The translations under genes were made by a program, and so were the position numbers. Below the pieces are notes generated by a model. The model did not search any database and was not told where the DNA came from. It saw nothing but the letters and a program-made list of their open reading frames with translations. Below are positions 1 through 64,000 of a stretch of DNA of 64,000 nt, piece by piece. Positions within the stretch are counted from its first letter, which is position 1; every line of letters starts with the position of its first letter. Origin of the DNA: Gammaproteobacteria bacterium (GTDB lineage Bacteria > Pseudomonadota > Gammaproteobacteria > Ga0077554 > Ga007554); contig JAMPIW010000007.1 in NCBI GenBank assembly GCA_040183005.1, positions 620,001-684,000 of the forward strand, in the 5' to 3' direction.

Positions 1-1538
1 GTGCCCATGCCGCCCTCCGTTTGCGGCTGGAGGGTAATTACGCCCTGCAACGCTGTACTGCCGGTGGCTGGCTGCTACGCAGCCATGATTTCGCTGCATC
101 GGGTTACTGGCTACCCGCACCGGCGACGCTGCGGCGTATCAGCGGGCAAGGCCATATTCTGGAAGAACGTAGCGCCGAATGGGACGATTTCACTTTGGAT
201 TCGAGCGGTGTTACAATTGCGTTCGCCATAATCCCCGAGGGCTGGACTCTTGATGCAGTAATTTGGCGACTCGACGACACCCGCCTGGTCGACGAGCTGC
301 AAACGCTCGCGCCCATCGAAATCCAGGGTTATTTCCTACTCGGTTCGCACACCCGTTATAACAAACCTGCCGACCTGTATCGCCACCTGATTCACGGCTG
401 GGTGTATGAAGACCGCTATGCGTGGCCACACAAACGCCGCATTTGTTCGGAAAACGATGCACACGCGTTGCGCCTGATTTTTAGTGGCCTGGAACGCACT
501 ACAGGCAAACGCATTTATGGACTGTTAAAAACCCAGTTGCTGCTGTCGGTGTTGTCACGTCAAAGTGAAGACGGCGGTTTCCGGCACGGTGAGTGGACGG
601 AGGGCATGGAATCCCACTACCGCCTGCACTGTTCGGCCATGCATTTAATGATGGATGCGTTGAGCGAAACTGACGACCCGATGGCACGAACTGCGCTGGC
701 ACGTGGCATGCGCTTTATTTCGGACAAACGCGACTCAACAGATGTGGGTGCATGGTTCTATCATGACGAACTGGAATTGACCGAAGCCAGCATGAATTTG
801 GCACCCTTCAAGTGGCTGCCGGGAAAGGCGCTGGGCAAGTCGCCTCAGAACATGCTGGTACTCAACACCCATCTGGATATCCTGGTCGCACTGGATCGCT
901 ACCGGCAAATGACTGGTGATGAAAAATATGTCACATTGGTCGATTCCGGCGTGAAAAGCGCGCATGCAGTATTGGCACTGAGATCCGCCGAATGGCTTTA
1001 TCGACTACTTTTTTCCTCCATCAATCTAACACTCTTGCCCGCCACACAGGCCATGCGCCTGCCGTTGTGGCAGCGCCTGTGGAAACGCATCGGCTGGCAG
1101 GTGTTCATTCCGAATCTGTACCGCATCAAGAACTGCTTTCCGCGCCTGGTCATGCCGGGGGGATATATTGATCGTCACCTGGGGCTGTGTAGTTGGGCGT
1201 TTCACTATCACACCGTCAATCTCATGGATCTGGTGCGCGCCCGGCGGCGCTTCGGCGGTACCGGATTCGATGTGGTCATCAGCGCGGCCGCGCAATTCGC
1301 GCAGACCAGCGGCGTGCGTGGACGCTGGAAAGAGTTGAAATACGAACGCTATGCGCTGGGCTTCTGGGCTGAAGCTTTATGGCATTTGTGCAGGGAATTC
1401 CCCAACCATGGCGAATACCATAACTGGTATGCGGAAGCCTGCGCCGATCTAGAGGCCATGAACATGGGCCTGCCGCCCTCTTCATTGGGTGGCAACGCTG
1501 AAGCCGTGCTCGCACATCGCCCAGTTTCAACAACCTGA
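1..1538 (+). CDS. Polysaccharide-locus protein of unknown function, 5'-truncated by window edge
   Basis: The frame is open from the left edge without a credible start codon, so the gene probably begins outside the window; over 500 residues are visible. I do not recognise a named family with confidence. The sequence is rich in aromatic and histidine residues, and segments such as SEDGGFRHGEW and GGYIDRHLGLCSWAFHYHTVNLMD look like alpha/alpha-toroid glycan-acting proteins (inference only). There is no obvious membrane segment. It ends 40 bases before a GT4 gene on the same strand and heads a run of glycan genes, so a role in making or modifying a surface polysaccharide is likely from context. 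Confidence 0.6.
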   Translation, partial: AHAALRLRLEGNYALQRCTAGGWLLRSHDFAASGYWLPAPATLRRISGQGHILEERSAEWDDFTLDSSGVTIAFAIIPEGWTLDAVIWRLDDTRLVDELQTLAPIEIQGYFLLGSHTRYNKPADLYRHLIHGWVYEDRYAWPHKRRICSENDAHALRLIFSGLERTTGKRIYGLLKTQLLLSVLSRQSEDGGFRHGEWTEGMESHYRLHCSAMHLMMDALSETDDPMARTALARGMRFISDKRDSTDVGAWFYHDELELTEASMNLAPFKWLPGKALGKSPQNMLVLNTHLDILVALDRYRQMTGDEKYVTLVDSGVKSAHAVLALRSAEWLYRLLFSSINLTLLPATQAMRLPLWQRLWKRIGWQVFIPNLYRIKNCFPRLVMPGGYIDRHLGLCSWAFHYHTVNLMDLVRARRRFGGTGFDVVISAAAQFAQTSGVRGRWKELKYERYALGFWAEALWHLCREFPNHGEYHNWYAEACADLEAMNMGLPPSSLGGNAEAVLAHRPVSTT

Positions 1539-1578
1539 AAGTTGCTATACTGCGCGCGTAATATTGACGACAACACCC

Positions 1579-2739
1579 ATGAAAATCGGCCTTATCGCCC
1601 CCTATTTTATGCCGGAAATCGGCGGCGCCAATCTGTATTGTTATGAGCTGGCGCGCGCACTGGGCGGTCTTGGCCATGAGGTGCATGTGTTTTCCATTCC
1701 GGGTGCGCTGGAAGACCCGGCGTACCGCTTGCATCCCATCCTCACCCGAAAGCTGGAGCATGATATCCCGGTGTTGCTTCAGCATGATATGGACGTGTGG
1801 CACTCGCTGTTTTTCTACCATGCGCCGCTGGCGCTGCATCGGCGCAACGTGTTTGCAACGGTACATGGCGATGACGGCTTCAGTTTCCAGTTGCGGATGC
1901 GCCTGCCCGGTCGCGATACCCTGGCGCGCCATCTGCTGTGGCGATTGCCGAATCGCGTCAAATCTGCGGTAGACACCGCAATCAACCGTATGGAAAACAT
2001 CTACAATCGTAATGTTTACCAGCAAGCTGTGGACAAACTCGCCGGTATCGTCACGGTCAGCAGCTTCACACGTGACCGTTTCGGTGAACGCTATCTTGGC
2101 GTAGCGAGCAAGTCTTCGGTCATTCCGCCGGGCGTGTCCGAACGTTTCTTTGCCCCGCGTTCCGGTCGCCATTCTCGTGCCCACCTACTCACCGTGACAC
2201 GGCTTGATGAAGGCGACCGTATCAAAAACGTGCATAACGTCATCACTGCGCTGGGGCGCCTGAAAGACCGCTACGATTTTCACTATGAGATTGTCAGCGG
2301 CACGGTCACTGGCGGCTACAAAGCTGAGTTGGAAAACATGATCCGCGATTTGGGGCTGACCGGCCACGTCGCCCTCGTCGGACGCAAGACCGACGCGGAA
2401 CTGCTCGACCTCTATCACGACACAGGCCTGTTCATTCTGGTTTCATATTCCGAGGCAAAGAATTTTGAAGGTTTCGGCATCGTTTTTCTCGAAGCCAACG
2501 CCTGCGGCGTGCCCGTGCTCACCTCACGTGACGGCGGCATGCGCGACTATGTGGTGGATGGCGAAAACGGCATTTATGTGGACACGCCCGATGCCGACGG
2601 TATCGAAGCCGCCCTGGTGCGATACTTCGAAGGCCGTGACTGCTTCGATGCCGATGCCATCCGCGCTCGACCTGAACCCTATCGCTGGGTACATATAGCC
2701 GAGCGGGTCGCTGCGTTCTATCAGGATAGGTTGCCCTAA
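1579..2739 (+). CDS. Glycosyltransferase family 4
   Basis: A 386-residue GT-B enzyme expected to move a sugar from a nucleotide donor onto a lipid-linked glycan at the cytoplasmic membrane face. The N-terminal Rossmann half has PYFMPEIGGANLYCYELARAL (about residues 8–28). The C-terminal half carries the GT4 EX7E-type segment EGFGIVFLEANACGVPVL near residue 297–315. I chose ATG 1579 because the protein then begins MKIGLIAPYF, typical for GT4; the frame is open further upstream but that part overlaps the previous gene. The stop TAA shares its last base with the ATG of the asnB-like gene, so the two are translationally coupled. Acceptor and donor cannot be read from the sequence. Confidence 0.85.
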   Translation: MKIGLIAPYFMPEIGGANLYCYELARALGGLGHEVHVFSIPGALEDPAYRLHPILTRKLEHDIPVLLQHDMDVWHSLFFYHAPLALHRRNVFATVHGDDGFSFQLRMRLPGRDTLARHLLWRLPNRVKSAVDTAINRMENIYNRNVYQQAVDKLAGIVTVSSFTRDRFGERYLGVASKSSVIPPGVSERFFAPRSGRHSRAHLLTVTRLDEGDRIKNVHNVITALGRLKDRYDFHYEIVSGTVTGGYKAELENMIRDLGLTGHVALVGRKTDAELLDLYHDTGLFILVSYSEAKNFEGFGIVFLEANACGVPVLTSRDGGMRDYVVDGENGIYVDTPDADGIEAALVRYFEGRDCFDADAIRARPEPYRWVHIAERVAAFYQDRLP

Positions 2740-4589
2740 TGTGCGGCATCGCTGGGCATTACGCCTATTCATCTGACGCGCCCCCGGTAGACCGGGAAGC
2801 GCTGTTGCGAACCCGCGACAACATGACGGCGCGCGGGCCGGACGGAGCGGGACTCTGGTTGTCCGATGACAGGAAACTGGGGTTGGCACACCGGCGGCTT
2901 GCCATCATCGACTTGACCAAAGCAGGCGCACAGCCGATGCACAGCGCAGATGGCCGTTTCGCCGTCACCTTCAATGGTGAAATCTACAACTACCCGGCGT
3001 TGCGTGCCACGCTCGAAAAAGATGGCGTGATTTTCCGCTCGCATTCCGACACCGAGGTACTGCTGCATCTTTACCGCCGCGACGGCGCGGCCATGGTAGA
3101 AAAACTGCGCGGCATGTTCGCGTTTGCGCTGTGGGATGCCCACACCCGCAGTCTGTTTCTCGCCCGCGACCCTCACGGCATCAAACCGCTTTACTATGCT
3201 GATGACGGCCATACCTTCCGCTTCGCTTCGCAGGTCGCTGCACTCAAGGCAGGTGGGAATGTCGATCTCACTCCCGACCCCGGCGGCATGGTAGGTTTTC
3301 TGTTGTGGGGCTCCGTGCCCGAGCCTTTCACGCTGCACAAGGGCATCCGCCTGCTGCCCGCAGGCAGTACGCTTCAGGTCGCGCAAACGGGCGTGACCCG
3401 CCCCAAGCGTTACTGGCACCTGTCTTCTCTCATGCAACGCGCAGCCCTTCAGGCAGATGCTATTCCCCGAGGTGAAGAACGGGATTACCTGCGCGCGCAA
3501 TTGCTCGACAGCGTACAAGCCCATCTGCTCGCCGATGTGCCCGTGGGCGCCTTTCTCTCCGCCGGGCTGGATTCTTCTACCCTGGTGGGATTGGCGCGCG
3601 AAGCCACACGCGCACCGCTGCAGACCTTGACCCTGAGCTTCGACGATTTTCAGAACACTCCTAATGACGAGTGCCCGATGGCGGCGGACATTGCCCGCCA
3701 TCTCGATGTCACGCACCATTGTATCGTCCTCGCAGCGGGTGAATTGGATCGGGAACTCAATCGCTTTTTCGCCGCCATGGATCAGCCCACGGTGGACGGC
3801 ATCAACACCTGGCTGATCAGCCATGCAGCCAGACAAGCCGGACTGAAAGTGGCACTGTCCGGCTTGGGCGGCGATGAGCTGCTGGGGGGATACTCCAGCT
3901 TTCGGCAAGTGCCTGATATCATGGCGCAGGCACGGCACTCCCCCTGGAGCCACTGCGCACCGCTATACCGCAGGCTGCATACCCGATTGGGCGTCTGGTT
4001 CAAATGGCCGGCCAACAACGCAGGCATTCCTCAATACGGCAAGACACCGGAAGGCGCCTATCATTTGGCCAAAGGCGTGTTCATGCCCTGGGAACTCTCC
4101 GCCATACTGGATCGCGACTTCATCACCGCCGGGATGAAAGCGCTGGCAACAGAAGATGCTGCGCATCAAGAATCGCTGGAGCATCTCAATAGCTTCCAGC
4201 AGGTCGCCTGCCTGGAATCCGTGCGTTATATGCGCAACCAATTGCTGCGCGATTCCGACTGGGTAAGCATGGCGCATTCGCTGGAAATCCGCGTACCACT
4301 GGTCGACAGCGTCCTAACCGAAGCCGTCATCGGCCTGGCCGCCAGCGGACGGCTAGGCAAAAGCAAGTCACTGCTCCCGCAGACACTGTCCCGCCCCCTA
4401 CCGGAGCGGGTCGTGCATCGCCCCAAGACAGGTTTCGTCGTACCTACTTGGCGCTGGCTGCGCCACCATCCCGAGCTTTCCGCATGGAAGCAGGTGCCCC
4501 TGCTGAAACAGCCCCGTATCCACGACAACCGCCGCTGGGCGTACACTTTGCTACACCGTACCCCCGAAATATGCGCGGTCCTGAGATAA
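2739..4589 (+). CDS. asnB: Asparagine synthase-type glutamine amidotransferase
   Basis: A 616-residue class II amidotransferase. It begins MCGIAGHYAY, so Cys2 can act as the N-terminal nucleophile that hydrolyses glutamine. The synthetase half has a PP-loop FLSAGLDSSTL near residue 270; the second position of the usual SGGLDSS is Ala here. A second conserved region SGLGGDELLGGY lies near residue 373. Chemistry is ATP-dependent amidation of a carboxylate using glutamine ammonia. Genes of this kind inside glycan loci are often not for free asparagine and may amidate uronic acids or amino-acid substituents (inference). It overlaps the upstream GT4 by one base and is followed 7 bases later by a GT2. 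Confidence 0.88.
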   Translation: MCGIAGHYAYSSDAPPVDREALLRTRDNMTARGPDGAGLWLSDDRKLGLAHRRLAIIDLTKAGAQPMHSADGRFAVTFNGEIYNYPALRATLEKDGVIFRSHSDTEVLLHLYRRDGAAMVEKLRGMFAFALWDAHTRSLFLARDPHGIKPLYYADDGHTFRFASQVAALKAGGNVDLTPDPGGMVGFLLWGSVPEPFTLHKGIRLLPAGSTLQVAQTGVTRPKRYWHLSSLMQRAALQADAIPRGEERDYLRAQLLDSVQAHLLADVPVGAFLSAGLDSSTLVGLAREATRAPLQTLTLSFDDFQNTPNDECPMAADIARHLDVTHHCIVLAAGELDRELNRFFAAMDQPTVDGINTWLISHAARQAGLKVALSGLGGDELLGGYSSFRQVPDIMAQARHSPWSHCAPLYRRLHTRLGVWFKWPANNAGIPQYGKTPEGAYHLAKGVFMPWELSAILDRDFITAGMKALATEDAAHQESLEHLNSFQQVACLESVRYMRNQLLRDSDWVSMAHSLEIRVPLVDSVLTEAVIGLAASGRLGKSKSLLPQTLSRPLPERVVHRPKTGFVVPTWRWLRHHPELSAWKQVPLLKQPRIHDNRRWAYTLLHRTPEICAVLR

Positions 4590-4596
4590 TCGCATC

Positions 4597-5562
4597 ATGA
4601 GCAAACACTTCGTCCCTACCCGCATCAGTGTCATCATGCCCTGCTACAACACCTCCACGTTTGTCGAGGAGGCGGTGAATTCCGTGATGAACCAGACCTA
4701 TGCCGATGTCGAACTGATTGTCGTGGATGACGGCTCCACTGACGGCAGTCTGGATATCCTGCAACGGCTGGCCGCGCACCATTCGCAGCGACTGAGTCTG
4801 CTGTTTCAAAACCACAGAGGCCCGTATCCGGCACGCAATCTTGGACTGCAACACGCACGCGGCGGGTATGTTGCGTTTCTCGATGCTGACGATTATTGGG
4901 CACCAGATGCACTTGAAAAACTCGCAACCACACTCGACATACATAAGGCCGACATCGCCTACTGCGGCTGGCAAAACGTAGGTATTGGCGCACCCGGAAC
5001 GGAACCCTACATCCCGCCGGATTATAGCCAGATGGATATGGCGGCGGAGTTTTTGCGTTCATGCCCCTGGCCCATCCACGCGGCGCTGGTGCGGCGGGAA
5101 GCTATCAATGCTGTCAACGGATTTTCAGAGCGGTGTTTTTCGGCCATGGATTATGATCTATGGCTGCGACTCTATGCACACACCCAGAAAATCGTGCGGG
5201 TGCCGGAAGTGATGGCCTTTTACCGCTGGCATGACAAAGGGCAAATTTCCAAAACAAAATGGAAACAAGTGCTCAATGCCCTGCAGGTGCGGCGCGATTT
5301 TGTGGCTCAACATCCTGAACGCGTCTCGCATTTGTCAGAAAGCAAAGTACGCGAACTGTCCGATGGTTTCTTGCTGCGTGAAGCTTATCGCGCCTACTGG
5401 CAACGCAATCTGTTTGACGCGCAAAAACTGTTTCGGCATGCCTTCATGCAGGGCTTGTGGAAAGCAGGCGACCTGAAATATCTCATCCCCGCCCTGCTCC
5501 CCAGCACACTTTACCAGTGGCTGGTCAGTACGGCTGACCAGCCGAAAGAGAAGCGCACATGA
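4597..5562 (+). CDS. Glycosyltransferase family 2
   Basis: A 321-residue GT-A enzyme. The first 120 residues hold ISVIMPCYNTSTFVEEAVNSV, the VVDDGSTDGS nucleotide-binding segment and a DXD-type FLDADDYW. It probably adds one sugar during repeat-unit assembly on the cytoplasmic side; donor and acceptor are unknown. It begins 7 bases after the amidotransferase stop, and its TGA overlaps the ATG of the deacetylase (ATGA), so it is part of the same operon. No transmembrane segment is apparent. Confidence 0.88.
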   Translation: MSKHFVPTRISVIMPCYNTSTFVEEAVNSVMNQTYADVELIVVDDGSTDGSLDILQRLAAHHSQRLSLLFQNHRGPYPARNLGLQHARGGYVAFLDADDYWAPDALEKLATTLDIHKADIAYCGWQNVGIGAPGTEPYIPPDYSQMDMAAEFLRSCPWPIHAALVRREAINAVNGFSERCFSAMDYDLWLRLYAHTQKIVRVPEVMAFYRWHDKGQISKTKWKQVLNALQVRRDFVAQHPERVSHLSESKVRELSDGFLLREAYRAYWQRNLFDAQKLFRHAFMQGLWKAGDLKYLIPALLPSTLYQWLVSTADQPKEKRT

Positions 5563-6344
5563 ACGCCGAGCGGATTCCTGTGCTCATGTACCACCGCGTG
5601 GGTGATGTGCACAGCGACTGGGAACGCAGGTATTGCATCAGCCCACAACGCTTTGCCGAACACATGCGTGCTCTGGCGCACTCTGGCTGGCAGGCTATTT
5701 CTGCCGATGGCTTCATAGCATGGCGGCAGGGCCTGAAAGACTTACCAGAAAAGGCCTTCCTGATTAGTTTCGATGACGGTTACAAAGGTGTGTATGAACA
5801 TGCTTGGCCGGTCTTGCGTCAATACCACTGGCCTGCAGCCATGTTTCTGGTGAGCCATTTGATCGGGCAGGACGATGCGTGGTCGAAAAACGAAAACCCT
5901 GGAGGGCGCACCTACCCCCTGTTGAATCGGGCTGAAATCGAAGAGATGGCACAAGGGGGGGTCAGCTTTCACGGCCACTCCCGCCACCACCGGGATCTGA
6001 CCACCTTGAATGACGCGGAGCTTACCGATGAAACCGCGGGCTGCAAGGCCGAACTGGGCGCTCTTGGTATCCCATGCCGCTATTTCGCATACCCCTATGG
6101 CCGTTTCGGCGAGCGGGAAGCGACCGCTGTAAAAGCGGCAGGTTTTGAGGCGGCCTTTTCGGTGCAGCCCGGCTTCAATCGAACCGACGTGGACGCTTTT
6201 CGCATCCGTCGCCTGGATATCTTCGGCACAGATACATCGGCCATGCTGCTGAGAAAAATCATCCTCGGCAGCAACGACGGCCACCTCACGGCCTGGGCTG
6301 GGTATTACCTCAAACAATTGCGGAGCCGACTGGGATTGGGATGA
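5559..6344 (+). CDS. Polysaccharide deacetylase (NodB/CE4 family)
   Basis: A 261-residue NodB-homology domain protein. Visible CE4 motifs are LISFDDGY (motif 1, metal-binding and base Asp pair), GHSRHHRDL (motif 2, HSxxH metal ligands) and YPYGRFGE (motif 3). It should remove N- or O-acetyl groups from a sugar polymer or lipid-linked glycan in a metal-dependent reaction. No signal peptide is seen, so it may act on an intracellular intermediate. The ATG overlaps the GT2 stop. Immediately downstream lies a stretch of decayed genes, so this may now be the last functional cistron of the upstream block. Confidence 0.88.
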   Translation: MNAERIPVLMYHRVGDVHSDWERRYCISPQRFAEHMRALAHSGWQAISADGFIAWRQGLKDLPEKAFLISFDDGYKGVYEHAWPVLRQYHWPAAMFLVSHLIGQDDAWSKNENPGGRTYPLLNRAEIEEMAQGGVSFHGHSRHHRDLTTLNDAELTDETAGCKAELGALGIPCRYFAYPYGRFGEREATAVKAAGFEAAFSVQPGFNRTDVDAFRIRRLDIFGTDTSAMLLRKIILGSNDGHLTAWAGYYLKQLRSRLGLG

Positions 6345-6403
6345 AGCTGTCCATCTGCACCCATATCAACCAACACGCCACGAACCCGTGTCAGATTAGA
6401 TGC

Positions 6404-6615
6404 GCACCGATCAGCTTTGGGCTCTACATTTTTCACCCTTTCATCCCAAAATTATATCTTCTCCTTCTGGATTTATTTGGTTTTGAGCATGAGATTTTTG
6501 GCATCTACTACATTCGATATCCGCTTTTGGCTATACTGCTGTTACTTGTAACGTCTACATCGTACTATTTCATAGAACGGCCTATTCGGGGATTCATAAA
6601 ATTTTTTTATGAGTT
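6404..6615 (+). pseudogene. Remnant: C-terminal part of a membrane O-acyltransferase (acyltransferase-3/OafA-like)
   Basis: Frame 2 encodes ISFGLYIFHPF, then two hydrophobic helices and SYYFIERPIRGFIKFF. This is the typical C-terminal end of the acyltransferase-3 family (final helices followed by a YxxIExP-type motif). The N-terminal ~300 residues including the catalytic region are absent; only about 70 residues survive, embedded in an open frame that starts in unrelated sequence at 6341. The patch is visibly AT-richer than its surroundings, consistent with acquired O-acetylation DNA now lost. Assignment rests on motif recognition, not on a search. Confidence 0.6.
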
Positions 6616-6786
6616 GTGGTTTTTATTCTTGTCACCATTGCATTTGCAATGTGGCGCAGACAAATATGCGAATATAAAAGACTGTACTATTAAGAAGTAT
6701 CTAACCACCGTGCTCAAAGCGCCCTGCACAAGCGAGAGCGGCTCACATACAAGCTCTCCTGCAGCGGCCAAGCATTCTCTCGGGCA

Positions 6787-7167
6787 TAACAAGCACTTGA
6801 AACTATCGGGCCGGACTTCGAATTGCTGTTGGTGGAAGACGGAGGCTGAGATGTTATCGATGAACTGGCCCGACTGGATCCCCCACTTGCCCATAACTAT
6901 GGCCAGCACAATGCTCTGCCATGCGGCATCCGTGCCGCTCGAGGCGGGGTGATCGTGACTCTGGACGATGACCTACAGAACCCACCAGAGGAGATTCTCA
7001 GACTGCTGACCAAGCTGGAGGAGGGCTACGATGTCGTGTATGGCGCGCTAGAGAGGCGCAACCCCATGGTTTCTCTGGCTAACCAGGCCTCTCGCATCAC
7101 CAAGCTGGTCCTGAAGGGTGCTATGGGGACAGAAACGGAACGTAAAACAAGGCTACTTTTATTATGA
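6787..7167 (+). pseudogene. Remnant: ArnC/DPM1-like undecaprenyl-phosphate glycosyltransferase (GT2)
   Basis: One reading frame gives QALETIGPDFELLLVEDGG, an in-frame TGA at 6847, then DVIDELARLDPPLAHNYGQHNALPCGIRAARGG and VIVTLDDDLQNPPEEIL. This is the conserved core of the dolichyl/undecaprenyl-phosphate sugar transferase family. About nine residues expected between LDPP and NYGQHNAL are missing, the usual N-terminal sheet is absent, and the match stops after ASRITKLVLKGAMG, before the C-terminal membrane helices. Stop codon, deletion and truncation make it a clear pseudogene. The frame runs out at 7167, just across the ATG of the next gene. Confidence 0.75.
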
Positions 7168-8144
7168 ATACAAACAAGATATCGCCCAGCATTAAAGAAC
7201 TGTTGGCATTAGCCGCCAATTTAATATGGGAAAGACGGTTACCGTGGCGTGTAAGTCAGTGGATTGCCAGGCTCCATCTGCAAGCGCTTCGCCTGCTCTA
7301 TGACCATAAAGTCTTATCTACCCGACCTTTCCTCACCGGAGAAGATTGCCCTCACTTCGAACTACACACCTTGTTAGGACACAAACATGTTGGAATGTGC
7401 TTGTGGTCTGTGAAGAGCTTTCTCCATTATTCTGGCAAGAAGTATACGGTAGTCCTACATGATGATGGAAGCCTTACTGATGACGATGTTGAAACTTTAA
7501 AAAAACATCTGATTAATGCCAAGGTTGTGCGAAAGGCTGTTGCAGATGCCTTGATCAAAGAACAAATAATAAATTTGCCGAACTGTTACGAATACCGATT
7601 CTCCTCTAAGGAGACCTCCGATCATCGAGGAATAAATTACAACATGCTCATTTTTTCCATCCGGCTTTTTGATTTCAATCTTCTATCAAATACCATTAAG
7701 ACCCTTGTCCTGGATGCTGATGTACTCTTTTTTAAAGAGCCTCGCGAGATCATCGACTGGGCGGAAGACCCAAAGGACAGTAATAGTTTATACAGTGTCG
7801 AACAATACGTACCTCTGAGAAACACGCGGAACGAGATCATCGATTTTGAGCGAAAAACACCAATTCCTACCGATGCCAATGCAGGACTACTGTGCCTAGA
7901 CAAGCGCGCCTTCAAGCTGGAAATCATCGAGAACTGGATTGGAACCAACAAAGAACGGATGGGTATGTACGCAACATTTGAGCAAGCAGCCTACAACTAT
8001 TTAGTGAAGAGCAAGGGAGGAAGCATGCCATTGCCAGACACATACTCGTTTAACTACACCGACCAAGATGTCATTGCAACGCATTTCGCCATAAAAATCC
8101 TTTTTTTCAAGAACATAAAAAGACTGCAAAAAGTGCTTCGCTAA
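7164..8144 (+). CDS. Putative GT-A-fold glycosyltransferase, uncharacterised
   Basis: A 326-residue protein. Segment KTLVLDADVLFFKEP (around residue 187) resembles the DXD metal/nucleotide-sugar site of GT8-like and related nucleotide-diphospho-sugar transferases. Upstream, CLWSVKSFLHYSGKKYTVVLHDDGSLT fits the start of a GT-A fold, and DANAGLLCLDKRAF later fits the acceptor half. No closer family is recognised. Codon and base use are AT-rich compared with flanking genes, suggesting recent transfer. It follows directly on the decayed ArnC-like gene and is followed by 147 bases of non-coding DNA. Function is predicted as sugar transfer only. Confidence 0.65.
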   Translation: MNTNKISPSIKELLALAANLIWERRLPWRVSQWIARLHLQALRLLYDHKVLSTRPFLTGEDCPHFELHTLLGHKHVGMCLWSVKSFLHYSGKKYTVVLHDDGSLTDDDVETLKKHLINAKVVRKAVADALIKEQIINLPNCYEYRFSSKETSDHRGINYNMLIFSIRLFDFNLLSNTIKTLVLDADVLFFKEPREIIDWAEDPKDSNSLYSVEQYVPLRNTRNEIIDFERKTPIPTDANAGLLCLDKRAFKLEIIENWIGTNKERMGMYATFEQAAYNYLVKSKGGSMPLPDTYSFNYTDQDVIATHFAIKILFFKNIKRLQKVLR

Positions 8145-8196
8145 ACTGATATGGCCGCTGGTACGACATTTTTCCGAACAAGCCGGTATTCACGCC

Positions 8197-8248
8197 CCCG
8201 GCATAGGTGGATCGCGCTGCTGCAGCTATGTTTGTTCTCTATGCCGGG
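8197..8248. repeat. Intergenic 10-bp inverted repeat
   Basis: CCCGGCATAG at 8197–8206 is repeated inverted as CTATGCCGGG at 8239–8248, with a loop of about 32 bases. It lies in the 147-base gap between two glycosyltransferase genes on the same strand. There is no following T-run, so it is not a standard intrinsic terminator. It may be a small palindromic repeat or a weak transcript-stabilising hairpin. Confidence 0.3.
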
Positions 8249-8291
8249 CCACCCACGGCTAGCGTTAGACAAAGAATCTGATTGATCGCCC

Positions 8292-9227
8292 ATGGAAGCC
8301 AGTGTCATAGTTTGCACCTATAATCGAGCCGAATCCCTCATGGATACGCTTCGTGCGCTAAAGTCGCAACAGACTGCGCCTGATCGCACGTGGGAGGTCA
8401 TTGTCGTGGACAACAACTCCAGTGATCATACGCGGCAGGTAGTCACAGAATTCATTAAAGACTGGTCTGCCCTGCACTACGAGTTTGAAAGCCAGCAAGG
8501 ACTCTCCCATGCACGCAACCGTGGCATTGCCAGTGCCCAAGGCAAAGTACTATTATTTACCGACGATGACGTACTGCCCGAACCGGACTGGCTTGAAACG
8601 ACGCTGCAGGGGTTGGAAAAATATCAGGCCGCTGCGTGCGGGGGATACATCGCGCCAATCTGGGAAACGCAGCCACCTGAATGGCTGACTGAGCGGTTCT
8701 ACGGTTTTCTGGCAATTCGCACTGACCGTACCGACGATTACCCGATCACCGAGGCAAGCCAGGCACCCTTCGGTGCCAATATGGCAATAAGGCGCGCAGT
8801 ATTTGATCGTGCTGGCCTGTTCGATACAAATCGTGGCCGCAAGGGGAAGGTGCTTGCCAGCGGCGAAGATGGTGAGATGTTCGAACGCATTCTGGCAGAA
8901 AATCTGAAAGCGGTTTTCCTCGGGGCGTCACGAGTTCACCATAAGGTCGAAGCATTTCGCCTGACCAAGCGATATTTCCGGCGCTGGCGCTTTCAAACAA
9001 GCCGCAACATCGCGCAAAGCAGTGGAGTCACGGGCGACCGCCGGCTGTTTGGCATACCGCTGTATGTCTTTCCTCAATTCCTGCGCGCCATCGTGCGCAT
9101 GCTTTGGGGCTACTTCACACAACCCCGAGACGAGGCCTTCAATCGCGAGATCGTGGTGTTTCATTTTCTCGGCATGCTCCACGGGCTGTGGAAAACACGC
9201 CAACAGGAAAAACATGATATCGTTTAG
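8292..9227 (+). CDS. Glycosyltransferase family 2
   Basis: A 311-residue GT-A enzyme. It starts MEASVIVCTYNRAESLMDTL, contains VVDNNSSDHT and a DXD-type LFTDDDVLPEPDW near residue 95, and then a conserved acceptor-side region with GANMAIRR and SGEDGEMFERI. The C-terminal third is amphipathic (FRRWRFQTSRN) and probably peripheral to the membrane. It resembles many exopolysaccharide GT2 enzymes and also the N-terminal domain of the fusion protein at 11274–14501. The following gene begins 45 bases later. Confidence 0.85.
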   Translation: MEASVIVCTYNRAESLMDTLRALKSQQTAPDRTWEVIVVDNNSSDHTRQVVTEFIKDWSALHYEFESQQGLSHARNRGIASAQGKVLLFTDDDVLPEPDWLETTLQGLEKYQAAACGGYIAPIWETQPPEWLTERFYGFLAIRTDRTDDYPITEASQAPFGANMAIRRAVFDRAGLFDTNRGRKGKVLASGEDGEMFERILAENLKAVFLGASRVHHKVEAFRLTKRYFRRWRFQTSRNIAQSSGVTGDRRLFGIPLYVFPQFLRAIVRMLWGYFTQPRDEAFNREIVVFHFLGMLHGLWKTRQQEKHDIV

Positions 9228-9272
9228 TACCGTTTTTCGCTGAGTGCGCAAAGATAATAAATGGAGGACTCC

Positions 9273-10205
9273 ATGTCCGGTAGGCTATCCCAGAGTAAAG
9301 TCAGCTTCACGGTGAATGTTTGCAATTCCGATGCTCCCTTCCTGGAGCCAACTCTACGGCATATGATGCCAGCGCTCAATTTTCCGTTTGACGAAAGATT
9401 GGTCGCCTATGACCCCGGCAAGCAGGAAGGCAAGTACACCCACCGTATTCAGGGCGCCCAAGGTGAAATTGAGCAAATCCTGCAGCGGCTGCTCGACGAC
9501 AATGTTATCGATCGCGTGGACGTGATTCCCTGGAACGAAGTGGAGCAAACTCGAATCTTGTACAAGTACTTCGGGAGTGAGCAGATCGACCTCAAAGACT
9601 TTTCGGGCGCGCCAATCTACCAATATCTCTATGCGTTGGACCGCTGCAAAGGTGATTATGTGCTTCATACTGATTCCGACATGCTATTCTATCGCTCCGT
9701 CAACGGATCATGGATCACTGATGCGATTGAATTATTTCAGCGGGAGTCCCGTGTGATCGTCACAACCCCGCGGGGTGGGCCGCCCCAAGCAAAGAACTGG
9801 CTTGAGAAGTTAACTGGCCGTTCATTTGAACCTACATTGAAAACCCAGTGGAGACGGGCCGACTTTACTTCAACGCGGTACTTCCTGATGGACATGGCAA
9901 AGTTCCGCGCTTGCCTGCCACTGATACAGGCAAAACCAGGTGAGCCACTTGAAAATAGCCTGACCCATACATTCAAAGAGAAGGGTTTCGAACGTTGGAA
10001 CCTCGCCGCTTATACGTACTGGGCAATCCATCCATGGCGGCACGACGAGAATTACATTCGATATCTGACCGACCTAATCTGGGCAATCGAGAACAATGTC
10101 TATCCGTTCCGTCGTACGGGGTATCAGTGGGATATGCGCACCGAGGGTAAATTGATTAATGAGTGGCTAAAAGTGCTCCGCAAGCACGGTCGTGCGCTCG
10201 ACTAA
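9273..10205 (+). CDS. Putative GT-A-fold protein with DSD motif, uncharacterised
   Basis: A 310-residue protein. The central part YLYALDRCKGDYVLHTDSDMLFY (around residue 125–145) has the layout of a GT-A nucleotide-sugar site with DSD as the DXD motif. The end of the fold, SLTHTFKEKGF … AIHPWRHDENYIRYL, is not one I recognise. ATG 9273 is preferred over ATG 9261 because GGAGG lies five bases upstream of it; the earlier ATG overlaps this ribosome site. Position between a GT2 and an FkbM methyltransferase supports a glycan role. Donor, acceptor and even transferase activity are inference. Confidence 0.6.
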   Translation: MSGRLSQSKVSFTVNVCNSDAPFLEPTLRHMMPALNFPFDERLVAYDPGKQEGKYTHRIQGAQGEIEQILQRLLDDNVIDRVDVIPWNEVEQTRILYKYFGSEQIDLKDFSGAPIYQYLYALDRCKGDYVLHTDSDMLFYRSVNGSWITDAIELFQRESRVIVTTPRGGPPQAKNWLEKLTGRSFEPTLKTQWRRADFTSTRYFLMDMAKFRACLPLIQAKPGEPLENSLTHTFKEKGFERWNLAAYTYWAIHPWRHDENYIRYLTDLIWAIENNVYPFRRTGYQWDMRTEGKLINEWLKVLRKHGRALD

Positions 10206-10299
10206 GATCGTTTTGATCACTTCTTCATGACACATCTATGATGTATATTCTCATATCGTCGGCACCAAGCTCCAAGGAACTCCTAGCGAATTTTGGTTT

Positions 10300-11190
10300 A
10301 TGATCGATATCAAGCTACTTCGCTACCTCACGGCCCACCCGCTAAACCGTCGAACCCGCTTCCGTTCGATACTCCCCATAGTGTGTTGGAGTATTGCAAC
10401 GAGATTGGTGCCCGGATGCCAATTCATTGTTCCGTTCGCTAATAATGCGCGACTCGTAGTTACACCCGGTCGCTGGGGCAGCGAAGCGAATGCATTATGC
10501 GGCCTGCACGAATTTAACGACATGGGCTTCTTGTTGCACTTTCTCCGATCAACAGACCTATTTTGCGATATTGGCGCGAACATCGGCGCCTATACCGTTC
10601 TAGCATCGGCCGGCATCGGCGCAAGAAGCCTGGCCTTCGAACCAATTGAAAGTTCCTATGCCGAATTAAGGAAGAATGTCGATGTTAACCAAATCGCTGA
10701 ACTCGTCGACGCCCGGCGTATGGGTGTCGGAAAGGCGCTAGGGAAACTGACGCTGACCTCCCAAAAAGACACCATGAATCACGTGGTCATGGGGACAGCC
10801 ACCGGACCGAACGAAACTGTAGATGTTGATACACTGGACCGCGCACTGGCTGGACGCATGCCGGCGCTTTTGAAGGTGGATGTTGAAGGTTGGGAGCACG
10901 AGGTGTTGCAGGGTGCCGCGAGCACGCTGCGCCATCCTGACCTTCTCGCCGTTATTATCGAGTTAAACCAGAGCGGCAACCGTTACGGCTTCAGTGACGA
11001 GGACATTCACCAGACGCTGATTAATCACGGTTTCTCTAGCCACTGGTATAAGCCGTTTGAGCGACAGTTGATCGATTTGGGCGGGAAATACAATGCCAGT
11101 GGTAATACCCTTTACGTTCGTAATTCCGAAATCATCGGGGAACGATTGCGGAACGCGCCACCTTTCAGGGTTAGGGATTTCTATATTTGA
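10300..11190 (+). CDS. FkbM family SAM-dependent methyltransferase
   Basis: A 296-residue class I methyltransferase. Motif I is FCDIGANIGAYTVLAS near residue 87–102 (SAM-binding glycine loop). The FkbM signature LLKVDVEGWEHEVLQGA lies near residue 190. FkbM enzymes O-methylate hydroxyl groups, and in glycan clusters they usually methylate a sugar residue. The stop codon overlaps a possible TTG start of the next frame. The preceding 94 bases contain no recognisable gene. Confidence 0.85.
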   Translation: MIDIKLLRYLTAHPLNRRTRFRSILPIVCWSIATRLVPGCQFIVPFANNARLVVTPGRWGSEANALCGLHEFNDMGFLLHFLRSTDLFCDIGANIGAYTVLASAGIGARSLAFEPIESSYAELRKNVDVNQIAELVDARRMGVGKALGKLTLTSQKDTMNHVVMGTATGPNETVDVDTLDRALAGRMPALLKVDVEGWEHEVLQGAASTLRHPDLLAVIIELNQSGNRYGFSDEDIHQTLINHGFSSHWYKPFERQLIDLGGKYNASGNTLYVRNSEIIGERLRNAPPFRVRDFYI

Positions 11191-11273
11191 ATACTCATCA
11201 AGGAGTGGCCAGTAGTGTTTCGTGCGCCGAGCAATCCATTGGAGTCCCAGGAGTGCGCGAGCTTAGCAACGCC

Positions 11274-14200
11274 ATGAACCCTGGTTCCAATCTCGCAGTT
11301 GTGATCTGCACTTACAACCGCAGTCACTCGCTCATCGAAACTTTGGCCTCACTTTATGCCGATGGCTACGCGGGGCCGGCACCGATCGATATAGTGGTTG
11401 TCGCAAACAATTGCAGCGATGACACGCTAGCCCAACTCTCGCAATTCCGTTCGGCACACTCACAAGCCTATTTAAGGCTGAGCTGGCTAGAAGAACCCAA
11501 AGCTGGGAAATCCTACGCGTTGAATACAGCTATCGCCCACACGCATCATGATGTGCTGTGCTTTATCGATGACGATCAAGTCGTCGAGCCAGGTTTTTTT
11601 GCGCATCTCGTGGATGGAATCGAGCGTTATCCACAAGACGATATTTTCTGCGGCCGCATTTGGCCGGCATGGGATGGCAGCGAACCATCGTGGGTACATG
11701 CCAAGGAACCCTACGCCATACCGATTCGGCCTTTCCCAGAGTTTGATCTGGGAACCAAATCTATTCGCCTCAACGCCGGAGATCGGTCTCCCAGCGGAGG
11801 GAATATCACAGTTCGACGCCGCGTATTCGATGTGGTTGGAGCATTTTCCATCGACCTTGGGCCTATAGGCCACAACTTGGCGGGTGGAGAAGACCATGAC
11901 TTTCTGAAGAGAGCAGCTTTGCATGGATATACCACGCGCTATTTGTCTCACGTAAGGCAATTACATGCTATTGACGCAGAGCGAATGAGCACACCTTATA
12001 TTCTTCGGAAGAGTTACTCCCGCTCGCGGTCAAATTTTCTGGTACATTCTCAAGAGACTCTGCCCAGGCTTTACATGTTCCGTAAAGTTTTAAGCTACCT
12101 GGGCAGTGCCGTTTTTTCACGAGATCACAATCGCCGCTTTTTTTATCTCGTCCGGCTGGCTGCTAGTACAGGGGAACTATCTGGGGCATTTGAATTGACG
12201 TGGGCAGCAGCGCTGAACCCGCTACGTGCCGGTTTTCGCCGTTTGATTCGCAACACGGCAGTGGCAAAACCTGTCTCTGCCACGAATGAACAGGCATCCA
12301 TCGACACCGGCAAGATGGCGCCGGGAATCGCCCCCCTCGCACTGGCGCTTGGGATGGCGACAGCCTCCGCCATTGTGTCATCGCCATCGCAGGTATTATT
12401 GGAGGGCACGCTGTCCGCCGCCTTAGCCGCCATCCTGTTTACCCTTGCCCTTCTGGTGAAGTCGATCATCGGTTTTTCACGGACGGGACCCTCGCTGAAG
12501 CAAGAAATTCAGGAACACTACGCCCGTTATTCCCTGTTCGCTTTCGCGCGCCTTGCCGCTTGGGCGCTGCTGATAGGCGGACTGATGGCGGCGGCAGGCG
12601 TCGCCGTGTATTCATCCCTGAACCGAATTACGGGCTTCGAATTCACCACTACAGGCGCGGTGATTGCCGCTTTCGGCGGCATCGGTGCCGTCACGTCGCT
12701 GCAGTTCTGCCGCCATCTGCTCTATCTGCCCGCCACGATCGCCGCCTCGTCGCATTACCGGCTGAGCCGGTTGTATCCGCTGTGGCGTCGGCTCTCACCG
12801 GGACGATTGCAGATCTTCCAGTGGACTCTTGCCCTGGCTGCGGCACTTGTGGTCATTGCAGACCTGACCGATATGCTGACCCAAAGACATTGGGTTCGCC
12901 TGGCGGCCTGGGGAATACTCGCGGGCGCAGTGGCAGCCGTGGTCTGGGCGCTGTCACCCGGAGACGAAACCCTGCCAACCGGCGGCGGCGCTGCAACCGA
13001 TCCCGCCCGGCCGAACATCGTCATGATCGGATCGGACACCCTGCGCGCCGATCGCGTCGGCAACGGCGAGCATCACCGCGAGCTAACCCCTTACCTGAAC
13101 GCGCTCGCTGCGTGCGGCACGCATTTTACCCACTGTTACGTACCATGCGCGCGCACCGCACCCAGCCTGATCTCACTGCTGACCGGCACATGGCCGCACA
13201 CCCACGGCGTGCGCGACAACTTCATTGGTGACGATCAGCTCGACCTCCCCGTGCCCGCCCTCCCCGCTCTGCTTGCGAAGGCCGGTTACATGACGGCGGC
13301 CATTGGTGATTGGGCGGCCGCCGACATGGGCAAGTTCAAACTCGGTTTCGAACAGCGCGACCTGTCCGAGGATCAGTGGAATATCAAATACCTCATCCGC
13401 CAGGGACCGAAGGACCTGCGGCTGTTTCTTTCCCTGTTCACCCACAACGGTTTCGGCAAGCGCTTTCTGCCGGAGATATATTACCTTGGCGGCATCCCGC
13501 TAACACGCGAAATCGGCCGTGATGCGCGGGCGATGATCAGCGATTTGGCCGCCAAAGAGCAGCCGTTTTTCCTGAATGTCTTCATGGCAACCACTCACCC
13601 GCCCTTTGGATCGGAATACCCTTATTACACGCTGTACTCCGACCCTGCTTATCGGGGCGAGTCAAAATTCGTGATGGCGCGTCTGACGGATCCATTTGAG
13701 ATCATCCGCCGTCAGGGCGATAGCAAAAAGGAGTTCGACCTTGATCAGATTATTGACCTCTACGATGGCTGCGTAAAGAGTTTCGATGATGAAGTGGCCA
13801 GGATCGTTGCACACATTAAGACCTGCGGCCTGGAGCAGAACACTGTCATCGTCATCTATAGTGATCATGGCATGGAGTTCTTTGAACACGAGACATGGGG
13901 GCAAGGAAACAGCGTCATGGGTGACCATAGCGCACATGTCCCATTAATCATCAAGGACCCGCGTAAACCACCAGGCGGCACGGTTTCACGCATCACGCGG
14001 AGCGTGGACCTTGCACCCACCCTGCTGGATCTTCTTGGCATGGAACAACCACCGGAGATGGATGGGGTCTCGCTTGCGCCCTATATGGAAAACCGCGACA
14101 TCGACCTTGGCTTGACTGCTCACAATGAAACTGGCATCTGGTTAACAACACCTCCGGGAATGCCTCCGGATCATCTGCATTACCCCGACCTGCCTGATTT

Positions 14201-14501
14201 GCTCGAAGTACCGGACAAGCGGAACGGTACTCTGGCGATCAAGCCGGAATATCAGAAAATTATCGTCAGCGCGAAAGATCGGATGATTAGAACCGAAAGA
14301 TGGAAGCTCACCTATCAGCCGATGCGTAATGGAGAAATCTACAAATTGTTTGACCTGCTAAATGACCCCGGGTGCTACTCGAACGTGCTTGATCTGCACC
14401 CCGAGGTTGCAGAAGATCTGCGGCAAAAACTCAGGGCGTGGATGGAGGTTGATTTGGCTATTGCAATTCGGGCGGAGGGCAAAAGCGGCACCACGGGTTA
14501 G
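11274..14501 (+). CDS. GT2 – polytopic membrane – alkaline phosphatase superfamily (sulfatase-like) fusion protein
   Basis: A 1075-residue fusion when started at ATG 11274; the frame is open back to a TTG at 11187 that overlaps the fkbM stop. Residues ~7–300 are a GT2 domain (NLAVVICTYNRSHSL, CFIDDDQVVEPGF). Residues ~350–565 hold about six hydrophobic segments. Residues ~575–1065 are a sulfatase/phosphotransferase-type domain with PNIVMIGSDTLRADR (metal site), ARTAPSLISLLTGTWPHTHG and YSDHGMEFFEH (metal site). The residue at the place of the formylglycine Cys is Thr628 and the following Arg of CXPSR is Leu. That fits a Thr-nucleophile phosphotransferase (LtaS/EptA-like) better than a true sulfatase. 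Base composition rises in GC after the GT2 part, suggesting joining of two genes. A role in adding a sugar and a phospho-substituent to one polymer is inference. Confidence 0.75.
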   Translation: MNPGSNLAVVICTYNRSHSLIETLASLYADGYAGPAPIDIVVVANNCSDDTLAQLSQFRSAHSQAYLRLSWLEEPKAGKSYALNTAIAHTHHDVLCFIDDDQVVEPGFFAHLVDGIERYPQDDIFCGRIWPAWDGSEPSWVHAKEPYAIPIRPFPEFDLGTKSIRLNAGDRSPSGGNITVRRRVFDVVGAFSIDLGPIGHNLAGGEDHDFLKRAALHGYTTRYLSHVRQLHAIDAERMSTPYILRKSYSRSRSNFLVHSQETLPRLYMFRKVLSYLGSAVFSRDHNRRFFYLVRLAASTGELSGAFELTWAAALNPLRAGFRRLIRNTAVAKPVSATNEQASIDTGKMAPGIAPLALALGMATASAIVSSPSQVLLEGTLSAALAAILFTLALLVKSIIGFSRTGPSLKQEIQEHYARYSLFAFARLAAWALLIGGLMAAAGVAVYSSLNRITGFEFTTTGAVIAAFGGIGAVTSLQFCRHLLYLPATIAASSHYRLSRLYPLWRRLSPGRLQIFQWTLALAAALVVIADLTDMLTQRHWVRLAAWGILAGAVAAVVWALSPGDETLPTGGGAATDPARPNIVMIGSDTLRADRVGNGEHHRELTPYLNALAACGTHFTHCYVPCARTAPSLISLLTGTWPHTHGVRDNFIGDDQLDLPVPALPALLAKAGYMTAAIGDWAAADMGKFKLGFEQRDLSEDQWNIKYLIRQGPKDLRLFLSLFTHNGFGKRFLPEIYYLGGIPLTREIGRDARAMISDLAAKEQPFFLNVFMATTHPPFGSEYPYYTLYSDPAYRGESKFVMARLTDPFEIIRRQGDSKKEFDLDQIIDLYDGCVKSFDDEVARIVAHIKTCGLEQNTVIVIYSDHGMEFFEHETWGQGNSVMGDHSAHVPLIIKDPRKPPGGTVSRITRSVDLAPTLLDLLGMEQPPEMDGVSLAPYMENRDIDLGLTAHNETGIWLTTPPGMPPDHLHYPDLPDLLEVPDKRNGTLAIKPEYQKIIVSAKDRMIRTERWKLTYQPMRNGEIYKLFDLLNDPGCYSNVLDLHPEVAEDLRQKLRAWMEVDLAIAIRAEGKSGTTG

Positions 14502-15306
14502 TTGGGGAGCCTATTTTGGACTCTTGAGGCTTGGCTTCCTGGGGCTGTTTTTGATCATCCATCTGGGAAGGTGCTACGGGTGGCGCCGCCACTGTTGTGT
14601 CATTCCCATTGCCGGGCGCTGCCGTATTGCTCGCAGGTAATTCGGCCGGACTGGCCGTCTTCGGTTCGCCATTGATAGGCGCAGGATAAGGCAATTTTCC
14701 ACCCAATTCACGATAGCGCCGCTGCAATGTCTTGGACTCCGGCGAGCGAGTGAGTCCTTCACTGGCAGTTTTTAACGCATCTTCGCGGCTGCCAAGTTTC
14801 CGGTAGAAGTCGATCAAGCCAATATAAGCCGCAACATAGTCAGGCTTCAGGCGGATCGCCTCCATAAACTCCCGCGAACTATCCGCAACCTTTCCCAGGC
14901 GATCATAAACCCGTCCGAGATCCGCTTTGACCATAGCCAGGTAGGAATAGTACTCCGGGGACACTTCGGTATGGCCCAATACATACCGGAACTCACCCAC
15001 TGCAGCTTGCAACTCCTCTTGCCTTGCACCCTTGTTTGCGGACTGTGCCGTGGCACGCGCGATAGATTTCAATCCATGGCAGTAATGATGGCCATGGGGC
15101 ATCCCTGCCGGAAAAGAGCCAGCGACCCGGTATGCTTGGGCATTGGCTTCATAGTTGTCAGCCGAGAGTTGGTGGCAAAAGGATGGCAGCATTTGCACAT
15201 CTCTTGCCGTCATCGCATAGCCTGCGCCGGCGCTGCCCGAAAAAAACAGCAGGGCAGTCACCAGCAAGGCATCGTTTGAAGCGCAGCGTCTTCTTTTAGA
15301 TATCAA
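14458..15306 (-). CDS. Exported TPR-repeat protein with Pro-rich tail
   Basis: About 282 residues from a TTG at 15306; ATG 15213 is an alternative start and the frame is open to 15555. The hydrophobic stretch LLVTALLFFSGSAGAGYA looks like a signal peptide with an AxA-type end. The middle region holds at least two tetratricopeptide-like helices pairs (YSYLAMVKADLGRVYDRLGKV; PDYVAAYIGLIDFYRKLG). The C-terminal ~70 residues are Pro/Ala/Gln-rich and probably disordered. The first 44 bases of its 3' end overlap the fusion gene on the other strand. Upstream of the TTG the frame reads through a palindromic repeat, so the original start may have been altered by that element. Exact function is unknown. 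Confidence 0.6.
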   Translation of the reverse strand: MISKRRRCASNDALLVTALLFFSGSAGAGYAMTARDVQMLPSFCHQLSADNYEANAQAYRVAGSFPAGMPHGHHYCHGLKSIARATAQSANKGARQEELQAAVGEFRYVLGHTEVSPEYYSYLAMVKADLGRVYDRLGKVADSSREFMEAIRLKPDYVAAYIGLIDFYRKLGSREDALKTASEGLTRSPESKTLQRRYRELGGKLPYPAPINGEPKTASPAELPASNTAAPGNGNDTTVAAPPVAPSQMDDQKQPQEAKPQESKIGSPTNPWCRFCPPPELQ

Positions 15307-15427
15307 CCCAGATTGTCCATTAGGCGAAATAGAGCGCACAACGCCGTTCGTGGTGAGCTTGCCGAACCATGAACGGCCCTTCGACAGGCTCAGGGCGAAC
15401 GGTTTTGGGGCTAATGGACAATCTGGG
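15307..15427. repeat. Short palindromic element with 17-bp terminal inverted repeats
   Basis: CCCAGATTGTCCATTAG at 15307–15323 is perfectly inverted at 15411–15427. The 87 bases between contain two internal hairpin-forming units, one bounded by CCGTTC…GAACGG and one with TTCGACAGGCTCAGGGCGAA, a motif I know as a widespread interspersed palindromic repeat in proteobacterial genomes. It lies immediately upstream of the TPR gene start. It looks like a REP/MITE-class element rather than a regulatory site; no coding capacity is seen. Confidence 0.65.
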
Positions 15428-15677
15428 ATCAATTCATTCATGTTGAGTACGCTCGCATACAACGTTATTCGTGCATAACGGCAATCGCCTGCATCATTCG
15501 AATAGGATAATGCACACCGGGGCCAAGGGCAAACATGGTATTGGCGCGTCAACATATTGACTATTCATTGCCGGATCTTCAGCTAACACATCGGTTTTTG
15601 GTGATTATTTCGGCAATCAACGCCACCATGTTGGATGGCACATTTCTCGCATATATCCTCGTACCCAGGAGGTGTTT

Positions 15678-16607
15678 ATGACTATCGCTCAACAACAAGC
15701 CACCAGTAATTTCATCTACACGGATTCCGGCCCAGACTATCTGTCGCGGCTCTCGCCATCAGACGATATTGTTGTAAAAACACCCGCGTTGGATAAGGCC
15801 TCGCATCTTTCATATGTTCTGCAAACGACGCTGGAAGTCGATCAAGTGCTGAGCTTGTTCTTCCAGGAAATCAGAAAACTGGTTCCCTATGACAGCATCG
15901 CCTACAGCCATCTTCCACAGAGCATAGAGATCACTGAGGGCAAACGGGCGCGCCACTCGGGCAGCTACCGGCTGACCATCGGTGAACTATGGCTGGGGGA
16001 ATTGATCTTTACACGGAAGAAGAAGTTCACCGAAGCGGAAACAATGCTGATTGAGCACCTGCTTTGCGGTCTCGTTTACCCGTTACGAAATGCGCTGATG
16101 TACAAACAGGCCGTGGAAGCCGCGCTCAAGGATCCACTGACTGGCGTGAACAACCGCGTCGCCATGGATGCCACTTTGCAGCGCGAAGTCGAGCTTGCCC
16201 ACAGGTACGGCACCCCCCTGTCTCTTATCGCCATGGATATCGATCATTTCAAACGCGTCAACGACACCTATGGACATGCCATTGGCGATTGCGCCCTTAA
16301 AACCGTAGCTAATGCCGCCGTCGCCAGCATACGCAGCACAGACATCCTGTTTCGCTATGGCGGAGAGGAGTTCGTAGTCTTATTAAGCAACACCTCCGAA
16401 GAAGGTGCGCTTTGCCTGGCCGAGCGTATCCGCCAGAAAGTGCAGACGGCAAAATACATATGCAACGAGGCAATGATCGCCTCTACTGTCAGCCTCGGCG
16501 TTGCGTTTTTAAGTGAGCGGGAGAGTCCTCCGTCTCTGCTCTCCAGGGCGGATCAGGCACTATATCAGGCCAAGGCAGCGGGGCGTAACTGCGTCAAACT
16601 GGCATAG
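15678..16607 (+). CDS. Soluble diguanylate cyclase (GGDEF domain)
   Basis: A 309-residue protein without membrane segments. The C-terminal half is a GGDEF domain that makes cyclic di-GMP from two GTP. It has DPLTGVNNRVAMD, the metal-binding DIDHFKRVNDTYGH and an intact active site RYGGEEFVVLLS near residue 225. RSTD lies five residues before GGEEF, matching the inhibitory I-site. The N-terminal ~150 residues (VLQTTLEVDQVLSLFFQEI … PYDSIAYSHL) resemble a GAF-type sensory region. ATG 15678 is chosen because AGGAGG precedes it by about five bases; the upstream GTG overlaps that site. Placement beside the glycan locus is compatible with control of exopolysaccharide, as inference. Confidence 0.9.
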   Translation: MTIAQQQATSNFIYTDSGPDYLSRLSPSDDIVVKTPALDKASHLSYVLQTTLEVDQVLSLFFQEIRKLVPYDSIAYSHLPQSIEITEGKRARHSGSYRLTIGELWLGELIFTRKKKFTEAETMLIEHLLCGLVYPLRNALMYKQAVEAALKDPLTGVNNRVAMDATLQREVELAHRYGTPLSLIAMDIDHFKRVNDTYGHAIGDCALKTVANAAVASIRSTDILFRYGGEEFVVLLSNTSEEGALCLAERIRQKVQTAKYICNEAMIASTVSLGVAFLSERESPPSLLSRADQALYQAKAAGRNCVKLA

Positions 16608-16669
16608 CAGCCCTCGCTAATACAGCAAAATCCCGCAACAACCGCGGAGTTCTCATGTGCTAAAATTAA

Positions 16670-16686
16670 CGCCAATATTATTGGCG
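16670..16686. promoter_or_regulatory. 17-bp perfect palindrome in the aguAB promoter region
   Basis: CGCCAATATTATTGGCG has 8-base arms around a central T. It ends 13 bases before the aguA start and directly follows a −10-like TAAAAT (about 16661). Position and symmetry fit a repressor operator for the agmatine genes. No regulator gene is adjacent. Confidence 0.5.
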
Positions 16687-16699
16687 CACACTTTCACAC

Positions 16700-17749
16700 A
16701 TGCAAAACTCCCCCAACGCTTTTTACCTCCCCCCCGAATGGGTTCCACAAAGTGGAGTAATGCTCACCTGGCCGCATGAACACAGTGACTGGTCCGCCAC
16801 ACTTAGAGAGGTTGAACCGGTCTTTGTCGAGATCGCACACCAGATCAGCCTGCGCGAACGAGTGGTAATCTCTTGCTGGGACGAGGAACACCTTGCCCAC
16901 GTAGAGCGGCTTTTGAAGCACGCAGGCGCGGTTCTCGATCAAATCTCACTCTATGCCGTTCCGTCCAACGATACCTGGGCGCGCGACCATGGGCCGATCA
17001 CTGTGCTTGAAAAAGGCAACACACCTCGTCTGCTCGATTTCACCTTTAATGGCTGGGGTTGCAAATTCGACGCGGGACTGGACAACCAGCTGACATATCG
17101 ACTGCACGCGGCAGGGGCGTTCAATGTGACGCCATTACAAAACATCGACGTGGTTTTGGAAGGCGGCAGCATAGAGGTGGATGGTGTCGGCACGCTACTG
17201 ACCACGCGCCGCTGCCTGATGTCACCGATGCGCAATCCGCACTTGAATCAACAGCAGGTGGAGTCACTGCTAGGCCAGCTGCTGGGCGTGGATCGCTTTC
17301 TGTGGCTGGATAACGGCTATCTTGCCGGAGACGACACCGACAGCCATATTGACACCTTGGCGCGCTTTTGCGATGCGCGCACCATCGCCTATGTCGCGTG
17401 CGATGATCACGGTGACGAACACTATCCAGAGTTGAAGGCCATGGAGGAAGAACTCAAAGCCTTTCGCACACGTGACGGTCAACCCTATCATCTGGTTCCA
17501 CTCCCCTGGCCGCAGGCAAAATACGAAGAAGAAGGACATCGACTGCCTGCCACCTATGCCAACTTCTTGATCATCAATAGCGCCGTGCTGGTACCTACTT
17601 ATGACGATCCAGCTGATGAGGTTGCGCTGGCACGGATCAAGGACTGTTTTCCGCAGCGGGAGGTTATCGGCATCCCCTGCCTGCCATTAATCATGCAGCA
17701 TGGCAGCCTGCACTGCGTTACCATGCAATTACCTGATGGGGCATTATGA
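16700..17749 (+). CDS. aguA: Agmatine deiminase
   Basis: A 349-residue member of the guanidino-group-modifying superfamily. It hydrolyses agmatine to N-carbamoylputrescine and ammonia, the first step from agmatine to putrescine. Family hallmarks are VMLTWPHEHSDW at the N terminus, TWARDHGPI, VLEGGSIEVDGVGTLLTT, the catalytic His in DTDSHIDTLARF, and the catalytic Cys in QHGSLHCVTMQLP near the C terminus. Length matches the family. It overlaps aguB by four bases (ATGA), so the two are co-translated. Confidence 0.95.
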   Translation: MQNSPNAFYLPPEWVPQSGVMLTWPHEHSDWSATLREVEPVFVEIAHQISLRERVVISCWDEEHLAHVERLLKHAGAVLDQISLYAVPSNDTWARDHGPITVLEKGNTPRLLDFTFNGWGCKFDAGLDNQLTYRLHAAGAFNVTPLQNIDVVLEGGSIEVDGVGTLLTTRRCLMSPMRNPHLNQQQVESLLGQLLGVDRFLWLDNGYLAGDDTDSHIDTLARFCDARTIAYVACDDHGDEHYPELKAMEEELKAFRTRDGQPYHLVPLPWPQAKYEEEGHRLPATYANFLIINSAVLVPTYDDPADEVALARIKDCFPQREVIGIPCLPLIMQHGSLHCVTMQLPDGAL

Positions 17750-18636
17750 AAGCGAACACACTCAAAGTCGGTCTGATCCAGCACACCTGCGGCAATGACC
17801 GTACGGCAAACCTTGGCCGCACGATTGCCGGCATTCGCGAGGCTGCCGCGCAAGGTGCGCGGCTTGTGCTGTTACAAGAGCTGCACACCGGCATCTATTT
17901 CTGCCAGGCCGAAGACACACGCTATTTCGATCTGGCCGAAACCATCCCCGGCCCCAGCACGGAACAACTCGGGAAGATCGCCGCAGAGCTGCAAGTGGTT
18001 ATCGTTGCATCCTTGTTTGAACGCCGCGCCGCTGGGCTTTATCACAACACCGCCGTGGTATTCGAAACCGATGGCAGCATCGCGGGAAAATACCGAAAAA
18101 TGCACATCCCCGACGACCCTGGTTTTTACGAAAAATTCTATTTCACTCCGGGCGACCTCGGCTTCAACCCGATCAAAACCTCTGTTGGGCGCCTTGGCGT
18201 ACTGGTGTGCTGGGACCAATGGTTCCCGGAGGCCGCGCGGCTCATGGCGCTGGCGGGTGCCGATCTGTTGCTCTACCCTACTGCCATCGGCTGGAACCCA
18301 GACGATGATACACAGGAGAAATCACGCCAGCGTGACGCCTGGATCACCATCCAGCGTGCCCACGCCATCGCCAACGGCCTGCCGGTACTCGCATGCAACC
18401 GCACCGGGTTTGAAGCGGACCCCTCAGGCCATACGGAAGGAATACAGTTCTGGGGCTCCAGCTTTGTCGCGGGTCCTCAAGGTGAAATGCTGGCATTAGC
18501 ACCGGCAGATTCACCCTCTGTTTTGGTGACAGAGATTGATATTAACCGCAGCGAACAGGTACGGCGCATCTGGCCCTATCTGCGCGACCGGCGTATCGAT
18601 GCCTATGAGGAATTAATGCGTCGTTATCGTGATTAA
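17746..18636 (+). CDS. aguB: N-carbamoylputrescine amidase
   Basis: A 296-residue nitrilase-superfamily enzyme that hydrolyses N-carbamoylputrescine to putrescine, CO2 and ammonia, completing the AguA product pathway. The Glu–Lys–Cys triad is visible: Glu in LLQELHTGIYF, Lys in YRKMHIPDDPGFYEKFYF, and Cys in VLVCWDQWFPEAARLMA. Length is normal for the family. It is coupled to aguA by an ATGA overlap and followed by pgm 80 bases later. Confidence 0.95.
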   Translation: MKANTLKVGLIQHTCGNDRTANLGRTIAGIREAAAQGARLVLLQELHTGIYFCQAEDTRYFDLAETIPGPSTEQLGKIAAELQVVIVASLFERRAAGLYHNTAVVFETDGSIAGKYRKMHIPDDPGFYEKFYFTPGDLGFNPIKTSVGRLGVLVCWDQWFPEAARLMALAGADLLLYPTAIGWNPDDDTQEKSRQRDAWITIQRAHAIANGLPVLACNRTGFEADPSGHTEGIQFWGSSFVAGPQGEMLALAPADSPSVLVTEIDINRSEQVRRIWPYLRDRRIDAYEELMRRYRD

Positions 18637-18681
18637 TAAGCGGTTACGCACCCCTCGATTTCCGACCTCACCTGTGGTTGA

Positions 18682-20352
<1,671 letters not shown>

Positions 20353-20430
20353 AATTATCCACCCTGCCCTTCCCCGCTAACGGAAAGACTCATTTTTAGT
20401 GTGAGCTCAAAAGTGACAACAGGAAAACAC

Positions 20431-21648
20431 ATGGATATGCCATTCTCATACAAAGACATCAATTCATTTCATCCCCCGCAGCGCACGCTGATGGGTCCCG
20501 GCCCCTCCGATGTCCATCCGCGCGTGCTCGCCGCCATGGCGCGCCCTACCATCGGCCATCTTGATCCGGCGTTTATTGACATGATGGAGGAACTGAAAAC
20601 CCTGCTGCGCTATGCCTTCCAAACGGAAAACACGCTCACCTTTCCCGTCTCCGGGCCAGGCTCGGTAGGTATGGAAACCTGTTTTGTGAATCTGCTGGAA
20701 CCCGGCGACAAAGTGATCGTGTGCCGCAACGGGGTCTTCGGCGGACGCATGATCGAAAACGTACGGCGCTGTGGTGGTGTGGCCGTGGTGGTTGATGATG
20801 CCTGGGGCATGGCCGTCGATCCAAACAAACTGGAGGATGCGCTAAAGGCAAACCCTGATGCCAAGCTGGTCGCCTTCGTCCACGCCGAAACCTCAACCGG
20901 CGCGCAATCAGATGTCAAAACACTGGTGGATATCGCCCATCGACATGACTGCCTCACTATCGTCGATGCGGTAACCTCGCTGGGAGGGACGCCACTCAAA
21001 GTCGATGATTGGGATATCGACGCCGTCTATTCAGGCAGTCAGAAGTGCCTAAGCTGCACGCCGGGGTTATCTCCGGTCAGCTTCGGAGCACGTGTTGTTG
21101 ACGCAATCAAACGCCGCAAGACGCCTTGCCAAAGCTGGTTCATGGACCTTAATCTGGTGCTGGGCTACTGGAATGCAGGCAAGCGCACCTATCACCACAC
21201 TGCACCCATCAATCCCCTCTATGGTTTGCACGAAGCTCTGGTGATGTTGAAAGAAGAAGGCCTGGAAAACGCCTGGGCAAGGCACGCGCTCAATCATCGT
21301 GCGCTCAGGGCAGGCATCGAGGCGATGGGCTTGCGATTTTTTGTTGACGAAACACAACGCCTGCCGCAACTGAACGCCATAAGCATCCCACAAGGCGCAG
21401 ATGACGCAGAAGTACGCAAACGCTTATTGAATGAGTACCAGCTCGAAATCGGTGCGGGATTAGGCGAAATGGCCGGCAAGATCTGGCGCATTGGCCTGAT
21501 GGGTTATGCCAGCAGGCCGGACAATGTTTTATTGTGCCTGCATGCCCTTGATGAAATTTTGGGTGCGGCAGGTGCGGACATCAAGACCGGCGTAGCGGAA
21601 ACGGCGGCGCGGAATGTTTACGCGCCAAGGCACGCTCCTACAGCGTGA
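20431..21648 (+). CDS. PLP-dependent alanine–glyoxylate / serine–pyruvate-type aminotransferase
   Basis: A 405-residue class V aminotransferase. The N-terminal PPQRTLMGPGPSDVHPRVLAAM and the substrate region HAETSTGAQSD are typical for alanine–glyoxylate and serine–glyoxylate transaminases. The PLP Lys is in YSGSQKCLSCTPGLSPVSF. A C-terminal RIGLMGYASRPDNV carries the substrate-carboxylate Arg expected in the family. The precise amino donor cannot be read from the sequence. ATG 20431 follows an AGGA; an in-frame GTG at 20401 is an alternative start. Confidence 0.9.
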   Translation: MDMPFSYKDINSFHPPQRTLMGPGPSDVHPRVLAAMARPTIGHLDPAFIDMMEELKTLLRYAFQTENTLTFPVSGPGSVGMETCFVNLLEPGDKVIVCRNGVFGGRMIENVRRCGGVAVVVDDAWGMAVDPNKLEDALKANPDAKLVAFVHAETSTGAQSDVKTLVDIAHRHDCLTIVDAVTSLGGTPLKVDDWDIDAVYSGSQKCLSCTPGLSPVSFGARVVDAIKRRKTPCQSWFMDLNLVLGYWNAGKRTYHHTAPINPLYGLHEALVMLKEEGLENAWARHALNHRALRAGIEAMGLRFFVDETQRLPQLNAISIPQGADDAEVRKRLLNEYQLEIGAGLGEMAGKIWRIGLMGYASRPDNVLLCLHALDEILGAAGADIKTGVAETAARNVYAPRHAPTA

Positions 21649-21669
21649 ACCTTAGAGGAAGTACATGAC

Positions 21670-21843
21670 ATGATAAAAAACCCACACACACGGCGCACAT
21701 TAGCATTTAGCCTGATAGTGATTGGCGGCCTGCTGATGTTTTTCGCTCCAGAGACAGAGGAATGGGCGGGCCTAGCGGTGCTGGCCCTTGGGGTAATTAT
21801 TGAGATTATTGGCATCACTCTGGAGCATAGAAGCGGCAAGTAA
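21670..21843 (+). CDS. Small two-helix membrane protein
   Basis: A 57-residue protein beginning MIKNPHTRRTLAF. Two hydrophobic stretches (LAFSLIVIGGLLMFFAP and LAVLALGVIIEIIGITL) are joined by the short acidic link ETEEWA. GAGGA lies about 11–15 bases upstream of the ATG. It follows the aminotransferase by 21 bases on the same strand and may be co-transcribed. I know similar unnamed small inner-membrane proteins in Gammaproteobacteria, but no function. Confidence 0.7.
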   Translation: MIKNPHTRRTLAFSLIVIGGLLMFFAPETEEWAGLAVLALGVIIEIIGITLEHRSGK

Positions 21844-21959
21844 TCATTTGCAGTGGTTCAGATTTAACCTGACAGACTGCGTCATTTCTCAAATTGCGGG
21901 GAAGCGCCAGAAGCAGACACTCAATTGCCGGTATAATGCTCGCGGGTTACTATTGACGA

Positions 21960-22079
21960 ATGGATGAACTAGAGCAACTGACGCAATCCGGAGAATGGTG
22001 GGCTCAACCTTGGTGGGAAAGGCAAGACCGGCAAGTCTATTGGCAGTATCCTAGTCCTGTCGGACTTAGGGGATCGTAG
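21960..22079 (+). other. Possible truncated Trp-rich small ORF running into the MITE-like element
   Basis: ATG 21960 opens a 39-codon frame with five Trp (MDELEQLTQSGEWWAQPWWE followed by RQDRQVYWQYP). Its last nine codons lie within the inverted-repeat element starting at 22056, so the original 3' end is lost. A TATAAT-like box is at about 21932–21937. It may be a gene interrupted by the element or chance. Confidence 0.3.
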
Positions 22080-22201
22080 CGGGAGAACAGGGGTAGTTTT
22101 TCGCTATTTTGAGGAGAATAGCTGGCACTATTTAACGAAAAATAGCGGAAAAATGGACCGTTCCCCCACTTTTGCAGTAGATTCGACCTAAGTCCGACAG
22201 G
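22056..22201. mobile_element. MITE-like element with 15-bp terminal inverted repeats
   Basis: CCTGTCGGACTTAGG at 22056–22070 is perfectly inverted at 22187–22201. The 146-base unit has no gene and contains an internal near-palindrome (TTTTTCGCTATTTT against AAAAATAGCGGAAAAA). It abuts the stop codon of the downstream diguanylate cyclase gene on the other strand. No clear target duplication was found; CTAG occurs near both ends. Size and structure fit a non-autonomous miniature transposable element. Confidence 0.6.
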
Positions 22202-22204
22202 CTG

Positions 22205-23488
22205 CTAGCGCGTATATTTAACCGCCTCGGCAGCGGGGGCCATTTGTATGCCGCCACCCGCCTGCTTGGCGCGATACATTGCATCGTCGGCATGCTTGAC
22301 CAGATCGATTTCATCCGTGGTGACATCGGGGTAGATTGCCATCCCAAGGCTCGCACCAATATTGAGGCTGAGGTCCTGTACCGACATCGGCTCCGCCAGC
22401 GCCTCGGCCAATTTGGATGCGACCAGCTCTGCCCCGATCCAGTTATCCACATCGGCCAGAATGATGGCGAATTCGTCGCCTCCGAGGCGGGCGACGGTGT
22501 CGGTACTGCGCACATCGCGCTGGAGGCGCATCGCCACCTGTTGCAATACCGCATCGCCCACCGCGTGGCCATACAAATCGTTGATGGGTTTGAAACGATC
22601 CAGGTCCATATAGATCAGAGCAGCACGCGTCCCGCGCCGGCGCGCCGCATCGAGCGTGCGGCGTAACGCATCGTTGAAAGCGGCGCGGTTATAAAGCCCC
22701 GTGAGATGATCACGCAATGCCAGGTGTTCAAGGTGCTGCTCGGCCTGTTTACGGGCCGTGATGTCCGAGAATATGGCTATATAGTATCTAACCTTGCCCT
22801 GTTCGCCGCGCAGGGCGCTGATGCGCAACCACTCGGCGTAGACTTCGCCCGCTTTGTTGCGATTCCATATCTCGCCTTCCCAATGCCCCTCGCTTACCAG
22901 CCTGGCCCAAAACGCCTCATAAAAGGCGCGATCCTGACGCCCGGACGACAAGATGCGTGGATTTTTGCCCTTGACCTCATCCAGGCTGTAGCCCGTAATC
23001 GCCGTGAAGGCCCGGTTTACATAGATGACACGCGGCCCGGGGTCGGTAACTACGACGGCATCGGGGCTAGCCTCGATCACCCCCGCGGCGATCTCCCAGG
23101 CCGCGCGCGACGAATTTTGGGCCGCCCAAACACGCCCCAGCCACACACACAGCGCCGACAGCAGCAGTAAATATCCTAAATAGATCCAGCCTAGTTTGAC
23201 GATGAGCGCCTGCTGATACAATCGCAGCATGGCTCCCGGGGCCGTAGCGATGGCCTGGGCGCTAGCGGTCACTTGAGATGTCTCACGCAACCTCAGGCGC
23301 ATCAACTCCTCCGCCGACTCCCAACGGTAATAGCCATACAGTGCAGCGGCGCCCAGCAGTGCCAATAGCAAGAGGCTGAAGCAGGCGTAAACCCATGCCA
23401 TACGCCGGGCACGACCGTCATCCAGTGCCCGGTAAAGCGCCACCGGCCCGTGTCTTAAGGAACTCCCGAACAAGTTCAGCTTTCTCAT
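22205..23488 (-). CDS. Membrane PAS–GGDEF diguanylate cyclase
   Basis: A 427-residue protein with two N-terminal membrane helices (about 29–53 and 92–117) bounding a short periplasmic loop. A PAS domain follows at about 137–245 (VIEASPDAVVVTDPGPRVIY … IFSDITARK), then a GGDEF domain at about 255–420. The active site is RLGGDEFAIILAD, with RSTD five residues upstream as an I-site, so the cyclase is probably active and product-inhibited. It makes cyclic di-GMP in response to an unknown periplasmic or cytoplasmic cue. The gene ends three bases before the MITE-like element. Confidence 0.92.
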   Translation of the reverse strand: MRKLNLFGSSLRHGPVALYRALDDGRARRMAWVYACFSLLLLALLGAAALYGYYRWESAEELMRLRLRETSQVTASAQAIATAPGAMLRLYQQALIVKLGWIYLGYLLLLSALCVWLGRVWAAQNSSRAAWEIAAGVIEASPDAVVVTDPGPRVIYVNRAFTAITGYSLDEVKGKNPRILSSGRQDRAFYEAFWARLVSEGHWEGEIWNRNKAGEVYAEWLRISALRGEQGKVRYYIAIFSDITARKQAEQHLEHLALRDHLTGLYNRAAFNDALRRTLDAARRRGTRAALIYMDLDRFKPINDLYGHAVGDAVLQQVAMRLQRDVRSTDTVARLGGDEFAIILADVDNWIGAELVASKLAEALAEPMSVQDLSLNIGASLGMAIYPDVTTDEIDLVKHADDAMYRAKQAGGGIQMAPAAEAVKYTR

Positions 23489-23796
23489 AATGAATGTCAG
23501 CCCGCTTATTGTTTTTTTGGTTCACTTTGCAGTGATGTAAAACACCATGTCATTGGTTAAAGGCAACAATCATGCCGACTCTCGGGTCGCAGCCTCAGGC
23601 GGGGTCGCGTCCTTTTTCGTTCCCGCTGGCACATCTATAACCGCTGCTGCCGCACGGCAGATGACCACTCTCTTTGGCTATCCGCGAGCCGATAAACCCA
23701 CATTATTCAGGCCGCTCGATATCGCGCAATACACTGCGAGCGCTGCTGGTGCTTTGGCGGATTCGCGTCACATGGCATCCAAAACTGGAGCATATC
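23489..23796. other. Intergenic stretch without recognised gene
   Basis: About 300 bases between the divergent diguanylate cyclase and the leuA remnant. Open frames exist on the plus strand from 23547 and 23674, but their translations show no family features I recognise. The region may hold the former promoter of leuA or a decayed upstream gene. Confidence 0.4.
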
Positions 23797-23961
23797 ATGA
23801 GCGGAAAATTGCTCTTTTTCGATACCACCTTGCGTGACGGCGAACAAAGTCCCGGCGCGTCGATGACAAAAAAGGAGAAGGTGCGCATCACCAAGGCACT
23901 GGAGCGCACCCGGGCAGATGTGATCGAGGCGGGTTTTACGTCACCAATCCTGGCGACGTAA
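23797..23961 (+). pseudogene. leuA: 5' remnant of 2-isopropylmalate synthase gene
   Basis: From ATG 23797, preceded by GGAG, the frame gives [20 protein letters not shown] and continues [17 protein letters not shown] … DVIEAGF. This is the N-terminal ~47 residues of LeuA/homocitrate synthase, including the metal-binding Asp-Thr-Thr-Leu-Arg-Asp region. After EAGF the match breaks and a stop follows eight codons later, inside an inverted repeat. The remaining ~450 residues are absent. The TIM barrel is almost wholly missing, so it cannot be functional; an intact leuA is presumably elsewhere. Confidence 0.8.
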
Positions 23962-23966
23962 AACCC
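23931..23966. terminator. 12-bp stem hairpin between leuA remnant and bolA
   Basis: GGGTTTTACGTC (23931–23942) pairs perfectly with GACGTAAAACCC (23955–23966) around a 12-base loop. It lies 21 bases past the bolA stop on the minus strand and ends the leuA remnant on the plus strand. There is no T-run on either side, so it may be a weak bidirectional terminator or the scar of a rearrangement. Confidence 0.4.
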
Positions 23967-23987
23967 TACCCTGTTCAACTGCCGTTT

Positions 23988-24272
23988 CTAGGATGAAGAG
24001 ACTTCTTGCGGGGTGTATGCCTGTATGCTCAACGCATGAATCTCACTCTGCATGGCGCTGTCCAGGGCAGCATAAACCATGCGATGACGTTGCAGCAGTC
24101 CCTTGCCCTCAAACGCATCGGCCACGATAGTGACGGTGAAGTGGCCGCCCCCTCCCCGCGCACCGGCATGGCCGACGTGCTTGTGGCTGTCGTCGATGAT
24201 GTCCAGCTTGGTGGGAGACAGTGCGGCGGTGAGCCGTTCGCGGATCAGGGTGATGCGGCCGGGATTCGACAT
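23988..24272 (-). CDS. bolA: BolA family protein
   Basis: A 94-residue BolA-like protein. Conserved features are HVGHAGARGGGGHFTVTIV and FEGKGLLQRHRMVYAAL. BolA proteins pair with monothiol glutaredoxins in Fe–S cluster handling and, in some species, act as regulators of morphology. The ATG at 24272 overlaps the TGA of the upstream YCII gene by one base, and that gene in turn follows yciB, giving a yciB–YCII–bolA operon. Confidence 0.9.
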   Translation of the reverse strand: MSNPGRITLIRERLTAALSPTKLDIIDDSHKHVGHAGARGGGGHFTVTIVADAFEGKGLLQRHRMVYAALDSAMQSEIHALSIQAYTPQEVSSS

Positions 24273-24571
24273 CAGGGCAAGACTTTTTTGAAGGGTTTGA
24301 CAATGACACGCGCGTAAACACCCGCCGCCACGTAAGGATCGGCATCCGCCCAAGCCTGAGCATCCTCCAGAGAAGAGAATTCGGCAATCACCAGGCTGCC
24401 GCTAAAACCGGCAGGGCCGGGGTTTTCGCTGTCGATGGCGGGATGGGGGCCTGCGATCACCAGGCGCCCTGCATCACGCAGCGCCTCCAGGCGCTTGAGG
24501 TGTTCAGGGCGCGCGGCCATGCGCCGCGCCAAGCTTTCTTCCACATCCTGACTGATGATGGCGTATAACAC
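24272..24571 (-). CDS. YCII-domain protein (YciI family)
   Basis: A 99-residue protein started at GTG 24571, supported by AAGGAAGG just upstream. It has the ferredoxin-like YCII fold: [13 protein letters not shown] at the start, then [22 protein letters not shown] with the conserved His, and [25 protein letters not shown]. Biochemical function in vivo is not established for this clade. Overlap with bolA and position one base after yciB indicate an operon. Confidence 0.85.
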
Positions 24572-24572
24572 G

Positions 24573-25142
24573 TTAACCTTCCTTATTAGTGGAATCTTGC
24601 GTGACCGCTTCTGGTGCGGGTTGAACGTGGCGCGAGAGGTAGATGGCCTGCATGATGACAAATACCAACATCAGTCCCATCATGCCAAACAGCTTGAAAT
24701 TGACCCAGGTATCGGTGTCGAAGTTGAAAGCAACATAGAGATTAAGCACGCCAAGAGCGAAGAAAAATACTGCCCAACTTGTGGTCAGGCGCAACCAGAT
24801 CAGCTTGGGCAGCGTAATGTTAGCGCCCATCATACGCTCCAGCATGGTCTTTTTTCCGATAAACAGACTGCCGAGAAAGACCACGGAAAACAGCCAGTTA
24901 ACCCCGGTTGGCTTCCATTTAATAAAGGTCTCATCCTGCAGCAGCAATGTTGCGCCGCCCAGCACGACGATGAGCACCATGGTAATAACGTGCATCATTT
25001 CAACGCGGCGATGTTTCAGCCAAAAGAAGCCGACTTGCAGGCACGAGGCGACAATCGCCACGACGGTCGCGGTATAGATGCCATACAACTTATATGCGAC
25101 AAAGAAAAGGAAAATAGGAAGAAAATCAAAAAGAATTTTCAT
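24573..25142 (-). CDS. yciB: Septation protein A / inner membrane protein YciB
   Basis: A 189-residue integral membrane protein with about five hydrophobic helices. [18 protein letters not shown] at the start and the conserved [31 protein letters not shown] and [14 protein letters not shown] are family signatures. YciB is involved in cell-envelope integrity and septum formation. It is the first gene of the yciB–YCII–bolA operon and is divergent from yciO with a 142-base shared upstream region. Confidence 0.92.
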
Positions 25143-25284
25143 ACTTGGGTTTGGTTTCCTGTAATGCCGGCCTTAATATGCGGCCAAAAAATAGTATGGA
25201 ACTGCGCTTGTGCCAGATTTGGGGTGACGGCGTTATCGTGATATTGTACCGTCACGATGCTGTCCCGTCACTGTATGGTTATAT

Positions 25285-25908
25285 ATGGCCCTGTTTATTG
25301 AAATCCACCCCGAAAATCCTCAACCACGCCTGGTCAAGCAGGCAGTGGACATCATCCGTGCGGGTGGTGTGATTATTTACCCGACTGACTCGTGTTATGC
25401 CTTGGGCTGCCAAATCGGCAACAAGCATGCGATGGACCGCATCCGGACGATACGAAAACTGGGTGAACAGCATAACTTCACCCTCGTCTGCAATGACCTT
25501 TCTGAAATCGCTACCTATGCAATGGTGGATAACGCCGCATACCGGCTGCTGAAAACACACACACCCGGCCCTTATACCTTTGTCCTCAAAGCAACCCATG
25601 AAGTTCCGCGGCGCTTGCAACACCCCAAGCGTAAAACTATCGGATTGCGCATCCCAGGCAACCCGATTGCCCAGGCTATACTGAAAGAGCTGGGGGAACC
25701 GCTGATGAGTTCCACGTTGATCTTGCCGGGCGACGACTTGCCCATGACCGACCCGCAGGAAATGTATGACACACTTGGACATCAGGTCGATCTTGTAATC
25801 AATGGTGGCAATTGCGGCGCCATACCTACCACGGTGGTTGAACTCATCGAAGGCGCACCGGTCGTGGCCCGGCACGGCCTGGGCGATGCGGGGCCTTTTG
25901 AAGCTTAA
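25285..25908 (+). CDS. yciO: Sua5/YciO/YrdC-family protein
   Basis: A 207-residue protein of the threonylcarbamoyl-AMP synthase fold. IHPENPQPRLVKQAVDIIRAG, IIYPTDSCYALGCQIG, and KTHTPGPYTFVLKATHEVPRR are the family motifs for ATP and threonine binding. The YciO subgroup, recognised by MDRIRTIRKLGEQHNFTLVCNDLSEI, is related to but distinct from TsaC, and its exact activity is debated. Gene order with an M50 protease and trpS is common in Gammaproteobacteria. Confidence 0.9.
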   Translation: MALFIEIHPENPQPRLVKQAVDIIRAGGVIIYPTDSCYALGCQIGNKHAMDRIRTIRKLGEQHNFTLVCNDLSEIATYAMVDNAAYRLLKTHTPGPYTFVLKATHEVPRRLQHPKRKTIGLRIPGNPIAQAILKELGEPLMSSTLILPGDDLPMTDPQEMYDTLGHQVDLVINGGNCGAIPTTVVELIEGAPVVARHGLGDAGPFEA

Positions 25909-25972
25909 ACAGCACACAACTTGATTGCCCGAACGATTACAGAAAATACCTCAAAACAGCTATACTCTGCCA

Positions 25973-26626
25973 ATGGAAGAACTAAATATAATGCAGCGCC
26001 TGGCGGTGTGGGCACTGCCAGTGTTATTTGCCATCACCGTTCACGAAGTCGCTCACGGCTGGGTGGCGCAACGCTTTGGGGACCCCACGGCGAGGATGCT
26101 GGGCCGCCTGACACTCAATCCCATCAAACATATTGATCCGGTAGGTACGCTGCTGGTACCTGCCCTGTTACTGTACTTCGGCGGTTTTCTTTTTGGCTGG
26201 GCCAAGCCGGTGCCGGTGACCTGGGAAAACCTGAAAAACCCCAAGCGCGACATGGCGCTGGTGGCTCTGGCGGGACCCACCGCCAACCTATTAATGGCCA
26301 TACTCTGGGCGGTGGTCATGAAGCTGGGGCTGGTGCTGGGCGGACAATTAGACTGGCTGGCGCGGCCATTGGTATATATGGGGAGCGCGGGCATTTCCAT
26401 AAATGTCATGCTGATGGTGCTCAACCTCATACCGCTACCACCGCTGGATGGCGGGCGCGTAATGTCCGGCCTGCTGCCGGATCGCGCCGCCTCTTCATTC
26501 AATCGTATTGAACCGTATGGTTTTTTTATCCTGCTCGGGCTGCTGGCAACAGGTGTGCTCGGCTATATCATGCTGCCCGTGGTGAACATGGTGCAGGGAG
26601 CGCTGTTTATTATAATGGGGTTGTAA
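25973..26626 (+). CDS. Site-2 protease family membrane metalloprotease (M50)
   Basis: A 217-residue polytopic membrane protein. The zinc motif HEVAHG is near residue 23 and the second ligand region NLIPLPPLDGGRV near residue 150. Between them are KAVPV-like KPVPVTWENLKNPKRDM and the helix LVALAGPTANLLMAILW typical of the compact YwhC-type M50 clade. It cleaves membrane-embedded substrates; target unknown. Start ATG 25973; ATG 25991 would remove six residues only. Confidence 0.92.
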   Translation: MEELNIMQRLAVWALPVLFAITVHEVAHGWVAQRFGDPTARMLGRLTLNPIKHIDPVGTLLVPALLLYFGGFLFGWAKPVPVTWENLKNPKRDMALVALAGPTANLLMAILWAVVMKLGLVLGGQLDWLARPLVYMGSAGISINVMLMVLNLIPLPPLDGGRVMSGLLPDRAASSFNRIEPYGFFILLGLLATGVLGYIMLPVVNMVQGALFIIMGL

Positions 26627-26699
26627 TTTCATTTTTAAATCAATAGTAGAATCGTCAGGTGTGTCCTACGCGCCCTACATAATTGTTTCGGAGTAACCT

Positions 26700-27917
26700 T
26701 TGAATTCCTTGGCGACACAACACCAGCGCGTGCTGTCGGGCATGCGCTCCAGCGGCCAGCTACACCTCGGCCACTATCATGGCGTGCTGAAAAACTGGGC
26801 GCGCCTGCAGCACGAATATGAATGTTTTTTCATGGTTGCCGATTGGCACGCACTGACCACGGAATATGAAAATCCGGCAATCATTGCCAACAGCGTGTGG
26901 GACATGGTCATTGACTGGCTGGCGGCGGGGATTGATCCCGGCGCGGCGAAGCTTTTCATTCAGTCGCATGTGCCGGAACATGCCGAGCTGCATCTGCTGT
27001 TGTCGATGATCACCCCGCTGGGTTGGCTGGAGCGGGTACCAACCTACAAGGATCAACAGGAAAAGCTCAAGGAGAAGGATCTTGCCACCTACGGTTTTCT
27101 CGGTTATCCGCTGCTGCAAAGCGCCGACGTGCTTATCTACAAGGCGGGGCTGGTGCCTGTGGGCGAAGATCAGGTGCCGCATATCGAACTGACCCGTGAG
27201 ATTGCGCGACGCTTCAATCATTTCTATGGACGTGAAGCCGATTTTGCCGGGAAGGCCGAGGCCGCCGCCAAAAAAATGGGCAAGAAAAACGCCAAACTTT
27301 ATCAGGACTTGCGCAAGCGTTATCAGGAACAAGGCGATCACGAAGCATTGGAAACCGCCCACGCCTTGCTGGAGGCGCAGCAAAACATCACGCTGGGCGA
27401 CCGCGAACGCCTGTTTGGCTATCTGGAAGGCGGCGGCAGGATCATTCTGCCTGAACCCCAGGCATTATTGACGCCGATGTCCAAAATGCCGGGGCTGGAC
27501 GGCCAGAAGATGTCCAAGTCCTATGGCAATACCATAACCTTGCGCGAGGCGCCGGAATCCGTGCAGCACAAACTGCGCACCATGCCCACCGATCCGGCCA
27601 GGGGGCGCCGCACCGATCCCGGCGATCCGGAAAAATGCCCGGTGTGGCAGCTTCACCAGGTCTATTCGACGGATGAGGTAAAAGGTTGGGTGCAGCAGGG
27701 CTGCCGTTCTGCAGGCATCGGTTGCTTGGAGTGCAAACAGCCGGTGATTGATGCGGTGCTTGCCGAACAGGCGCCAATCCGTGAACGGGCGCAGGAATTC
27801 ATCGCCAACCCCAACCTGGTGCGTAATATCGTTGCCGACGGCTGCGAGGCGGCGCGCGATGTGGCGCGTGAGACGCTGACCGAAGTGCGCCAGGCGATGG
27901 GGCTACAGTATTTATAA
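26700..27917 (+). CDS. trpS: Tryptophanyl-tRNA synthetase
   Basis: A 405-residue class I synthetase charging tRNA-Trp. The HIGH-type motif is HLGHYHG and the KMSKS motif is KMSKSYGN. It is about 70 residues longer than the compact bacterial form because of an inserted region between residues ~175 and 245 (KAEAAAKKMGKKNAKLY … GYLEGGGRI), known in a subset of proteobacterial TrpRS. The start is TTG 26700, with GGAG about seven bases upstream. It is followed by scpA after two bases, so it leads the trpS–scpA–scpB–rluB unit. Confidence 0.93.
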   Translation: MNSLATQHQRVLSGMRSSGQLHLGHYHGVLKNWARLQHEYECFFMVADWHALTTEYENPAIIANSVWDMVIDWLAAGIDPGAAKLFIQSHVPEHAELHLLLSMITPLGWLERVPTYKDQQEKLKEKDLATYGFLGYPLLQSADVLIYKAGLVPVGEDQVPHIELTREIARRFNHFYGREADFAGKAEAAAKKMGKKNAKLYQDLRKRYQEQGDHEALETAHALLEAQQNITLGDRERLFGYLEGGGRIILPEPQALLTPMSKMPGLDGQKMSKSYGNTITLREAPESVQHKLRTMPTDPARGRRTDPGDPEKCPVWQLHQVYSTDEVKGWVQQGCRSAGIGCLECKQPVIDAVLAEQAPIRERAQEFIANPNLVRNIVADGCEAARDVARETLTEVRQAMGLQYL

Positions 27918-27919
27918 CC

Positions 27920-28783
27920 ATGAGCGGCAGCTTATCATCCATCGTCAAAATTGCAAATCAAGTGACGGAGACGCCACAGCAGCAGGAGTTGCCGTTTGCC
28001 ATGGTGAATGGCGAGGCGATGACCCTGCTACCGCAGGATCTCTATATCCCCCCGGACGCACTCGAGGTGTTTTTAGAGACCTTCGAGGGGCCGCTGGATC
28101 TGCTGCTGTACCTGATCAAGCGCCAGAACCTGGATATCCTGAACATACCGATTGCCGAAATCACCCGCCAATACATAGTGTACATTGAGCTGATGAAGGC
28201 GCTGCACCTGGAACTGGTGGCCGAATACCTGGTGATGGCCGCGATGCTGGTGGAGATCAAATCGCGCATGCTGCTGCCGCGCCCGGCAGGTGTGACGGAA
28301 GGCGAGGAAGGCGACCCTCGTGCGGAACTGGTGCGGCGCCTGCAAGAATACGAGCGTTATAAAAAGGCCGCCCTGGATATCGACACCCTGCCGCAGATGG
28401 GGCGGGATGTGTTCCCCGCGCAGGTGGAAAAGCCCGATGCGCAGGTATTTAAAATCGCGCCCACCGTGACGCTGCACGAGGTGCTGCTCGCGCTGAAGGA
28501 TGTACTCGCGCGCGCCGATATGTTTTCGCACCACCATATCCAACTTGAGCCACTGTCGGTGCGTGAACGCATGTCCAACATACTCAACAGCATCAGCGCC
28601 GAAAAATTTACCGAATTCACCACGCTGTTCACGATTGAGGAAGGGCGCCGCGGCGTAGTGGTAACATTGCTCGCTATCCTGGAGCTGGTAAAAGAAGCAC
28701 TTATTGAGTTGATCCAGACTGAATCCTTTGGGCCGATTTATGTAAAAGTACCAGGTCATGTTAATGAACTCGCAGCATCTTAA
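27920..28783 (+). CDS. scpA: Segregation and condensation protein A (kleisin)
   Basis: A 287-residue ScpA. The N-terminal SMC-binding part is FEGPLDLLLYLIKRQNLDIL with IPIAEITRQY and the helix EYLVMAAMLVEIKSRMLLPRP. The C-terminal winged-helix includes EEGRRGVVVTLLAILELVKEALIEL. ScpA bridges SMC heads together with ScpB in chromosome organisation. The first ~45 residues are a non-conserved extension. The 3' end overlaps scpB by 26 bases. Confidence 0.94.
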   Translation: MSGSLSSIVKIANQVTETPQQQELPFAMVNGEAMTLLPQDLYIPPDALEVFLETFEGPLDLLLYLIKRQNLDILNIPIAEITRQYIVYIELMKALHLELVAEYLVMAAMLVEIKSRMLLPRPAGVTEGEEGDPRAELVRRLQEYERYKKAALDIDTLPQMGRDVFPAQVEKPDAQVFKIAPTVTLHEVLLALKDVLARADMFSHHHIQLEPLSVRERMSNILNSISAEKFTEFTTLFTIEEGRRGVVVTLLAILELVKEALIELIQTESFGPIYVKVPGHVNELAAS

Positions 28784-29429
28784 GAACATTATCGAGGCGG
28801 CACTGCTGGCGGCAGGGCATCCTTTGACGCTGGACCAACTGACGGCACTGTTTGCCGAAGGCGAACAACCCGTGCGCGAAGAACTCCGCACCGCTCTGGA
28901 TGAATTGCGTCAGGATTGCGGGCAGCGCGGCATCGAGCTGAAGGAGGTCAGCAGCGGTTACCGTTTCCAGGTAAAGGAAGCGTTTGCGCCGTGGGTTTCC
29001 CGCCTGTGGGACGAGCGCCCTACACGCTATTCACGCGCCTTGCTGGAAACACTGGCCTTGATGGCCTACCGCCAGCCGATCACACGTGCCGAAATCGAAG
29101 ATATTCGCGGTGTCGCAGTCAGTTCGAATATCATAAAAACCCTACTGGAGCGCGAATGGATACGCGTAGTGGGACATCGTGAAGTGCCGGGCCGCCCTGC
29201 CCTGTACGGCACGACCCGCCAGTTTCTGGATTCCTTCAACCTCAAGAGCCTGAATGACCTGCCACCGCTGGCCGAAATTCGCAACCTCGATGAGCTGTCG
29301 GCGGAGCTTTTTGGAGAGCTGCCCGAGGCCGAATCCATCATTGCAGGCCTACCCGATGTTGCAGAAGATGCAGCACATGACACCGTCGCTTCCGCGATGA
29401 CAACGGATCAACACAATCACACACCATGA
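28758..29429 (+). CDS. scpB: Segregation and condensation protein B
   Basis: A 223-residue ScpB with two winged-helix domains. Conserved stretches are IIEAALLAAGHPLTLDQL, ALLETLALMAYRQPITRAEI and the turn GRPALYGTTRQFLDSFNL. It dimerises and binds ScpA in the SMC complex. ATG 28758 or 28764 could start it; both overlap scpA. The C-terminal ~30 residues are acidic and non-conserved. Its TGA overlaps the rluB ATG. Confidence 0.94.
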   Translation: MLMNSQHLKNIIEAALLAAGHPLTLDQLTALFAEGEQPVREELRTALDELRQDCGQRGIELKEVSSGYRFQVKEAFAPWVSRLWDERPTRYSRALLETLALMAYRQPITRAEIEDIRGVAVSSNIIKTLLEREWIRVVGHREVPGRPALYGTTRQFLDSFNLKSLNDLPPLAEIRNLDELSAELFGELPEAESIIAGLPDVAEDAAHDTVASAMTTDQHNHTP

Positions 29430-30541
29430 AAAGACGCCCACCCCCCACCAAGACCCAAACCACAACCCCTCAGGCCCCTGCTGAAAGACTGCAAAAGGTG
29501 CTCGCCAACGCAGGTCTCGGCTCGCGCCGGCAGATCGAAGAGTGGATAGAGGCCGGACGTATTTCCGTCAACGACAACCCCGCCAAATTGGGCGACCGCG
29601 TGACGCTGCAAGACAAAATCGCCATCGATGGCCGCGAGGTGCAGACCTATAAGCTGGAACCAATCAAGCGTCGCGCGTTGGTCTATTACAAACCGGAAGG
29701 CGAGGTCTGTACACGCTCCGACACCGAAGGACGCCCCACCATTTTTGGCCACCTCCCCAGGCTACCTAGCGCACGCTGGATCGCCGTGGGACGTCTCGAC
29801 ATCAACACCGCCGGGCTGATTTTGCTGACCACCGATGGCGAGCTGGCCAACAAACTCATGCACCCGTCCACTGAGGTGGAACGCGAGTACGCGGTGCGCG
29901 TGCTGGGCAAAGTGGATGATGCGATGCTGGCGCGTCTGAAGCAGGGTGTAATGCTGGATGACGGCATGGCGAATTTCGATGGCATCGAGGACGCCGGCGG
30001 CGAAGGGAGCAATCACTGGTATCACGTGGTACTCAAAGAGGGGCGTAACCGCGAGGTGCGACGCCTGTGGGAAAGCCAAGGCGTGAAAGTGAGCCGCCTG
30101 ATGCGCGTGCGCTATGGCCCCATCCTGTTGCGCAAAGGGATGCGCACCGGACAGATGGAGGAGCTTGATGCAGGCGGCATCGCAAAATTGATGCAGGTCG
30201 CAGGGCTGGAAGATGCCGCTGTGCCTGACAGCCAGCCGCAGACGAGGGATCGGAAGCATGGCGCCAGGGGCCGGGGAACAACGACCCGAGGTCGAGAGTC
30301 CCAGCGTGAAACGGGTAGTTCTCAGCGTGAGACACGCAGCCCACAGCGTGAGACTCGTAGCCCTCAACGTGAAACACGCAGTCCACAGCGTGAGACTCGC
30401 AGCCCGCAGAGTGAGACACGCAGCCCACAGCGCGCAACACGCGCCCCGCAACGTGAAGCTCGTGGCCCGCAGCGTGAAACACGCAACTCTAAACCCGACT
30501 CGCGGAGTCCGCAGCACAAGCCGTCCAAAACCAAACGGTAA
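29426..30541 (+). CDS. rluB: 23S rRNA pseudouridine synthase (RluB/RsuA family) with repetitive basic tail
   Basis: A 371-residue enzyme. An S4 RNA-binding domain (RLQKVLANAGLGSRRQIEEW) comes first, then the RsuA/RluB catalytic domain with GRLDINTAGLILLTTDGELA (catalytic Asp) and GRNREVRRLW. It should isomerise a uridine in helix 89 of 23S rRNA, as RluB does. After residue ~285 the protein becomes a tandem heptapeptide tail of SPQRETR units. Such basic low-complexity tails occur on several RluB proteins and probably help RNA binding. Coupled to scpB by an ATGA overlap. Confidence 0.93.
   Translation: MKRRPPPTKTQTTTPQAPAERLQKVLANAGLGSRRQIEEWIEAGRISVNDNPAKLGDRVTLQDKIAIDGREVQTYKLEPIKRRALVYYKPEGEVCTRSDTEGRPTIFGHLPRLPSARWIAVGRLDINTAGLILLTTDGELANKLMHPSTEVEREYAVRVLGKVDDAMLARLKQGVMLDDGMANFDGIEDAGGEGSNHWYHVVLKEGRNREVRRLWESQGVKVSRLMRVRYGPILLRKGMRTGQMEELDAGGIAKLMQVAGLEDAAVPDSQPQTRDRKHGARGRGTTTRGRESQRETGSSQRETRSPQRETRSPQRETRSPQRETRSPQSETRSPQRATRAPQREARGPQRETRNSKPDSRSPQHKPSKTKR
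30300..30486 (+). repeat. 21-bp coding tandem repeat in rluB
   Basis: About eight to nine copies of a 21-base unit similar to CGTGAGACACGCAGCCCACAG encode the heptapeptide SPQRETR. Copies differ mainly at third codon positions, with later copies more diverged (APQREAR, GPQRETR). Copy number is likely to vary between strains. Confidence 0.85.
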
Positions 30542-30542
30542 C

Positions 30543-31250
30543 ATGGACTTCGCCGCTCCTGCGCATCCATGCGCCCACGGCATTCGTGCATCCCTGCACA
30601 TCACAAAGGTCTACGACACCCTTTATGCACGCTACGGCCCGCAACACTGGTGGCCAGGGGATACTCCTTTTGAAATCATGGTCGGCGCGGTGTTGACACA
30701 AAACACCGCGTGGACCAACGTCGAAAAAGCCATCGCCAATCTCAAGGCAGCAGGCCACCTCGATGCGGCATGTATCATGAACATCGGCCATGAGCAGCTT
30801 GCTGAATGGTTGCGGCCATCGGGCTATTTCAACGTCAAGGCACAGCGTTTGCGCAACTTCTGCACCTGGTATGTGGCTCAGGGCGGAATGGAAGCACTGT
30901 CAGCGCTGGATACACATGCACTGCGCAACGCCCTGCTGTCGGTTCACGGCATTGGCCCTGAGACAGCGGACGACATACTGCTTTACGCCTTTAACCGCCC
31001 CGTATTCGTCATCGACACCTATACGCGGCGGCTGTTTTCACGCCTTGGCCTGGCACACGGCAACGAAGGCTACGAGACGCTACGCCACACATTTGAAACC
31101 GCGCTGAGTAGTAACAGCAACAATGCCACCGTGCCCCTGTTCAACGAATACCACGCCCTGATCGTCAATCACGCGAAGGATGTGTGCCGTAAGCGGCCGC
31201 TATGCGCACGCTGCTGTCTTGCGGATATCTGCCCTTCGAAAACTACATAG
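30543..31250 (+). CDS. Endonuclease III-like HhH-GPD DNA glycosylase with Fe–S cluster
   Basis: A 235-residue base-excision-repair protein. The HhH-GPD region is VHGIGPETADDILLYAF followed by VFVIDTYTRRLFSRLGL with the catalytic Asp. The Lys that gives Nth its lyase activity is Glu here (GPETAD instead of GRKTA), so it is probably a monofunctional glycosylase related to the MagIII/COG2231 type rather than true Nth. Four Cys near the C terminus (C-X5-C-X2-C-X5-C) can bind a 4Fe–4S cluster. ATG 30543 follows the rluB stop by one base. Damaged-base preference is not predictable. Confidence 0.85.
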   Translation: MDFAAPAHPCAHGIRASLHITKVYDTLYARYGPQHWWPGDTPFEIMVGAVLTQNTAWTNVEKAIANLKAAGHLDAACIMNIGHEQLAEWLRPSGYFNVKAQRLRNFCTWYVAQGGMEALSALDTHALRNALLSVHGIGPETADDILLYAFNRPVFVIDTYTRRLFSRLGLAHGNEGYETLRHTFETALSSNSNNATVPLFNEYHALIVNHAKDVCRKRPLCARCCLADICPSKTT

Positions 31251-31282
31251 CACATGGCCACAAAACCGGTTAATATAATTCG

Positions 31283-32044
31283 ATGAACACACCTCGCCTG
31301 ATCGCCCACCGTGGCTACGCCAAACATTATCCCGAAAATACCCTGATCGGTATCGAAGCCGCATTGCAGGCCGGGGCCTGCTTTATTGAATTTGATGTGC
31401 AACTCACCAAAGATGGTGTGCCGGTGCTGTGTCACGATGACACACTCACACGCACTGCAGGCGTTGAGCAGCGTCTGTTATCGCTAAACCTGGCACAACT
31501 CGAAGGCATACATGTCAACGAAAGCGCCCGCTTCGGGGATACGTTTAAAGATGTTGCCATCCCTACCCTCGCAGAGATGGTTGCATTAATACAGCGCTGG
31601 CCACACGCCACGGCTTTTGTCGAAGTCAAGGAGGAGAGCCTCCGGGAGTTTGGCATTGAGAACACGGTGAAGGCGGTGATGAAGGTTCTGGAGCCTGCCC
31701 GTAAGCAATGCGTACTGATTTCTTACGACAAGCTTGCCATACGCTGTGCGCGGGCCATGGGTGTGCACCGTATCGGCTGGGTATTGCATGAATGGAATAA
31801 TGCCAGCCGCGCCACCGCCACCGAACTGGCTCCGAATTATCTGTTCTGCAATCACACCAAGATACCTGCCAGTGACATCCTGTGGCCTGGCCCTTGGCGC
31901 TGGGCGCTCTATGAGGTCACCAATCCCGAGATAGCCATGGTGCTCGGCAACCGCGGCGCTGACTTGATCGAGACCATGGCCATCGGTGAAATGTTGAAAT
32001 ATCCGCCGTTGCGTAAACGAGGCTGTTTTGCTTCGGATAAATAA
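31283..32044 (+). CDS. Glycerophosphodiester phosphodiesterase
   Basis: A 253-residue GDPD-family TIM barrel. LIAHRGYAKHYPENTLIGI and the metal-binding FIEFDVQLTKDGVPVLCHDD hold the catalytic His pair and Glu/Asp ligands. It lacks a signal peptide, so it resembles cytosolic UgpQ. It would cleave glycerophosphodiesters to glycerol-3-phosphate and an alcohol. The next gene encodes a glycerol-3-phosphate oxidase-like protein, which fits phospholipid-headgroup recycling. Confidence 0.9.
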   Translation: MNTPRLIAHRGYAKHYPENTLIGIEAALQAGACFIEFDVQLTKDGVPVLCHDDTLTRTAGVEQRLLSLNLAQLEGIHVNESARFGDTFKDVAIPTLAEMVALIQRWPHATAFVEVKEESLREFGIENTVKAVMKVLEPARKQCVLISYDKLAIRCARAMGVHRIGWVLHEWNNASRATATELAPNYLFCNHTKIPASDILWPGPWRWALYEVTNPEIAMVLGNRGADLIETMAIGEMLKYPPLRKRGCFASDK

Positions 32045-32088
32045 TCTTCCCGTATTTTTGTAGGGCGCGCCGTGCGCACCACATAAGG

Positions 32089-33264
32089 ATGAAATACGAT
32101 CTGGTAGTAATAGGCGGCGGCATTCATGGTGCGGGCATCGCCCAGGCCGCCGCCGCGCGGGGTTTTTCGGTGCTGGTACTGGAGCAAAGCGGACTCGCCA
32201 GCGGCACGTCCAGCCGTTCCAGTAAGCTCATCCATGGCGGTCTGCGTTATCTGGAGAGCGGACAGTTTGGGCTGGTGCGTGAATGCTTGCAGGAACGCGC
32301 CTTGCTGCTCAAGCTGGCGCCGGATCTGGTTCGGCTGCAACCGTTTTATATCCCCGTTTACCACAACACCACGCGCCGCCCCTGGCAATTGCGCGCGGGC
32401 CTGAGCCTGTACGCCGTGTTGGGCGGGATGGACAAGTCAACACGCTTTCACACCCTGCCCCGCCGTGCCTGGGCCAATCTCGACGGACTGGATACCACCC
32501 AACTTCAGGGTGTATTTCAATACTGGGACGGACAAACCGATGACGCAGCACTCACCCACGCCGTGATGCACTCAGCCCAGGATTTGGGCGCCCAGTTGAG
32601 CATGCCTTCAACCTTCACTGGCGCGGAGATTGGAGCACAAGGCTGCACAGTTCATTACACGCATAACGGCCAACCGCATTGCTGCGAGGCGTCAGTTCTG
32701 GTCAATGCCGCAGGGCCATGGGTCAACCACGTGCTGGACAAGATCACCCCTGCCCCCGAGCAACTCAATGTTGAACTGGTACAAGGCACGCACATTATCG
32801 TGGGCGGTGAAATCACACAAGGCATCTACTATGTGGAGGCCCCTCGCGACCAGCGCGCGGTATTTGTCATGCCCTGGCAAGGAAAGGTGATGGTGGGCAC
32901 GACCGAAACCGCATATCGCGGCGACCCCGCCACCGTGCAACCGCTGCAGGGAGAAAAAGATTATCTGCTGGAAACCATGGCGCATTATTTTCCGCGCTAT
33001 CGCTCGCCACAACAGCGCGAGATCCTGTCCGCCTTTGCCGGCCTGCGCGTCCTTCCCTCCGGCACGGGGACGGCGTTTGGGCGACCACGCGACACCACGC
33101 TGCATAGCGGCCTGGCCGACCAGCCCCGGCTACTGACTATTTATGGCGGCAAACTCACCGCCTATCGCGTCACAGCAGAACGAGCCATGCAGCAGATAGC
33201 ATCCGCTTTGCCGCAGCGCAAGGTGATTGCGAATACTCGAACATTGAAGTTGGTATCACGCTGA
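32089..33264 (+). CDS. FAD-dependent glycerol-3-phosphate dehydrogenase/oxidase-like protein
   Basis: A 391-residue DAO-fold flavoprotein. The FAD motif is VVIGGGIHGAGIAQAAAARG, followed by SGTSSRSSKLIHGGLRYLE, the signature of GlpD/GlpA-type enzymes. It ends soon after the FAD-fold motif LLTIYGGKLTAYRVTAE, so it lacks the ~110-residue C-terminal domain of classical GlpD. Substrate is likely glycerol-3-phosphate given the preceding phosphodiesterase, but a related substrate cannot be excluded. Convergent with lolD. A short GC-rich repeat-like sequence (about 32061–32080) precedes the ATG. Confidence 0.82.
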   Translation: MKYDLVVIGGGIHGAGIAQAAAARGFSVLVLEQSGLASGTSSRSSKLIHGGLRYLESGQFGLVRECLQERALLLKLAPDLVRLQPFYIPVYHNTTRRPWQLRAGLSLYAVLGGMDKSTRFHTLPRRAWANLDGLDTTQLQGVFQYWDGQTDDAALTHAVMHSAQDLGAQLSMPSTFTGAEIGAQGCTVHYTHNGQPHCCEASVLVNAAGPWVNHVLDKITPAPEQLNVELVQGTHIIVGGEITQGIYYVEAPRDQRAVFVMPWQGKVMVGTTETAYRGDPATVQPLQGEKDYLLETMAHYFPRYRSPQQREILSAFAGLRVLPSGTGTAFGRPRDTTLHSGLADQPRLLTIYGGKLTAYRVTAERAMQQIASALPQRKVIANTRTLKLVSR

Positions 33265-33301
33265 TCCAATGGCGTGAAAGTGCCCCACACACTAAACCAC
33301 T

Positions 33302-33982
33302 TCACCCCTTTAATACCCCATCCTCCAGCATCAAGGTGCGATCCATGCGTGCTGCAAGCGTGAGGTCATGGGTTACGACGACAAAGCTGGTATGAAGCTC
33401 CTTGTTCAGCTCCAGCATCAGGCTGTATACATGGTCGGCGGTCTTGTGATCGAGGTTGCCAGTCGGCTCGTCCGCCAGCACACACTGCGGCTGCGTCACC
33501 AGGGCACGGGCCACGGCGGCACGTTGACGTTCACCGCCGGACAGCTCGCCAGGTTTATGCTCCAGGCGCGCGCCAAGACCGACGTTTTCAAGAAGTGCGC
33601 GTGCCTTGTCCGCCGCCTCCACTGGACGCACCCCGCGGATCAACAGCGGCATGGCGACATTTTCCAGCGCGGTAAACTCCGGCAGCAGGTGATGAAACTG
33701 GTAGATAAATCCCAGCGCCTCGTTGCGTAAACGCCCGCGCTGCACTTCACTGAGCTGTGCCATGTTTTTGCCCGCCACCCACACCTCGCCGCGCGTCGGC
33801 TTGTCGAGGCCACCAAGCAGATGCAGCAACGTACTCTTGCCTGCCCCGGAGGTGCCGACAATGGCGACGCGCTCGCCGCGCGCCACCGAGAGCGTCACAT
33901 CCTGGATCACCTCCACAGTGAGTCCACCCTCGCTAAAGGTTTTGCTGAGGTCTTTGCACCACAGTACAGGCTGATCACTCAT
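33302..33982 (-). CDS. lolD: Lipoprotein-releasing ABC transporter ATP-binding protein
   Basis: A 226-residue ATPase of the LolCDE complex, which extracts outer-membrane lipoproteins from the inner membrane. Walker A is [17 protein letters not shown], the signature is [15 protein letters not shown], and Walker B is [34 protein letters not shown] is typical for LolD. ATG 33982 overlaps the lolC 3' end by eight bases. Confidence 0.94.
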
Positions 33983-35228
33983 AGCGCAGCGCCTCCGCCG
34001 GCTGGGTGCGCGCAGCACGTAAAGCGGGATACATGGTGGCGAGAAAACTAAAGAAAAATGATACGACATTGATTTTTACAACATCCGAAAGCCGCATTTC
34101 GGACGGCAGTTCGCTGATGTAATAGACATCTGCGGCAAGGAACTGCATTCCAAACAAACGCTCAATCGCTGGTACCAGGGTGTCGACATTAAGCGCCAGA
34201 CTCACGCCGCCGACAGTACCCAATAACGTGCCTGCCATGCCAAGGAGGGTGCCCTGCACCATGAAGATCACCATGATGCTGGCCGGGGTGGCTCCCAGCG
34301 TGCGCAGAATGGCGATATCGGCCCTTTTGTCCGCCACCATCATCACCAGCATGGAGACAATATTGAAGGCCGCCACGGCCACAATCGCCGTCAGGATGAT
34401 GAACATGACGGTTTTTTCCATCTGAATGGCACGGAAAAAATTGACGTGCTGGCGCGTCCAGTCGCTGATCATGTAGCCCACGGGCAATTCGAGCGCCAAC
34501 TGCTGGCTCAGGCGCGGGGCGGCAAACATATCATCGAGTTTCAGACGCACGCCGCTCACCGCGCCATCTTCCATGCGCATCAGCTTGGCGGCATCCTCGA
34601 GATGCAGCAGCGCCATTGCGCTGTCGTACTCATACATCCCAATCTCAAAAATTCCCACCACCGTAAAGCGCTTGAGGCGCGGCAGAATCCCAACCGGCGT
34701 GACATTGGCTTGCGGCGTTAACAGGGTTACCTTATCCCCTACCCCCACACCCAGGTTGCGCGCCAGCTCCTTGCCAAGAATGATGCCGAACCCGCCAGGC
34801 TTTAAATCGCTCAGATGACCATCGACCATCTTCGACCCCAGGTCGGACACCTTAGGTTCTTCATTCGGAAAAATACCGCGGATCAGGGTTCCACTCACCT
34901 GTGAGCCGTTGCTGAGCATCCCTTCGCCATCCACATAGGGTGCCGCGCCCGTCACATGAGGATAACGGCCCGCGAATGTGGTCACCGCCTTCCAGTCACG
35001 CACCCCGCCATTCGTTACGCCGGAAATCGTGGCATGCGCAACCACGCCAAGAATACGGGCGCGCAGCTCCTTCTCAAAGCCATTCATCACTGACAGCACC
35101 GTAATGAGCGCCGCCACGCCCAAGGCAATGCCTAACATGGAAATCAGAGAAATAAAGGAGATAAAGTGATTACGCCGCTTGGCGCGGGTGTAACGCAGGG
35201 CAATGAAAATTTCTAACGGCTTAAACAT
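33975..35228 (-). CDS. lolC: Lipoprotein-releasing ABC transporter permease (LolC/LolE)
   Basis: A 417-residue permease with four membrane helices: one near the N terminus ([21 protein letters not shown]) and three in the C-terminal third ([56 protein letters not shown]). A large periplasmic domain lies between. The start ATG 35228 gives [19 protein letters not shown], the family N terminus; the frame is open further upstream. Only one permease gene is present here, so it may work as a homodimer (LolF-like) or its partner lies elsewhere. Confidence 0.92.
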
Positions 35229-35400
35229 GGGCGTGATTAAACCACAAAAGGGGGTGAAAGGCGTAGCTTTTTGGTGAAACTGGGACGCATCCAGCAGCCA
35301 AAGAATGAAAAGTATCGAGATCGCCCCTCTCCTGCATGAGGTCTCTGCACAAGTCATTTCAAGCGTCGGGTATACTGGTAAAAAACCCGGAGACTGACCT

Positions 35401-36408
35401 TTGCCTTTTGTCTGGCTACAGTTTGCTCTATGCGCCGCCCTCATCGGGCTGGCGGGCTACCAGCTATCCCGCTATGGAGACATGATTGCGGAAAAGACCG
35501 GGGTGGGTGGCACCTGGATCGGCGTGATCTTGTTGGCTACGGTGACATCCCTGCCCGAGCTGGCGACGGGCATTTCTTCGGTTACTGTTGCCAATACCCC
35601 GAATATCGCACTGGGAGATGCGCTGGGGAGCTGCGTCTTCAACCTGATCATTCTCATGATCCTGGATTTTCTGCACCGTGAGGAATCGATATATACGCGC
35701 GCCAGCCAGGGACACATCCTGTCGGCGGGATTCGGTATCATACTAATAGGTTTTGTCGGCTTCAATCTGCTGCTCGGTGAAAAAGCAGAGCATTACTCCA
35801 TTGGACATGTGGGCATCTACACCCCGGTGATCGTGCTGCTTTATGCTATTGCCATGCGCACCGTATTCCTCTATGAGCAGCAACAGATGGCAGCTTACGC
35901 CAGGGAGATCGCCGCCCGCCACCCTGACGTAACGCTAAAGCAGGCGGCATCCCGCTACGCACTGGCAGCACTGGTTGTGGTCGGCGCGGGGATCTGGCTG
36001 CCTTTCATCGGCAAGGAAATGGCGCAGGTGATGGGCTGGAACAACACCTTCGTTGGCACCCTCTTCATCGCATTCGCCACCTCGGTGCCAGAATTGGCGG
36101 TCACGCTCGCCGCGTTACGCATCGGCGCGCTGGATATGGCGATCGGCAACCTGCTGGGAAGCAACTTGTTTGATATCCTGATTATCGCAGTTGATGATCT
36201 GTTCTTTCTCAAGGGGCCGATTTTGTCTCATGTTTCACAACATCATGCAGTTTCCGCCCTTTCCGCTGTCATGATGAGTGGCGTGGCCATCGTCGGGCTG
36301 CTTTACCGCCCCACGGCAAGGATATTCAAAACTGTCGGCTGGATAAGCCTTCTGCTGTTCTCGATATACCTGCTTAACACTTATGTACTTTACCTCTATG
36401 GAGAATGA
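35401..36408 (+). CDS. Sodium/calcium exchanger-family antiporter (CaxA/YrbG-like)
   Basis: A 335-residue membrane protein with about ten helices and the two alpha-repeats of the Ca2+:cation antiporter family. The first is TSLPELATGISSV with ALGDALGSCVFNLIIL, the second TSVPELAVTLAAL with AIGNLLGSNLFDILII. It should exchange Na+ or H+ for Ca2+ at the inner membrane. The start is TTG 35401, with GGAG about nine bases upstream. The next gene, a Ca2+-type P-ATPase, starts eight bases after its stop, suggesting a joint calcium-export operon. Confidence 0.88.
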   Translation: MPFVWLQFALCAALIGLAGYQLSRYGDMIAEKTGVGGTWIGVILLATVTSLPELATGISSVTVANTPNIALGDALGSCVFNLIILMILDFLHREESIYTRASQGHILSAGFGIILIGFVGFNLLLGEKAEHYSIGHVGIYTPVIVLLYAIAMRTVFLYEQQQMAAYAREIAARHPDVTLKQAASRYALAALVVVGAGIWLPFIGKEMAQVMGWNNTFVGTLFIAFATSVPELAVTLAALRIGALDMAIGNLLGSNLFDILIIAVDDLFFLKGPILSHVSQHHAVSALSAVMMSGVAIVGLLYRPTARIFKTVGWISLLLFSIYLLNTYVLYLYGE

Positions 36409-36415
36409 TTGCTCA

Positions 36416-39103
36416 ATGGATAAGGCGCATCTGGAAACCCTCGCCTGGCATACCCTCACTGTCGATAAAGCCAGCGAGACGATGGGTATCGCCCCTGGCG
36501 AGGGGCTTGGTTCGGCTGATGTGGAGCAGCGTTTGGCTGTTTACGGCCCCAACCGCCTCGCCGAAAAGCCGCCGCGCTCGCCTTGGCTGTTGCTTCTGGG
36601 GCAATTCAGGAACCTGCTAATTCTGATCCTGATCGGCGCCGCCGCGCTGGCGGGGGCTGTTGGCGATCTCAAGGACGCCGCCGTGATCCTCCTCGTTGTC
36701 CTGTTCAATGCCGCACTGGGTTTTTACCAGGAGTACCGCGCCGAGCAAAGTCTGGCCGCCCTCAAAAAAATGCTGGCGCTCAAGGCGCGAGTACGGCGTG
36801 ACGGTCTCACCACTGAAATCAGCGCCGAGGCGCTGGTGCCCGGAGACATCGTGCTGCTGGAAGCAGGCGACAGGGTGCCCGCCGACGGTCGCCTCATCGC
36901 TTCCCACAGCATGGAGATTGACGAGTCGGCCCTGACTGGAGAATCCCATGTGGTGGGCAAAGACACTCAGCCTCTGACTTCCGGGACGATCCCATTGGCC
37001 GAACGGTTCAACATGGCCTACATGAACACCGTGGTGACGCGCGGCCGCGCGGAACTCCTCATCACCGCCACCGGCATGAATACAGAGATGGGCCGCCTGG
37101 CGGGCCTGCTGGAAACCACCCAGGAAGGGCCAACCCCGCTCCAGATCCAGCTGGACCAGCTCGGCAAGCGGCTGGCGGGTATTGCGCTGGTTGCCGTGCT
37201 ACTCGTTTTGGCGCTGGGCCTGCTGCGTGGCGAGGAACCGGTGGAGCTGATCCTCACCGCCATCGCCCTGGCGGTGGCCGCCATCCCGGAGGGCCTGCCA
37301 GCGGTAGTCACCGTTACACTCGCCATCGGCATGTACCGCATGGCTCGGCAGGGGGCCATCGTCAAGCGTCTGGCCGCCGTCGAGACCTTGGGCTGCACTA
37401 GCGTCATATGTTCGGACAAGACCGGCACGCTCACACTGAACCAGATGACGGCCCGTGCCTTTTTCTATCAAGAACAGCGCTTCACCGTCAGCGGCGAGGG
37501 TTACCAGAGTACAGGAGACATCCACCCGGAAGATAACGCCTCACCGACGCCTGACTTCACCCCCCTGCTGCACCCGCTGGCGCTGTGTAACGACAGCCGC
37601 GTGCGTGATGGCCAGCTTATTGGCGACCCTACGGAAGGCGCGCTGCTGTTGCTGGCGGCCAAGGGTGGGGTGGACCGGGATACCGCAGAGACATCGACAC
37701 CGCGCAGCGCCGAGATCCCATTCGACCCCGCCAACAAGTTCATGGCGACATTCCACCAGGATGGGGACTGGGTACGCGTGTTTGTGAAAGGCGCGCCGGA
37801 TGTCCTGTTGGGGCGTTGTGACACCTTCTTCGGGCCGGAGGGAGAACGACCTATCGACAGCACGTTGCGTGACCGGCTCACACACGAAATCGAGACTATG
37901 GCCGCCAGCGCATTGCGCGTGCTGGCGGTCGCCACACGCACCCTGCCCGCCGCCACCTTCGATCCGCACGGCGACCTTTTCGCTCACATCCACGGCCTGA
38001 CGCTTACAGGGCTCATAGGGCTAATGGACCCACCGCGCCCCGAAGCCCGCGACGCCATCGCTCTATGTAAAAAAGCGGGCCTCGCCGTCAAGATGATCAC
38101 AGGCGACCACAAGGTTACCGCCATGGCAATTGCCGCCGAACTGGGCCTGCACGGTGATGCCGTCACCGGCGAGGAATTGGATCGTCTTACTCCCCATGAA
38201 TTGGCCTCGCGTATCGAACAGATCGTCGTTTTCGCGCGCGTCGCACCGGAGCACAAGATCAAGATCGTACAAGCCTTGCAGGAACGCGGCCACGTGGTCG
38301 CCATGACCGGTGACGGCGTCAACGACGCCCCCGCACTCAAAGGCGCCGACATCGGCGTGGCGATGGGCATCACCGGCACCGAAGTCAGCAAGGAAGCCGC
38401 CACCATGGTGCTCACCGACGACAACTTCGCCACCATCGTGCGCTCCGTCAAGGAAGGCCGGATGATCTATGACAATATCGTCAAGTTTGTACGCTTCCAG
38501 CTTTCCACCAATATGGGCGCCCTGCTCGCCGTGGTTAGCGCGCCGTTTCTCGGCCTGCCCATCCCCTTCAGCCCCGTCCAGATCCTGTGGATCAACATCA
38601 TTATGGACGGTCCGCCCGCCATGGCGCTGGGCGTAGACCCCGCGCGCCCCGGCCTCATGACAGAACCACCGCGCGACCCCAAGGCACATATCCTCACCCT
38701 GCGGCGCCTTGGCAAGCTGCTGGCCTACGGCACCACCATGATGGTAGGCACGCTCGGCGTGATGTATTACTCACTGCAGACAGGTTCGCAGGAACATGCC
38801 CTGACGCTGGCTTTCACCACCTTCGTGCTGTTCCAGTTTTTCAACGCATTCAATGCCCGCACCGAACACGGCTCCGCATTTAACCAGCACTTCTTCGCCA
38901 ACAGCAAATTGTGGCTTGCCTTGGTTGGCGTGCTCGTCATGCAGATCCTGGCCGTCCATTGGTCACCCGCGCAGGAAATCTTTAATGCCACTGATCTTTC
39001 TCTGACAGATTGGGGCATTGCAGCGTTGATATCCTCCTCAGTGCTGCTGCTGGAAGAGGCGCGTAAACTCCTGTCACGGATGTGGTATAAAAAACAGCGA
39101 TAA
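36416..39103 (+). CDS. P-type cation ATPase (Ca2+-transporting type, P2)
   Basis: An 895-residue IIA/P2-type pump. It has the N-terminal cation-ATPase domain (LGSADVEQRLAVYGPNRL), the actuator motif DESALTGES, the ion-site helix AVAAIPEGLPAVVTVTLA, the phosphorylated Asp in CSDKTGTLTLNQM near residue 332, and the hinge MTGDGVNDAPALKGADIGVAMG. Helix M6 reads NIIMDGPPAMALG. The pump would export Ca2+ (or a related divalent ion) at ATP cost. ATG 36416 has GGAG upstream, although ATG 36398 is also possible. Paired with the exchanger upstream. Confidence 0.9.
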   Translation: MDKAHLETLAWHTLTVDKASETMGIAPGEGLGSADVEQRLAVYGPNRLAEKPPRSPWLLLLGQFRNLLILILIGAAALAGAVGDLKDAAVILLVVLFNAALGFYQEYRAEQSLAALKKMLALKARVRRDGLTTEISAEALVPGDIVLLEAGDRVPADGRLIASHSMEIDESALTGESHVVGKDTQPLTSGTIPLAERFNMAYMNTVVTRGRAELLITATGMNTEMGRLAGLLETTQEGPTPLQIQLDQLGKRLAGIALVAVLLVLALGLLRGEEPVELILTAIALAVAAIPEGLPAVVTVTLAIGMYRMARQGAIVKRLAAVETLGCTSVICSDKTGTLTLNQMTARAFFYQEQRFTVSGEGYQSTGDIHPEDNASPTPDFTPLLHPLALCNDSRVRDGQLIGDPTEGALLLLAAKGGVDRDTAETSTPRSAEIPFDPANKFMATFHQDGDWVRVFVKGAPDVLLGRCDTFFGPEGERPIDSTLRDRLTHEIETMAASALRVLAVATRTLPAATFDPHGDLFAHIHGLTLTGLIGLMDPPRPEARDAIALCKKAGLAVKMITGDHKVTAMAIAAELGLHGDAVTGEELDRLTPHELASRIEQIVVFARVAPEHKIKIVQALQERGHVVAMTGDGVNDAPALKGADIGVAMGITGTEVSKEAATMVLTDDNFATIVRSVKEGRMIYDNIVKFVRFQLSTNMGALLAVVSAPFLGLPIPFSPVQILWINIIMDGPPAMALGVDPARPGLMTEPPRDPKAHILTLRRLGKLLAYGTTMMVGTLGVMYYSLQTGSQEHALTLAFTTFVLFQFFNAFNARTEHGSAFNQHFFANSKLWLALVGVLVMQILAVHWSPAQEIFNATDLSLTDWGIAALISSSVLLLEEARKLLSRMWYKKQR

Positions 39104-39299
39104 CGATTTGGCGGAAACAGGCAACCGTGTAGCCTTGATGCAGCGCAGCGTGATCGAGGGCAGCGGCGGCTCCGATAACGAACTCTCGGGCCACGTCGCT
39201 TAACCATTGAAAAACAAAATATATTATAAGCAACACTCTTCTCTTCCGGAATTGCATAAACTGCGAAGTTACAATTGCAGTCGCTGGCGTTTCTGGAGG

Positions 39300-39526
39300 T
39301 TGCGCACAACTTGGACTTCATTCACGATGGTTCCCCGAAAAATACCGCAAGATCGGCTACCGCGTCACCATGGTGTATCTCGAAGGCAGCCGAGCCGTGA
39401 AATACCGGCCCTTCGCCGAAGGCTGGCTGCAGGCCAGTGGATGTTCAGGTCATGCCTGATTCGGCACTGCTGGTATCGGATGATGCCGCTGATGCGATTT
39501 AATCGCATCAGCTACTCACTACTCCA
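39300..39526 (+). pseudogene. Remnant: C-terminal end of a PQQ-dependent sugar (sorbosone-type) dehydrogenase
   Basis: Three frames together give DFIHDGS, then KYRKIGYRVTMVYLEGSRAV and KYRPFAEGWLQA, then RPVDVQVMPDSALLVSDDAADAI, a TAA, and after removing one base YRISYS. This matches the layout of the soluble glucose/sorbosone dehydrogenase C terminus (HGSWNR…GYrV…F..GWL….GRPvdv….galLvSDD…IyRi), with at least three frameshifts. No other part of the gene is seen. The identification is from family memory and would need a search. Confidence 0.55.
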
Positions 39527-40693
39527 TCAAAGCCGTTCCCGCACAGCAAACGACAGCGCCTCACCGGAGTAATCATCCATACAAAACACCGAGTGCCAAC
39601 AGCAATGGTCGACGCCCTGTTGCGGCAACAGAATCACATCCCCCGGTTCAAGCATATAGGCATATCCCGCCTCAATCAGCTGCTGCGCAAAGGCAGGGGC
39701 ACGGTTGATCAGGATGTCCAGCGGATCGTTTTGATGGTCGTCAAGATATGCGGACAGGCTGTCGCTGTTCGCTGCCTTGGCTAGCAATGTCTTCAAGCCG
39801 CGGGGTTTCACGCCAGCCTCGATCAACGCCGCATGTGCATCAGGGCGCGCCAGATAACGCTGAATTTCTTCGATGAGCGACGGCTTCGGTACCGCCAGCC
39901 AGCTAGTGCGGCCATATACTTGGGCGAAGATCACGCCAAGATGTCCGCGCTCAACGTCTTGATGGAATTGGGCGCCGCCATTAGGCGCATTGAAATACAC
40001 GATACGTTCGACATAGGCTGGCGCCTTAATCGCCAAGGTCGAGCATAGGATACGCTCCACCTCTGGGTTTGCACTTATGATGCACGATTCGGGAAATACG
40101 GCCTCGGTCAATTGCGCTGCATATTGTTGGCGCTGATAATCCGCCGATACATCTTCATAACCCACCATGCCGAATGAAAAACGAAAACGCAGTGAGGCGT
40201 CGTCTTCGTCATAAGAGAGCCAGGAGAGCTTGACCCAGAGATTCTCGGCCACGATGTTGCCGTTTTCGAGAACATCAAACTCAAGCGTCTCGATTTCCTG
40301 GTCGTCACCTGCATCACAGGTGGATGCCAGCAGCTCAAACTGTGGCGCCAGGCGAGTGGCGTAGGGCTCTTCGTCAAGTAAATCAGCACCGCCCTCCCCC
40401 TCCAGAATTCGCTCCATCAATCCCTGAGCGGCGGTGATGTGTACTTGTTGTGCGGCTAGGTCGCTCGCAACCAAACCGGGAAGAAATACGCCATTCCCTG
40501 ATTGCCAGAGGGCACGGGCATCCACTTTGGCAGTGTTCGTGCTGCGGTTTTGAGCCACCCAGCCGATACCATAACCACGGCGGCCCAACCACAGCGGTTC
40601 GCCGAACCCCAGGCGTTGTGATTCGACAATGGCCTGTTCACGCGTCCAGCCGGGCGGTCCAAGATAGATGATATTTCCTGCCTGCGCGCTCAT
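39527..40693 (-). CDS. Cupin/JmjC-like HxD…H putative oxygenase
   Basis: A 388-residue protein. The C-terminal half looks like a cupin_8/JmjC-type double-stranded beta-helix: FHQDVERGHLGVIFAQVYG gives His244-x-Asp246, and LEPGDVILLPQQGVDHCCWH gives a possible distal His at 363 or 367. That set of ligands fits an Fe(II)/2-oxoglutarate dioxygenase, but the 2OG-binding residue is not evident. The first 200 residues are of unrecognised fold. Its start overlaps the stop of the MetA-like gene by four bases, so the two are co-translated. Substrate unknown; it probably acts on a product of the neighbours. Confidence 0.6.
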   Translation of the reverse strand: MSAQAGNIIYLGPPGWTREQAIVESQRLGFGEPLWLGRRGYGIGWVAQNRSTNTAKVDARALWQSGNGVFLPGLVASDLAAQQVHITAAQGLMERILEGEGGADLLDEEPYATRLAPQFELLASTCDAGDDQEIETLEFDVLENGNIVAENLWVKLSWLSYDEDDASLRFRFSFGMVGYEDVSADYQRQQYAAQLTEAVFPESCIISANPEVERILCSTLAIKAPAYVERIVYFNAPNGGAQFHQDVERGHLGVIFAQVYGRTSWLAVPKPSLIEEIQRYLARPDAHAALIEAGVKPRGLKTLLAKAANSDSLSAYLDDHQNDPLDILINRAPAFAQQLIEAGYAYMLEPGDVILLPQQGVDHCCWHSVFCMDDYSGEALSFAVRERL

Positions 40694-41757
40694 TTTAAGT
40701 CCAGCGGATCGTTGGGGTTTACGCCGTCCATGAACGGCAAACGGCGATCACTGTTGGTGATTTGGTAGACCTTGCCAATCCAGTTGTTTATCACGGCCTC
40801 GGCGCTGTCGTGCCAGGTGTTGTCGAGTTCGGGAATGATCAGTGACTCAGGCAATTCCGTAATCCGAGCGCCCCGATTGAATGCGTGCAACACGCGTTCC
40901 TTGTGCTCATTGAGGATAGCGGCGATTTTGAGCGGAAAGTAATTTTCAGGCATGGGCGGGTAGTCCGGGCGTTCGTGGTGGACAAAGCGTATGACTTCGC
41001 GCTTGTATTCCTTGAGCAGGCTGATGATGTCATATTCCGGGTGACCCTGGAAGAAGACCAACCGGAACAGGTCTTCACTTACCGCCAAATGCACACCGGC
41101 CTCCTCGCTTTCCACGAGCACATGCAGACCAGCGGCATCAAACTGGCTACGGTCGATCTGATTGAAGCGCGAGTGCGGCACATCAAAACGGGTATTGGCG
41201 CCAATCACCAGCGGATGCATCCGGTCAACCACACGGTGCGAATACACGCCCCACTGTTTGAAGCCGAGTGCGCGCCGCTTCTGGGCATATCGAAATTGCA
41301 GCACGGCATGGGTCGCCAGGCAAGAGCATAATGTCGATGTAACGTTTTCATAGGCCCAGTCGATGACCGCAATCAAGGGCTGCCAAAACGGCTCCAGGGC
41401 AAGGTCGGCTTGGCTGACATTCGCGCCGGTGATGATCAACGCATCCAGACCTTTTTCCTTGATCTGATCGAAGGTCTCGTAATACTGCTGGACATGGGCG
41501 CGGGCTTCCGGGCCGCGTTGCAATGCGTCCAGGGTGAACGGGTGCATGTAAAATTGTGCGATCTGATTCGCTTCCCCGACCAGACGGAAGAATTGCCGCT
41601 CGGTGGCAGCAAGTGCGGTGTCGGGCATCATGTTGAGCAGGCCAATGTGCAGCTCGCGGATGTCCTGGTGAATGGCTTCATCACCTTGGACGATGGTTTC
41701 GCCCTCATCTTCCAGGCGTTTAAATGTGGGTAAATCAGAATTGGCTACTAAGGGCAT
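40690..41757 (-). CDS. MetA-like homoserine O-acyltransferase family protein
   Basis: A 355-residue member of the homoserine trans-succinylase family. ELHIGLLNMMPDTALAATERQF, ALIITGANV, the nucleophile region LCSCLATHAVLQ (Cys146 aligns with E. coli MetA Cys142), the VYSHRV loop, and FFQGHPEYDI with His239 and Glu241 are all present. The Trp after the nucleophile in MetA is Leu here and the Gln-Ala is His-Ala. The catalytic triad is complete, so an acyltransferase is expected. Acceptor may be homoserine or a related amino acid; the flanking cupin and NTPase genes suggest a role other than plain methionine synthesis. Confidence 0.8.
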   Translation of the reverse strand: MPLVANSDLPTFKRLEDEGETIVQGDEAIHQDIRELHIGLLNMMPDTALAATERQFFRLVGEANQIAQFYMHPFTLDALQRGPEARAHVQQYYETFDQIKEKGLDALIITGANVSQADLALEPFWQPLIAVIDWAYENVTSTLCSCLATHAVLQFRYAQKRRALGFKQWGVYSHRVVDRMHPLVIGANTRFDVPHSRFNQIDRSQFDAAGLHVLVESEEAGVHLAVSEDLFRLVFFQGHPEYDIISLLKEYKREVIRFVHHERPDYPPMPENYFPLKIAAILNEHKERVLHAFNRGARITELPESLIIPELDNTWHDSAEAVINNWIGKVYQITNSDRRLPFMDGVNPNDPLDLK

Positions 41758-41778
41758 CGCGAACTTCTCTCGACGGGG

Positions 41779-42624
41779 TTAGGACTGACGGGTAATGGCT
41801 TGTTCCACCAGAGCGAGAAAATCCGCCTCATTCTTAACCTGGGCAAGTTCATCAGTGGTTACGGTATAGCAATAACGGCTTGCTATGGCGTCGTAACGCG
41901 GGATGCGTGAATAAAACAGCCGCGGAAACATCCATCGGACGAAATCATTGGGGTCGATCTGGGCGACATAGGCCAAGCCACGATCAAGCAGATAGGACTG
42001 CAACTGCTCATCCAGGAAGGACTCGCGATAATAGAGCGGCTTGGGATCGGCCTCGGCGCGACTGATGAGCGCTTGCTCGTCGGTTTGTGACGCCTTGATA
42101 TACAGAATCAAGGTGTGCTGCGCCAGGATTTCAAGCGTTTCCGGATCATCGAGCTCGCAGACACTGCCACCGGCATCGTTGATAAAGTGCATGTAGCCGT
42201 AAATGTCTTGTGCCTTGCTAATGAATTCCGGCACGTCGCGCATGGCGGCAATTTCTGCTTTGCGGTGTAGCTCCTGGCGGCGTTTAAACTCTGGAAAACT
42301 AAGGCCGCCCAGCTCCGGATTGCCGAGTTTGCCGAGAAAACTCGACACCGGCTTGAGGTTGTCGACCGAAAGGTTGTTCTTGATATAGATCGAATCCGAA
42401 CGTAGCAGGTCGCGCAGAAAAGGGATCTGCATCGCCTGGAGCTTGATATTGTCCAGAATCGGTTCGTCGAGATAGCGAGTGCCTATCCGATAGTCACCCG
42501 AGTAATGAAACCAGTTGCGCTGACGCAGCATGGCCGAAAGGCGAGTCTTGCCTACACCCGACATACCCAGCAGGGTGATGGACTTATGCTCCCATGCACG
42601 GAATTTTTCTACTGACAATTTCAC
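41779..42624 (-). CDS. P-loop NTPase/kinase-like protein of unknown function
   Basis: A 281-residue protein from GTG 42624, which has GGAG seven bases upstream; ATG 42648 is an alternative. The Walker A loop is GMSGVGKTRLSAML near residue 21. A Walker B-like acidic segment may be HFINDAGGSVCELDD near residue 150. The rest (YSGDYRIGTRYLDE, PKPLYYRESFLDEQL) is not familiar. Size and layout fit a small-molecule kinase or a GTPase-like regulator. It is the first gene of the leftward set with the MetA-like and cupin genes and is divergent from the AsnB-like gene. Confidence 0.6.
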   Translation of the reverse strand: MKLSVEKFRAWEHKSITLLGMSGVGKTRLSAMLRQRNWFHYSGDYRIGTRYLDEPILDNIKLQAMQIPFLRDLLRSDSIYIKNNLSVDNLKPVSSFLGKLGNPELGGLSFPEFKRRQELHRKAEIAAMRDVPEFISKAQDIYGYMHFINDAGGSVCELDDPETLEILAQHTLILYIKASQTDEQALISRAEADPKPLYYRESFLDEQLQSYLLDRGLAYVAQIDPNDFVRWMFPRLFYSRIPRYDAIASRYCYTVTTDELAQVKNEADFLALVEQAITRQS

Positions 42625-42723
42625 AAGGACGCTCCGCAATCTTTCCACTTGCGCTATTGTATGCCAAAGCTAAGGCTGTTTCAGAAGTGTGTATGTCCTT
42701 CAATACATCAACAATAGCTATGG

Positions 42724-42755
42724 TTTCGGGGTTAAAAAAGCCCCGGAATTTTTGA
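42724..42755 (+). terminator. Possible small intrinsic terminator
   Basis: CGGGG and CCCCG, separated by TTAAAAAAG, form a short stem followed by GAATTTTT on the plus strand. No plus-strand gene is visible upstream of it, so it may be accidental or end an unseen small transcript. Confidence 0.2.
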
Positions 42756-42804
42756 CTAACGACATGATTTTTTTAATGAAAGCGGCCCCGAAAAGAGTAT
42801 AATA

Positions 42805-43029
42805 ATGCTTGCATTGCAAGCACCCAAAACAGCTCGAAAGACCGCGACAAATCATGACACAAAAGCAATTGGGCTTCCAGACTTGATGGCGAATCTGCTT
42901 CGGGACGGAGGCTGCCTCATCCACAACCTGTTTGCCGATCTCTGGACGCATGTGGGCATGAAGGCGCGACTGAATCGTATCGGTTTTCACAAGCGCACGG
43001 GTACCTCGTGTATCAAAAAGAGATATTGA
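42805..43029 (+). pseudogene. Possible N-terminal remnant of a DDE transposase
   Basis: A 74-codon open frame contains LWTHVGMKARLNRIGFHKRT followed by GTS. This resembles the N-terminal part of some DDE transposases, where such a segment precedes a helix that is lacking here. No catalytic residues remain and no terminal repeats were identified. It ends one base before the ATG of the AsnB-like gene and its start overlaps a 17-bp palindrome. An alternative is a chance frame in the leader. Confidence 0.3.
42806..42822. promoter_or_regulatory. 17-bp perfect palindrome in the divergent control region
   Basis: TGCTTGCATTGCAAGCA has 8-base arms around a central T. A TATAAT box lies directly upstream at 42798–42803. 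The site is between the leftward NTPase–MetA-like–cupin genes and the rightward AsnB-like gene, so a dimeric regulator here could control both. Confidence 0.45.
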
Positions 43030-43030
43030 A

Positions 43031-44869
43031 ATGAGCGGGATTTGCGGTTGGATGAACGGCGCCTTCGCATCACATGAGGCGGAAGTGCTATTGGCAGACA
43101 TGCTCCATAACCTTGGCGGCAACCTGGATGCCAACCTCGCGCCTCGCGCTTGGGACTCAAACAGCGGGCTAGCGGCATGCTCCCGATTCGCGCTCGCCAA
43201 CGTACACGAAGAGCACGGCATCAAGGTCGCTGTGGAGGGCAGGATTCATTGGCGATCCGAAGCTCTGGAAACCCTTTCCCGCAAGCAAGGTTCCGCTGCC
43301 GCCGCCGCGCTGGCCTATCAGCGCAGCGGCCTGGACTTGCTACAGGAAATCCACGGGGCATTCGCACTCGCCATCATCGATGCCAACCAAAATCAGTCGT
43401 TACTGGCAATAGACCGGCTGGGCATACAGCCGTTGTGCTACGCCCACATTGATAGCCAGCTCGTGTTCGGCTCTACTACGGACAGCGTTATCGCGCATCC
43501 CGCCGCAAATCGCACCCTCGACCCGCAAGCGATTTTCAACTACTTGTACTGCCATATGGTGCCGAGTCCGGGCAGTATTTATCAGGGAATACAAAAACTG
43601 TTGCCAGGACAGTATGCCCTTTTCCGCGACGGACAAATTAAAAAAGAATTTTACTGGCAGCTCAACTATCAGGATAAGGACCACGAGTCACAGGCAGCAC
43701 TGACATCGCAGTTCCGCCAGATCCTGCGCGAATCCGTCCAGCGCGCCGTCACCCGCAATGAAGTAGGGGCGTTTCTCAGCGGCGGCACTGATAGTTCGAC
43801 CGTTTCGGGCACGCTCGGAGAGGTGCTTGGCAAGCCCGCAGACACCTACTCCATAGGATTCCAGGCCAAGGGTTTTGATGAAATCGAATATGCGCGCATC
43901 ACCGCCCGTCACTTTGGCGCGCGCACCCACGAATACTATGTAACCCCGCAGGACGTGGTGGACGCCATCCCACTCATCGCCAAAACCTATGATGAACCCT
44001 TTGGCAACGCCTCCGCCGTCCCCACGTATTATTGCGCAAAAATGGCGCGCGAAGACGGCACTCTGCTCATGCTGGCGGGCGACGGGGGAGACGAGATCTT
44101 CGGCGGTAACGCGCGCTATGCCAAGCAGAAGGTGTTTGAGTATTATTCGCTTCCACCCAAGGCGCTGCGGCAAGGGTTTATTGAGCCTTTGGTGTTCGCC
44201 ATGCCGGGGATAGGCCCCATCCAGAAACTGCAAAGTTACATCCGTCAGGCCCAAGTGCCGCTACCCGACCGGCTGGAATCCTACAACTTCCTACACCGCA
44301 CCCCGCTTGCGGAGATCTTCATGGATGACTTTCTCGGACTGATCAACCAAGAAGAGCCAGTGCAACTGATGCGCGAGGTCTACCAGCGCACGCGCTCAAA
44401 CTTGCCAGTCAACCGCATGATGCATCTTGACCTCAAGCAGACACTCGCCGATAACGACCTGCGCAAGGTGAATCGCATGTGCGAGCTGGCGGGCGTAGAG
44501 GTACATTATCCTTTGCTGGATGAGGCCATGGTGGAGTTTTCCGCTCAAGTACCTGCGGCGCTGCAAGTAAAAGGCTTCAAGCTACGCTATTTCTTTAAAG
44601 AGGCGCTACGCGACTTTCTGCCGCCGGAGACCATCACCAAGACCAAGCAAGGCTTTGGCCTGCCTTTCGGCGTCTGGATGAATGAACATGCGCCGTTACG
44701 GGAGCTGGCATATGACAGCCTGCAATCATTCCGGCAGCGCAACTATCTTAAACCCGGCTATCTCGACCAGTTGATCGAGCAACATCGCGCCGGCCATGCT
44801 TCCTATTATGGCGTGATGATCTGGGTGGTGATGATGCTGGAACAGTGGCTGCAGGCGCGGAGGCTGTAA
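43031..44869 (+). CDS. AsnB-like amidotransferase homologue lacking the N-terminal Cys
   Basis: A 612-residue two-domain protein. The N terminus is MSGICGWMNG, so residue 2 is Ser and the nearest Cys is residue 5; the glutaminase needs Cys directly after the initiator Met. The synthetase half is intact: PP-loop FLSGGTDSSTV near residue 254 and LAGDGGDEIFGGNARY near residue 350. It probably activates a carboxylate with ATP and uses free ammonia or another amine as nucleophile, as some AsnB relatives do in secondary metabolism (known for beta-lactam synthetase-type enzymes; inference here). Divergent partner of the NTPase–MetA-like–cupin genes. Confidence 0.85.
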   Translation: MSGICGWMNGAFASHEAEVLLADMLHNLGGNLDANLAPRAWDSNSGLAACSRFALANVHEEHGIKVAVEGRIHWRSEALETLSRKQGSAAAAALAYQRSGLDLLQEIHGAFALAIIDANQNQSLLAIDRLGIQPLCYAHIDSQLVFGSTTDSVIAHPAANRTLDPQAIFNYLYCHMVPSPGSIYQGIQKLLPGQYALFRDGQIKKEFYWQLNYQDKDHESQAALTSQFRQILRESVQRAVTRNEVGAFLSGGTDSSTVSGTLGEVLGKPADTYSIGFQAKGFDEIEYARITARHFGARTHEYYVTPQDVVDAIPLIAKTYDEPFGNASAVPTYYCAKMAREDGTLLMLAGDGGDEIFGGNARYAKQKVFEYYSLPPKALRQGFIEPLVFAMPGIGPIQKLQSYIRQAQVPLPDRLESYNFLHRTPLAEIFMDDFLGLINQEEPVQLMREVYQRTRSNLPVNRMMHLDLKQTLADNDLRKVNRMCELAGVEVHYPLLDEAMVEFSAQVPAALQVKGFKLRYFFKEALRDFLPPETITKTKQGFGLPFGVWMNEHAPLRELAYDSLQSFRQRNYLKPGYLDQLIEQHRAGHASYYGVMIWVVMMLEQWLQARRL

Positions 44870-44925
44870 AAGCATAGTACAGAGTGCGAAGCTCCCTGTC
44901 CGTTATTATTATTTGTCATGCGCGC

Positions 44926-46308
44926 TCAGATTACCTTGGAATAGCGCTGCCCCGCCTTTTCTCGCAGGTAAGCATCGAAAACCATACAGATGTTGCGTAT
45001 CAGCAATCTGCCGGCGGGCAACACGTGAACATTGAGTTCATTGATCTGCAGCAGGCCATCGTTCTGCATGGACAAAAGATCCTTCTGCTCGCGGTTGAAG
45101 TAGGCGTGATAATTGATCCCGAATTGGCGTTCAATAGCAGGGATGTCCAGCTCAAAATGACAAATGAGCTGGGTAATGATCTCGCGCCGTAACAAATCAT
45201 CGTGACTCAGTTCGATACCGCGAAACACCGGTAATTGACCGGCGTCGAGACGCTGATAATAGTCATCAATGCCGCGCACATTCTGGCTGTAGGTATTGCC
45301 CACCTTGCCGATGGCAGTGGTGCCCATAGCGATGAGGTCACAGTCGGCATGGGTAGAATAACCCTGAAAGTTACGGTACAGGGTACGGCTGCGTTGCGCG
45401 ATGGCAAGTTCATCATCGGGCTTGGCAAAGTGGTCCATGCCGATATAGACGTAACCGGCTTGGGCAAGACGCTCAATGGTCATACTCAGAATGTCGAGCT
45501 TTTCAGCGGGTGATGGCAGATCGGCCTCATTGATGCGGCGCTGCGGCTTAAACAGCTCGGGCAGGTGTGCATAGTTGAATACCGACAGGCGATCCGGGTT
45601 GACGGCGATGACCTTGTCGAGGGTACGCGCAAAACTCGCCACGCTCTGAAACGGCAGTCCATAGATCAGATCGATGCTCACCGATTTGAAGCCGCAGCGA
45701 CGGGCCTCTGCGAGCACCGCCAAGGTCACCTCCTCGCTCTGAATACGATTGACCGCCTTTTGCACCTGCGGATCGAAGTCCTGCACCCCCATGCTCATCC
45801 GGTTGAAACCAATCTCGCGCAGCAGTGCGATGGTCTCCGCGCCGACCTCGCGCGGGTCGATCTCTATGGAGTACTCGCCACTGTCGTCAGTGCGCAACGT
45901 AAAATATTCGCCGGTCACGCGCATCAGTTCGCGCATTTCGTCATGGCTAATGAATGTTGGTGTGCCGCCACCCCAGTGCAACTGGTCCACAGTGCGCGAA
46001 CGGTCAAACAGCGCCCCCTGCAGTTCAATCTCCTTGAACAGCCGTGCCAGATAGGGCGCGGCGCGGGAGCGATCCTTGGTGACTACCTTGTTGCAGCCGC
46101 AATAAAAACAAACGGTGTCACAGAACGGGATATGAAAATACAGCGACAGCGGCGAAGCCGCACTATTGGTGGCGAGGGCAGCGGCGCGATAGTCCGCGTC
46201 AGTGAACCCTTCATGGAACTGCACAGCGGTCGGATATGAGGTATAACGTGGCCCGGATGTGTCGTAACGGCGAATCAGGACGGGGTCGAACACCAGTGAT
46301 TGATCCAT
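44926..46308 (-). CDS. hemN: Oxygen-independent coproporphyrinogen III dehydrogenase
   Basis: A 460-residue radical SAM enzyme making protoporphyrinogen IX from coproporphyrinogen III without oxygen. The 4Fe–4S motif is CDTVCFYCGCNK, a CX3CX2CXC arrangement typical for true HemN rather than HemW. Other family parts are LHWGGGTPTFISHDEM and FNRMSMGVQDFDPQVQKAVNRIQ. Presence implies growth with low oxygen. Divergent from the Smr gene with a 108-base gap. Confidence 0.95.
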   Translation of the reverse strand: MDQSLVFDPVLIRRYDTSGPRYTSYPTAVQFHEGFTDADYRAAALATNSAASPLSLYFHIPFCDTVCFYCGCNKVVTKDRSRAAPYLARLFKEIELQGALFDRSRTVDQLHWGGGTPTFISHDEMRELMRVTGEYFTLRTDDSGEYSIEIDPREVGAETIALLREIGFNRMSMGVQDFDPQVQKAVNRIQSEEVTLAVLAEARRCGFKSVSIDLIYGLPFQSVASFARTLDKVIAVNPDRLSVFNYAHLPELFKPQRRINEADLPSPAEKLDILSMTIERLAQAGYVYIGMDHFAKPDDELAIAQRSRTLYRNFQGYSTHADCDLIAMGTTAIGKVGNTYSQNVRGIDDYYQRLDAGQLPVFRGIELSHDDLLRREIITQLICHFELDIPAIERQFGINYHAYFNREQKDLLSMQNDGLLQINELNVHVLPAGRLLIRNICMVFDAYLREKAGQRYSKVI

Positions 46309-46416
46309 GATCTTTCCTGTTTTTATGGTGGCTCAGCGAGGACGAAACTTTTTTGCCCATTCTACCACTAACAGAGTGGGTTTTCCTGCGTCCGACAGTG
46401 GTAAGATTGCGCACCT

Positions 46417-46965
46417 ATGGTCAAAAAATCCAAGATCAGCAAGGAAGACAGTGAGTTATTCCGCAGCACTGTGGGAACTGTCAGACCGCTACAGCACGAC
46501 AAGATCGAGCCGCAGCCGCCGCGTGCCAAGCCCATCCCCAGACAGACTTGGAGGGATGAGCAACAGGTACTGCGAGACATGCTGTCCGACGACATCGATA
46601 CCGCCGAACTGGAAACTGGCGAGGAAATGCTGTTTACCCGCCCCGGCCTGCAACACAACCTGCTGCGCAAGCTGCGCCGCGGTCAGTTCAGCATCGCCAG
46701 TCAGCTCGACCTGCATGGCCTGACCGTGCCTGAAGCACGCCAGGCGCTTGCGGATTTTTTACGCGTTTGCCAGATGCGGCAGATGCACTGTGTGCGGATC
46801 ATCCACGGCAAAGGGCATGGCTCCCCGCATAAACTGCCGGTGTTGAAAAATAAAGTGAATAGTTGGCTTCAGCAGCGCGATGAGGTGCTGGCCTTTTGCT
46901 CGGCGCGCGCCGTTGATGGCGGCACCGGCGCGGTTTATGTGCTGCTCAAGCGAAGGCCTGCGTGA
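46417..46965 (+). CDS. Smr-domain protein
   Basis: A 182-residue protein with a C-terminal Smr domain of about 85 residues. Conserved parts are QLDLHGLTVPEARQAL, VRIIHGKGHGS and GGTGAVYVLLKRR. The first ~95 residues are charged and Pro-rich. It resembles the SmrA/SmrB stand-alone proteins of Gammaproteobacteria, some of which are endonucleases acting on mRNA at collided ribosomes. Convergent with the glycan operon, 118 bases apart. Confidence 0.9.
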   Translation: MVKKSKISKEDSELFRSTVGTVRPLQHDKIEPQPPRAKPIPRQTWRDEQQVLRDMLSDDIDTAELETGEEMLFTRPGLQHNLLRKLRRGQFSIASQLDLHGLTVPEARQALADFLRVCQMRQMHCVRIIHGKGHGSPHKLPVLKNKVNSWLQQRDEVLAFCSARAVDGGTGAVYVLLKRRPA

Positions 46966-47083
46966 AGAATGGATATTGCCTGAAAAACCGGGTGGAAACG
47001 CTTCACCCACCCAGTGTGAAAGTCAAACACCGCCGCCGCAAATTTCACATGCAACTGCGCGCGGCGCACATGGGCACGTCACT

Positions 47084-48202
47084 CTATTCTCTATTTTTTA
47101 TGACTTCGTCTATCACTTCCAGGTAACGTCTTATCACAATCCTCTCGTCAAATTCACGTTGCATTTTCTCCCTGCCCTTACGACCCATTTCAGCCCGCTG
47201 CTCACTGGTCAGCATCAACATACGCTCTAATATATTTGCCAAATCTACCGGGTCTTTAACTTTACACAAATAACCTGTTTCACCATCATCCACCACCTCA
47301 CGGCAACCTGCCACGTCAGTGGCCACGATCGGTCGAGCCATTGCAGAAGCTTCCAGTAAAATCCTTGATATGCCTTCACGATATGAAGGCAAAACAACGC
47401 AATCAGCATTGGCAATATAGGGAGCCACATTATCCGTTTCACCAAGATATTCAACCACCTCCTCAGCTACCCACCCATCGACTTGCTCACGAAGAATGGC
47501 CGTGCGATTCGCCACACCTAATTGGCCGAGCAACTGGAAACGAACCTTTGGATGCCTCGCTTTAACCAACCGCGCTGCCTCAACAAACTCCAACACGCCT
47601 TTATCTCTGAGCATACGTGCAATCAACAGAAAAACCGTGGACGAATTGCTTGCCGGCGGCGCAGCTATAAATTGCGTAAGATTCACCCCCGAACCCGGCA
47701 CCCGCTCCACTTTCTCTGCCGGCACCAACCCGCGCTCGACAAATAAACCCATGTCATCCATATTTTGAAAAAACACCTTGCGCGGCCAAGATTGAGACAG
47801 CTTGTATAACCTCTCAACAATGCGCGTCAACCAAGATTCACGAATAAAAGCTGTGCCTAATCCCGACACCATATTGATACAAGGCAGCCCGAGCGAACGC
47901 GCCGCCAATGTGCCGTAAATATTGGGTTTGATGGTGAAGTGCAACACTAAATCTGGCTGAAGCGTGCGGTACAGCTTCCGGTAAGCCAAAAAAGTCTTCG
48001 CATCGGCGATTGGACTTGACCCTTTGTTATCCATCTCAATATCATAAACATCACAACCCAATTCGCGCAGCCTGAGGCTGAACTCATCCCAAGGCGCAAT
48101 GACCACAACTTTGAAATGTTGCTCGATAAGCGCGCGAATAGTGCCGATACGGAAGTTGAACAAATACCAGGTCGTATTGGATGTGAGAGCAATTAATTTC
48201 AA
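47084..48202 (-). CDS. Glycosyltransferase family 4
   Basis: A 372-residue GT-B enzyme similar in layout to N-acetylgalactosaminyl- and fucosaminyl-type GT4 proteins. KLIALTSNTTWYLFNFRIGTI starts the N-terminal domain; the donor region is PSYREGISRILLEASAMARPIV near residue 275. TTG 48202 is preferred because GGAGG lies nine bases upstream and it starts two bases after the asnB stop; ATG 48223 would overlap asnB. It is the last gene of the leftward O-antigen operon in this window. Confidence 0.88.
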   Translation of the reverse strand: MKLIALTSNTTWYLFNFRIGTIRALIEQHFKVVVIAPWDEFSLRLRELGCDVYDIEMDNKGSSPIADAKTFLAYRKLYRTLQPDLVLHFTIKPNIYGTLAARSLGLPCINMVSGLGTAFIRESWLTRIVERLYKLSQSWPRKVFFQNMDDMGLFVERGLVPAEKVERVPGSGVNLTQFIAAPPASNSSTVFLLIARMLRDKGVLEFVEAARLVKARHPKVRFQLLGQLGVANRTAILREQVDGWVAEEVVEYLGETDNVAPYIANADCVVLPSYREGISRILLEASAMARPIVATDVAGCREVVDDGETGYLCKVKDPVDLANILERMLMLTSEQRAEMGRKGREKMQREFDERIVIRRYLEVIDEVIKNRE

Positions 48203-48204
48203 AT

Positions 48205-50178
48205 CTATTGTGCCTCCAGCCATGCCTGAAACATCAACACATTCCACAAACGTGCCATCCAATTACGCTGCCCGCTCAAATGCTCCGCCCATATTTGCCG
48301 AATCGGCTCTGGATGAAGATAACCCTCGCGCAGTAAGCGCGCCTCATCCAACAAGTCTTCCGCCCAGTCACGCAACGGCCCGCGCAGCCAATTGTCCAAC
48401 GGCACACCAAAGCCCATTTTGGGGCGATCGATCAGTTCACGCGGTACGTGGCGGTAAAGCACTTGGCGCAATGGCCATTTAGTTTGACCATCACGCAGCT
48501 TGTATTCCAGCGGTAAGCTCCAGGCAAATTCAAAGACCCGGTGATCCAAAAACGGCACCCGGCTTTCCAGTGAAACCCCCATCGTAGCGCGATCAACCTT
48601 GACCAGAATGTCGTCGGGCAAGTAGCTGATGCTATCGAGCACCATCATGCGCTCCACGTCATTCAATTCTTCCAACGTAGGTCGCGCACCCCTCAAGTGT
48701 GTCGGTGGTTCTTTGCCGTTAATCACCCATTCAGCCGGATTTTGCAGATGTGAAACAATACCAATGTAAAGTTCATCCACCGTGCGACTAGAAAGCACCC
48801 CTGCACCCTTGTGTAATTTATCTCCCAACGAAGAATAGTGTGCCGCACCGGGAATTAAACGCGCCAAGCTATCCCACCAGTCCGGAGCAATCGAAGTAAT
48901 CCCCTTGGCGACAAGCGCACGTAGCGGGGCTGGCACAACCGCCAATTTTCGCCACAAACTCTCCGTAATCTGGTAGCGGTTATATCCGCAAAACAACTCA
49001 TCTCCCGCATCACCCGACAGCGACACCGTCACATGCTGCTTAGCCAATTGGCTCACCAAAAAAGTGGGTATCTGCGATGAGTCCGCGAAAGGCTCGCAAT
49101 ATAAGCCAGGCAAACGCGGAACCACCTTCATCGCCTGTGCTGGCGTGACATATAGCTCGGTATGCTCCGTACCCAAATGCTGCGCCACCGTCTTGGCGTG
49201 AACTGCCTCGTTGTAACCTTCTTCGTTGAAACCGATGGTGAACGTTTTGACCGGGCGCGAAGATTGCGCCTGCATCAACGCGACCACCGTACTGGAATCA
49301 ATACCCCCCGAGAGAAATGCGCCTAACGGCACGTCGGCCATCATTTGCTGGCGCACTGCGTCTTTGGCCAACACCTCCAGCGCGTCCACCGCCTCATCAG
49401 CCGTTCCCGCAAATGGTTTGGCCACGCCAGCGCGCGCCACTGCAACCGCGTCCCAATATTTCCAGATCCTGGGTTCAGGCCGCGCTAATGAAACAGACAA
49501 CAGACACCCCGGCTCCAGCTTGGCTATGCCTTGATAAATAGAATACGGCGCAGGGATGTAGTTATGCCGCAACAGCAAGCACAGTGCGCCACGGTCAATG
49601 TCTGCAGCAAAGGCAGGATGCGCCTTGAGTGCCTTAAGCTCCGAGCCAAACAAAAATACCCTCTTGTTATCACTGCCCTGCCAGCCGTAATACAGCGGCT
49701 TCTCGCCAATTCGATCGCGCGCCAAGGTCAGCGTATGTGTTTGCCGATCCCACAACGCAATCGCAAACATACCGATGGATTTCTTGAGTGTCGCCTCTAC
49801 CCCCCAAGCCTCAATCCCTGCCAGCAACGTTTCCGTATCCGAATGCCCGCGCCACTCAATGACGTCCCCCTTTGAAAAAGGGTGACCAGGAGGGAGGATT
49901 TGCCCTAGCTCCTTCCGTAACGCCAAATGATTGTAAATCTCCCCATTAAACGCGATCACATAACGCCCACTCGCCGACACCATCGGCTGATGCCCAGCGG
50001 GTGACAAATCCACAACTGCCAAACGTCGATGTCCCAACCCAATCCGCTGCTCGCTATCACACCAAACCCCACCATCATCCGGCCCGCGATGGATGAGCGT
50101 ATCTGCCATACGGCGCAGTAAAGCCGCATCACCGTCGGCACCCACTACGCCCCCCAGAAAACCGACCAAACCACACAT
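48205..50178 (-). CDS. asnB: Asparagine synthase (glutamine-hydrolysing) in O-antigen operon
   Basis: A 657-residue amidotransferase. MCGLVGFLGG gives the N-terminal Cys nucleophile, HRGPDD and FNGEIYNH are glutaminase motifs, FLSGGIDSSTV near residue 268 is the PP-loop, and LSGDAGDELFCGYNRY is the second synthetase motif. The chemistry is glutamine-dependent amidation; in this operon the target may be a sugar acid or amino-acid substituent. ATG 50178 places Cys at residue 2; the frame is open upstream. The preceding gene in the operon direction is hipA, not a glycan gene, and a remnant of a related asnB lies beyond hipBA. Confidence 0.92.
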   Translation of the reverse strand: MCGLVGFLGGVVGADGDAALLRRMADTLIHRGPDDGGVWCDSEQRIGLGHRRLAVVDLSPAGHQPMVSASGRYVIAFNGEIYNHLALRKELGQILPPGHPFSKGDVIEWRGHSDTETLLAGIEAWGVEATLKKSIGMFAIALWDRQTHTLTLARDRIGEKPLYYGWQGSDNKRVFLFGSELKALKAHPAFAADIDRGALCLLLRHNYIPAPYSIYQGIAKLEPGCLLSVSLARPEPRIWKYWDAVAVARAGVAKPFAGTADEAVDALEVLAKDAVRQQMMADVPLGAFLSGGIDSSTVVALMQAQSSRPVKTFTIGFNEEGYNEAVHAKTVAQHLGTEHTELYVTPAQAMKVVPRLPGLYCEPFADSSQIPTFLVSQLAKQHVTVSLSGDAGDELFCGYNRYQITESLWRKLAVVPAPLRALVAKGITSIAPDWWDSLARLIPGAAHYSSLGDKLHKGAGVLSSRTVDELYIGIVSHLQNPAEWVINGKEPPTHLRGARPTLEELNDVERMMVLDSISYLPDDILVKVDRATMGVSLESRVPFLDHRVFEFAWSLPLEYKLRDGQTKWPLRQVLYRHVPRELIDRPKMGFGVPLDNWLRGPLRDWAEDLLDEARLLREGYLHPEPIRQIWAEHLSGQRNWMARLWNVLMFQAWLEAQ

Positions 50179-50313
50179 CAGAAATCGCCCTTCAAAGCAT
50201 TGCCAAGATACACGTTGAGCCTGAACACATCGCAGTCTGTGCAGCACGATCTATTGCCGCGCCGCCTCTAATACCCTCTCCAGACCTTGTTACGCCCCCC
50301 TTGTTACTCACTA

Positions 50314-51642
50314 TCAGATGCCAGCGTTGAGACGGCTCACTTGGTCGATGAGGCCGTCAAATATCCGCCTGGATACCACGATAGGGAACTCCGGCAGGAG
50401 TTCATCCGCCACTGATTCGATCACTGCTGGCGTCATGCCGACTATTCGCTGGATGACCGCTTCGAAATCGGATCCCAAGGCATTGGCCTTGGCCACCGCG
50501 TTCCAATGTCGGCGTTGGATCTCGGCGATCCGGTAGTGGGTGTTCTTCGTATGCAGCGCCATGGCCATCTTCACTTTCTGCCACTGTAACTCGCGAGCGC
50601 CTTTTCCAATTACCGGCCAAGCTGACATCACATCGTAGAGCGGCGTTAGCCAAAAGTGCCCCTGCGGTCCAATGGAAACACTGAAATTCTTGGCGTGTCC
50701 ATCGGGTGCAGCGAGCATCCAAAATATGAGCTGAGCCGTCAGAAAGTTTGTGCGGTCAGACTCGGCATTGTCGCTGCCGCGCAATGTATCAAGGATGGAT
50801 GCGATGCCGGGTCCACCCTGTTCCTCATACTTACGTTCCGGCGGCAGTCCTGCCACTTGGCAAAAGTCTTCCTGCGGCAAACGAGCCCACCAGCCGTTGA
50901 TGAGGCTGCGGTCAAACCGCGTGACCGCCAGCACCTTGTGTCGGCCGAACATTTCAATGGAACAGTCAGCAACCGGCAAACCGTAAGCGCGCACCAGCTT
51001 TGCGCAAAGCCATTCGTTCTCGACGGAGGTGGAAAAGTCGGCGCGCATTCCACCCACCTCGCCCAACGGTAGCTTCAGAATGTGCGTTGTGGGAGTCGTC
51101 CCACGCGGTCGGCACCATTGATCGTTGTGCCAGAGCAGCGCGGTCTTTTCCTGTGCCCCGGCAATTGAGATTCGTAGCTCATCTTCTTCGGGCACACCAA
51201 TGTTACGATTGCTTACAGTGTCATTGAGAATTCTTTCAACATCGGATTCGGAAAGCGGCTCGGCGTCGATTCGTCGAACATCAGGAGCCGGACTACCACC
51301 GGGAAGAAGTTGGAGAGCGCCAACACAATCGCGGCCGATCTTCTCGAGCAGTTGGAACGCCTGCGTAGAGCCGGTACCGAATTTGGACGCCAAGCGCTTG
51401 CGGATGCCCAGGCTATCGGGAAGCAAGTTGTCGAAATAGGACTCGACGACGCTCCCTGACAACGGAGCCGTCCCTTGGGAGAGCGGCAGCGAAAGGGATA
51501 GTGGCCGCCCCTGTGGATTTTCGAGCCAGGATGCATCGTAGGAAAATGAATGTCCGCCTGCCGAGGTAAACGTCCAATGACCCACGAACTCGCCGTTCAT
51601 CCAGACGTCAAGCACCTTTCTGGATGAGGGGCGCCCAGCCAT
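50314..51642 (-). CDS. hipA: HipA-family Ser/Thr kinase toxin
   Basis: A 442-residue HipA. The N-terminal part has FDNLLPDSLGIRKRLASKFG, the flexible activation loop region SIAGAQEKTALL follows, then the catalytic segment APDGHAKNFSV (Asp and Asn) and the Mg site LTPLYDVMSAWP. E. coli HipA phosphorylates glutamyl-tRNA synthetase and causes growth arrest; the target here is not known. ATG 51642 overlaps the hipB stop (TAATG), while ATG 51648 is two codons earlier. The conserved residues look intact. Confidence 0.92.
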   Translation of the reverse strand: MAGRPSSRKVLDVWMNGEFVGHWTFTSAGGHSFSYDASWLENPQGRPLSLSLPLSQGTAPLSGSVVESYFDNLLPDSLGIRKRLASKFGTGSTQAFQLLEKIGRDCVGALQLLPGGSPAPDVRRIDAEPLSESDVERILNDTVSNRNIGVPEEDELRISIAGAQEKTALLWHNDQWCRPRGTTPTTHILKLPLGEVGGMRADFSTSVENEWLCAKLVRAYGLPVADCSIEMFGRHKVLAVTRFDRSLINGWWARLPQEDFCQVAGLPPERKYEEQGGPGIASILDTLRGSDNAESDRTNFLTAQLIFWMLAAPDGHAKNFSVSIGPQGHFWLTPLYDVMSAWPVIGKGARELQWQKVKMAMALHTKNTHYRIAEIQRRHWNAVAKANALGSDFEAVIQRIVGMTPAVIESVADELLPEFPIVVSRRIFDGLIDQVSRLNAGI

Positions 51643-51932
51643 TACCATGGTTCCCGAGGTTTTGTTTTGAGACTTCCTGTGGCAACTACTTTTTCCGATG
51701 TTTTTGCCGAGAGGGGGTGCCGTGGCTCAACCTGAAGTTCTGCCTCCAGCGCCATCAGGACAGTGAGCAGTTGGTCGATGGACATCCTTTCAGGGTGATT
51801 TTCAATCACCGAGATGCGTTCCTGGGACAAGCCAATCCTCTTGCCCAGCTCACCTTGCGACCATCTCTTGGCTTTCCTCAATTGCTTTAGGATAGGCCCG
51901 AGCTGGCCGGTAGTGCGAATATTGTTAGTCAT
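51642..51932 (-). CDS. hipB: HipB-family antitoxin, HTH DNA-binding protein
   Basis: A 96-residue protein with an XRE-type helix-turn-helix: LGPILKQLRKAKRWSQGELG followed by KRIGLSQERISVIENHPERM. The C-terminal tail is basic and probably contacts HipA. It neutralises HipA and represses the operon. The start has AAGGA about ten bases upstream, and two operator-like repeats lie upstream of that. Confidence 0.9.
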   Translation of the reverse strand: MTNNIRTTGQLGPILKQLRKAKRWSQGELGKRIGLSQERISVIENHPERMSIDQLLTVLMALEAELQVEPRHPLSAKTSEKVVATGSLKTKPREPW

Positions 51933-51972
51933 GGCAAATATTCCTTAATATTTATTTATGCACATGCTAACC

Positions 51973-52022
51973 ATATTCTCTATTTGATATATTTTCAACA
52001 TATTCTCTATTGGATATATTTA
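51973..52022 (-). promoter_or_regulatory. Twin operator repeats upstream of hipBA
   Basis: Two 23-base direct repeats, at 51973–51995 and 52000–52022, share ATATTCTCTATT(T/G)GATATATTT with one mismatch in the core and are spaced 27 bases start to start. Each core has partial dyad symmetry of the TATtC…GgATA type known from HipB operators. The AT-rich stretch also likely holds the hipBA promoter. Confidence 0.65.
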
Positions 52023-52039
52023 ATAAATATTCGTAATCA

Positions 52040-52267
52040 AGAATACTTCCCAACCGTCCGCCGACACCATCGACTGATGCCCCGCAGGCGACAAATCCAC
52101 AACAGATAAACGTCGATGCGGCAGACTCACCCCGGTCTCACGTCAAACCATACGCCACTATCGTCTGGCCCACGCTGGACAATGGCGTTGCCCATGCGCT
52201 GAAGCAGCGCGTGGGGTGGCGGCATCGTTGCACTGCCATGGCCTAAACAACCCGCAAATCCACACAC
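52040..52267 (-). pseudogene. 5' remnant of a second asnB gene
   Basis: On the minus strand a GTG at 52267, two bases after the GT4 stop, begins (M)CGFAGCLGHGSATMPPPHA and continues LLQRMGNAIVQRGPDDSGVWFD. One base is then lost and the next frame gives ETGVSLPHRRLSVVDLSPAGHQSMVSADG. The match to the glutaminase domain of the intact asnB at 48205–50178 is clear but only moderate in identity, so it is not a recent copy. It breaks near 52040, beside the hipBA operators. About 600 residues are missing. Confidence 0.85.
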
Positions 52268-52269
52268 GG

Positions 52270-53340
52270 TCAGCGCCCCTCCCCAGCAGTGCTTAACAAC
52301 GCTACCAGCCGTAGCACCACTTGCTGAATACAGTATTCCGCTTCCACACGCTTGCGCCCGACCTTGCCCATGTGCTGCCGCAGAGCGGCATCACTCAAAA
52401 GCCTGCCCAAGGCATCCACCCACTCACTGGCAGTATCCGCCAAGAAACCATTTTCACCTACGCGGACAATCTCGCCATTCACTCCTACAGGGGACGCTAC
52501 CACCGGCAAGCCGCAGGCCATGTACTGAATGAGTTTATATCCACACTTGCCCCGCTCCCAGGGCGAATCAAATAAGGGCATCACGCCAATGTCACACGCT
52601 TGTATCGAAGCCACCTCTGTTGCTTCCGTCCACTGCACAAACTCCACATCCACGCCAGGCAGATCAATTGAACCCCCACCAACCACCCGTAACTTGAAAG
52701 CAAACCGCTGACCAAGCACCACCAAAGGCTCGCACAGCAACGCCAGATAACGGACGGTAGAAGGCGAACCGACCCAAACAATGCGCAACGGCTCGTCGGC
52801 AGGGGCCAAGGTGGGCTTGGCCGCATACCTGTCCAAGTCAATCACCGTGGGCAAAATCTCGACCCAAGGCGCGCCAGCATCCTGCGCCCGCTGCGCCAGA
52901 TACGCATTGCCCGCCACCACCAAACGCGCACCGGCCATCAGACGATCTATACGATGATCAAAAAACCGTCGTACTAAAGCAGAAGAATGCTGATCGTAGT
53001 TATGGAAAATAGCGTCGTCGTAATCCAGCACGTAGGGCGCACCGCGCAACAAAAAGCGCTCAAGCCACACAGGCAACCACGGCAGTGCCTCTTTTTCTAT
53101 CCACACCACATCAAAATGATGACGCTGCATCAAGGTGCGAACACGCCGCCGGTAGGCTTGCAACAAACCAAATAACTGATAACCACCTTTTTTGTAGCGC
53201 ACCTGAAGCTGCGCATCGTCCACAAGGGGCGCGACAGTGCATTCAAAACCCGCTTTCTCAAACCATGGCAGGAATTGCAAAAAGCGCATGCGTGACGAGG
53301 CGCCCAGTCGGCCATAGCGGGTGAGAAGCAGCACTTTCAT
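52270..53340 (-). CDS. Glycosyltransferase family 4
   Basis: A 356-residue GT-B protein. MKVLLLTRYGRLGASSRMRF opens the N-terminal domain, and the donor-binding half has SPWERGKCGYKLIQYMACGLPVVAS near residue 258, in which the usual Glu pair is partly replaced by Lys-Cys-Gly-Tyr-Lys, as in a known subgroup of GT4. VLDYDDAIFHNY is a further subgroup marker. Acceptor and donor are unknown. It lies between the IS-disrupted methyltransferase and the asnB remnant. Confidence 0.85.
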   Translation of the reverse strand: MKVLLLTRYGRLGASSRMRFLQFLPWFEKAGFECTVAPLVDDAQLQVRYKKGGYQLFGLLQAYRRRVRTLMQRHHFDVVWIEKEALPWLPVWLERFLLRGAPYVLDYDDAIFHNYDQHSSALVRRFFDHRIDRLMAGARLVVAGNAYLAQRAQDAGAPWVEILPTVIDLDRYAAKPTLAPADEPLRIVWVGSPSTVRYLALLCEPLVVLGQRFAFKLRVVGGGSIDLPGVDVEFVQWTEATEVASIQACDIGVMPLFDSPWERGKCGYKLIQYMACGLPVVASPVGVNGEIVRVGENGFLADTASEWVDALGRLLSDAALRQHMGKVGRKRVEAEYCIQQVVLRLVALLSTAGEGR

Positions 53341-53349
53341 GATTCCGCT

Positions 53350-54080
53350 CTACTCATACGTGTTGCGTTTCTCACAGACGAGAGTGTTGCTAGATAAATA
53401 ACGAAGGAACTTAATCGCAATCGAATCAAGAAACGCCGATCGAGATAACTTATAACTTGCTTTATAGGGAAGGTGAAAAATTTGACGTAACTTGAGCAAG
53501 TAAAAATCTGCGCTGAACCTAAAACTTGCGCGAAATTTATTAGTTCGCGCCATGTCCAGAATTTCACTTTCGCTCGAATAATTCGTCCAAAAATAAACAT
53601 AATCTGCATGCTTTATTGAAAATTCCGATCTTGAGATTCCAGTACGTTTATTATGATCACGAAATTTTCCCAATCCGAACAGGCTTAGGAGGGAAATATA
53701 GCTATATAGCAAGTCGTGAGAACGAATGCGATGCACCCAAGGCAAGTAAAGATGGCCTTCGTAAATGTAATGCACAAGTGGAGCAAGATGAACAGCATAT
53801 CCACCATCGCGAAGCACACGGTATGATTCTTTAAAGAAAAAAGGCTTATCGTGTACATGTTCGAAAACCTGATTGGATAGAACAACATCAAAAAATTTAT
53901 CAGGAAAACCCCATGTATCACCAACATACAATGGTTTAATTCGTTCCGACCACTCCACATCAGAGATATCGGATGACAACGTTGCGATGGCCTTCTCAAG
54001 GAATCCTGTAGCCTGAACGCCGTGATCAACAACATCGAATCCATAAACATCGACAGATATATTTGGGTGTACCAATTTAA
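53350..54080 (-). pseudogene. SAM-dependent methyltransferase, C-terminal part, split by ISL3 element
   Basis: The fragment starts inside the gene with KLVHPNISVDVYGFDVVDHG and includes VVLSNQVFEHVHDKPFFFKE, the class I methyltransferase motif region after the SAM loop. Its missing N-terminal part with motif I lies beyond the insertion sequence at 55459–55620. Joining 55459 to 54072 keeps the frame and gives a 294-residue protein. The gene is AT-rich compared with its neighbours. Presumed substrate is a sugar of the O-antigen. Without excision the C-terminal fragment lacks a SAM-binding loop and should be inactive. Confidence 0.88.
54073..54080. repeat. Left 8-bp target-site duplication of ISL3 element
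   Basis: CAATTTAA directly precedes the left inverted repeat. The identical octamer follows the right end at 55459–55466. Eight base pairs is the usual duplication length for ISL3 family elements. Confidence 0.92.
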
Positions 54081-55458
54081 GGGTCTTCGTGAAATCGAGT
54101 GGGTGAAATTTAACATGAAAACCTCCGCAAGCCTTGTGGCATCAGGCAAAATGCATCCTGCACCTGTTGCAGAAAATGGGAGGTTTTTTCAATGGCTATT
54201 TCACGCAAACCCAAACGCATTCTCGACGCATACCGATTCCCCTGTTTTCGCCCGCTGGAAAAGATACGCGGCATCTTTGGCGACTCCAAAGCACGGATCA
54301 TCACGCTCGTTCGGCGCTCAAAAAAACGGCCTGCAACAGTTGCGGCAGAACGCGCTCTGGTTGGTACGACAAGAGGCTTCGACGAGTTCGCGACCTCTCC
54401 TGTGGCGACACACGTATCTATCTGGAAATCGAAATTCGACGGGTGCTTTGTCGGCACTGCGGGAAAGTGAAACGCGAACGACTCGACTTTCTCGCCGACA
54501 ACCCACTCTATACAAAGCGATTTTCTTGGTATGTAGGCAGACGGTGTCGCGCCAGCACGGTGTCGGACATTGCCCGCGAATTGCTTCTGGACTGGCACAC
54601 CGTCAAGGAACTGGACAAGCAATACATGACCGCGCAACTGGAACGCGCCGGAACGCCAGCACCCAAGGCCATTGGCATCGACGAAATATCGATTCGCAAA
54701 GGACATACCTATCGCATTGTAGTCAGCGACTTGATCCGTGGTCGTCCCATCTGGTTTGGCGGTGCCGACCGTTCGGAGGACAGCATGCGACAGTTCTATG
54801 ACTGGCTGGGAGAGAAGAAATCCAAAGGCATTTGTCTTGCAGTGATGGATATGTGGAAGCCCTTTCGTAACGTAACCAACGAACGCGCCCCGCAGGCGGC
54901 CATCCTGTTCGACAAATTCCACATCATGAGCCATCTCGGCGATGCTCTGGATAAAGTCAGAAAGATGGAATATGCACGTCTTCAGGGCAAGGATAGGCGC
55001 TACATTAAGGGGCAGAAATACGTACTGCTTTCCAATCACGAAAATCTGACACTGGACGGCAGACGTTCTTTGAAGGCTTTGCTGGCAGCGAACAAACGGC
55101 TGAACACGGCGTACCTGCTGAAAGAGTCGTTTGGCCAGTTGTGGGATTACAGGAGCGAAGCATGGGCGCGGTGTTTCTTCGAGAATTGGAAAACCAGCCT
55201 GAAGTGGCAGCGCCTGAAACCTTACGAGAAATTTGCCGAGATGGTTGAGCGCCATTGGGATGGGATCGCAGCCTATTGCAAGCCAGAGAATAAAGTTTCA
55301 CTCGGCTTTGTTGAGGGGCTCAACAATAAGATATGCGTCATCCAACGCCGTGCATATGGTCTGCGCGATGAAGAATATCTGCGACTAAAAATACTCACGT
55401 CTATGCTCCCGAGGCTCTAAAAAACATGAAATTTACCCACACGATCACGCGAAGAGCC
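54081..55458 (+). mobile_element. ISL3-family insertion sequence, 1378 bp
   Basis: The left end reads GGGTCTTCGTGAAATCGAGT and the right end, inverted, GGCTCTTCGCGTGATCGTGT; the match extends over about 30 bases with few mismatches. GGCTCTTC-type ends, 8-bp duplications (54073–54080 and 55459–55466), 1.4 kb length and a transposase with two Cys-pair zinc motifs all agree with ISL3. It interrupts a methyltransferase gene on the opposite strand. The clean target duplication and intact flanks suggest recent insertion. Confidence 0.93.
54192..55420 (+). CDS. ISL3-family transposase (needs frameshift at an A7 run)
   Basis: The expected N terminus MAISRKPKRILDAYRFPCF and RGIFGDSKARIITLVRRSKK is in frame 3 from ATG 54192. 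The rest, from KKTACNSCGRTRSGW onward, is in frame 2 up to 55420. The change falls in CTCAAAAAAACGG near 54319–54327, so a −1 slip on seven A would join the parts into about 409 residues. The zinc-finger part (CNSCG … CRHCG) and DDE residues are present: Asp in IGIDEISIRKGHTY, Asp in LFDKFHIMSHL or VMDMWKPF, and Glu in FVEGLNNKICVIQRRAYG. It is either programmed frameshifting or an inactivating mutation. The frame-2 stretch upstream of the A-run from 54134 is not conserved. Confidence 0.85.
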
Positions 55459-55620
55459 CAATTTAATAGTCCTGTGAATAAACGATATTAACCTGCCATC
55501 CCCACAACCTGCATCAAGTATTCGAATGTAGTGTGCGTCGGTTGATATCAAAGTATTCAAACAAGAAAACAAATGTTGGTGCGTTAATGAAGCAGGAGTG
55601 GGTAGTAAATTTAAATTCAT
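55459..55620 (-). pseudogene. SAM-dependent methyltransferase, N-terminal part, split by ISL3 element
   Basis: From ATG 55620 the frame gives MNLNLLPTPASLTHQHLFSC and the SAM-binding motif I YIRILDAGCGDGRLISF, then FIHRTIKL up to the target duplication. After that the frame enters the insertion sequence and stops at 55417. Together with 53350–54072 it forms one class I methyltransferase gene. The first 8 bases (55459–55466) are the right copy of the target duplication. Confidence 0.88.
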
Positions 55621-55663
55621 AATTAGAAACCTACTTTTAGTAAATCGCTTCCAAAAAGGGCAA

Positions 55664-56593
55664 CTATAAAATATTTGCCAAATCCCTATACAGCATACCG
55701 TAAGCCTTTAGCGTAATCCGCACATCCTGCACCCCCCCGCGCGGTAGCGAGAGCGCTAACCGGCTGACTGGCTCCAACACCAGCGTCACTCCCAACAACG
55801 CCCAAGCCTGCCAGGGTGTGAAATGCTTGAAACCGTAAAGCAAACGACTGCGTAAGGAATAAAACAATCGGTGTGCCTTTACCTGGCGCGAAGTGCCGCC
55901 ACCGGCGTGGAAAGCCTGTGCCTCGGCAAGATAGACGCTACGCCAACCGGCTTGGCGGGTACGACGGGACAAGTCCAAGTCCTCAAGGTACATAAAAAAG
56001 CGTTCGTCAAAACCACCCAAGGACTCGAATAACGAGCGCCGCATTAAATAAAAAGCCCCAATGACATGATCAACCGTTACCGTTTTATCATGCACCCATT
56101 CAGTCATGTGTGTATTCAAATGCCGCAACCCCGGCAAACGATTTAACCCCAAGGCTTGTGCCATAAAGATGTCCAAGGAGGGAAATCGCGCACAGCTTCG
56201 GGTAATGTGGTTGTTTTCATCCACAAGCTGAATGCCGACGATACCAACGTCGGCATTCTCTGGCTGTTGCATGAAAGCCAGCGGAACTGTCAGTGAATTC
56301 TCAAATAAACGTGTATCCGGATTCAGGAAAAGCAAGTATTCGCTGTTGGCCAACGCTGCGCCTTGATTGCATGCAGCACCAAACCCCCGATTCTTATTGT
56401 TACGGATGATATGAAGAGGGAATGACAAATCCGAGGGTGCTTCGACATGCACGAGGGAATCGTCTGTGGATGCATTATCAACAATGATGACTGACGACAC
56501 AAAATCATGATGATATTGCCCGATGCTGGCGACAACATCGACCAGCTGCGAGCCAGCGTTCCAGTTGACAATGACAACCGTCAATCGGCTCAT
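55664..56593 (-). CDS. Glycosyltransferase family 2 (rhamnosyltransferase-like)
   Basis: A 309-residue GT-A enzyme. LTVVIVNWNAGSQLVDVV, IIVDNASTDDSL and the DXD in LLFLNPDTRLFENS are present, followed by the acceptor region MRRSLFESLGGFDERFFMYLEDLDLSRR, typical for WbbL/RfbF-like rhamnosyltransferases. ATG 56593 follows GGAGG very closely (two bases); the frame is open to 56665. It overlaps the polymerase gene by four bases. Donor TDP-rhamnose is inference from family. Confidence 0.88.
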   Translation of the reverse strand: MSRLTVVIVNWNAGSQLVDVVASIGQYHHDFVSSVIIVDNASTDDSLVHVEAPSDLSFPLHIIRNNKNRGFGAACNQGAALANSEYLLFLNPDTRLFENSLTVPLAFMQQPENADVGIVGIQLVDENNHITRSCARFPSLDIFMAQALGLNRLPGLRHLNTHMTEWVHDKTVTVDHVIGAFYLMRRSLFESLGGFDERFFMYLEDLDLSRRTRQAGWRSVYLAEAQAFHAGGGTSRQVKAHRLFYSLRSRLLYGFKHFTPWQAWALLGVTLVLEPVSRLALSLPRGGVQDVRITLKAYGMLYRDLANIL

Positions 56594-57891
56594 GTCCTCC
56601 CCTCGCTGGAATGGCTCTCGATCAAATAACGATTGATGATCGCCAGCGGCAAAAAGATAACCCACATGAAATCGAATTTTTCAAGATAAGGATTGGTGGC
56701 ATTACCGATCAAGAAACAGGTGGTTCCCACGAGGATTGGGATCATCAAGTACCCATAGGCAAGGGAGTGCCGGGCAACCTTCAGCCCCTGCCAATAAACC
56801 CAGACGACGCAAGAAGCATATACCAACGTGCCAAGTAGCCCCGTATGGAAGAGCAGCGCCAGATAGGACAACTCATACGCCCATGGAAACTCATAACTGC
56901 GCAACGAGCCACGCGCTGCCGCGCCGTGTCCATAACCCAGCAAAGGACGGTTCTGCCATTCTGAAAATAAAGCTTGCGCTTGCTCGGCCCGCAACGAAGC
57001 ACTTCTTTCCCCGGAAAAATCAAACGCTGAAAACAGCTGCTCTGCCATTGCAGACAGATCTAGGTCAAGCTTAATTTGCAAATACCAGAGTACCGCTGCA
57101 ATTACTATCACAAGCAATAGCAACGCGGGGATACGAGATGTCGTAGCAGCTCGTGAATCTACCGATGAAACTGAAAGCCAGGACAAGATCCAGTAAACGA
57201 CTGGAGCAATCAACAAAATAAGCCATAGGGCACGACGACCGCTGGCAAATGCAAGGCCCAAACACAACAAAAATGCAAGCCAAAGCCAATATCGTGCCAC
57301 AATCGTGGCACCCAGTTTTCTCCAATGAACGAGTGCGGCGAATAAAAAAGGGACGAGAAACAGAAGCGTCGATATCGAGTACATGTTGTATTCGACATAT
57401 CCTTCGTATAGCCCAATGCCCTGCCCTTGATCAATTTCAATGTATAGGGCGTTTGGTAACCAGCCGAGCACATGCCCGAAGTAAGTTGCGCCATAGATAC
57501 CAATCGCGATCCCAGCCCAGATCAGTACCGCTATCAGTTTCCGGATACTGATCTCGCTGATAAGTCCCCCAATCAGCATCGTAAATACCAGCGGCCAGAG
57601 CACATACACTGTTCCGACACGCAATGCACCGGGCGCTGCACCTACGGCCCCAACCACCATAAAAACAGCGCTGGTCGTCACAAAAATCAATGTCCAACCC
57701 GCTATTGATCGGTGCAGCTTGAAATTGCTCCCCCGCTGCCATCCCACGACAATGGCACTTAGAAGAACAGCTAAAACGCCCGCCTTGATTGACTGATAAG
57801 TCGTCGGAACAAACAGCATTGAAAAGAAAAGCGCCATCCCCATCCACAAAAAAATTCTCTCAAGCATGGAGGACGGGAATGTGGAACTCAC
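56590..57891 (-). CDS. O-antigen polymerase/ligase-like membrane protein (Wzy/WaaL)
   Basis: A 433-residue polytopic protein with about ten to twelve helices. The C-terminal half has a large periplasmic loop with RAEQAQALFSEWQNRPLLGY and GHGAAARGSLRSYEFPWAYE, the pattern of O-antigen ligase/polymerase (Wzy_C) proteins. In an operon with a Wzx flippase it is most likely the polymerase joining repeat units in the periplasm. GTG 57891 is the start, with GGGGAG four bases upstream, and it overlaps the stop of the preceding GT4 gene. Confidence 0.87.
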   Translation of the reverse strand: MSSTFPSSMLERIFLWMGMALFFSMLFVPTTYQSIKAGVLAVLLSAIVVGWQRGSNFKLHRSIAGWTLIFVTTSAVFMVVGAVGAAPGALRVGTVYVLWPLVFTMLIGGLISEISIRKLIAVLIWAGIAIGIYGATYFGHVLGWLPNALYIEIDQGQGIGLYEGYVEYNMYSISTLLFLVPFLFAALVHWRKLGATIVARYWLWLAFLLCLGLAFASGRRALWLILLIAPVVYWILSWLSVSSVDSRAATTSRIPALLLLVIVIAAVLWYLQIKLDLDLSAMAEQLFSAFDFSGERSASLRAEQAQALFSEWQNRPLLGYGHGAAARGSLRSYEFPWAYELSYLALLFHTGLLGTLVYASCVVWVYWQGLKVARHSLAYGYLMIPILVGTTCFLIGNATNPYLEKFDFMWVIFLPLAIINRYLIESHSSEGRT

Positions 57892-59156
57892 TGGTCTCCC
57901 CCTTTATTACTCACCCACAAACCCGATGAAATGCGATGCATAAGGCCAGATAAATATGCTTCTGAAAATTCCTCTGGACGCCGCCCTATTATGGAGGGGC
58001 TCTTTATCCCATTAAAAAAATCGATCGCCACTGACGTGGCACCATCGTTGTCTATGTCCACCAGAAACGCCTGCGGCAACTTCTCACAAACCCGCCAAGT
58101 CGCGCTTCTCCGTTCGGTTACCACCAGTATCGACTTTCCAGTCGGGATGTACTCAAACAACTTGCTGGGGATAGCTGCATAGGAAGCAGACAACAGCAAA
58201 AGCCCATCTGCCTGTGGCAACAGTTGCAGCAACTCATGACGGGGCATACTGCCAAGGCATTCGATGCGCCAGCCAATTTCCTGGAAACGTAGCCTGAATG
58301 GCTCGATGATTTTCATCTCATCGTCCGAAAGTGATCCAATCAATCGAATCACACCTTTGGCAGGCTGAGTAGACAAATTCTGCAGCAAAGGCTCCAGCAG
58401 AAGATCTGGCAATTGGGTCAAGCGTGACCCAATAAAACGGCCCGCATGAATCAGTACCAGTTCCTCTTCAGGCCCCTTGGGCTGCCTTAGCGGCAGTTCA
58501 GGCATATTTTTCGGGTAGCCATTGGTCAGCACCTGAACTTTATGAGCAAGCGCGGGGTAGCGTTTACACAACAATTCTTTCCATACATCTGAAGTGACCT
58601 GGATGGCTTTGGCATCGCGGAGGATGCGTGCCTCCATGCGACCCTCCAGCCAGCGACGTATAGCAGAACTGCGTAACAGCGGCTTCAATGGTTCGTCCAG
58701 CCACCCATCACGCATGTCAACAATGTGCGGCGTACCTGTGCGGCGTGACAGCAACCACGCCCCCACATGGGCTGATTCAGGCGGACTCGATGACAGAATA
58801 AAATTCGCGCCTTCGATAGCACGCAACACTGCGGGGTGCCGGGCGGCCGCTTTGGCCCATACTACGGTGGGGTCTGGGTTGAACAGCCAGTACGCCAAAG
58901 CTCGCCGCAGCTTGTTGGGCTTGCGCAGCGAAACGGTGGTGGTGCCCGGTTCCATATCACGATAAAGCCCCAGGCGGTCATGGACGGTAATTTCCTCGCC
59001 CCAGATTTCCTGACGAATAGCGTCCACACTGCCAGCACGTACCATCACGATGTAATACCCGTCTTCTACCAGCCAGCGCACAAAACGATCCACACGGTTG
59101 TTGCCGACATGCCCGGCCTGACGCCAAAACGGAGCAAATATCACCGCTTTTTTCAC
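57888..59156 (-). CDS. Glycosyltransferase family 4-like protein
   Basis: A 422-residue GT-B protein. FAPFWRQAGHVGNNRVDRFV and FILSSSPPESAHVGAWLLSRR with PHIVDMRDGWLDEP are typical of a GT4 N-terminal domain. The donor half includes IHAGRFIGSRLTQLP and SYAAIPSKLFEYIPTGKSILV near residue 335, the K(L/F)FEY motif of GT4 subgroups. It overlaps the polymerase and the next upstream GT4 by four bases each. Donor unknown. Confidence 0.86.
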   Translation of the reverse strand: MKKAVIFAPFWRQAGHVGNNRVDRFVRWLVEDGYYIVMVRAGSVDAIRQEIWGEEITVHDRLGLYRDMEPGTTTVSLRKPNKLRRALAYWLFNPDPTVVWAKAAARHPAVLRAIEGANFILSSSPPESAHVGAWLLSRRTGTPHIVDMRDGWLDEPLKPLLRSSAIRRWLEGRMEARILRDAKAIQVTSDVWKELLCKRYPALAHKVQVLTNGYPKNMPELPLRQPKGPEEELVLIHAGRFIGSRLTQLPDLLLEPLLQNLSTQPAKGVIRLIGSLSDDEMKIIEPFRLRFQEIGWRIECLGSMPRHELLQLLPQADGLLLLSASYAAIPSKLFEYIPTGKSILVVTERRSATWRVCEKLPQAFLVDIDNDGATSVAIDFFNGIKSPSIIGRRPEEFSEAYLSGLMHRISSGLWVSNKGGDQ

Positions 59157-60322
59157 ATCGCCACCAACGTTTTGTAGTGCGCCAGCAAATGCTTGGCTTG
59201 CTTGCCTTTGTGATATTCCGTCTCAATACGGCGCCGCCCGGCCAGCGCCCATTCAGCCCACCGCGATGGGTGATGGATAACGGTCTTCAAACACGCTACC
59301 AGCGCTTCCACATTTCGCTCCGGCGCAAGCAAATGATGAAGGTGGGAGCCAACCACTTCTGGGATGTCGCAATGGGTTGTACTCACCACGGGCATGCCCG
59401 TGGCCAACATTTCGGTAATGCAAACCGGCGCGCCGCCTTCAGTATCACCATCTTGCGCAGTCATGCTGGGGTGTAAAAACACATGGTGTTGGTAGGCTTC
59501 CTCTAACATCTGCGCATGTGACTGGTAGCCCAAGAGACGGGTAAGGGGTTTGAGGCCTGTACGCTCAAGTGAGATAAGAATCTTGTCTTTTTCTCGCTGA
59601 CTTGCTTCATCCTGCCCAGCGTCGCCAATGAGGGTGAGTTCAACGGGTATGTCGCGCCGAACGCTGCCCAAGGCTTCTATGGCAAGAGAAATCCCTTTTT
59701 TCTCACGGAATGAGGCTGCGATAAGCACTTGCAGCGTTTCACCAGGCTGCCATTGCCGAGGTCGGAAATCAAACTGCTCAACATCCACCCCCAAATGCTG
59801 CACTTTCACCTTATGTGCCGGACAGCCCAACTCGACGATGCAGCGCGCCATGTGGGAGCCTTCGCAGAGAATCAAGTCAACCGCAGCAAAAAGCTCGGCG
59901 TAACGTTTACGCCAGATGGGAAACTGCTGGGGCAGCATGTTTACATCCAGTCCATAAAAGGTCACGACATGTTTGGCGCCCAGCTTGCGAACAGCACCCA
60001 AATTTGCCCAGCCAACATTGCCAAAATGGGAATGAACAATCTGCGCGCTGGTCTTTCGCCCCACTTGCACCAAATAATCCAAATGTCGCCGCAACCGCAG
60101 CTTGCGTAAACCTTTATCGTAAACCTGCCGCCACTTCGGTTCATCGGCCAGGCAATGAATGTTTGCCACGCCGAATTGATCGAGATTCTCCGTGCGTTCG
60201 CAGACCACATGGGCATCCACGCCCAGCCGTTGCAATTCGGCCACCTGGCTGTGCATCCAGGTTTGAGTTTGCGGAAGCCAGACGGGATAGCTGTGGATGA
60301 CAGTGAGTTTATTTCTGTTCAT
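59153..60322 (-). CDS. Glycosyltransferase family 4 (WcaL-like)
   Basis: A 389-residue GT-B enzyme. VIHSYPVWLPQTQTWMHSQV resembles the N terminus of colanic-acid-type GT4 enzymes. The C-terminal half has VLIAASFREKKGISLAIEAL and HPSMTAQDGDTEGGAPVCIT with EMLATGMPVVSTTHCDIPEVV, giving the Glu pair of the retaining GT4 site. ATG 60322 is three bases after the flippase stop. It should add one sugar of the repeat unit, cytoplasmic side. Confidence 0.88.
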   Translation of the reverse strand: MNRNKLTVIHSYPVWLPQTQTWMHSQVAELQRLGVDAHVVCERTENLDQFGVANIHCLADEPKWRQVYDKGLRKLRLRRHLDYLVQVGRKTSAQIVHSHFGNVGWANLGAVRKLGAKHVVTFYGLDVNMLPQQFPIWRKRYAELFAAVDLILCEGSHMARCIVELGCPAHKVKVQHLGVDVEQFDFRPRQWQPGETLQVLIAASFREKKGISLAIEALGSVRRDIPVELTLIGDAGQDEASQREKDKILISLERTGLKPLTRLLGYQSHAQMLEEAYQHHVFLHPSMTAQDGDTEGGAPVCITEMLATGMPVVSTTHCDIPEVVGSHLHHLLAPERNVEALVACLKTVIHHPSRWAEWALAGRRRIETEYHKGKQAKHLLAHYKTLVAM

Positions 60323-60325
60323 TCT

Positions 60326-61768
60326 TCACCGATTCACCAACGCGCTATAAATACGTTTAACCAGCGTGCGCTGGAAAACCAAGCTCAATAAGGCATAGAT
60401 GACCATGCCTAACGCCACTAACAATCCAAACCGAAGCCCGATCGCCTCATTAGCGATGGGCAAAAACATTTGTGCGATATAAACCACGCCCCCCATCACT
60501 GCGCTCAATAAAATTGGAAGGGAAATATTTTGTAAAAATATTGTCAATTTCAATCCAATCAAGCGGAACGGTACCCAGAATGACGGGGGAAACAAAAGCA
60601 ACATAACTGCAAGATACGCGATGGCCACCCCCTCAATCCCCCAAGGCAAGCCCAAGGCAATTGCAAGTACGGCAAGGGAACCCGCAAAAATGCCCCATTT
60701 GAACATGACATCGGTGCGGCCCGTTGCAACGTAGAGGCTGCCTACCGTTGTGCCGACAGACTGCAACAAACCGACTGGGGCGAGCCAGAACAATAAATCA
60801 GACACCGGTTTCCAACGTTCGCCAAGCGCCAAAATTACGAGCGGCTCACGCAAGACAAAAACGCCGACCATCAGCGGCGCAGTAATAAAAATAATCGCGC
60901 CCGTTGCCTGGACAAATGCCGCACCAAAATGATCGTGCTTCTCTTGCAGACGACTGAATGTCGGCAACAATGCCCGACTCATTACAGCCGATATATTTTG
61001 CAGTGGCCAAAGCATCAACCTGTATGCCATCGAGTAAATGCCCAAATCCGCAGCCCCCAAAAACCGCCCAATCAGTAGATTGTCTGCGTTTCTGGCGAAA
61101 TAATTGAATATGTTGAACCCGACAAGATTGCCGCTAAATCCCAGCAACCCTTGAATTTCTGCCCATCGCCCCCGCCTACCGGGCCGCCACTTCGAGACAA
61201 GCCACAGCGCACCTGTCGCAAGTGCGGCAGAAACCAAGGTCTGCGCTACCAGGCTATACACACCCCAGCCAGCCCAAGCACCCCCGACCGCAACGGCCAA
61301 ACCACCTAATGCAGCGATAGATTCCAGCAATGCCAAAGGGCGAAAGCGTGAGGCACGTTCAAGTAAGGCCTGATGCACCGCCCCCGTGCTGGCCAGTGGG
61401 AAAACCACTGCGAGAACCCACAATACTTCGGTCAAACGCGGCTCCGAAAAACCCCAGGCAATAGCGGGGGCAAGCGCTGCCAGCAACACCATCAAAGCCA
61501 ATCCCACTGCCGCGTTGAACCAAAATACTGAATCCAATAGTTGTGGCGGGATATCTTGCCTCTGAATCACTGCAGCGGCAGTGCCCATATCGCGGAACAG
61601 GCTGGCGAAACCCGTCACAACCGTGGCCATGGCCACCAAGCCAAAGTCGGAAGCAGGCAATAGGCGGGCAAGTATCACGATACCCAGCAACTGGGCGCCT
61701 AGCTTTACGGCCTGAGATACGGAAGACCACTTGATGCCTGATACCGTTTGACGCTTGGTGATCGTCAA
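60326..61768 (-). CDS. Lipid-linked oligosaccharide flippase (Wzx/MOP family)
   Basis: A 480-residue membrane protein with about 12–14 helices. GIKWSSVSQAVKLGAQLLGIV opens the first helix, ARLLPASDFGLVAMATVVTG the second, as in the polysaccharide-export branch (WzxC-like) of the MOP superfamily. It should flip undecaprenyl-linked repeat units to the periplasm. TTG 61768 overlaps the TGA of the methyltransferase (TTGA); the frame is open to 61804. Together with the Wzy-like gene it indicates a Wzx/Wzy-dependent pathway. Confidence 0.9.
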   Translation of the reverse strand: MTITKRQTVSGIKWSSVSQAVKLGAQLLGIVILARLLPASDFGLVAMATVVTGFASLFRDMGTAAAVIQRQDIPPQLLDSVFWFNAAVGLALMVLLAALAPAIAWGFSEPRLTEVLWVLAVVFPLASTGAVHQALLERASRFRPLALLESIAALGGLAVAVGGAWAGWGVYSLVAQTLVSAALATGALWLVSKWRPGRRGRWAEIQGLLGFSGNLVGFNIFNYFARNADNLLIGRFLGAADLGIYSMAYRLMLWPLQNISAVMSRALLPTFSRLQEKHDHFGAAFVQATGAIIFITAPLMVGVFVLREPLVILALGERWKPVSDLLFWLAPVGLLQSVGTTVGSLYVATGRTDVMFKWGIFAGSLAVLAIALGLPWGIEGVAIAYLAVMLLLFPPSFWVPFRLIGLKLTIFLQNISLPILLSAVMGGVVYIAQMFLPIANEAIGLRFGLLVALGMVIYALLSLVFQRTLVKRIYSALVNR

Positions 61769-62436
61769 GGTTTCTTCGCCACAACCATATACATCCAGGT
61801 CCACTGTTCGGTGCGATCGAAACGATCAAGGAGGTAAGCCATCCCTTGCAGGGCCAATCCCAGCCCGTCGATGATGCGTAGCCAGCGCAGCGGCCCCCGG
61901 TTCAGTCGGTAGAGGTTGTAGACCAGTAATTGGCCGAAGGTAACCCAGAAGCCGGACAGCGCCTTGATCTCAACCACCTCAAATCCGACCTTCTTGAACA
62001 GGTAGTCCAGTCCGTACTTGCTGAAGCGGTAAAAGTCACGCGGCTCTTCGTGCAGGTGCCAGATAAATGGGACGCTATAAATCGCCACGCCGCCCGGCTT
62101 CAGTACGCGATAACACTCACGCAGAGCCTGTTCGGGCTCTTCCAAGTGTTCGAGAACAGCAGAGCAGAGCGCAGAGTCGAACGAAGAATCTTCCGCCGGG
62201 ATAACATAAGCCGTACCAAAAAGATCGACATTGTCCTTGCTGTGGAACGTGCCTTCGTGATCAACGCCGACGTGTTCGGTGACGTATGACTTAAGAAGTT
62301 CGGCGTAGGGTTTGGTACCGCAGCCGATGTCGATAATGCGACCAGAGATATACCTCTTACCCATATCGAACAATTCTCGCTGCACGATCCATTGTACAAG
62401 AAGGTTCTTAGGGCTCGAATTGATTACTCCAAGCAT
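61765..62436 (-). CDS. Class I SAM-dependent methyltransferase
   Basis: A 223-residue methyltransferase_11-type enzyme. Motif I is IIDIGCGTKPYAELL, the acidic ribose-binding residue follows in HVGVDHEG, and LCSAVLEHLEEPEQALRECYRVLKPGGVAIYSVPF is the typical second half. It might methylate a sugar or a lipid-linked intermediate. The start overlaps the last base of the acyltransferase stop, the end overlaps the flippase start. Relation to the IS-split methyltransferase is limited to the fold. Confidence 0.88.
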   Translation of the reverse strand: MLGVINSSPKNLLVQWIVQRELFDMGKRYISGRIIDIGCGTKPYAELLKSYVTEHVGVDHEGTFHSKDNVDLFGTAYVIPAEDSSFDSALCSAVLEHLEEPEQALRECYRVLKPGGVAIYSVPFIWHLHEEPRDFYRFSKYGLDYLFKKVGFEVVEIKALSGFWVTFGQLLVYNLYRLNRGPLRWLRIIDGLGLALQGMAYLLDRFDRTEQWTWMYMVVAKKP

Positions 62437-62978
62437 TATTTGTTCCTGTTTAATATTTTGATAACTCTAGCCGGTGCTCCACCAACCAGAGCATTGCTAG
62501 GCACATCTTGCGTAACTACAGAGCCCGCAGCAATGACTGAATCATCACCAATCCTCACGCCGGGTCCAATAACAGCATGGGCATAAACAATGACCCGATC
62601 ACCAATTATTACCGGAGCAAAACAATGATGTTCTGGCCCTTTTAGGTAGTCTGTCCGGCTTGAAAAAATTCCAACCCCTGGTCCACAATCAAAGTTTTTG
62701 CCGATGCGAATTCCACCGGGACCTGCACCATAAAATACACAGTGAGGCGAAATCACGGCCTCGTCACCGATTTCCAGAACACCCTGTCGCTCGCACCAAT
62801 CCATGCCACCAAGATGTAAAACAACACCAGTTTGAATTTGGACATTTTTACCAAGCTTCAAATTGGCTATAGCTCCCTTAATAACCACACCTTGCTCAAT
62901 CTTCGCAGTAGGAAATTGCCTACTAATTCGTTGGATAGCAAGGAATACCCTCAACATATTCAGAATCGCGGCAATCAC
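62436..62978 (-). CDS. Hexapeptide-repeat O/N-acyltransferase
   Basis: A 180-residue left-handed beta-helix protein. Repeats of [LIV]-G-X4 run from about residue 25 to 165 (VVIKGAIANLKLGKNVQIQT … IGDRVIVYAHAVIGPGVRIG). A catalytic His is probably in HAVIGPG or HHCFAPV. The C-terminal SVIAAGSVVTQDVPSNALVG with GAPARVIK is the hallmark of WcaF/WbbJ-like acetyltransferases. It would acetylate a sugar of the repeat unit using acetyl-CoA. Confidence 0.9.
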   Translation of the reverse strand: MIAAILNMLRVFLAIQRISRQFPTAKIEQGVVIKGAIANLKLGKNVQIQTGVVLHLGGMDWCERQGVLEIGDEAVISPHCVFYGAGPGGIRIGKNFDCGPGVGIFSSRTDYLKGPEHHCFAPVIIGDRVIVYAHAVIGPGVRIGDDSVIAAGSVVTQDVPSNALVGGAPARVIKILNRNK

Positions 62979-63964
62979 TTTACGAATCTCCTTGCAACTT
63001 GTATGGCGGCAGTAGCGGTCGAGACCAGTCTCGATGTTGCTACTATCACGTTGGATTCGATTGCTTGCGCACCGAAGCTACGCTTAAATGCCATGACACC
63101 CTCAAGTCCCCCGCTGGGATTAAAGTCAAACCACTTAGAGCCCCGCTCAGAAGCGTCTTTGATTACTTCATACATCAGCAAGTTTACCGGTCTTAATTCG
63201 AAATGGCTTGATAGTGCCGCCCCATGCCAGTACACAACATGCGTCGGAGAATAGAAACAGAGCGCCCCTGCAATCATTAAACCATCATGCTTGGCTAACC
63301 AAAGCCTGACATTGGGTGATGTCCGCCGAAAAACTGCTTCGAAAATATCCCAAGAGTAAGCTGACGTTGTGTTTTCGCCCCAGCGATTCAATGAGTCCTC
63401 GTACACACGAAAATAGTTTTTCCAGTCTTCTAGGGTTTCGGCTACGCATACCTCGACCCGTGCTTTGCGTGCTTTGCGTGCAGCCGATGCGTGCCCCTTT
63501 GTCCAGCCACGATAGATTTCTTCGAAACCGATAGATAAATCCAAGGCATGGGTCTCGCCCTCGGTTAGGCAGCCAAGTCCGCCAGGATGTAATACCTTTT
63601 CATAAGGATTAAAGCGCCATATCAAATCGGGATAACGCTTGACGATCAATTGCATCAGCAATTTTTGCTGTGGCTCATCAAGCGAGACTTTGGCAAGCCA
63701 CCCGCCAAACGTACCGCCTGGCGAGGAAATATGTCGCTTTGCGAGACCTTTGAGTGTTTTTTCTTTACTGAACGGCAAAACAATCTGCGTCCCATCAGAA
63801 AGTGCAATCCCCAGAGGATCGGGTGTAATTTTTCCCTGACTGTAATCCGCCCATATCTCAACCCACTCTCTACTATGGAAATAGGTTGAGTACAGACAAT
63901 TACGCCATGCATCATCCCACTCGCCCGCTAATGGCACCCAAGTTTTTACAATGCTCAAAGTCAT
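62975..63964 (-). CDS. FemAB-like GNAT-fold protein
   Basis: A 329-residue protein. The C-terminal half has GALCFYSPTHVVYWHGAALS and RPVNLLMYEVIKDASERGSK with WFDFNPSGGLEGVMAFKRSFGA, the acetyltransferase_6/FemAB signature. Members of this group attach amino acids or acyl groups, and in polysaccharide loci they are common near exosortase or O-antigen genes. Here it may acylate an amino sugar (inference). It overlaps both neighbours by four bases. An N-terminal tract of uncertain fold covers about 100 residues. Confidence 0.82.
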   Translation of the reverse strand: MTLSIVKTWVPLAGEWDDAWRNCLYSTYFHSREWVEIWADYSQGKITPDPLGIALSDGTQIVLPFSKEKTLKGLAKRHISSPGGTFGGWLAKVSLDEPQQKLLMQLIVKRYPDLIWRFNPYEKVLHPGGLGCLTEGETHALDLSIGFEEIYRGWTKGHASAARKARKARVEVCVAETLEDWKNYFRVYEDSLNRWGENTTSAYSWDIFEAVFRRTSPNVRLWLAKHDGLMIAGALCFYSPTHVVYWHGAALSSHFELRPVNLLMYEVIKDASERGSKWFDFNPSGGLEGVMAFKRSFGAQAIESNVIVATSRLVSTATAAIQVARRFVK

Positions 63965-64000
63965 TGCTTGGTCAGTGCTGCTTTTACCGCAACGACGACA
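63961..64000 (-). CDS. 3' end of an upstream gene, cut by window edge
   Basis: The last 12 codons VVVAVKAALTKQ and a TGA stop are visible. The stop overlaps the ATG of the FemAB-like gene (ATGA), as seen throughout this operon, so it is very likely the preceding cistron. The product cannot be identified from so little sequence. Confidence 0.5.
   Translation of the reverse strand, partial: VVVAVKAALTKQ

Follow-up and report, generated by a model that had tools for sequence, protein, structure and literature searches.

A sulfatase-fold domain fused to an exchangeable glycosyltransferase head in proteobacterial exopolysaccharide loci: a candidate threonine-dependent glycan phosphotransferase of the cytoplasmic face

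The window considered here, that is, the entire stretch of 64,000 nucleotides from a gammaproteobacterial genome, encodes at 11274-14501 (plus strand), within a single open frame, a protein of 1075 amino acids that combines a family 2 glycosyltransferase (GT2) head with a membrane module and a sulfatase-like catalytic domain. The exact start of the gene is unsure, with in-frame candidates upstream of 11274 (GTG codons and, farthest, TTG at 11187). The features in and around the gene, with residues numbered in the fusion protein, are:

2739..4589, plus strand: asparagine-synthase-like amidotransferase, recurring in 46 of 81 loci (locus comparison)
4597..5562, plus strand: GT2, recurring in 68 of 81 loci (Pfam, locus comparison)
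5559..6344, plus strand: polysaccharide deacetylase, recurring in 55 of 81 loci (Pfam, locus comparison)
8292..9227, plus strand: HpsE-like GT2, recurring in 67 of 81 loci (NCBIfam, locus comparison)
10300..11190, plus strand: FkbM-type methyltransferase, immediately upstream of the fusion gene (Pfam, NCBIfam)
11274..12218, plus strand: GT2 glycosyltransferase head of type I, residues 1-315 (Pfam, NCBIfam, AlphaFold2, head-type tree)
12219..12329, plus strand: linker, residues 316-352, mostly disordered and variable in length, the exchange border (AlphaFold2, blastn)
12330..12953, plus strand: membrane module with helices 353-369, 372-399, 417-453, 459-484, 509-536 and 540-560 (AlphaFold2, hydropathy, charge, conservation)
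13005..14480, plus strand: PF00884 catalytic domain of the alkaline phosphatase superfamily, residues 578-1069 (Pfam, PDB profile search, fold search)
13035..13037, plus strand: Asp588, predicted metal ligand, invariant (alignment)
13155..13157, plus strand: Thr628, predicted nucleophile, invariant, at the place of the Cys of CXPSR (alignments)
13596..13598, plus strand: His775, invariant, where sulfatases have their conserved active-site His (THPPF; alignment)
13863..13868, plus strand: Asp864-His865 (SDHG), predicted metal ligands, invariant (alignment)
14458..15555, minus strand: gene of a TPR protein that looks secreted, convergent with the fusion gene; related genes occur in 64 of 81 loci, mostly adjoining the body (locus comparison)

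The original prediction that one unbroken frame of 3.2 kb joins a GT2 glycosyltransferase, about six membrane helices and an alkaline-phosphatase-superfamily domain was confirmed by Pfam searches and by an AlphaFold2 model built with 63 sequences. The GT2 profile matches residues 9-185 (E 2.5e-20), and this part of the protein contains both a DXD-like motif, CFIDDDQ (DDD at 98-100), and a catalytic-base motif, GGEDHDF. The C-terminal portion belongs to the alkaline phosphatase superfamily by profile (Sulfatase, PF00884, residues 580-923, E 1.3e-41) as well as by fold (Z 36.7), and is also matched by the Pfam profile Phosphodiest (NPP-type; E 3.9e-15). The model (mean pLDDT 87.5) shows the GT and catalytic domains as folded units, the membrane helices and a disordered stretch at residues 316-347 (pLDDT <50), and the loops of the membrane module contain two motifs, FS.TGP and HYR.SRLY.LW, that are conserved among the relatives.

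To gather relatives, 84,980 species genomes were scanned, and 80 loci were retained. In most of these loci, which come from independent assemblies, the GT, the membrane part and the sulfatase-like domain share one uninterrupted frame, so that a frameshift or an assembly join at 12200-12320, the circumstance that would have undermined the fusion, is ruled out, as is chance; genomes of the same family agree as well. The fusion protein family is thus real but uncommon. The body, i.e. the membrane part together with the sulfatase-like domain, is present in 14 of the 274 sampled genomes of the window's class and in 6 of the 8 genomes of its family; in the phylum-wide sample, it was found in 1 genome of 398, namely the window's own. 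The hosts of the relatives are, by their names, mostly beta- and gammaproteobacteria, including Thiobacillus, Nitrotoga, Thauera, Aromatoleum, Sulfuriferula, Chromatiaceae and others. One body relative (G242 C1, 2953515-2955599) contains an in-frame TAG stop and is, perhaps, a decayed copy.

The polymer setting that had been claimed for the fusion protein is borne out by the neighbourhood, which is rich in polysaccharide genes. In addition to the recurring genes listed above, GT4 neighbours are found in 67 of the 81 loci, some loci also have flippase or Wzt genes, and genes for a Wzm/Wzt-like ABC exporter lie upstream in the window's genome (L087). The TPR protein gene, which is mostly convergent with the body gene in the relatives too, has no NCBIfam match, and no gene for CDP-polyol donor synthesis was detected among the annotated recurring neighbours. 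Sulfotransferase-like genes lie near 59 of the 81 loci, and in many relatives (L051, L055, L050, L071, L072, L076, L083 and others) a gene of this type with a PF13469 match is located directly or one gene upstream of the body. However, a sulfotransferase neighbour as a rule was rejected given that no recurring sulfotransferase was found near the window gene; the only PF13469 match in the window's genome is about 0.42 Mb away from the fusion gene. Within the same neighbourhood, a short ORF at 6341-6952 (plus strand) resembles the C-terminal remnant of an acyltransferase-3 gene, although it has no Pfam match, and is perhaps what remains of a gene that decayed within the variable part. The window also contains a second polysaccharide-type cluster (47084-64000, minus strand), with an XrtA/PEP-CTERM-like amidotransferase at 48205-50247 and several glycosyltransferase-like genes, and two exosortase (TIGR02602) genes are present in the same genome beyond the window (G000 C7, 470714-471430 and 800187-800897).

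When the two halves of the fusion protein were compared among the relatives, a fixed, co-inherited pair was ruled out: the head tree and the body tree disagree. The GT heads form two well separated types, I (13 rows) and II (35 rows), with branch support of 100/100, and there are two further states, a type III GT2 head (e.g. in L063) and stand-alone bodies. These states (I, II, III and none) require 19 changes on the body tree, and types I and II alone require 11; moreover, type I clusters no more than shuffled labels do, with 116 of 500 shuffles as low. In particular, L006 has both the head (90%) and the body (87%) in common with the window protein, whereas L007 and L057, with bodies at 88% and 82% to that of the window, have type II heads. 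At the DNA level, blastn similarity to L057 begins at 12263, at the border of the head and the linker, and similarity to L007 begins at 13010; the genes downstream of the fusion gene are similar to those of L007 and L057 (74-92%), and the upstream glycosyltransferase genes are largely dissimilar. The GT head is, then, a swappable module on a constant body, and the fusion gene lies across the boundary of the variable and constant parts of the locus. The shift in base composition that had been noticed near the domain junction, at about 12270, was recovered as well, with GC rising around 12250-12500 from 0.51 (11750-12249) to 0.63 (12500-12999), and is likely explained by the start of the part shared with L057, i.e. 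the border of head and body exchange; the Ala/Gly/Leu-rich membrane part may by itself raise the GC content too. In the linker of L006, at about 10990, a duplicated stretch (NPLRAGLQRLIHST) is found, again at the junction of head and body.

Separate homologues of the two halves near each other, which had been proposed as a check, do exist. Ten loci with stand-alone bodies carry a free GT that is 52-60% identical to the type II heads; this GT adjoins the body in L056 and lies within a few kb of it in most of the other loci. In L083, the free GT is 49% identical to a type I head. The coexistence of stand-alone bodies with a matching free GT nearby is a classic sign of halves that work together. 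The repeated exchange of heads on a constant body amounts to a natural experiment, which suggests a coupling of the two activities that still allows their separation; the stand-alone relatives make both halves testable.

Examination of the active site of the sulfatase-like domain showed that D588, R591, D593, T628, H775, D864 and H865 are invariant in the alignment of 81 sequences. The nucleophile motif of sulfatases is Cys/Ser-X-Pro-X-Arg; its counterpart here is Thr-Ala-Pro-Ser-Leu (residues 628-632), in which, as had been predicted, Thr occupies the nucleophile place, and both this Thr and Leu632, in place of the Arg, are retained in all 81 sequences. The second sulfatase motif, GKWHLG, is replaced by a SDWCGAD-type sequence at 678-684, with the Lys and His missing, and the late Lys region of sulfatases by an invariant WGQGNS. 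With Thr628 and Leu632 invariant and the Arg, Lys and His positions of sulfatases gone, an active formylglycine S1 sulfatase is excluded. A comparison of the metal site with phosphotransferases showed likeness: Thr in the nucleophile place and Asp-His metal ligands occur as in LtaS and EptA, and the SDHG of EptA lines up with D864-H865. The first metal ligand in LtaS and EptA is Glu, as opposed to Asp588 in the window protein, and a one-metal centre is known from phosphonate monoester hydrolases as well as from LtaS and EptA; judging from the conserved residues, D588, T628, D864 and H865 would form a centre of this kind.

This likeness did not extend to kinship. The original prediction had assigned the domain to the LtaS/EptA type; however, a PDB profile search with a profile of 40 sequences placed S1 sulfatases and phosphonate monoester hydrolases on top, and LtaS, YejM and EptA gave weak sequence matches, so a relationship to LtaS and EptA by sequence was not supported, the hydrolases being nearer. 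Fold comparisons by Foldseek and VIA-align, whose lists were dominated by matches to the catalytic domain, led to the same neighbours, with 6hr5 (Z 36.7, rmsd 2.8 over 359 residues) and 4uph (Z 34.2, 408 residues); LtaS and EptA were not among the best 50 fold matches listed, and PbgA (6xlp) was, with Z about 31. That the nearest relatives in both sequence and fold are hydrolases rather than transferases counts against a role in phosphotransfer. Conceivably, the domain is a Thr-dependent phosphodiesterase or sulfatase-like enzyme that trims or edits the growing glycan, a possibility with which the Phosphodiest match, to an NPP-type family that likewise employs Thr, and the recurrence of sulfotransferases as neighbours agree. 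We nevertheless consider a hydrolase unlikely because a formylglycine sulfatase is eliminated by the residues described above and because the invariant membrane module and the coupling to a GT suit synthesis better than degradation.

The location of the catalytic domain with respect to the membrane is a separate issue. In the fused proteins, loops 400-424 and 480-511 plus the stretch 561-578, all on the catalytic side, contain on average 12.6 Lys and Arg residues, versus 1.2 for the loops on the other side; in the 15 rows in which the GT part is absent or unlike the window head, the respective values are 10.8 and 1.0. The same crude charge method reproduces the known N-in, C-out arrangement of E. 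coli YejM and EptA, although it gave no clear orientation for OpgB and BcsG, in which some helices were overlooked or put in the wrong place by the crude helix finder. Fused forms with heads of types I, II and III all carry the first helix, and stand-alone bodies (L056, L072, L080 and others) lack it and have five helices. The GT2 head requires nucleotide sugars, which are cytoplasmic; taken together with the six helices and the positive-inside bias, this leads to the prediction that the catalytic domain is cytoplasmic too, so that both catalytic domains probably reside on the cytoplasmic side of the membrane. Under this model, the extra first helix would be what fusion to a cytoplasmic GT needs if the catalytic domain is to stay inside. 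The six predicted helices and the charge bias do not match the N-in, five-helix, extracytoplasmic layout of the LtaS/EptA type, and the proposal that the two activities act across the membrane is, accordingly, not upheld.

The pattern of the membrane loops, long-short-long-short, counts against the cytoplasmic model in that it resembles those of PbgA and EptA, whose catalytic domains are periplasmic, with loop lengths like those of EptA and YejM. If helix 353-369 did not span the membrane, the GT could remain cytoplasmic while the catalytic domain, as in LtaS, EptA and PbgA, was periplasmic and added phosphoethanolamine or phosphoglycerol after export. The Thr in the nucleophile place and the one-metal site would suit this arrangement, and in a comparison of 6xlp with the model of a stand-alone body (pTM 0.90) the five core helices and the domain could be lined up in sequence (residues 1-586 versus 2-699). 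However, the rmsd of this superposition is 22 A over 411 residues, which indicates that the membrane part and the catalytic domain are arranged differently in PbgA and in the stand-alone body; furthermore, this orientation would expose the strongly positive loops to the periplasm and leave the uncharged ones in the cytoplasm, and the extra helix is found only in the fused forms. A periplasmic catalytic domain therefore appears improbable. Still less probable is a pseudo-enzyme in which the domain, by binding lipid or glycan, would serve as a regulator or scaffold of the GT, a role put forward for PbgA/LapC: the presence of PbgA among the best 50 fold matches listed and the long, conserved membrane loops are in its favour, but the invariance of every predicted catalytic and metal residue in 81 sequences would be unusual for a dead enzyme.

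We favour, with a probability of about one half, the interpretation of the fusion protein as a bifunctional membrane enzyme, encoded in an exopolysaccharide locus, that combines sugar transfer by the GT2 head with Thr628-dependent phosphotransfer to the same lipid-linked glycan at the cytoplasmic face. Under this scheme, the GT2 head would move a sugar from a nucleotide sugar to the lipid-linked glycan at the cytoplasmic face, and the membrane module would keep the C-terminal sulfatase-fold domain at the same face; Thr628, together with one metal (D588, D864, H865), would form a covalent phospho-enzyme, and the phospho-group, taken from a phospholipid of the inner leaflet or from a nucleotide donor, would then be passed to the same glycan. 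As far as can be judged from the sequences, phosphotransfer is the most likely chemistry, given that Thr is the predicted nucleophile, that the residues typical of sulfatases are gone, and that the domain is joined to a GT in a biosynthetic setting, although the sulfotransferase genes near so many of the loci may point to sulfate chemistry instead. The presence of a membrane module hints that the substrate or the donor is a lipid, and the lack of a CDP-polyol donor gene among the annotated recurring neighbours leans towards a phospholipid donor. Of the coupled sugar transfer and phospho-decoration of one polymer envisaged in the original prediction, the single-chain fusion, the Thr in the nucleophile place and the polysaccharide setting hold, the arrangement on opposite sides does not, and the phosphotransfer itself is putative. 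More tentatively, and at somewhat less than even odds, the protein can be viewed as a modular polymer-diversifying enzyme, in which recombination where the head meets the membrane module would couple a constant phospho-modification, made by a cytoplasmic-face, Thr-nucleophile phosphotransferase of the sulfatase fold, to varied sugar specificities.

Genes of this kind have been encountered before. In the exopolysaccharide cluster of Thauera MZ1T, asparagine synthase (3247), GT2 (3248), a deacetylase (3249) that is required for flocculation, GT2 (3250), a hypothetical protein (3251) and GT2 (3252) are followed by 'sulfatase [wbbL]' (3253) (PMC4784049), and the counterpart of 'sulfatase (wbbL)' in the psc1 cluster of Rubrivivax gelatinosus is RGS1_10427 (PMC3684757). 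Fused members are present in other Thauera species (L051, L055 and L079), and from these and the matching neighbours, rather than from their own sequences, Tmz1t_3253 and RGS1_10427 probably belong to the same family. The parts of the two reports available to us give no function, domains or topology for 'sulfatase (wbbL)', and a literature search did not find a study of the window protein, so the gene has probably been seen and named already, apparently with no examination of its chemistry, its location or the way it is built from modules. Loci of this kind underlie floc and biofilm formation in activated-sludge and sulfur-oxidising bacteria, and the gene is annotated simply as 'sulfatase'. 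If the proposed scheme is correct, a Thr-dependent sulfatase-fold domain tied to a GT on the inner side of the membrane would act at a site different from that of LtaS, EptA and BcsG.

Among known systems, the Thauera MZ1T and Rubrivivax clusters, with their asparagine synthase, family 2 GTs, polysaccharide deacetylase and 'sulfatase', are alike by gene descriptions. TagF-like capsule polymerases join a glycosyltransferase and a phosphate-transferring domain in one chain for a surface polymer (PMC5974469), a similar plan with a different, TagF-like fold and, accordingly, a convergent analogue at most. The S1 sulfatases and phosphonate monoester hydrolases (6hr5, 4upl, 4uph and 2w8s) are nearest by profile and fold (Z 34-37, 360-410 residues), but the window protein has Thr rather than the formylglycine Cys, has lost the sulfatase-site residues Arg, Lys and His, and is membrane-bound and fused to a GT2. 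PbgA/YejM/LapC shares the five helices and the sulfatase-like domain, but superimposes poorly over the whole chain and is a periplasmic LPS sensor. The phosphoglycerol/phosphoethanolamine transferases LtaS, EptA, OpgB and BcsG similarly combine membrane helices with an alkaline-phosphatase-superfamily domain and, in the case of LtaS and EptA, a Thr-type one-metal centre, but their sequence similarity to the window protein is weak, their domains are extracytoplasmic whereas that of the window protein is predicted to be cytoplasmic, and they have no GT head. It is the predicted cytoplasmic location, combined with the exchangeable GT head, that appears to distinguish this family among the membrane-bound, Thr-type enzymes of the alkaline phosphatase superfamily.
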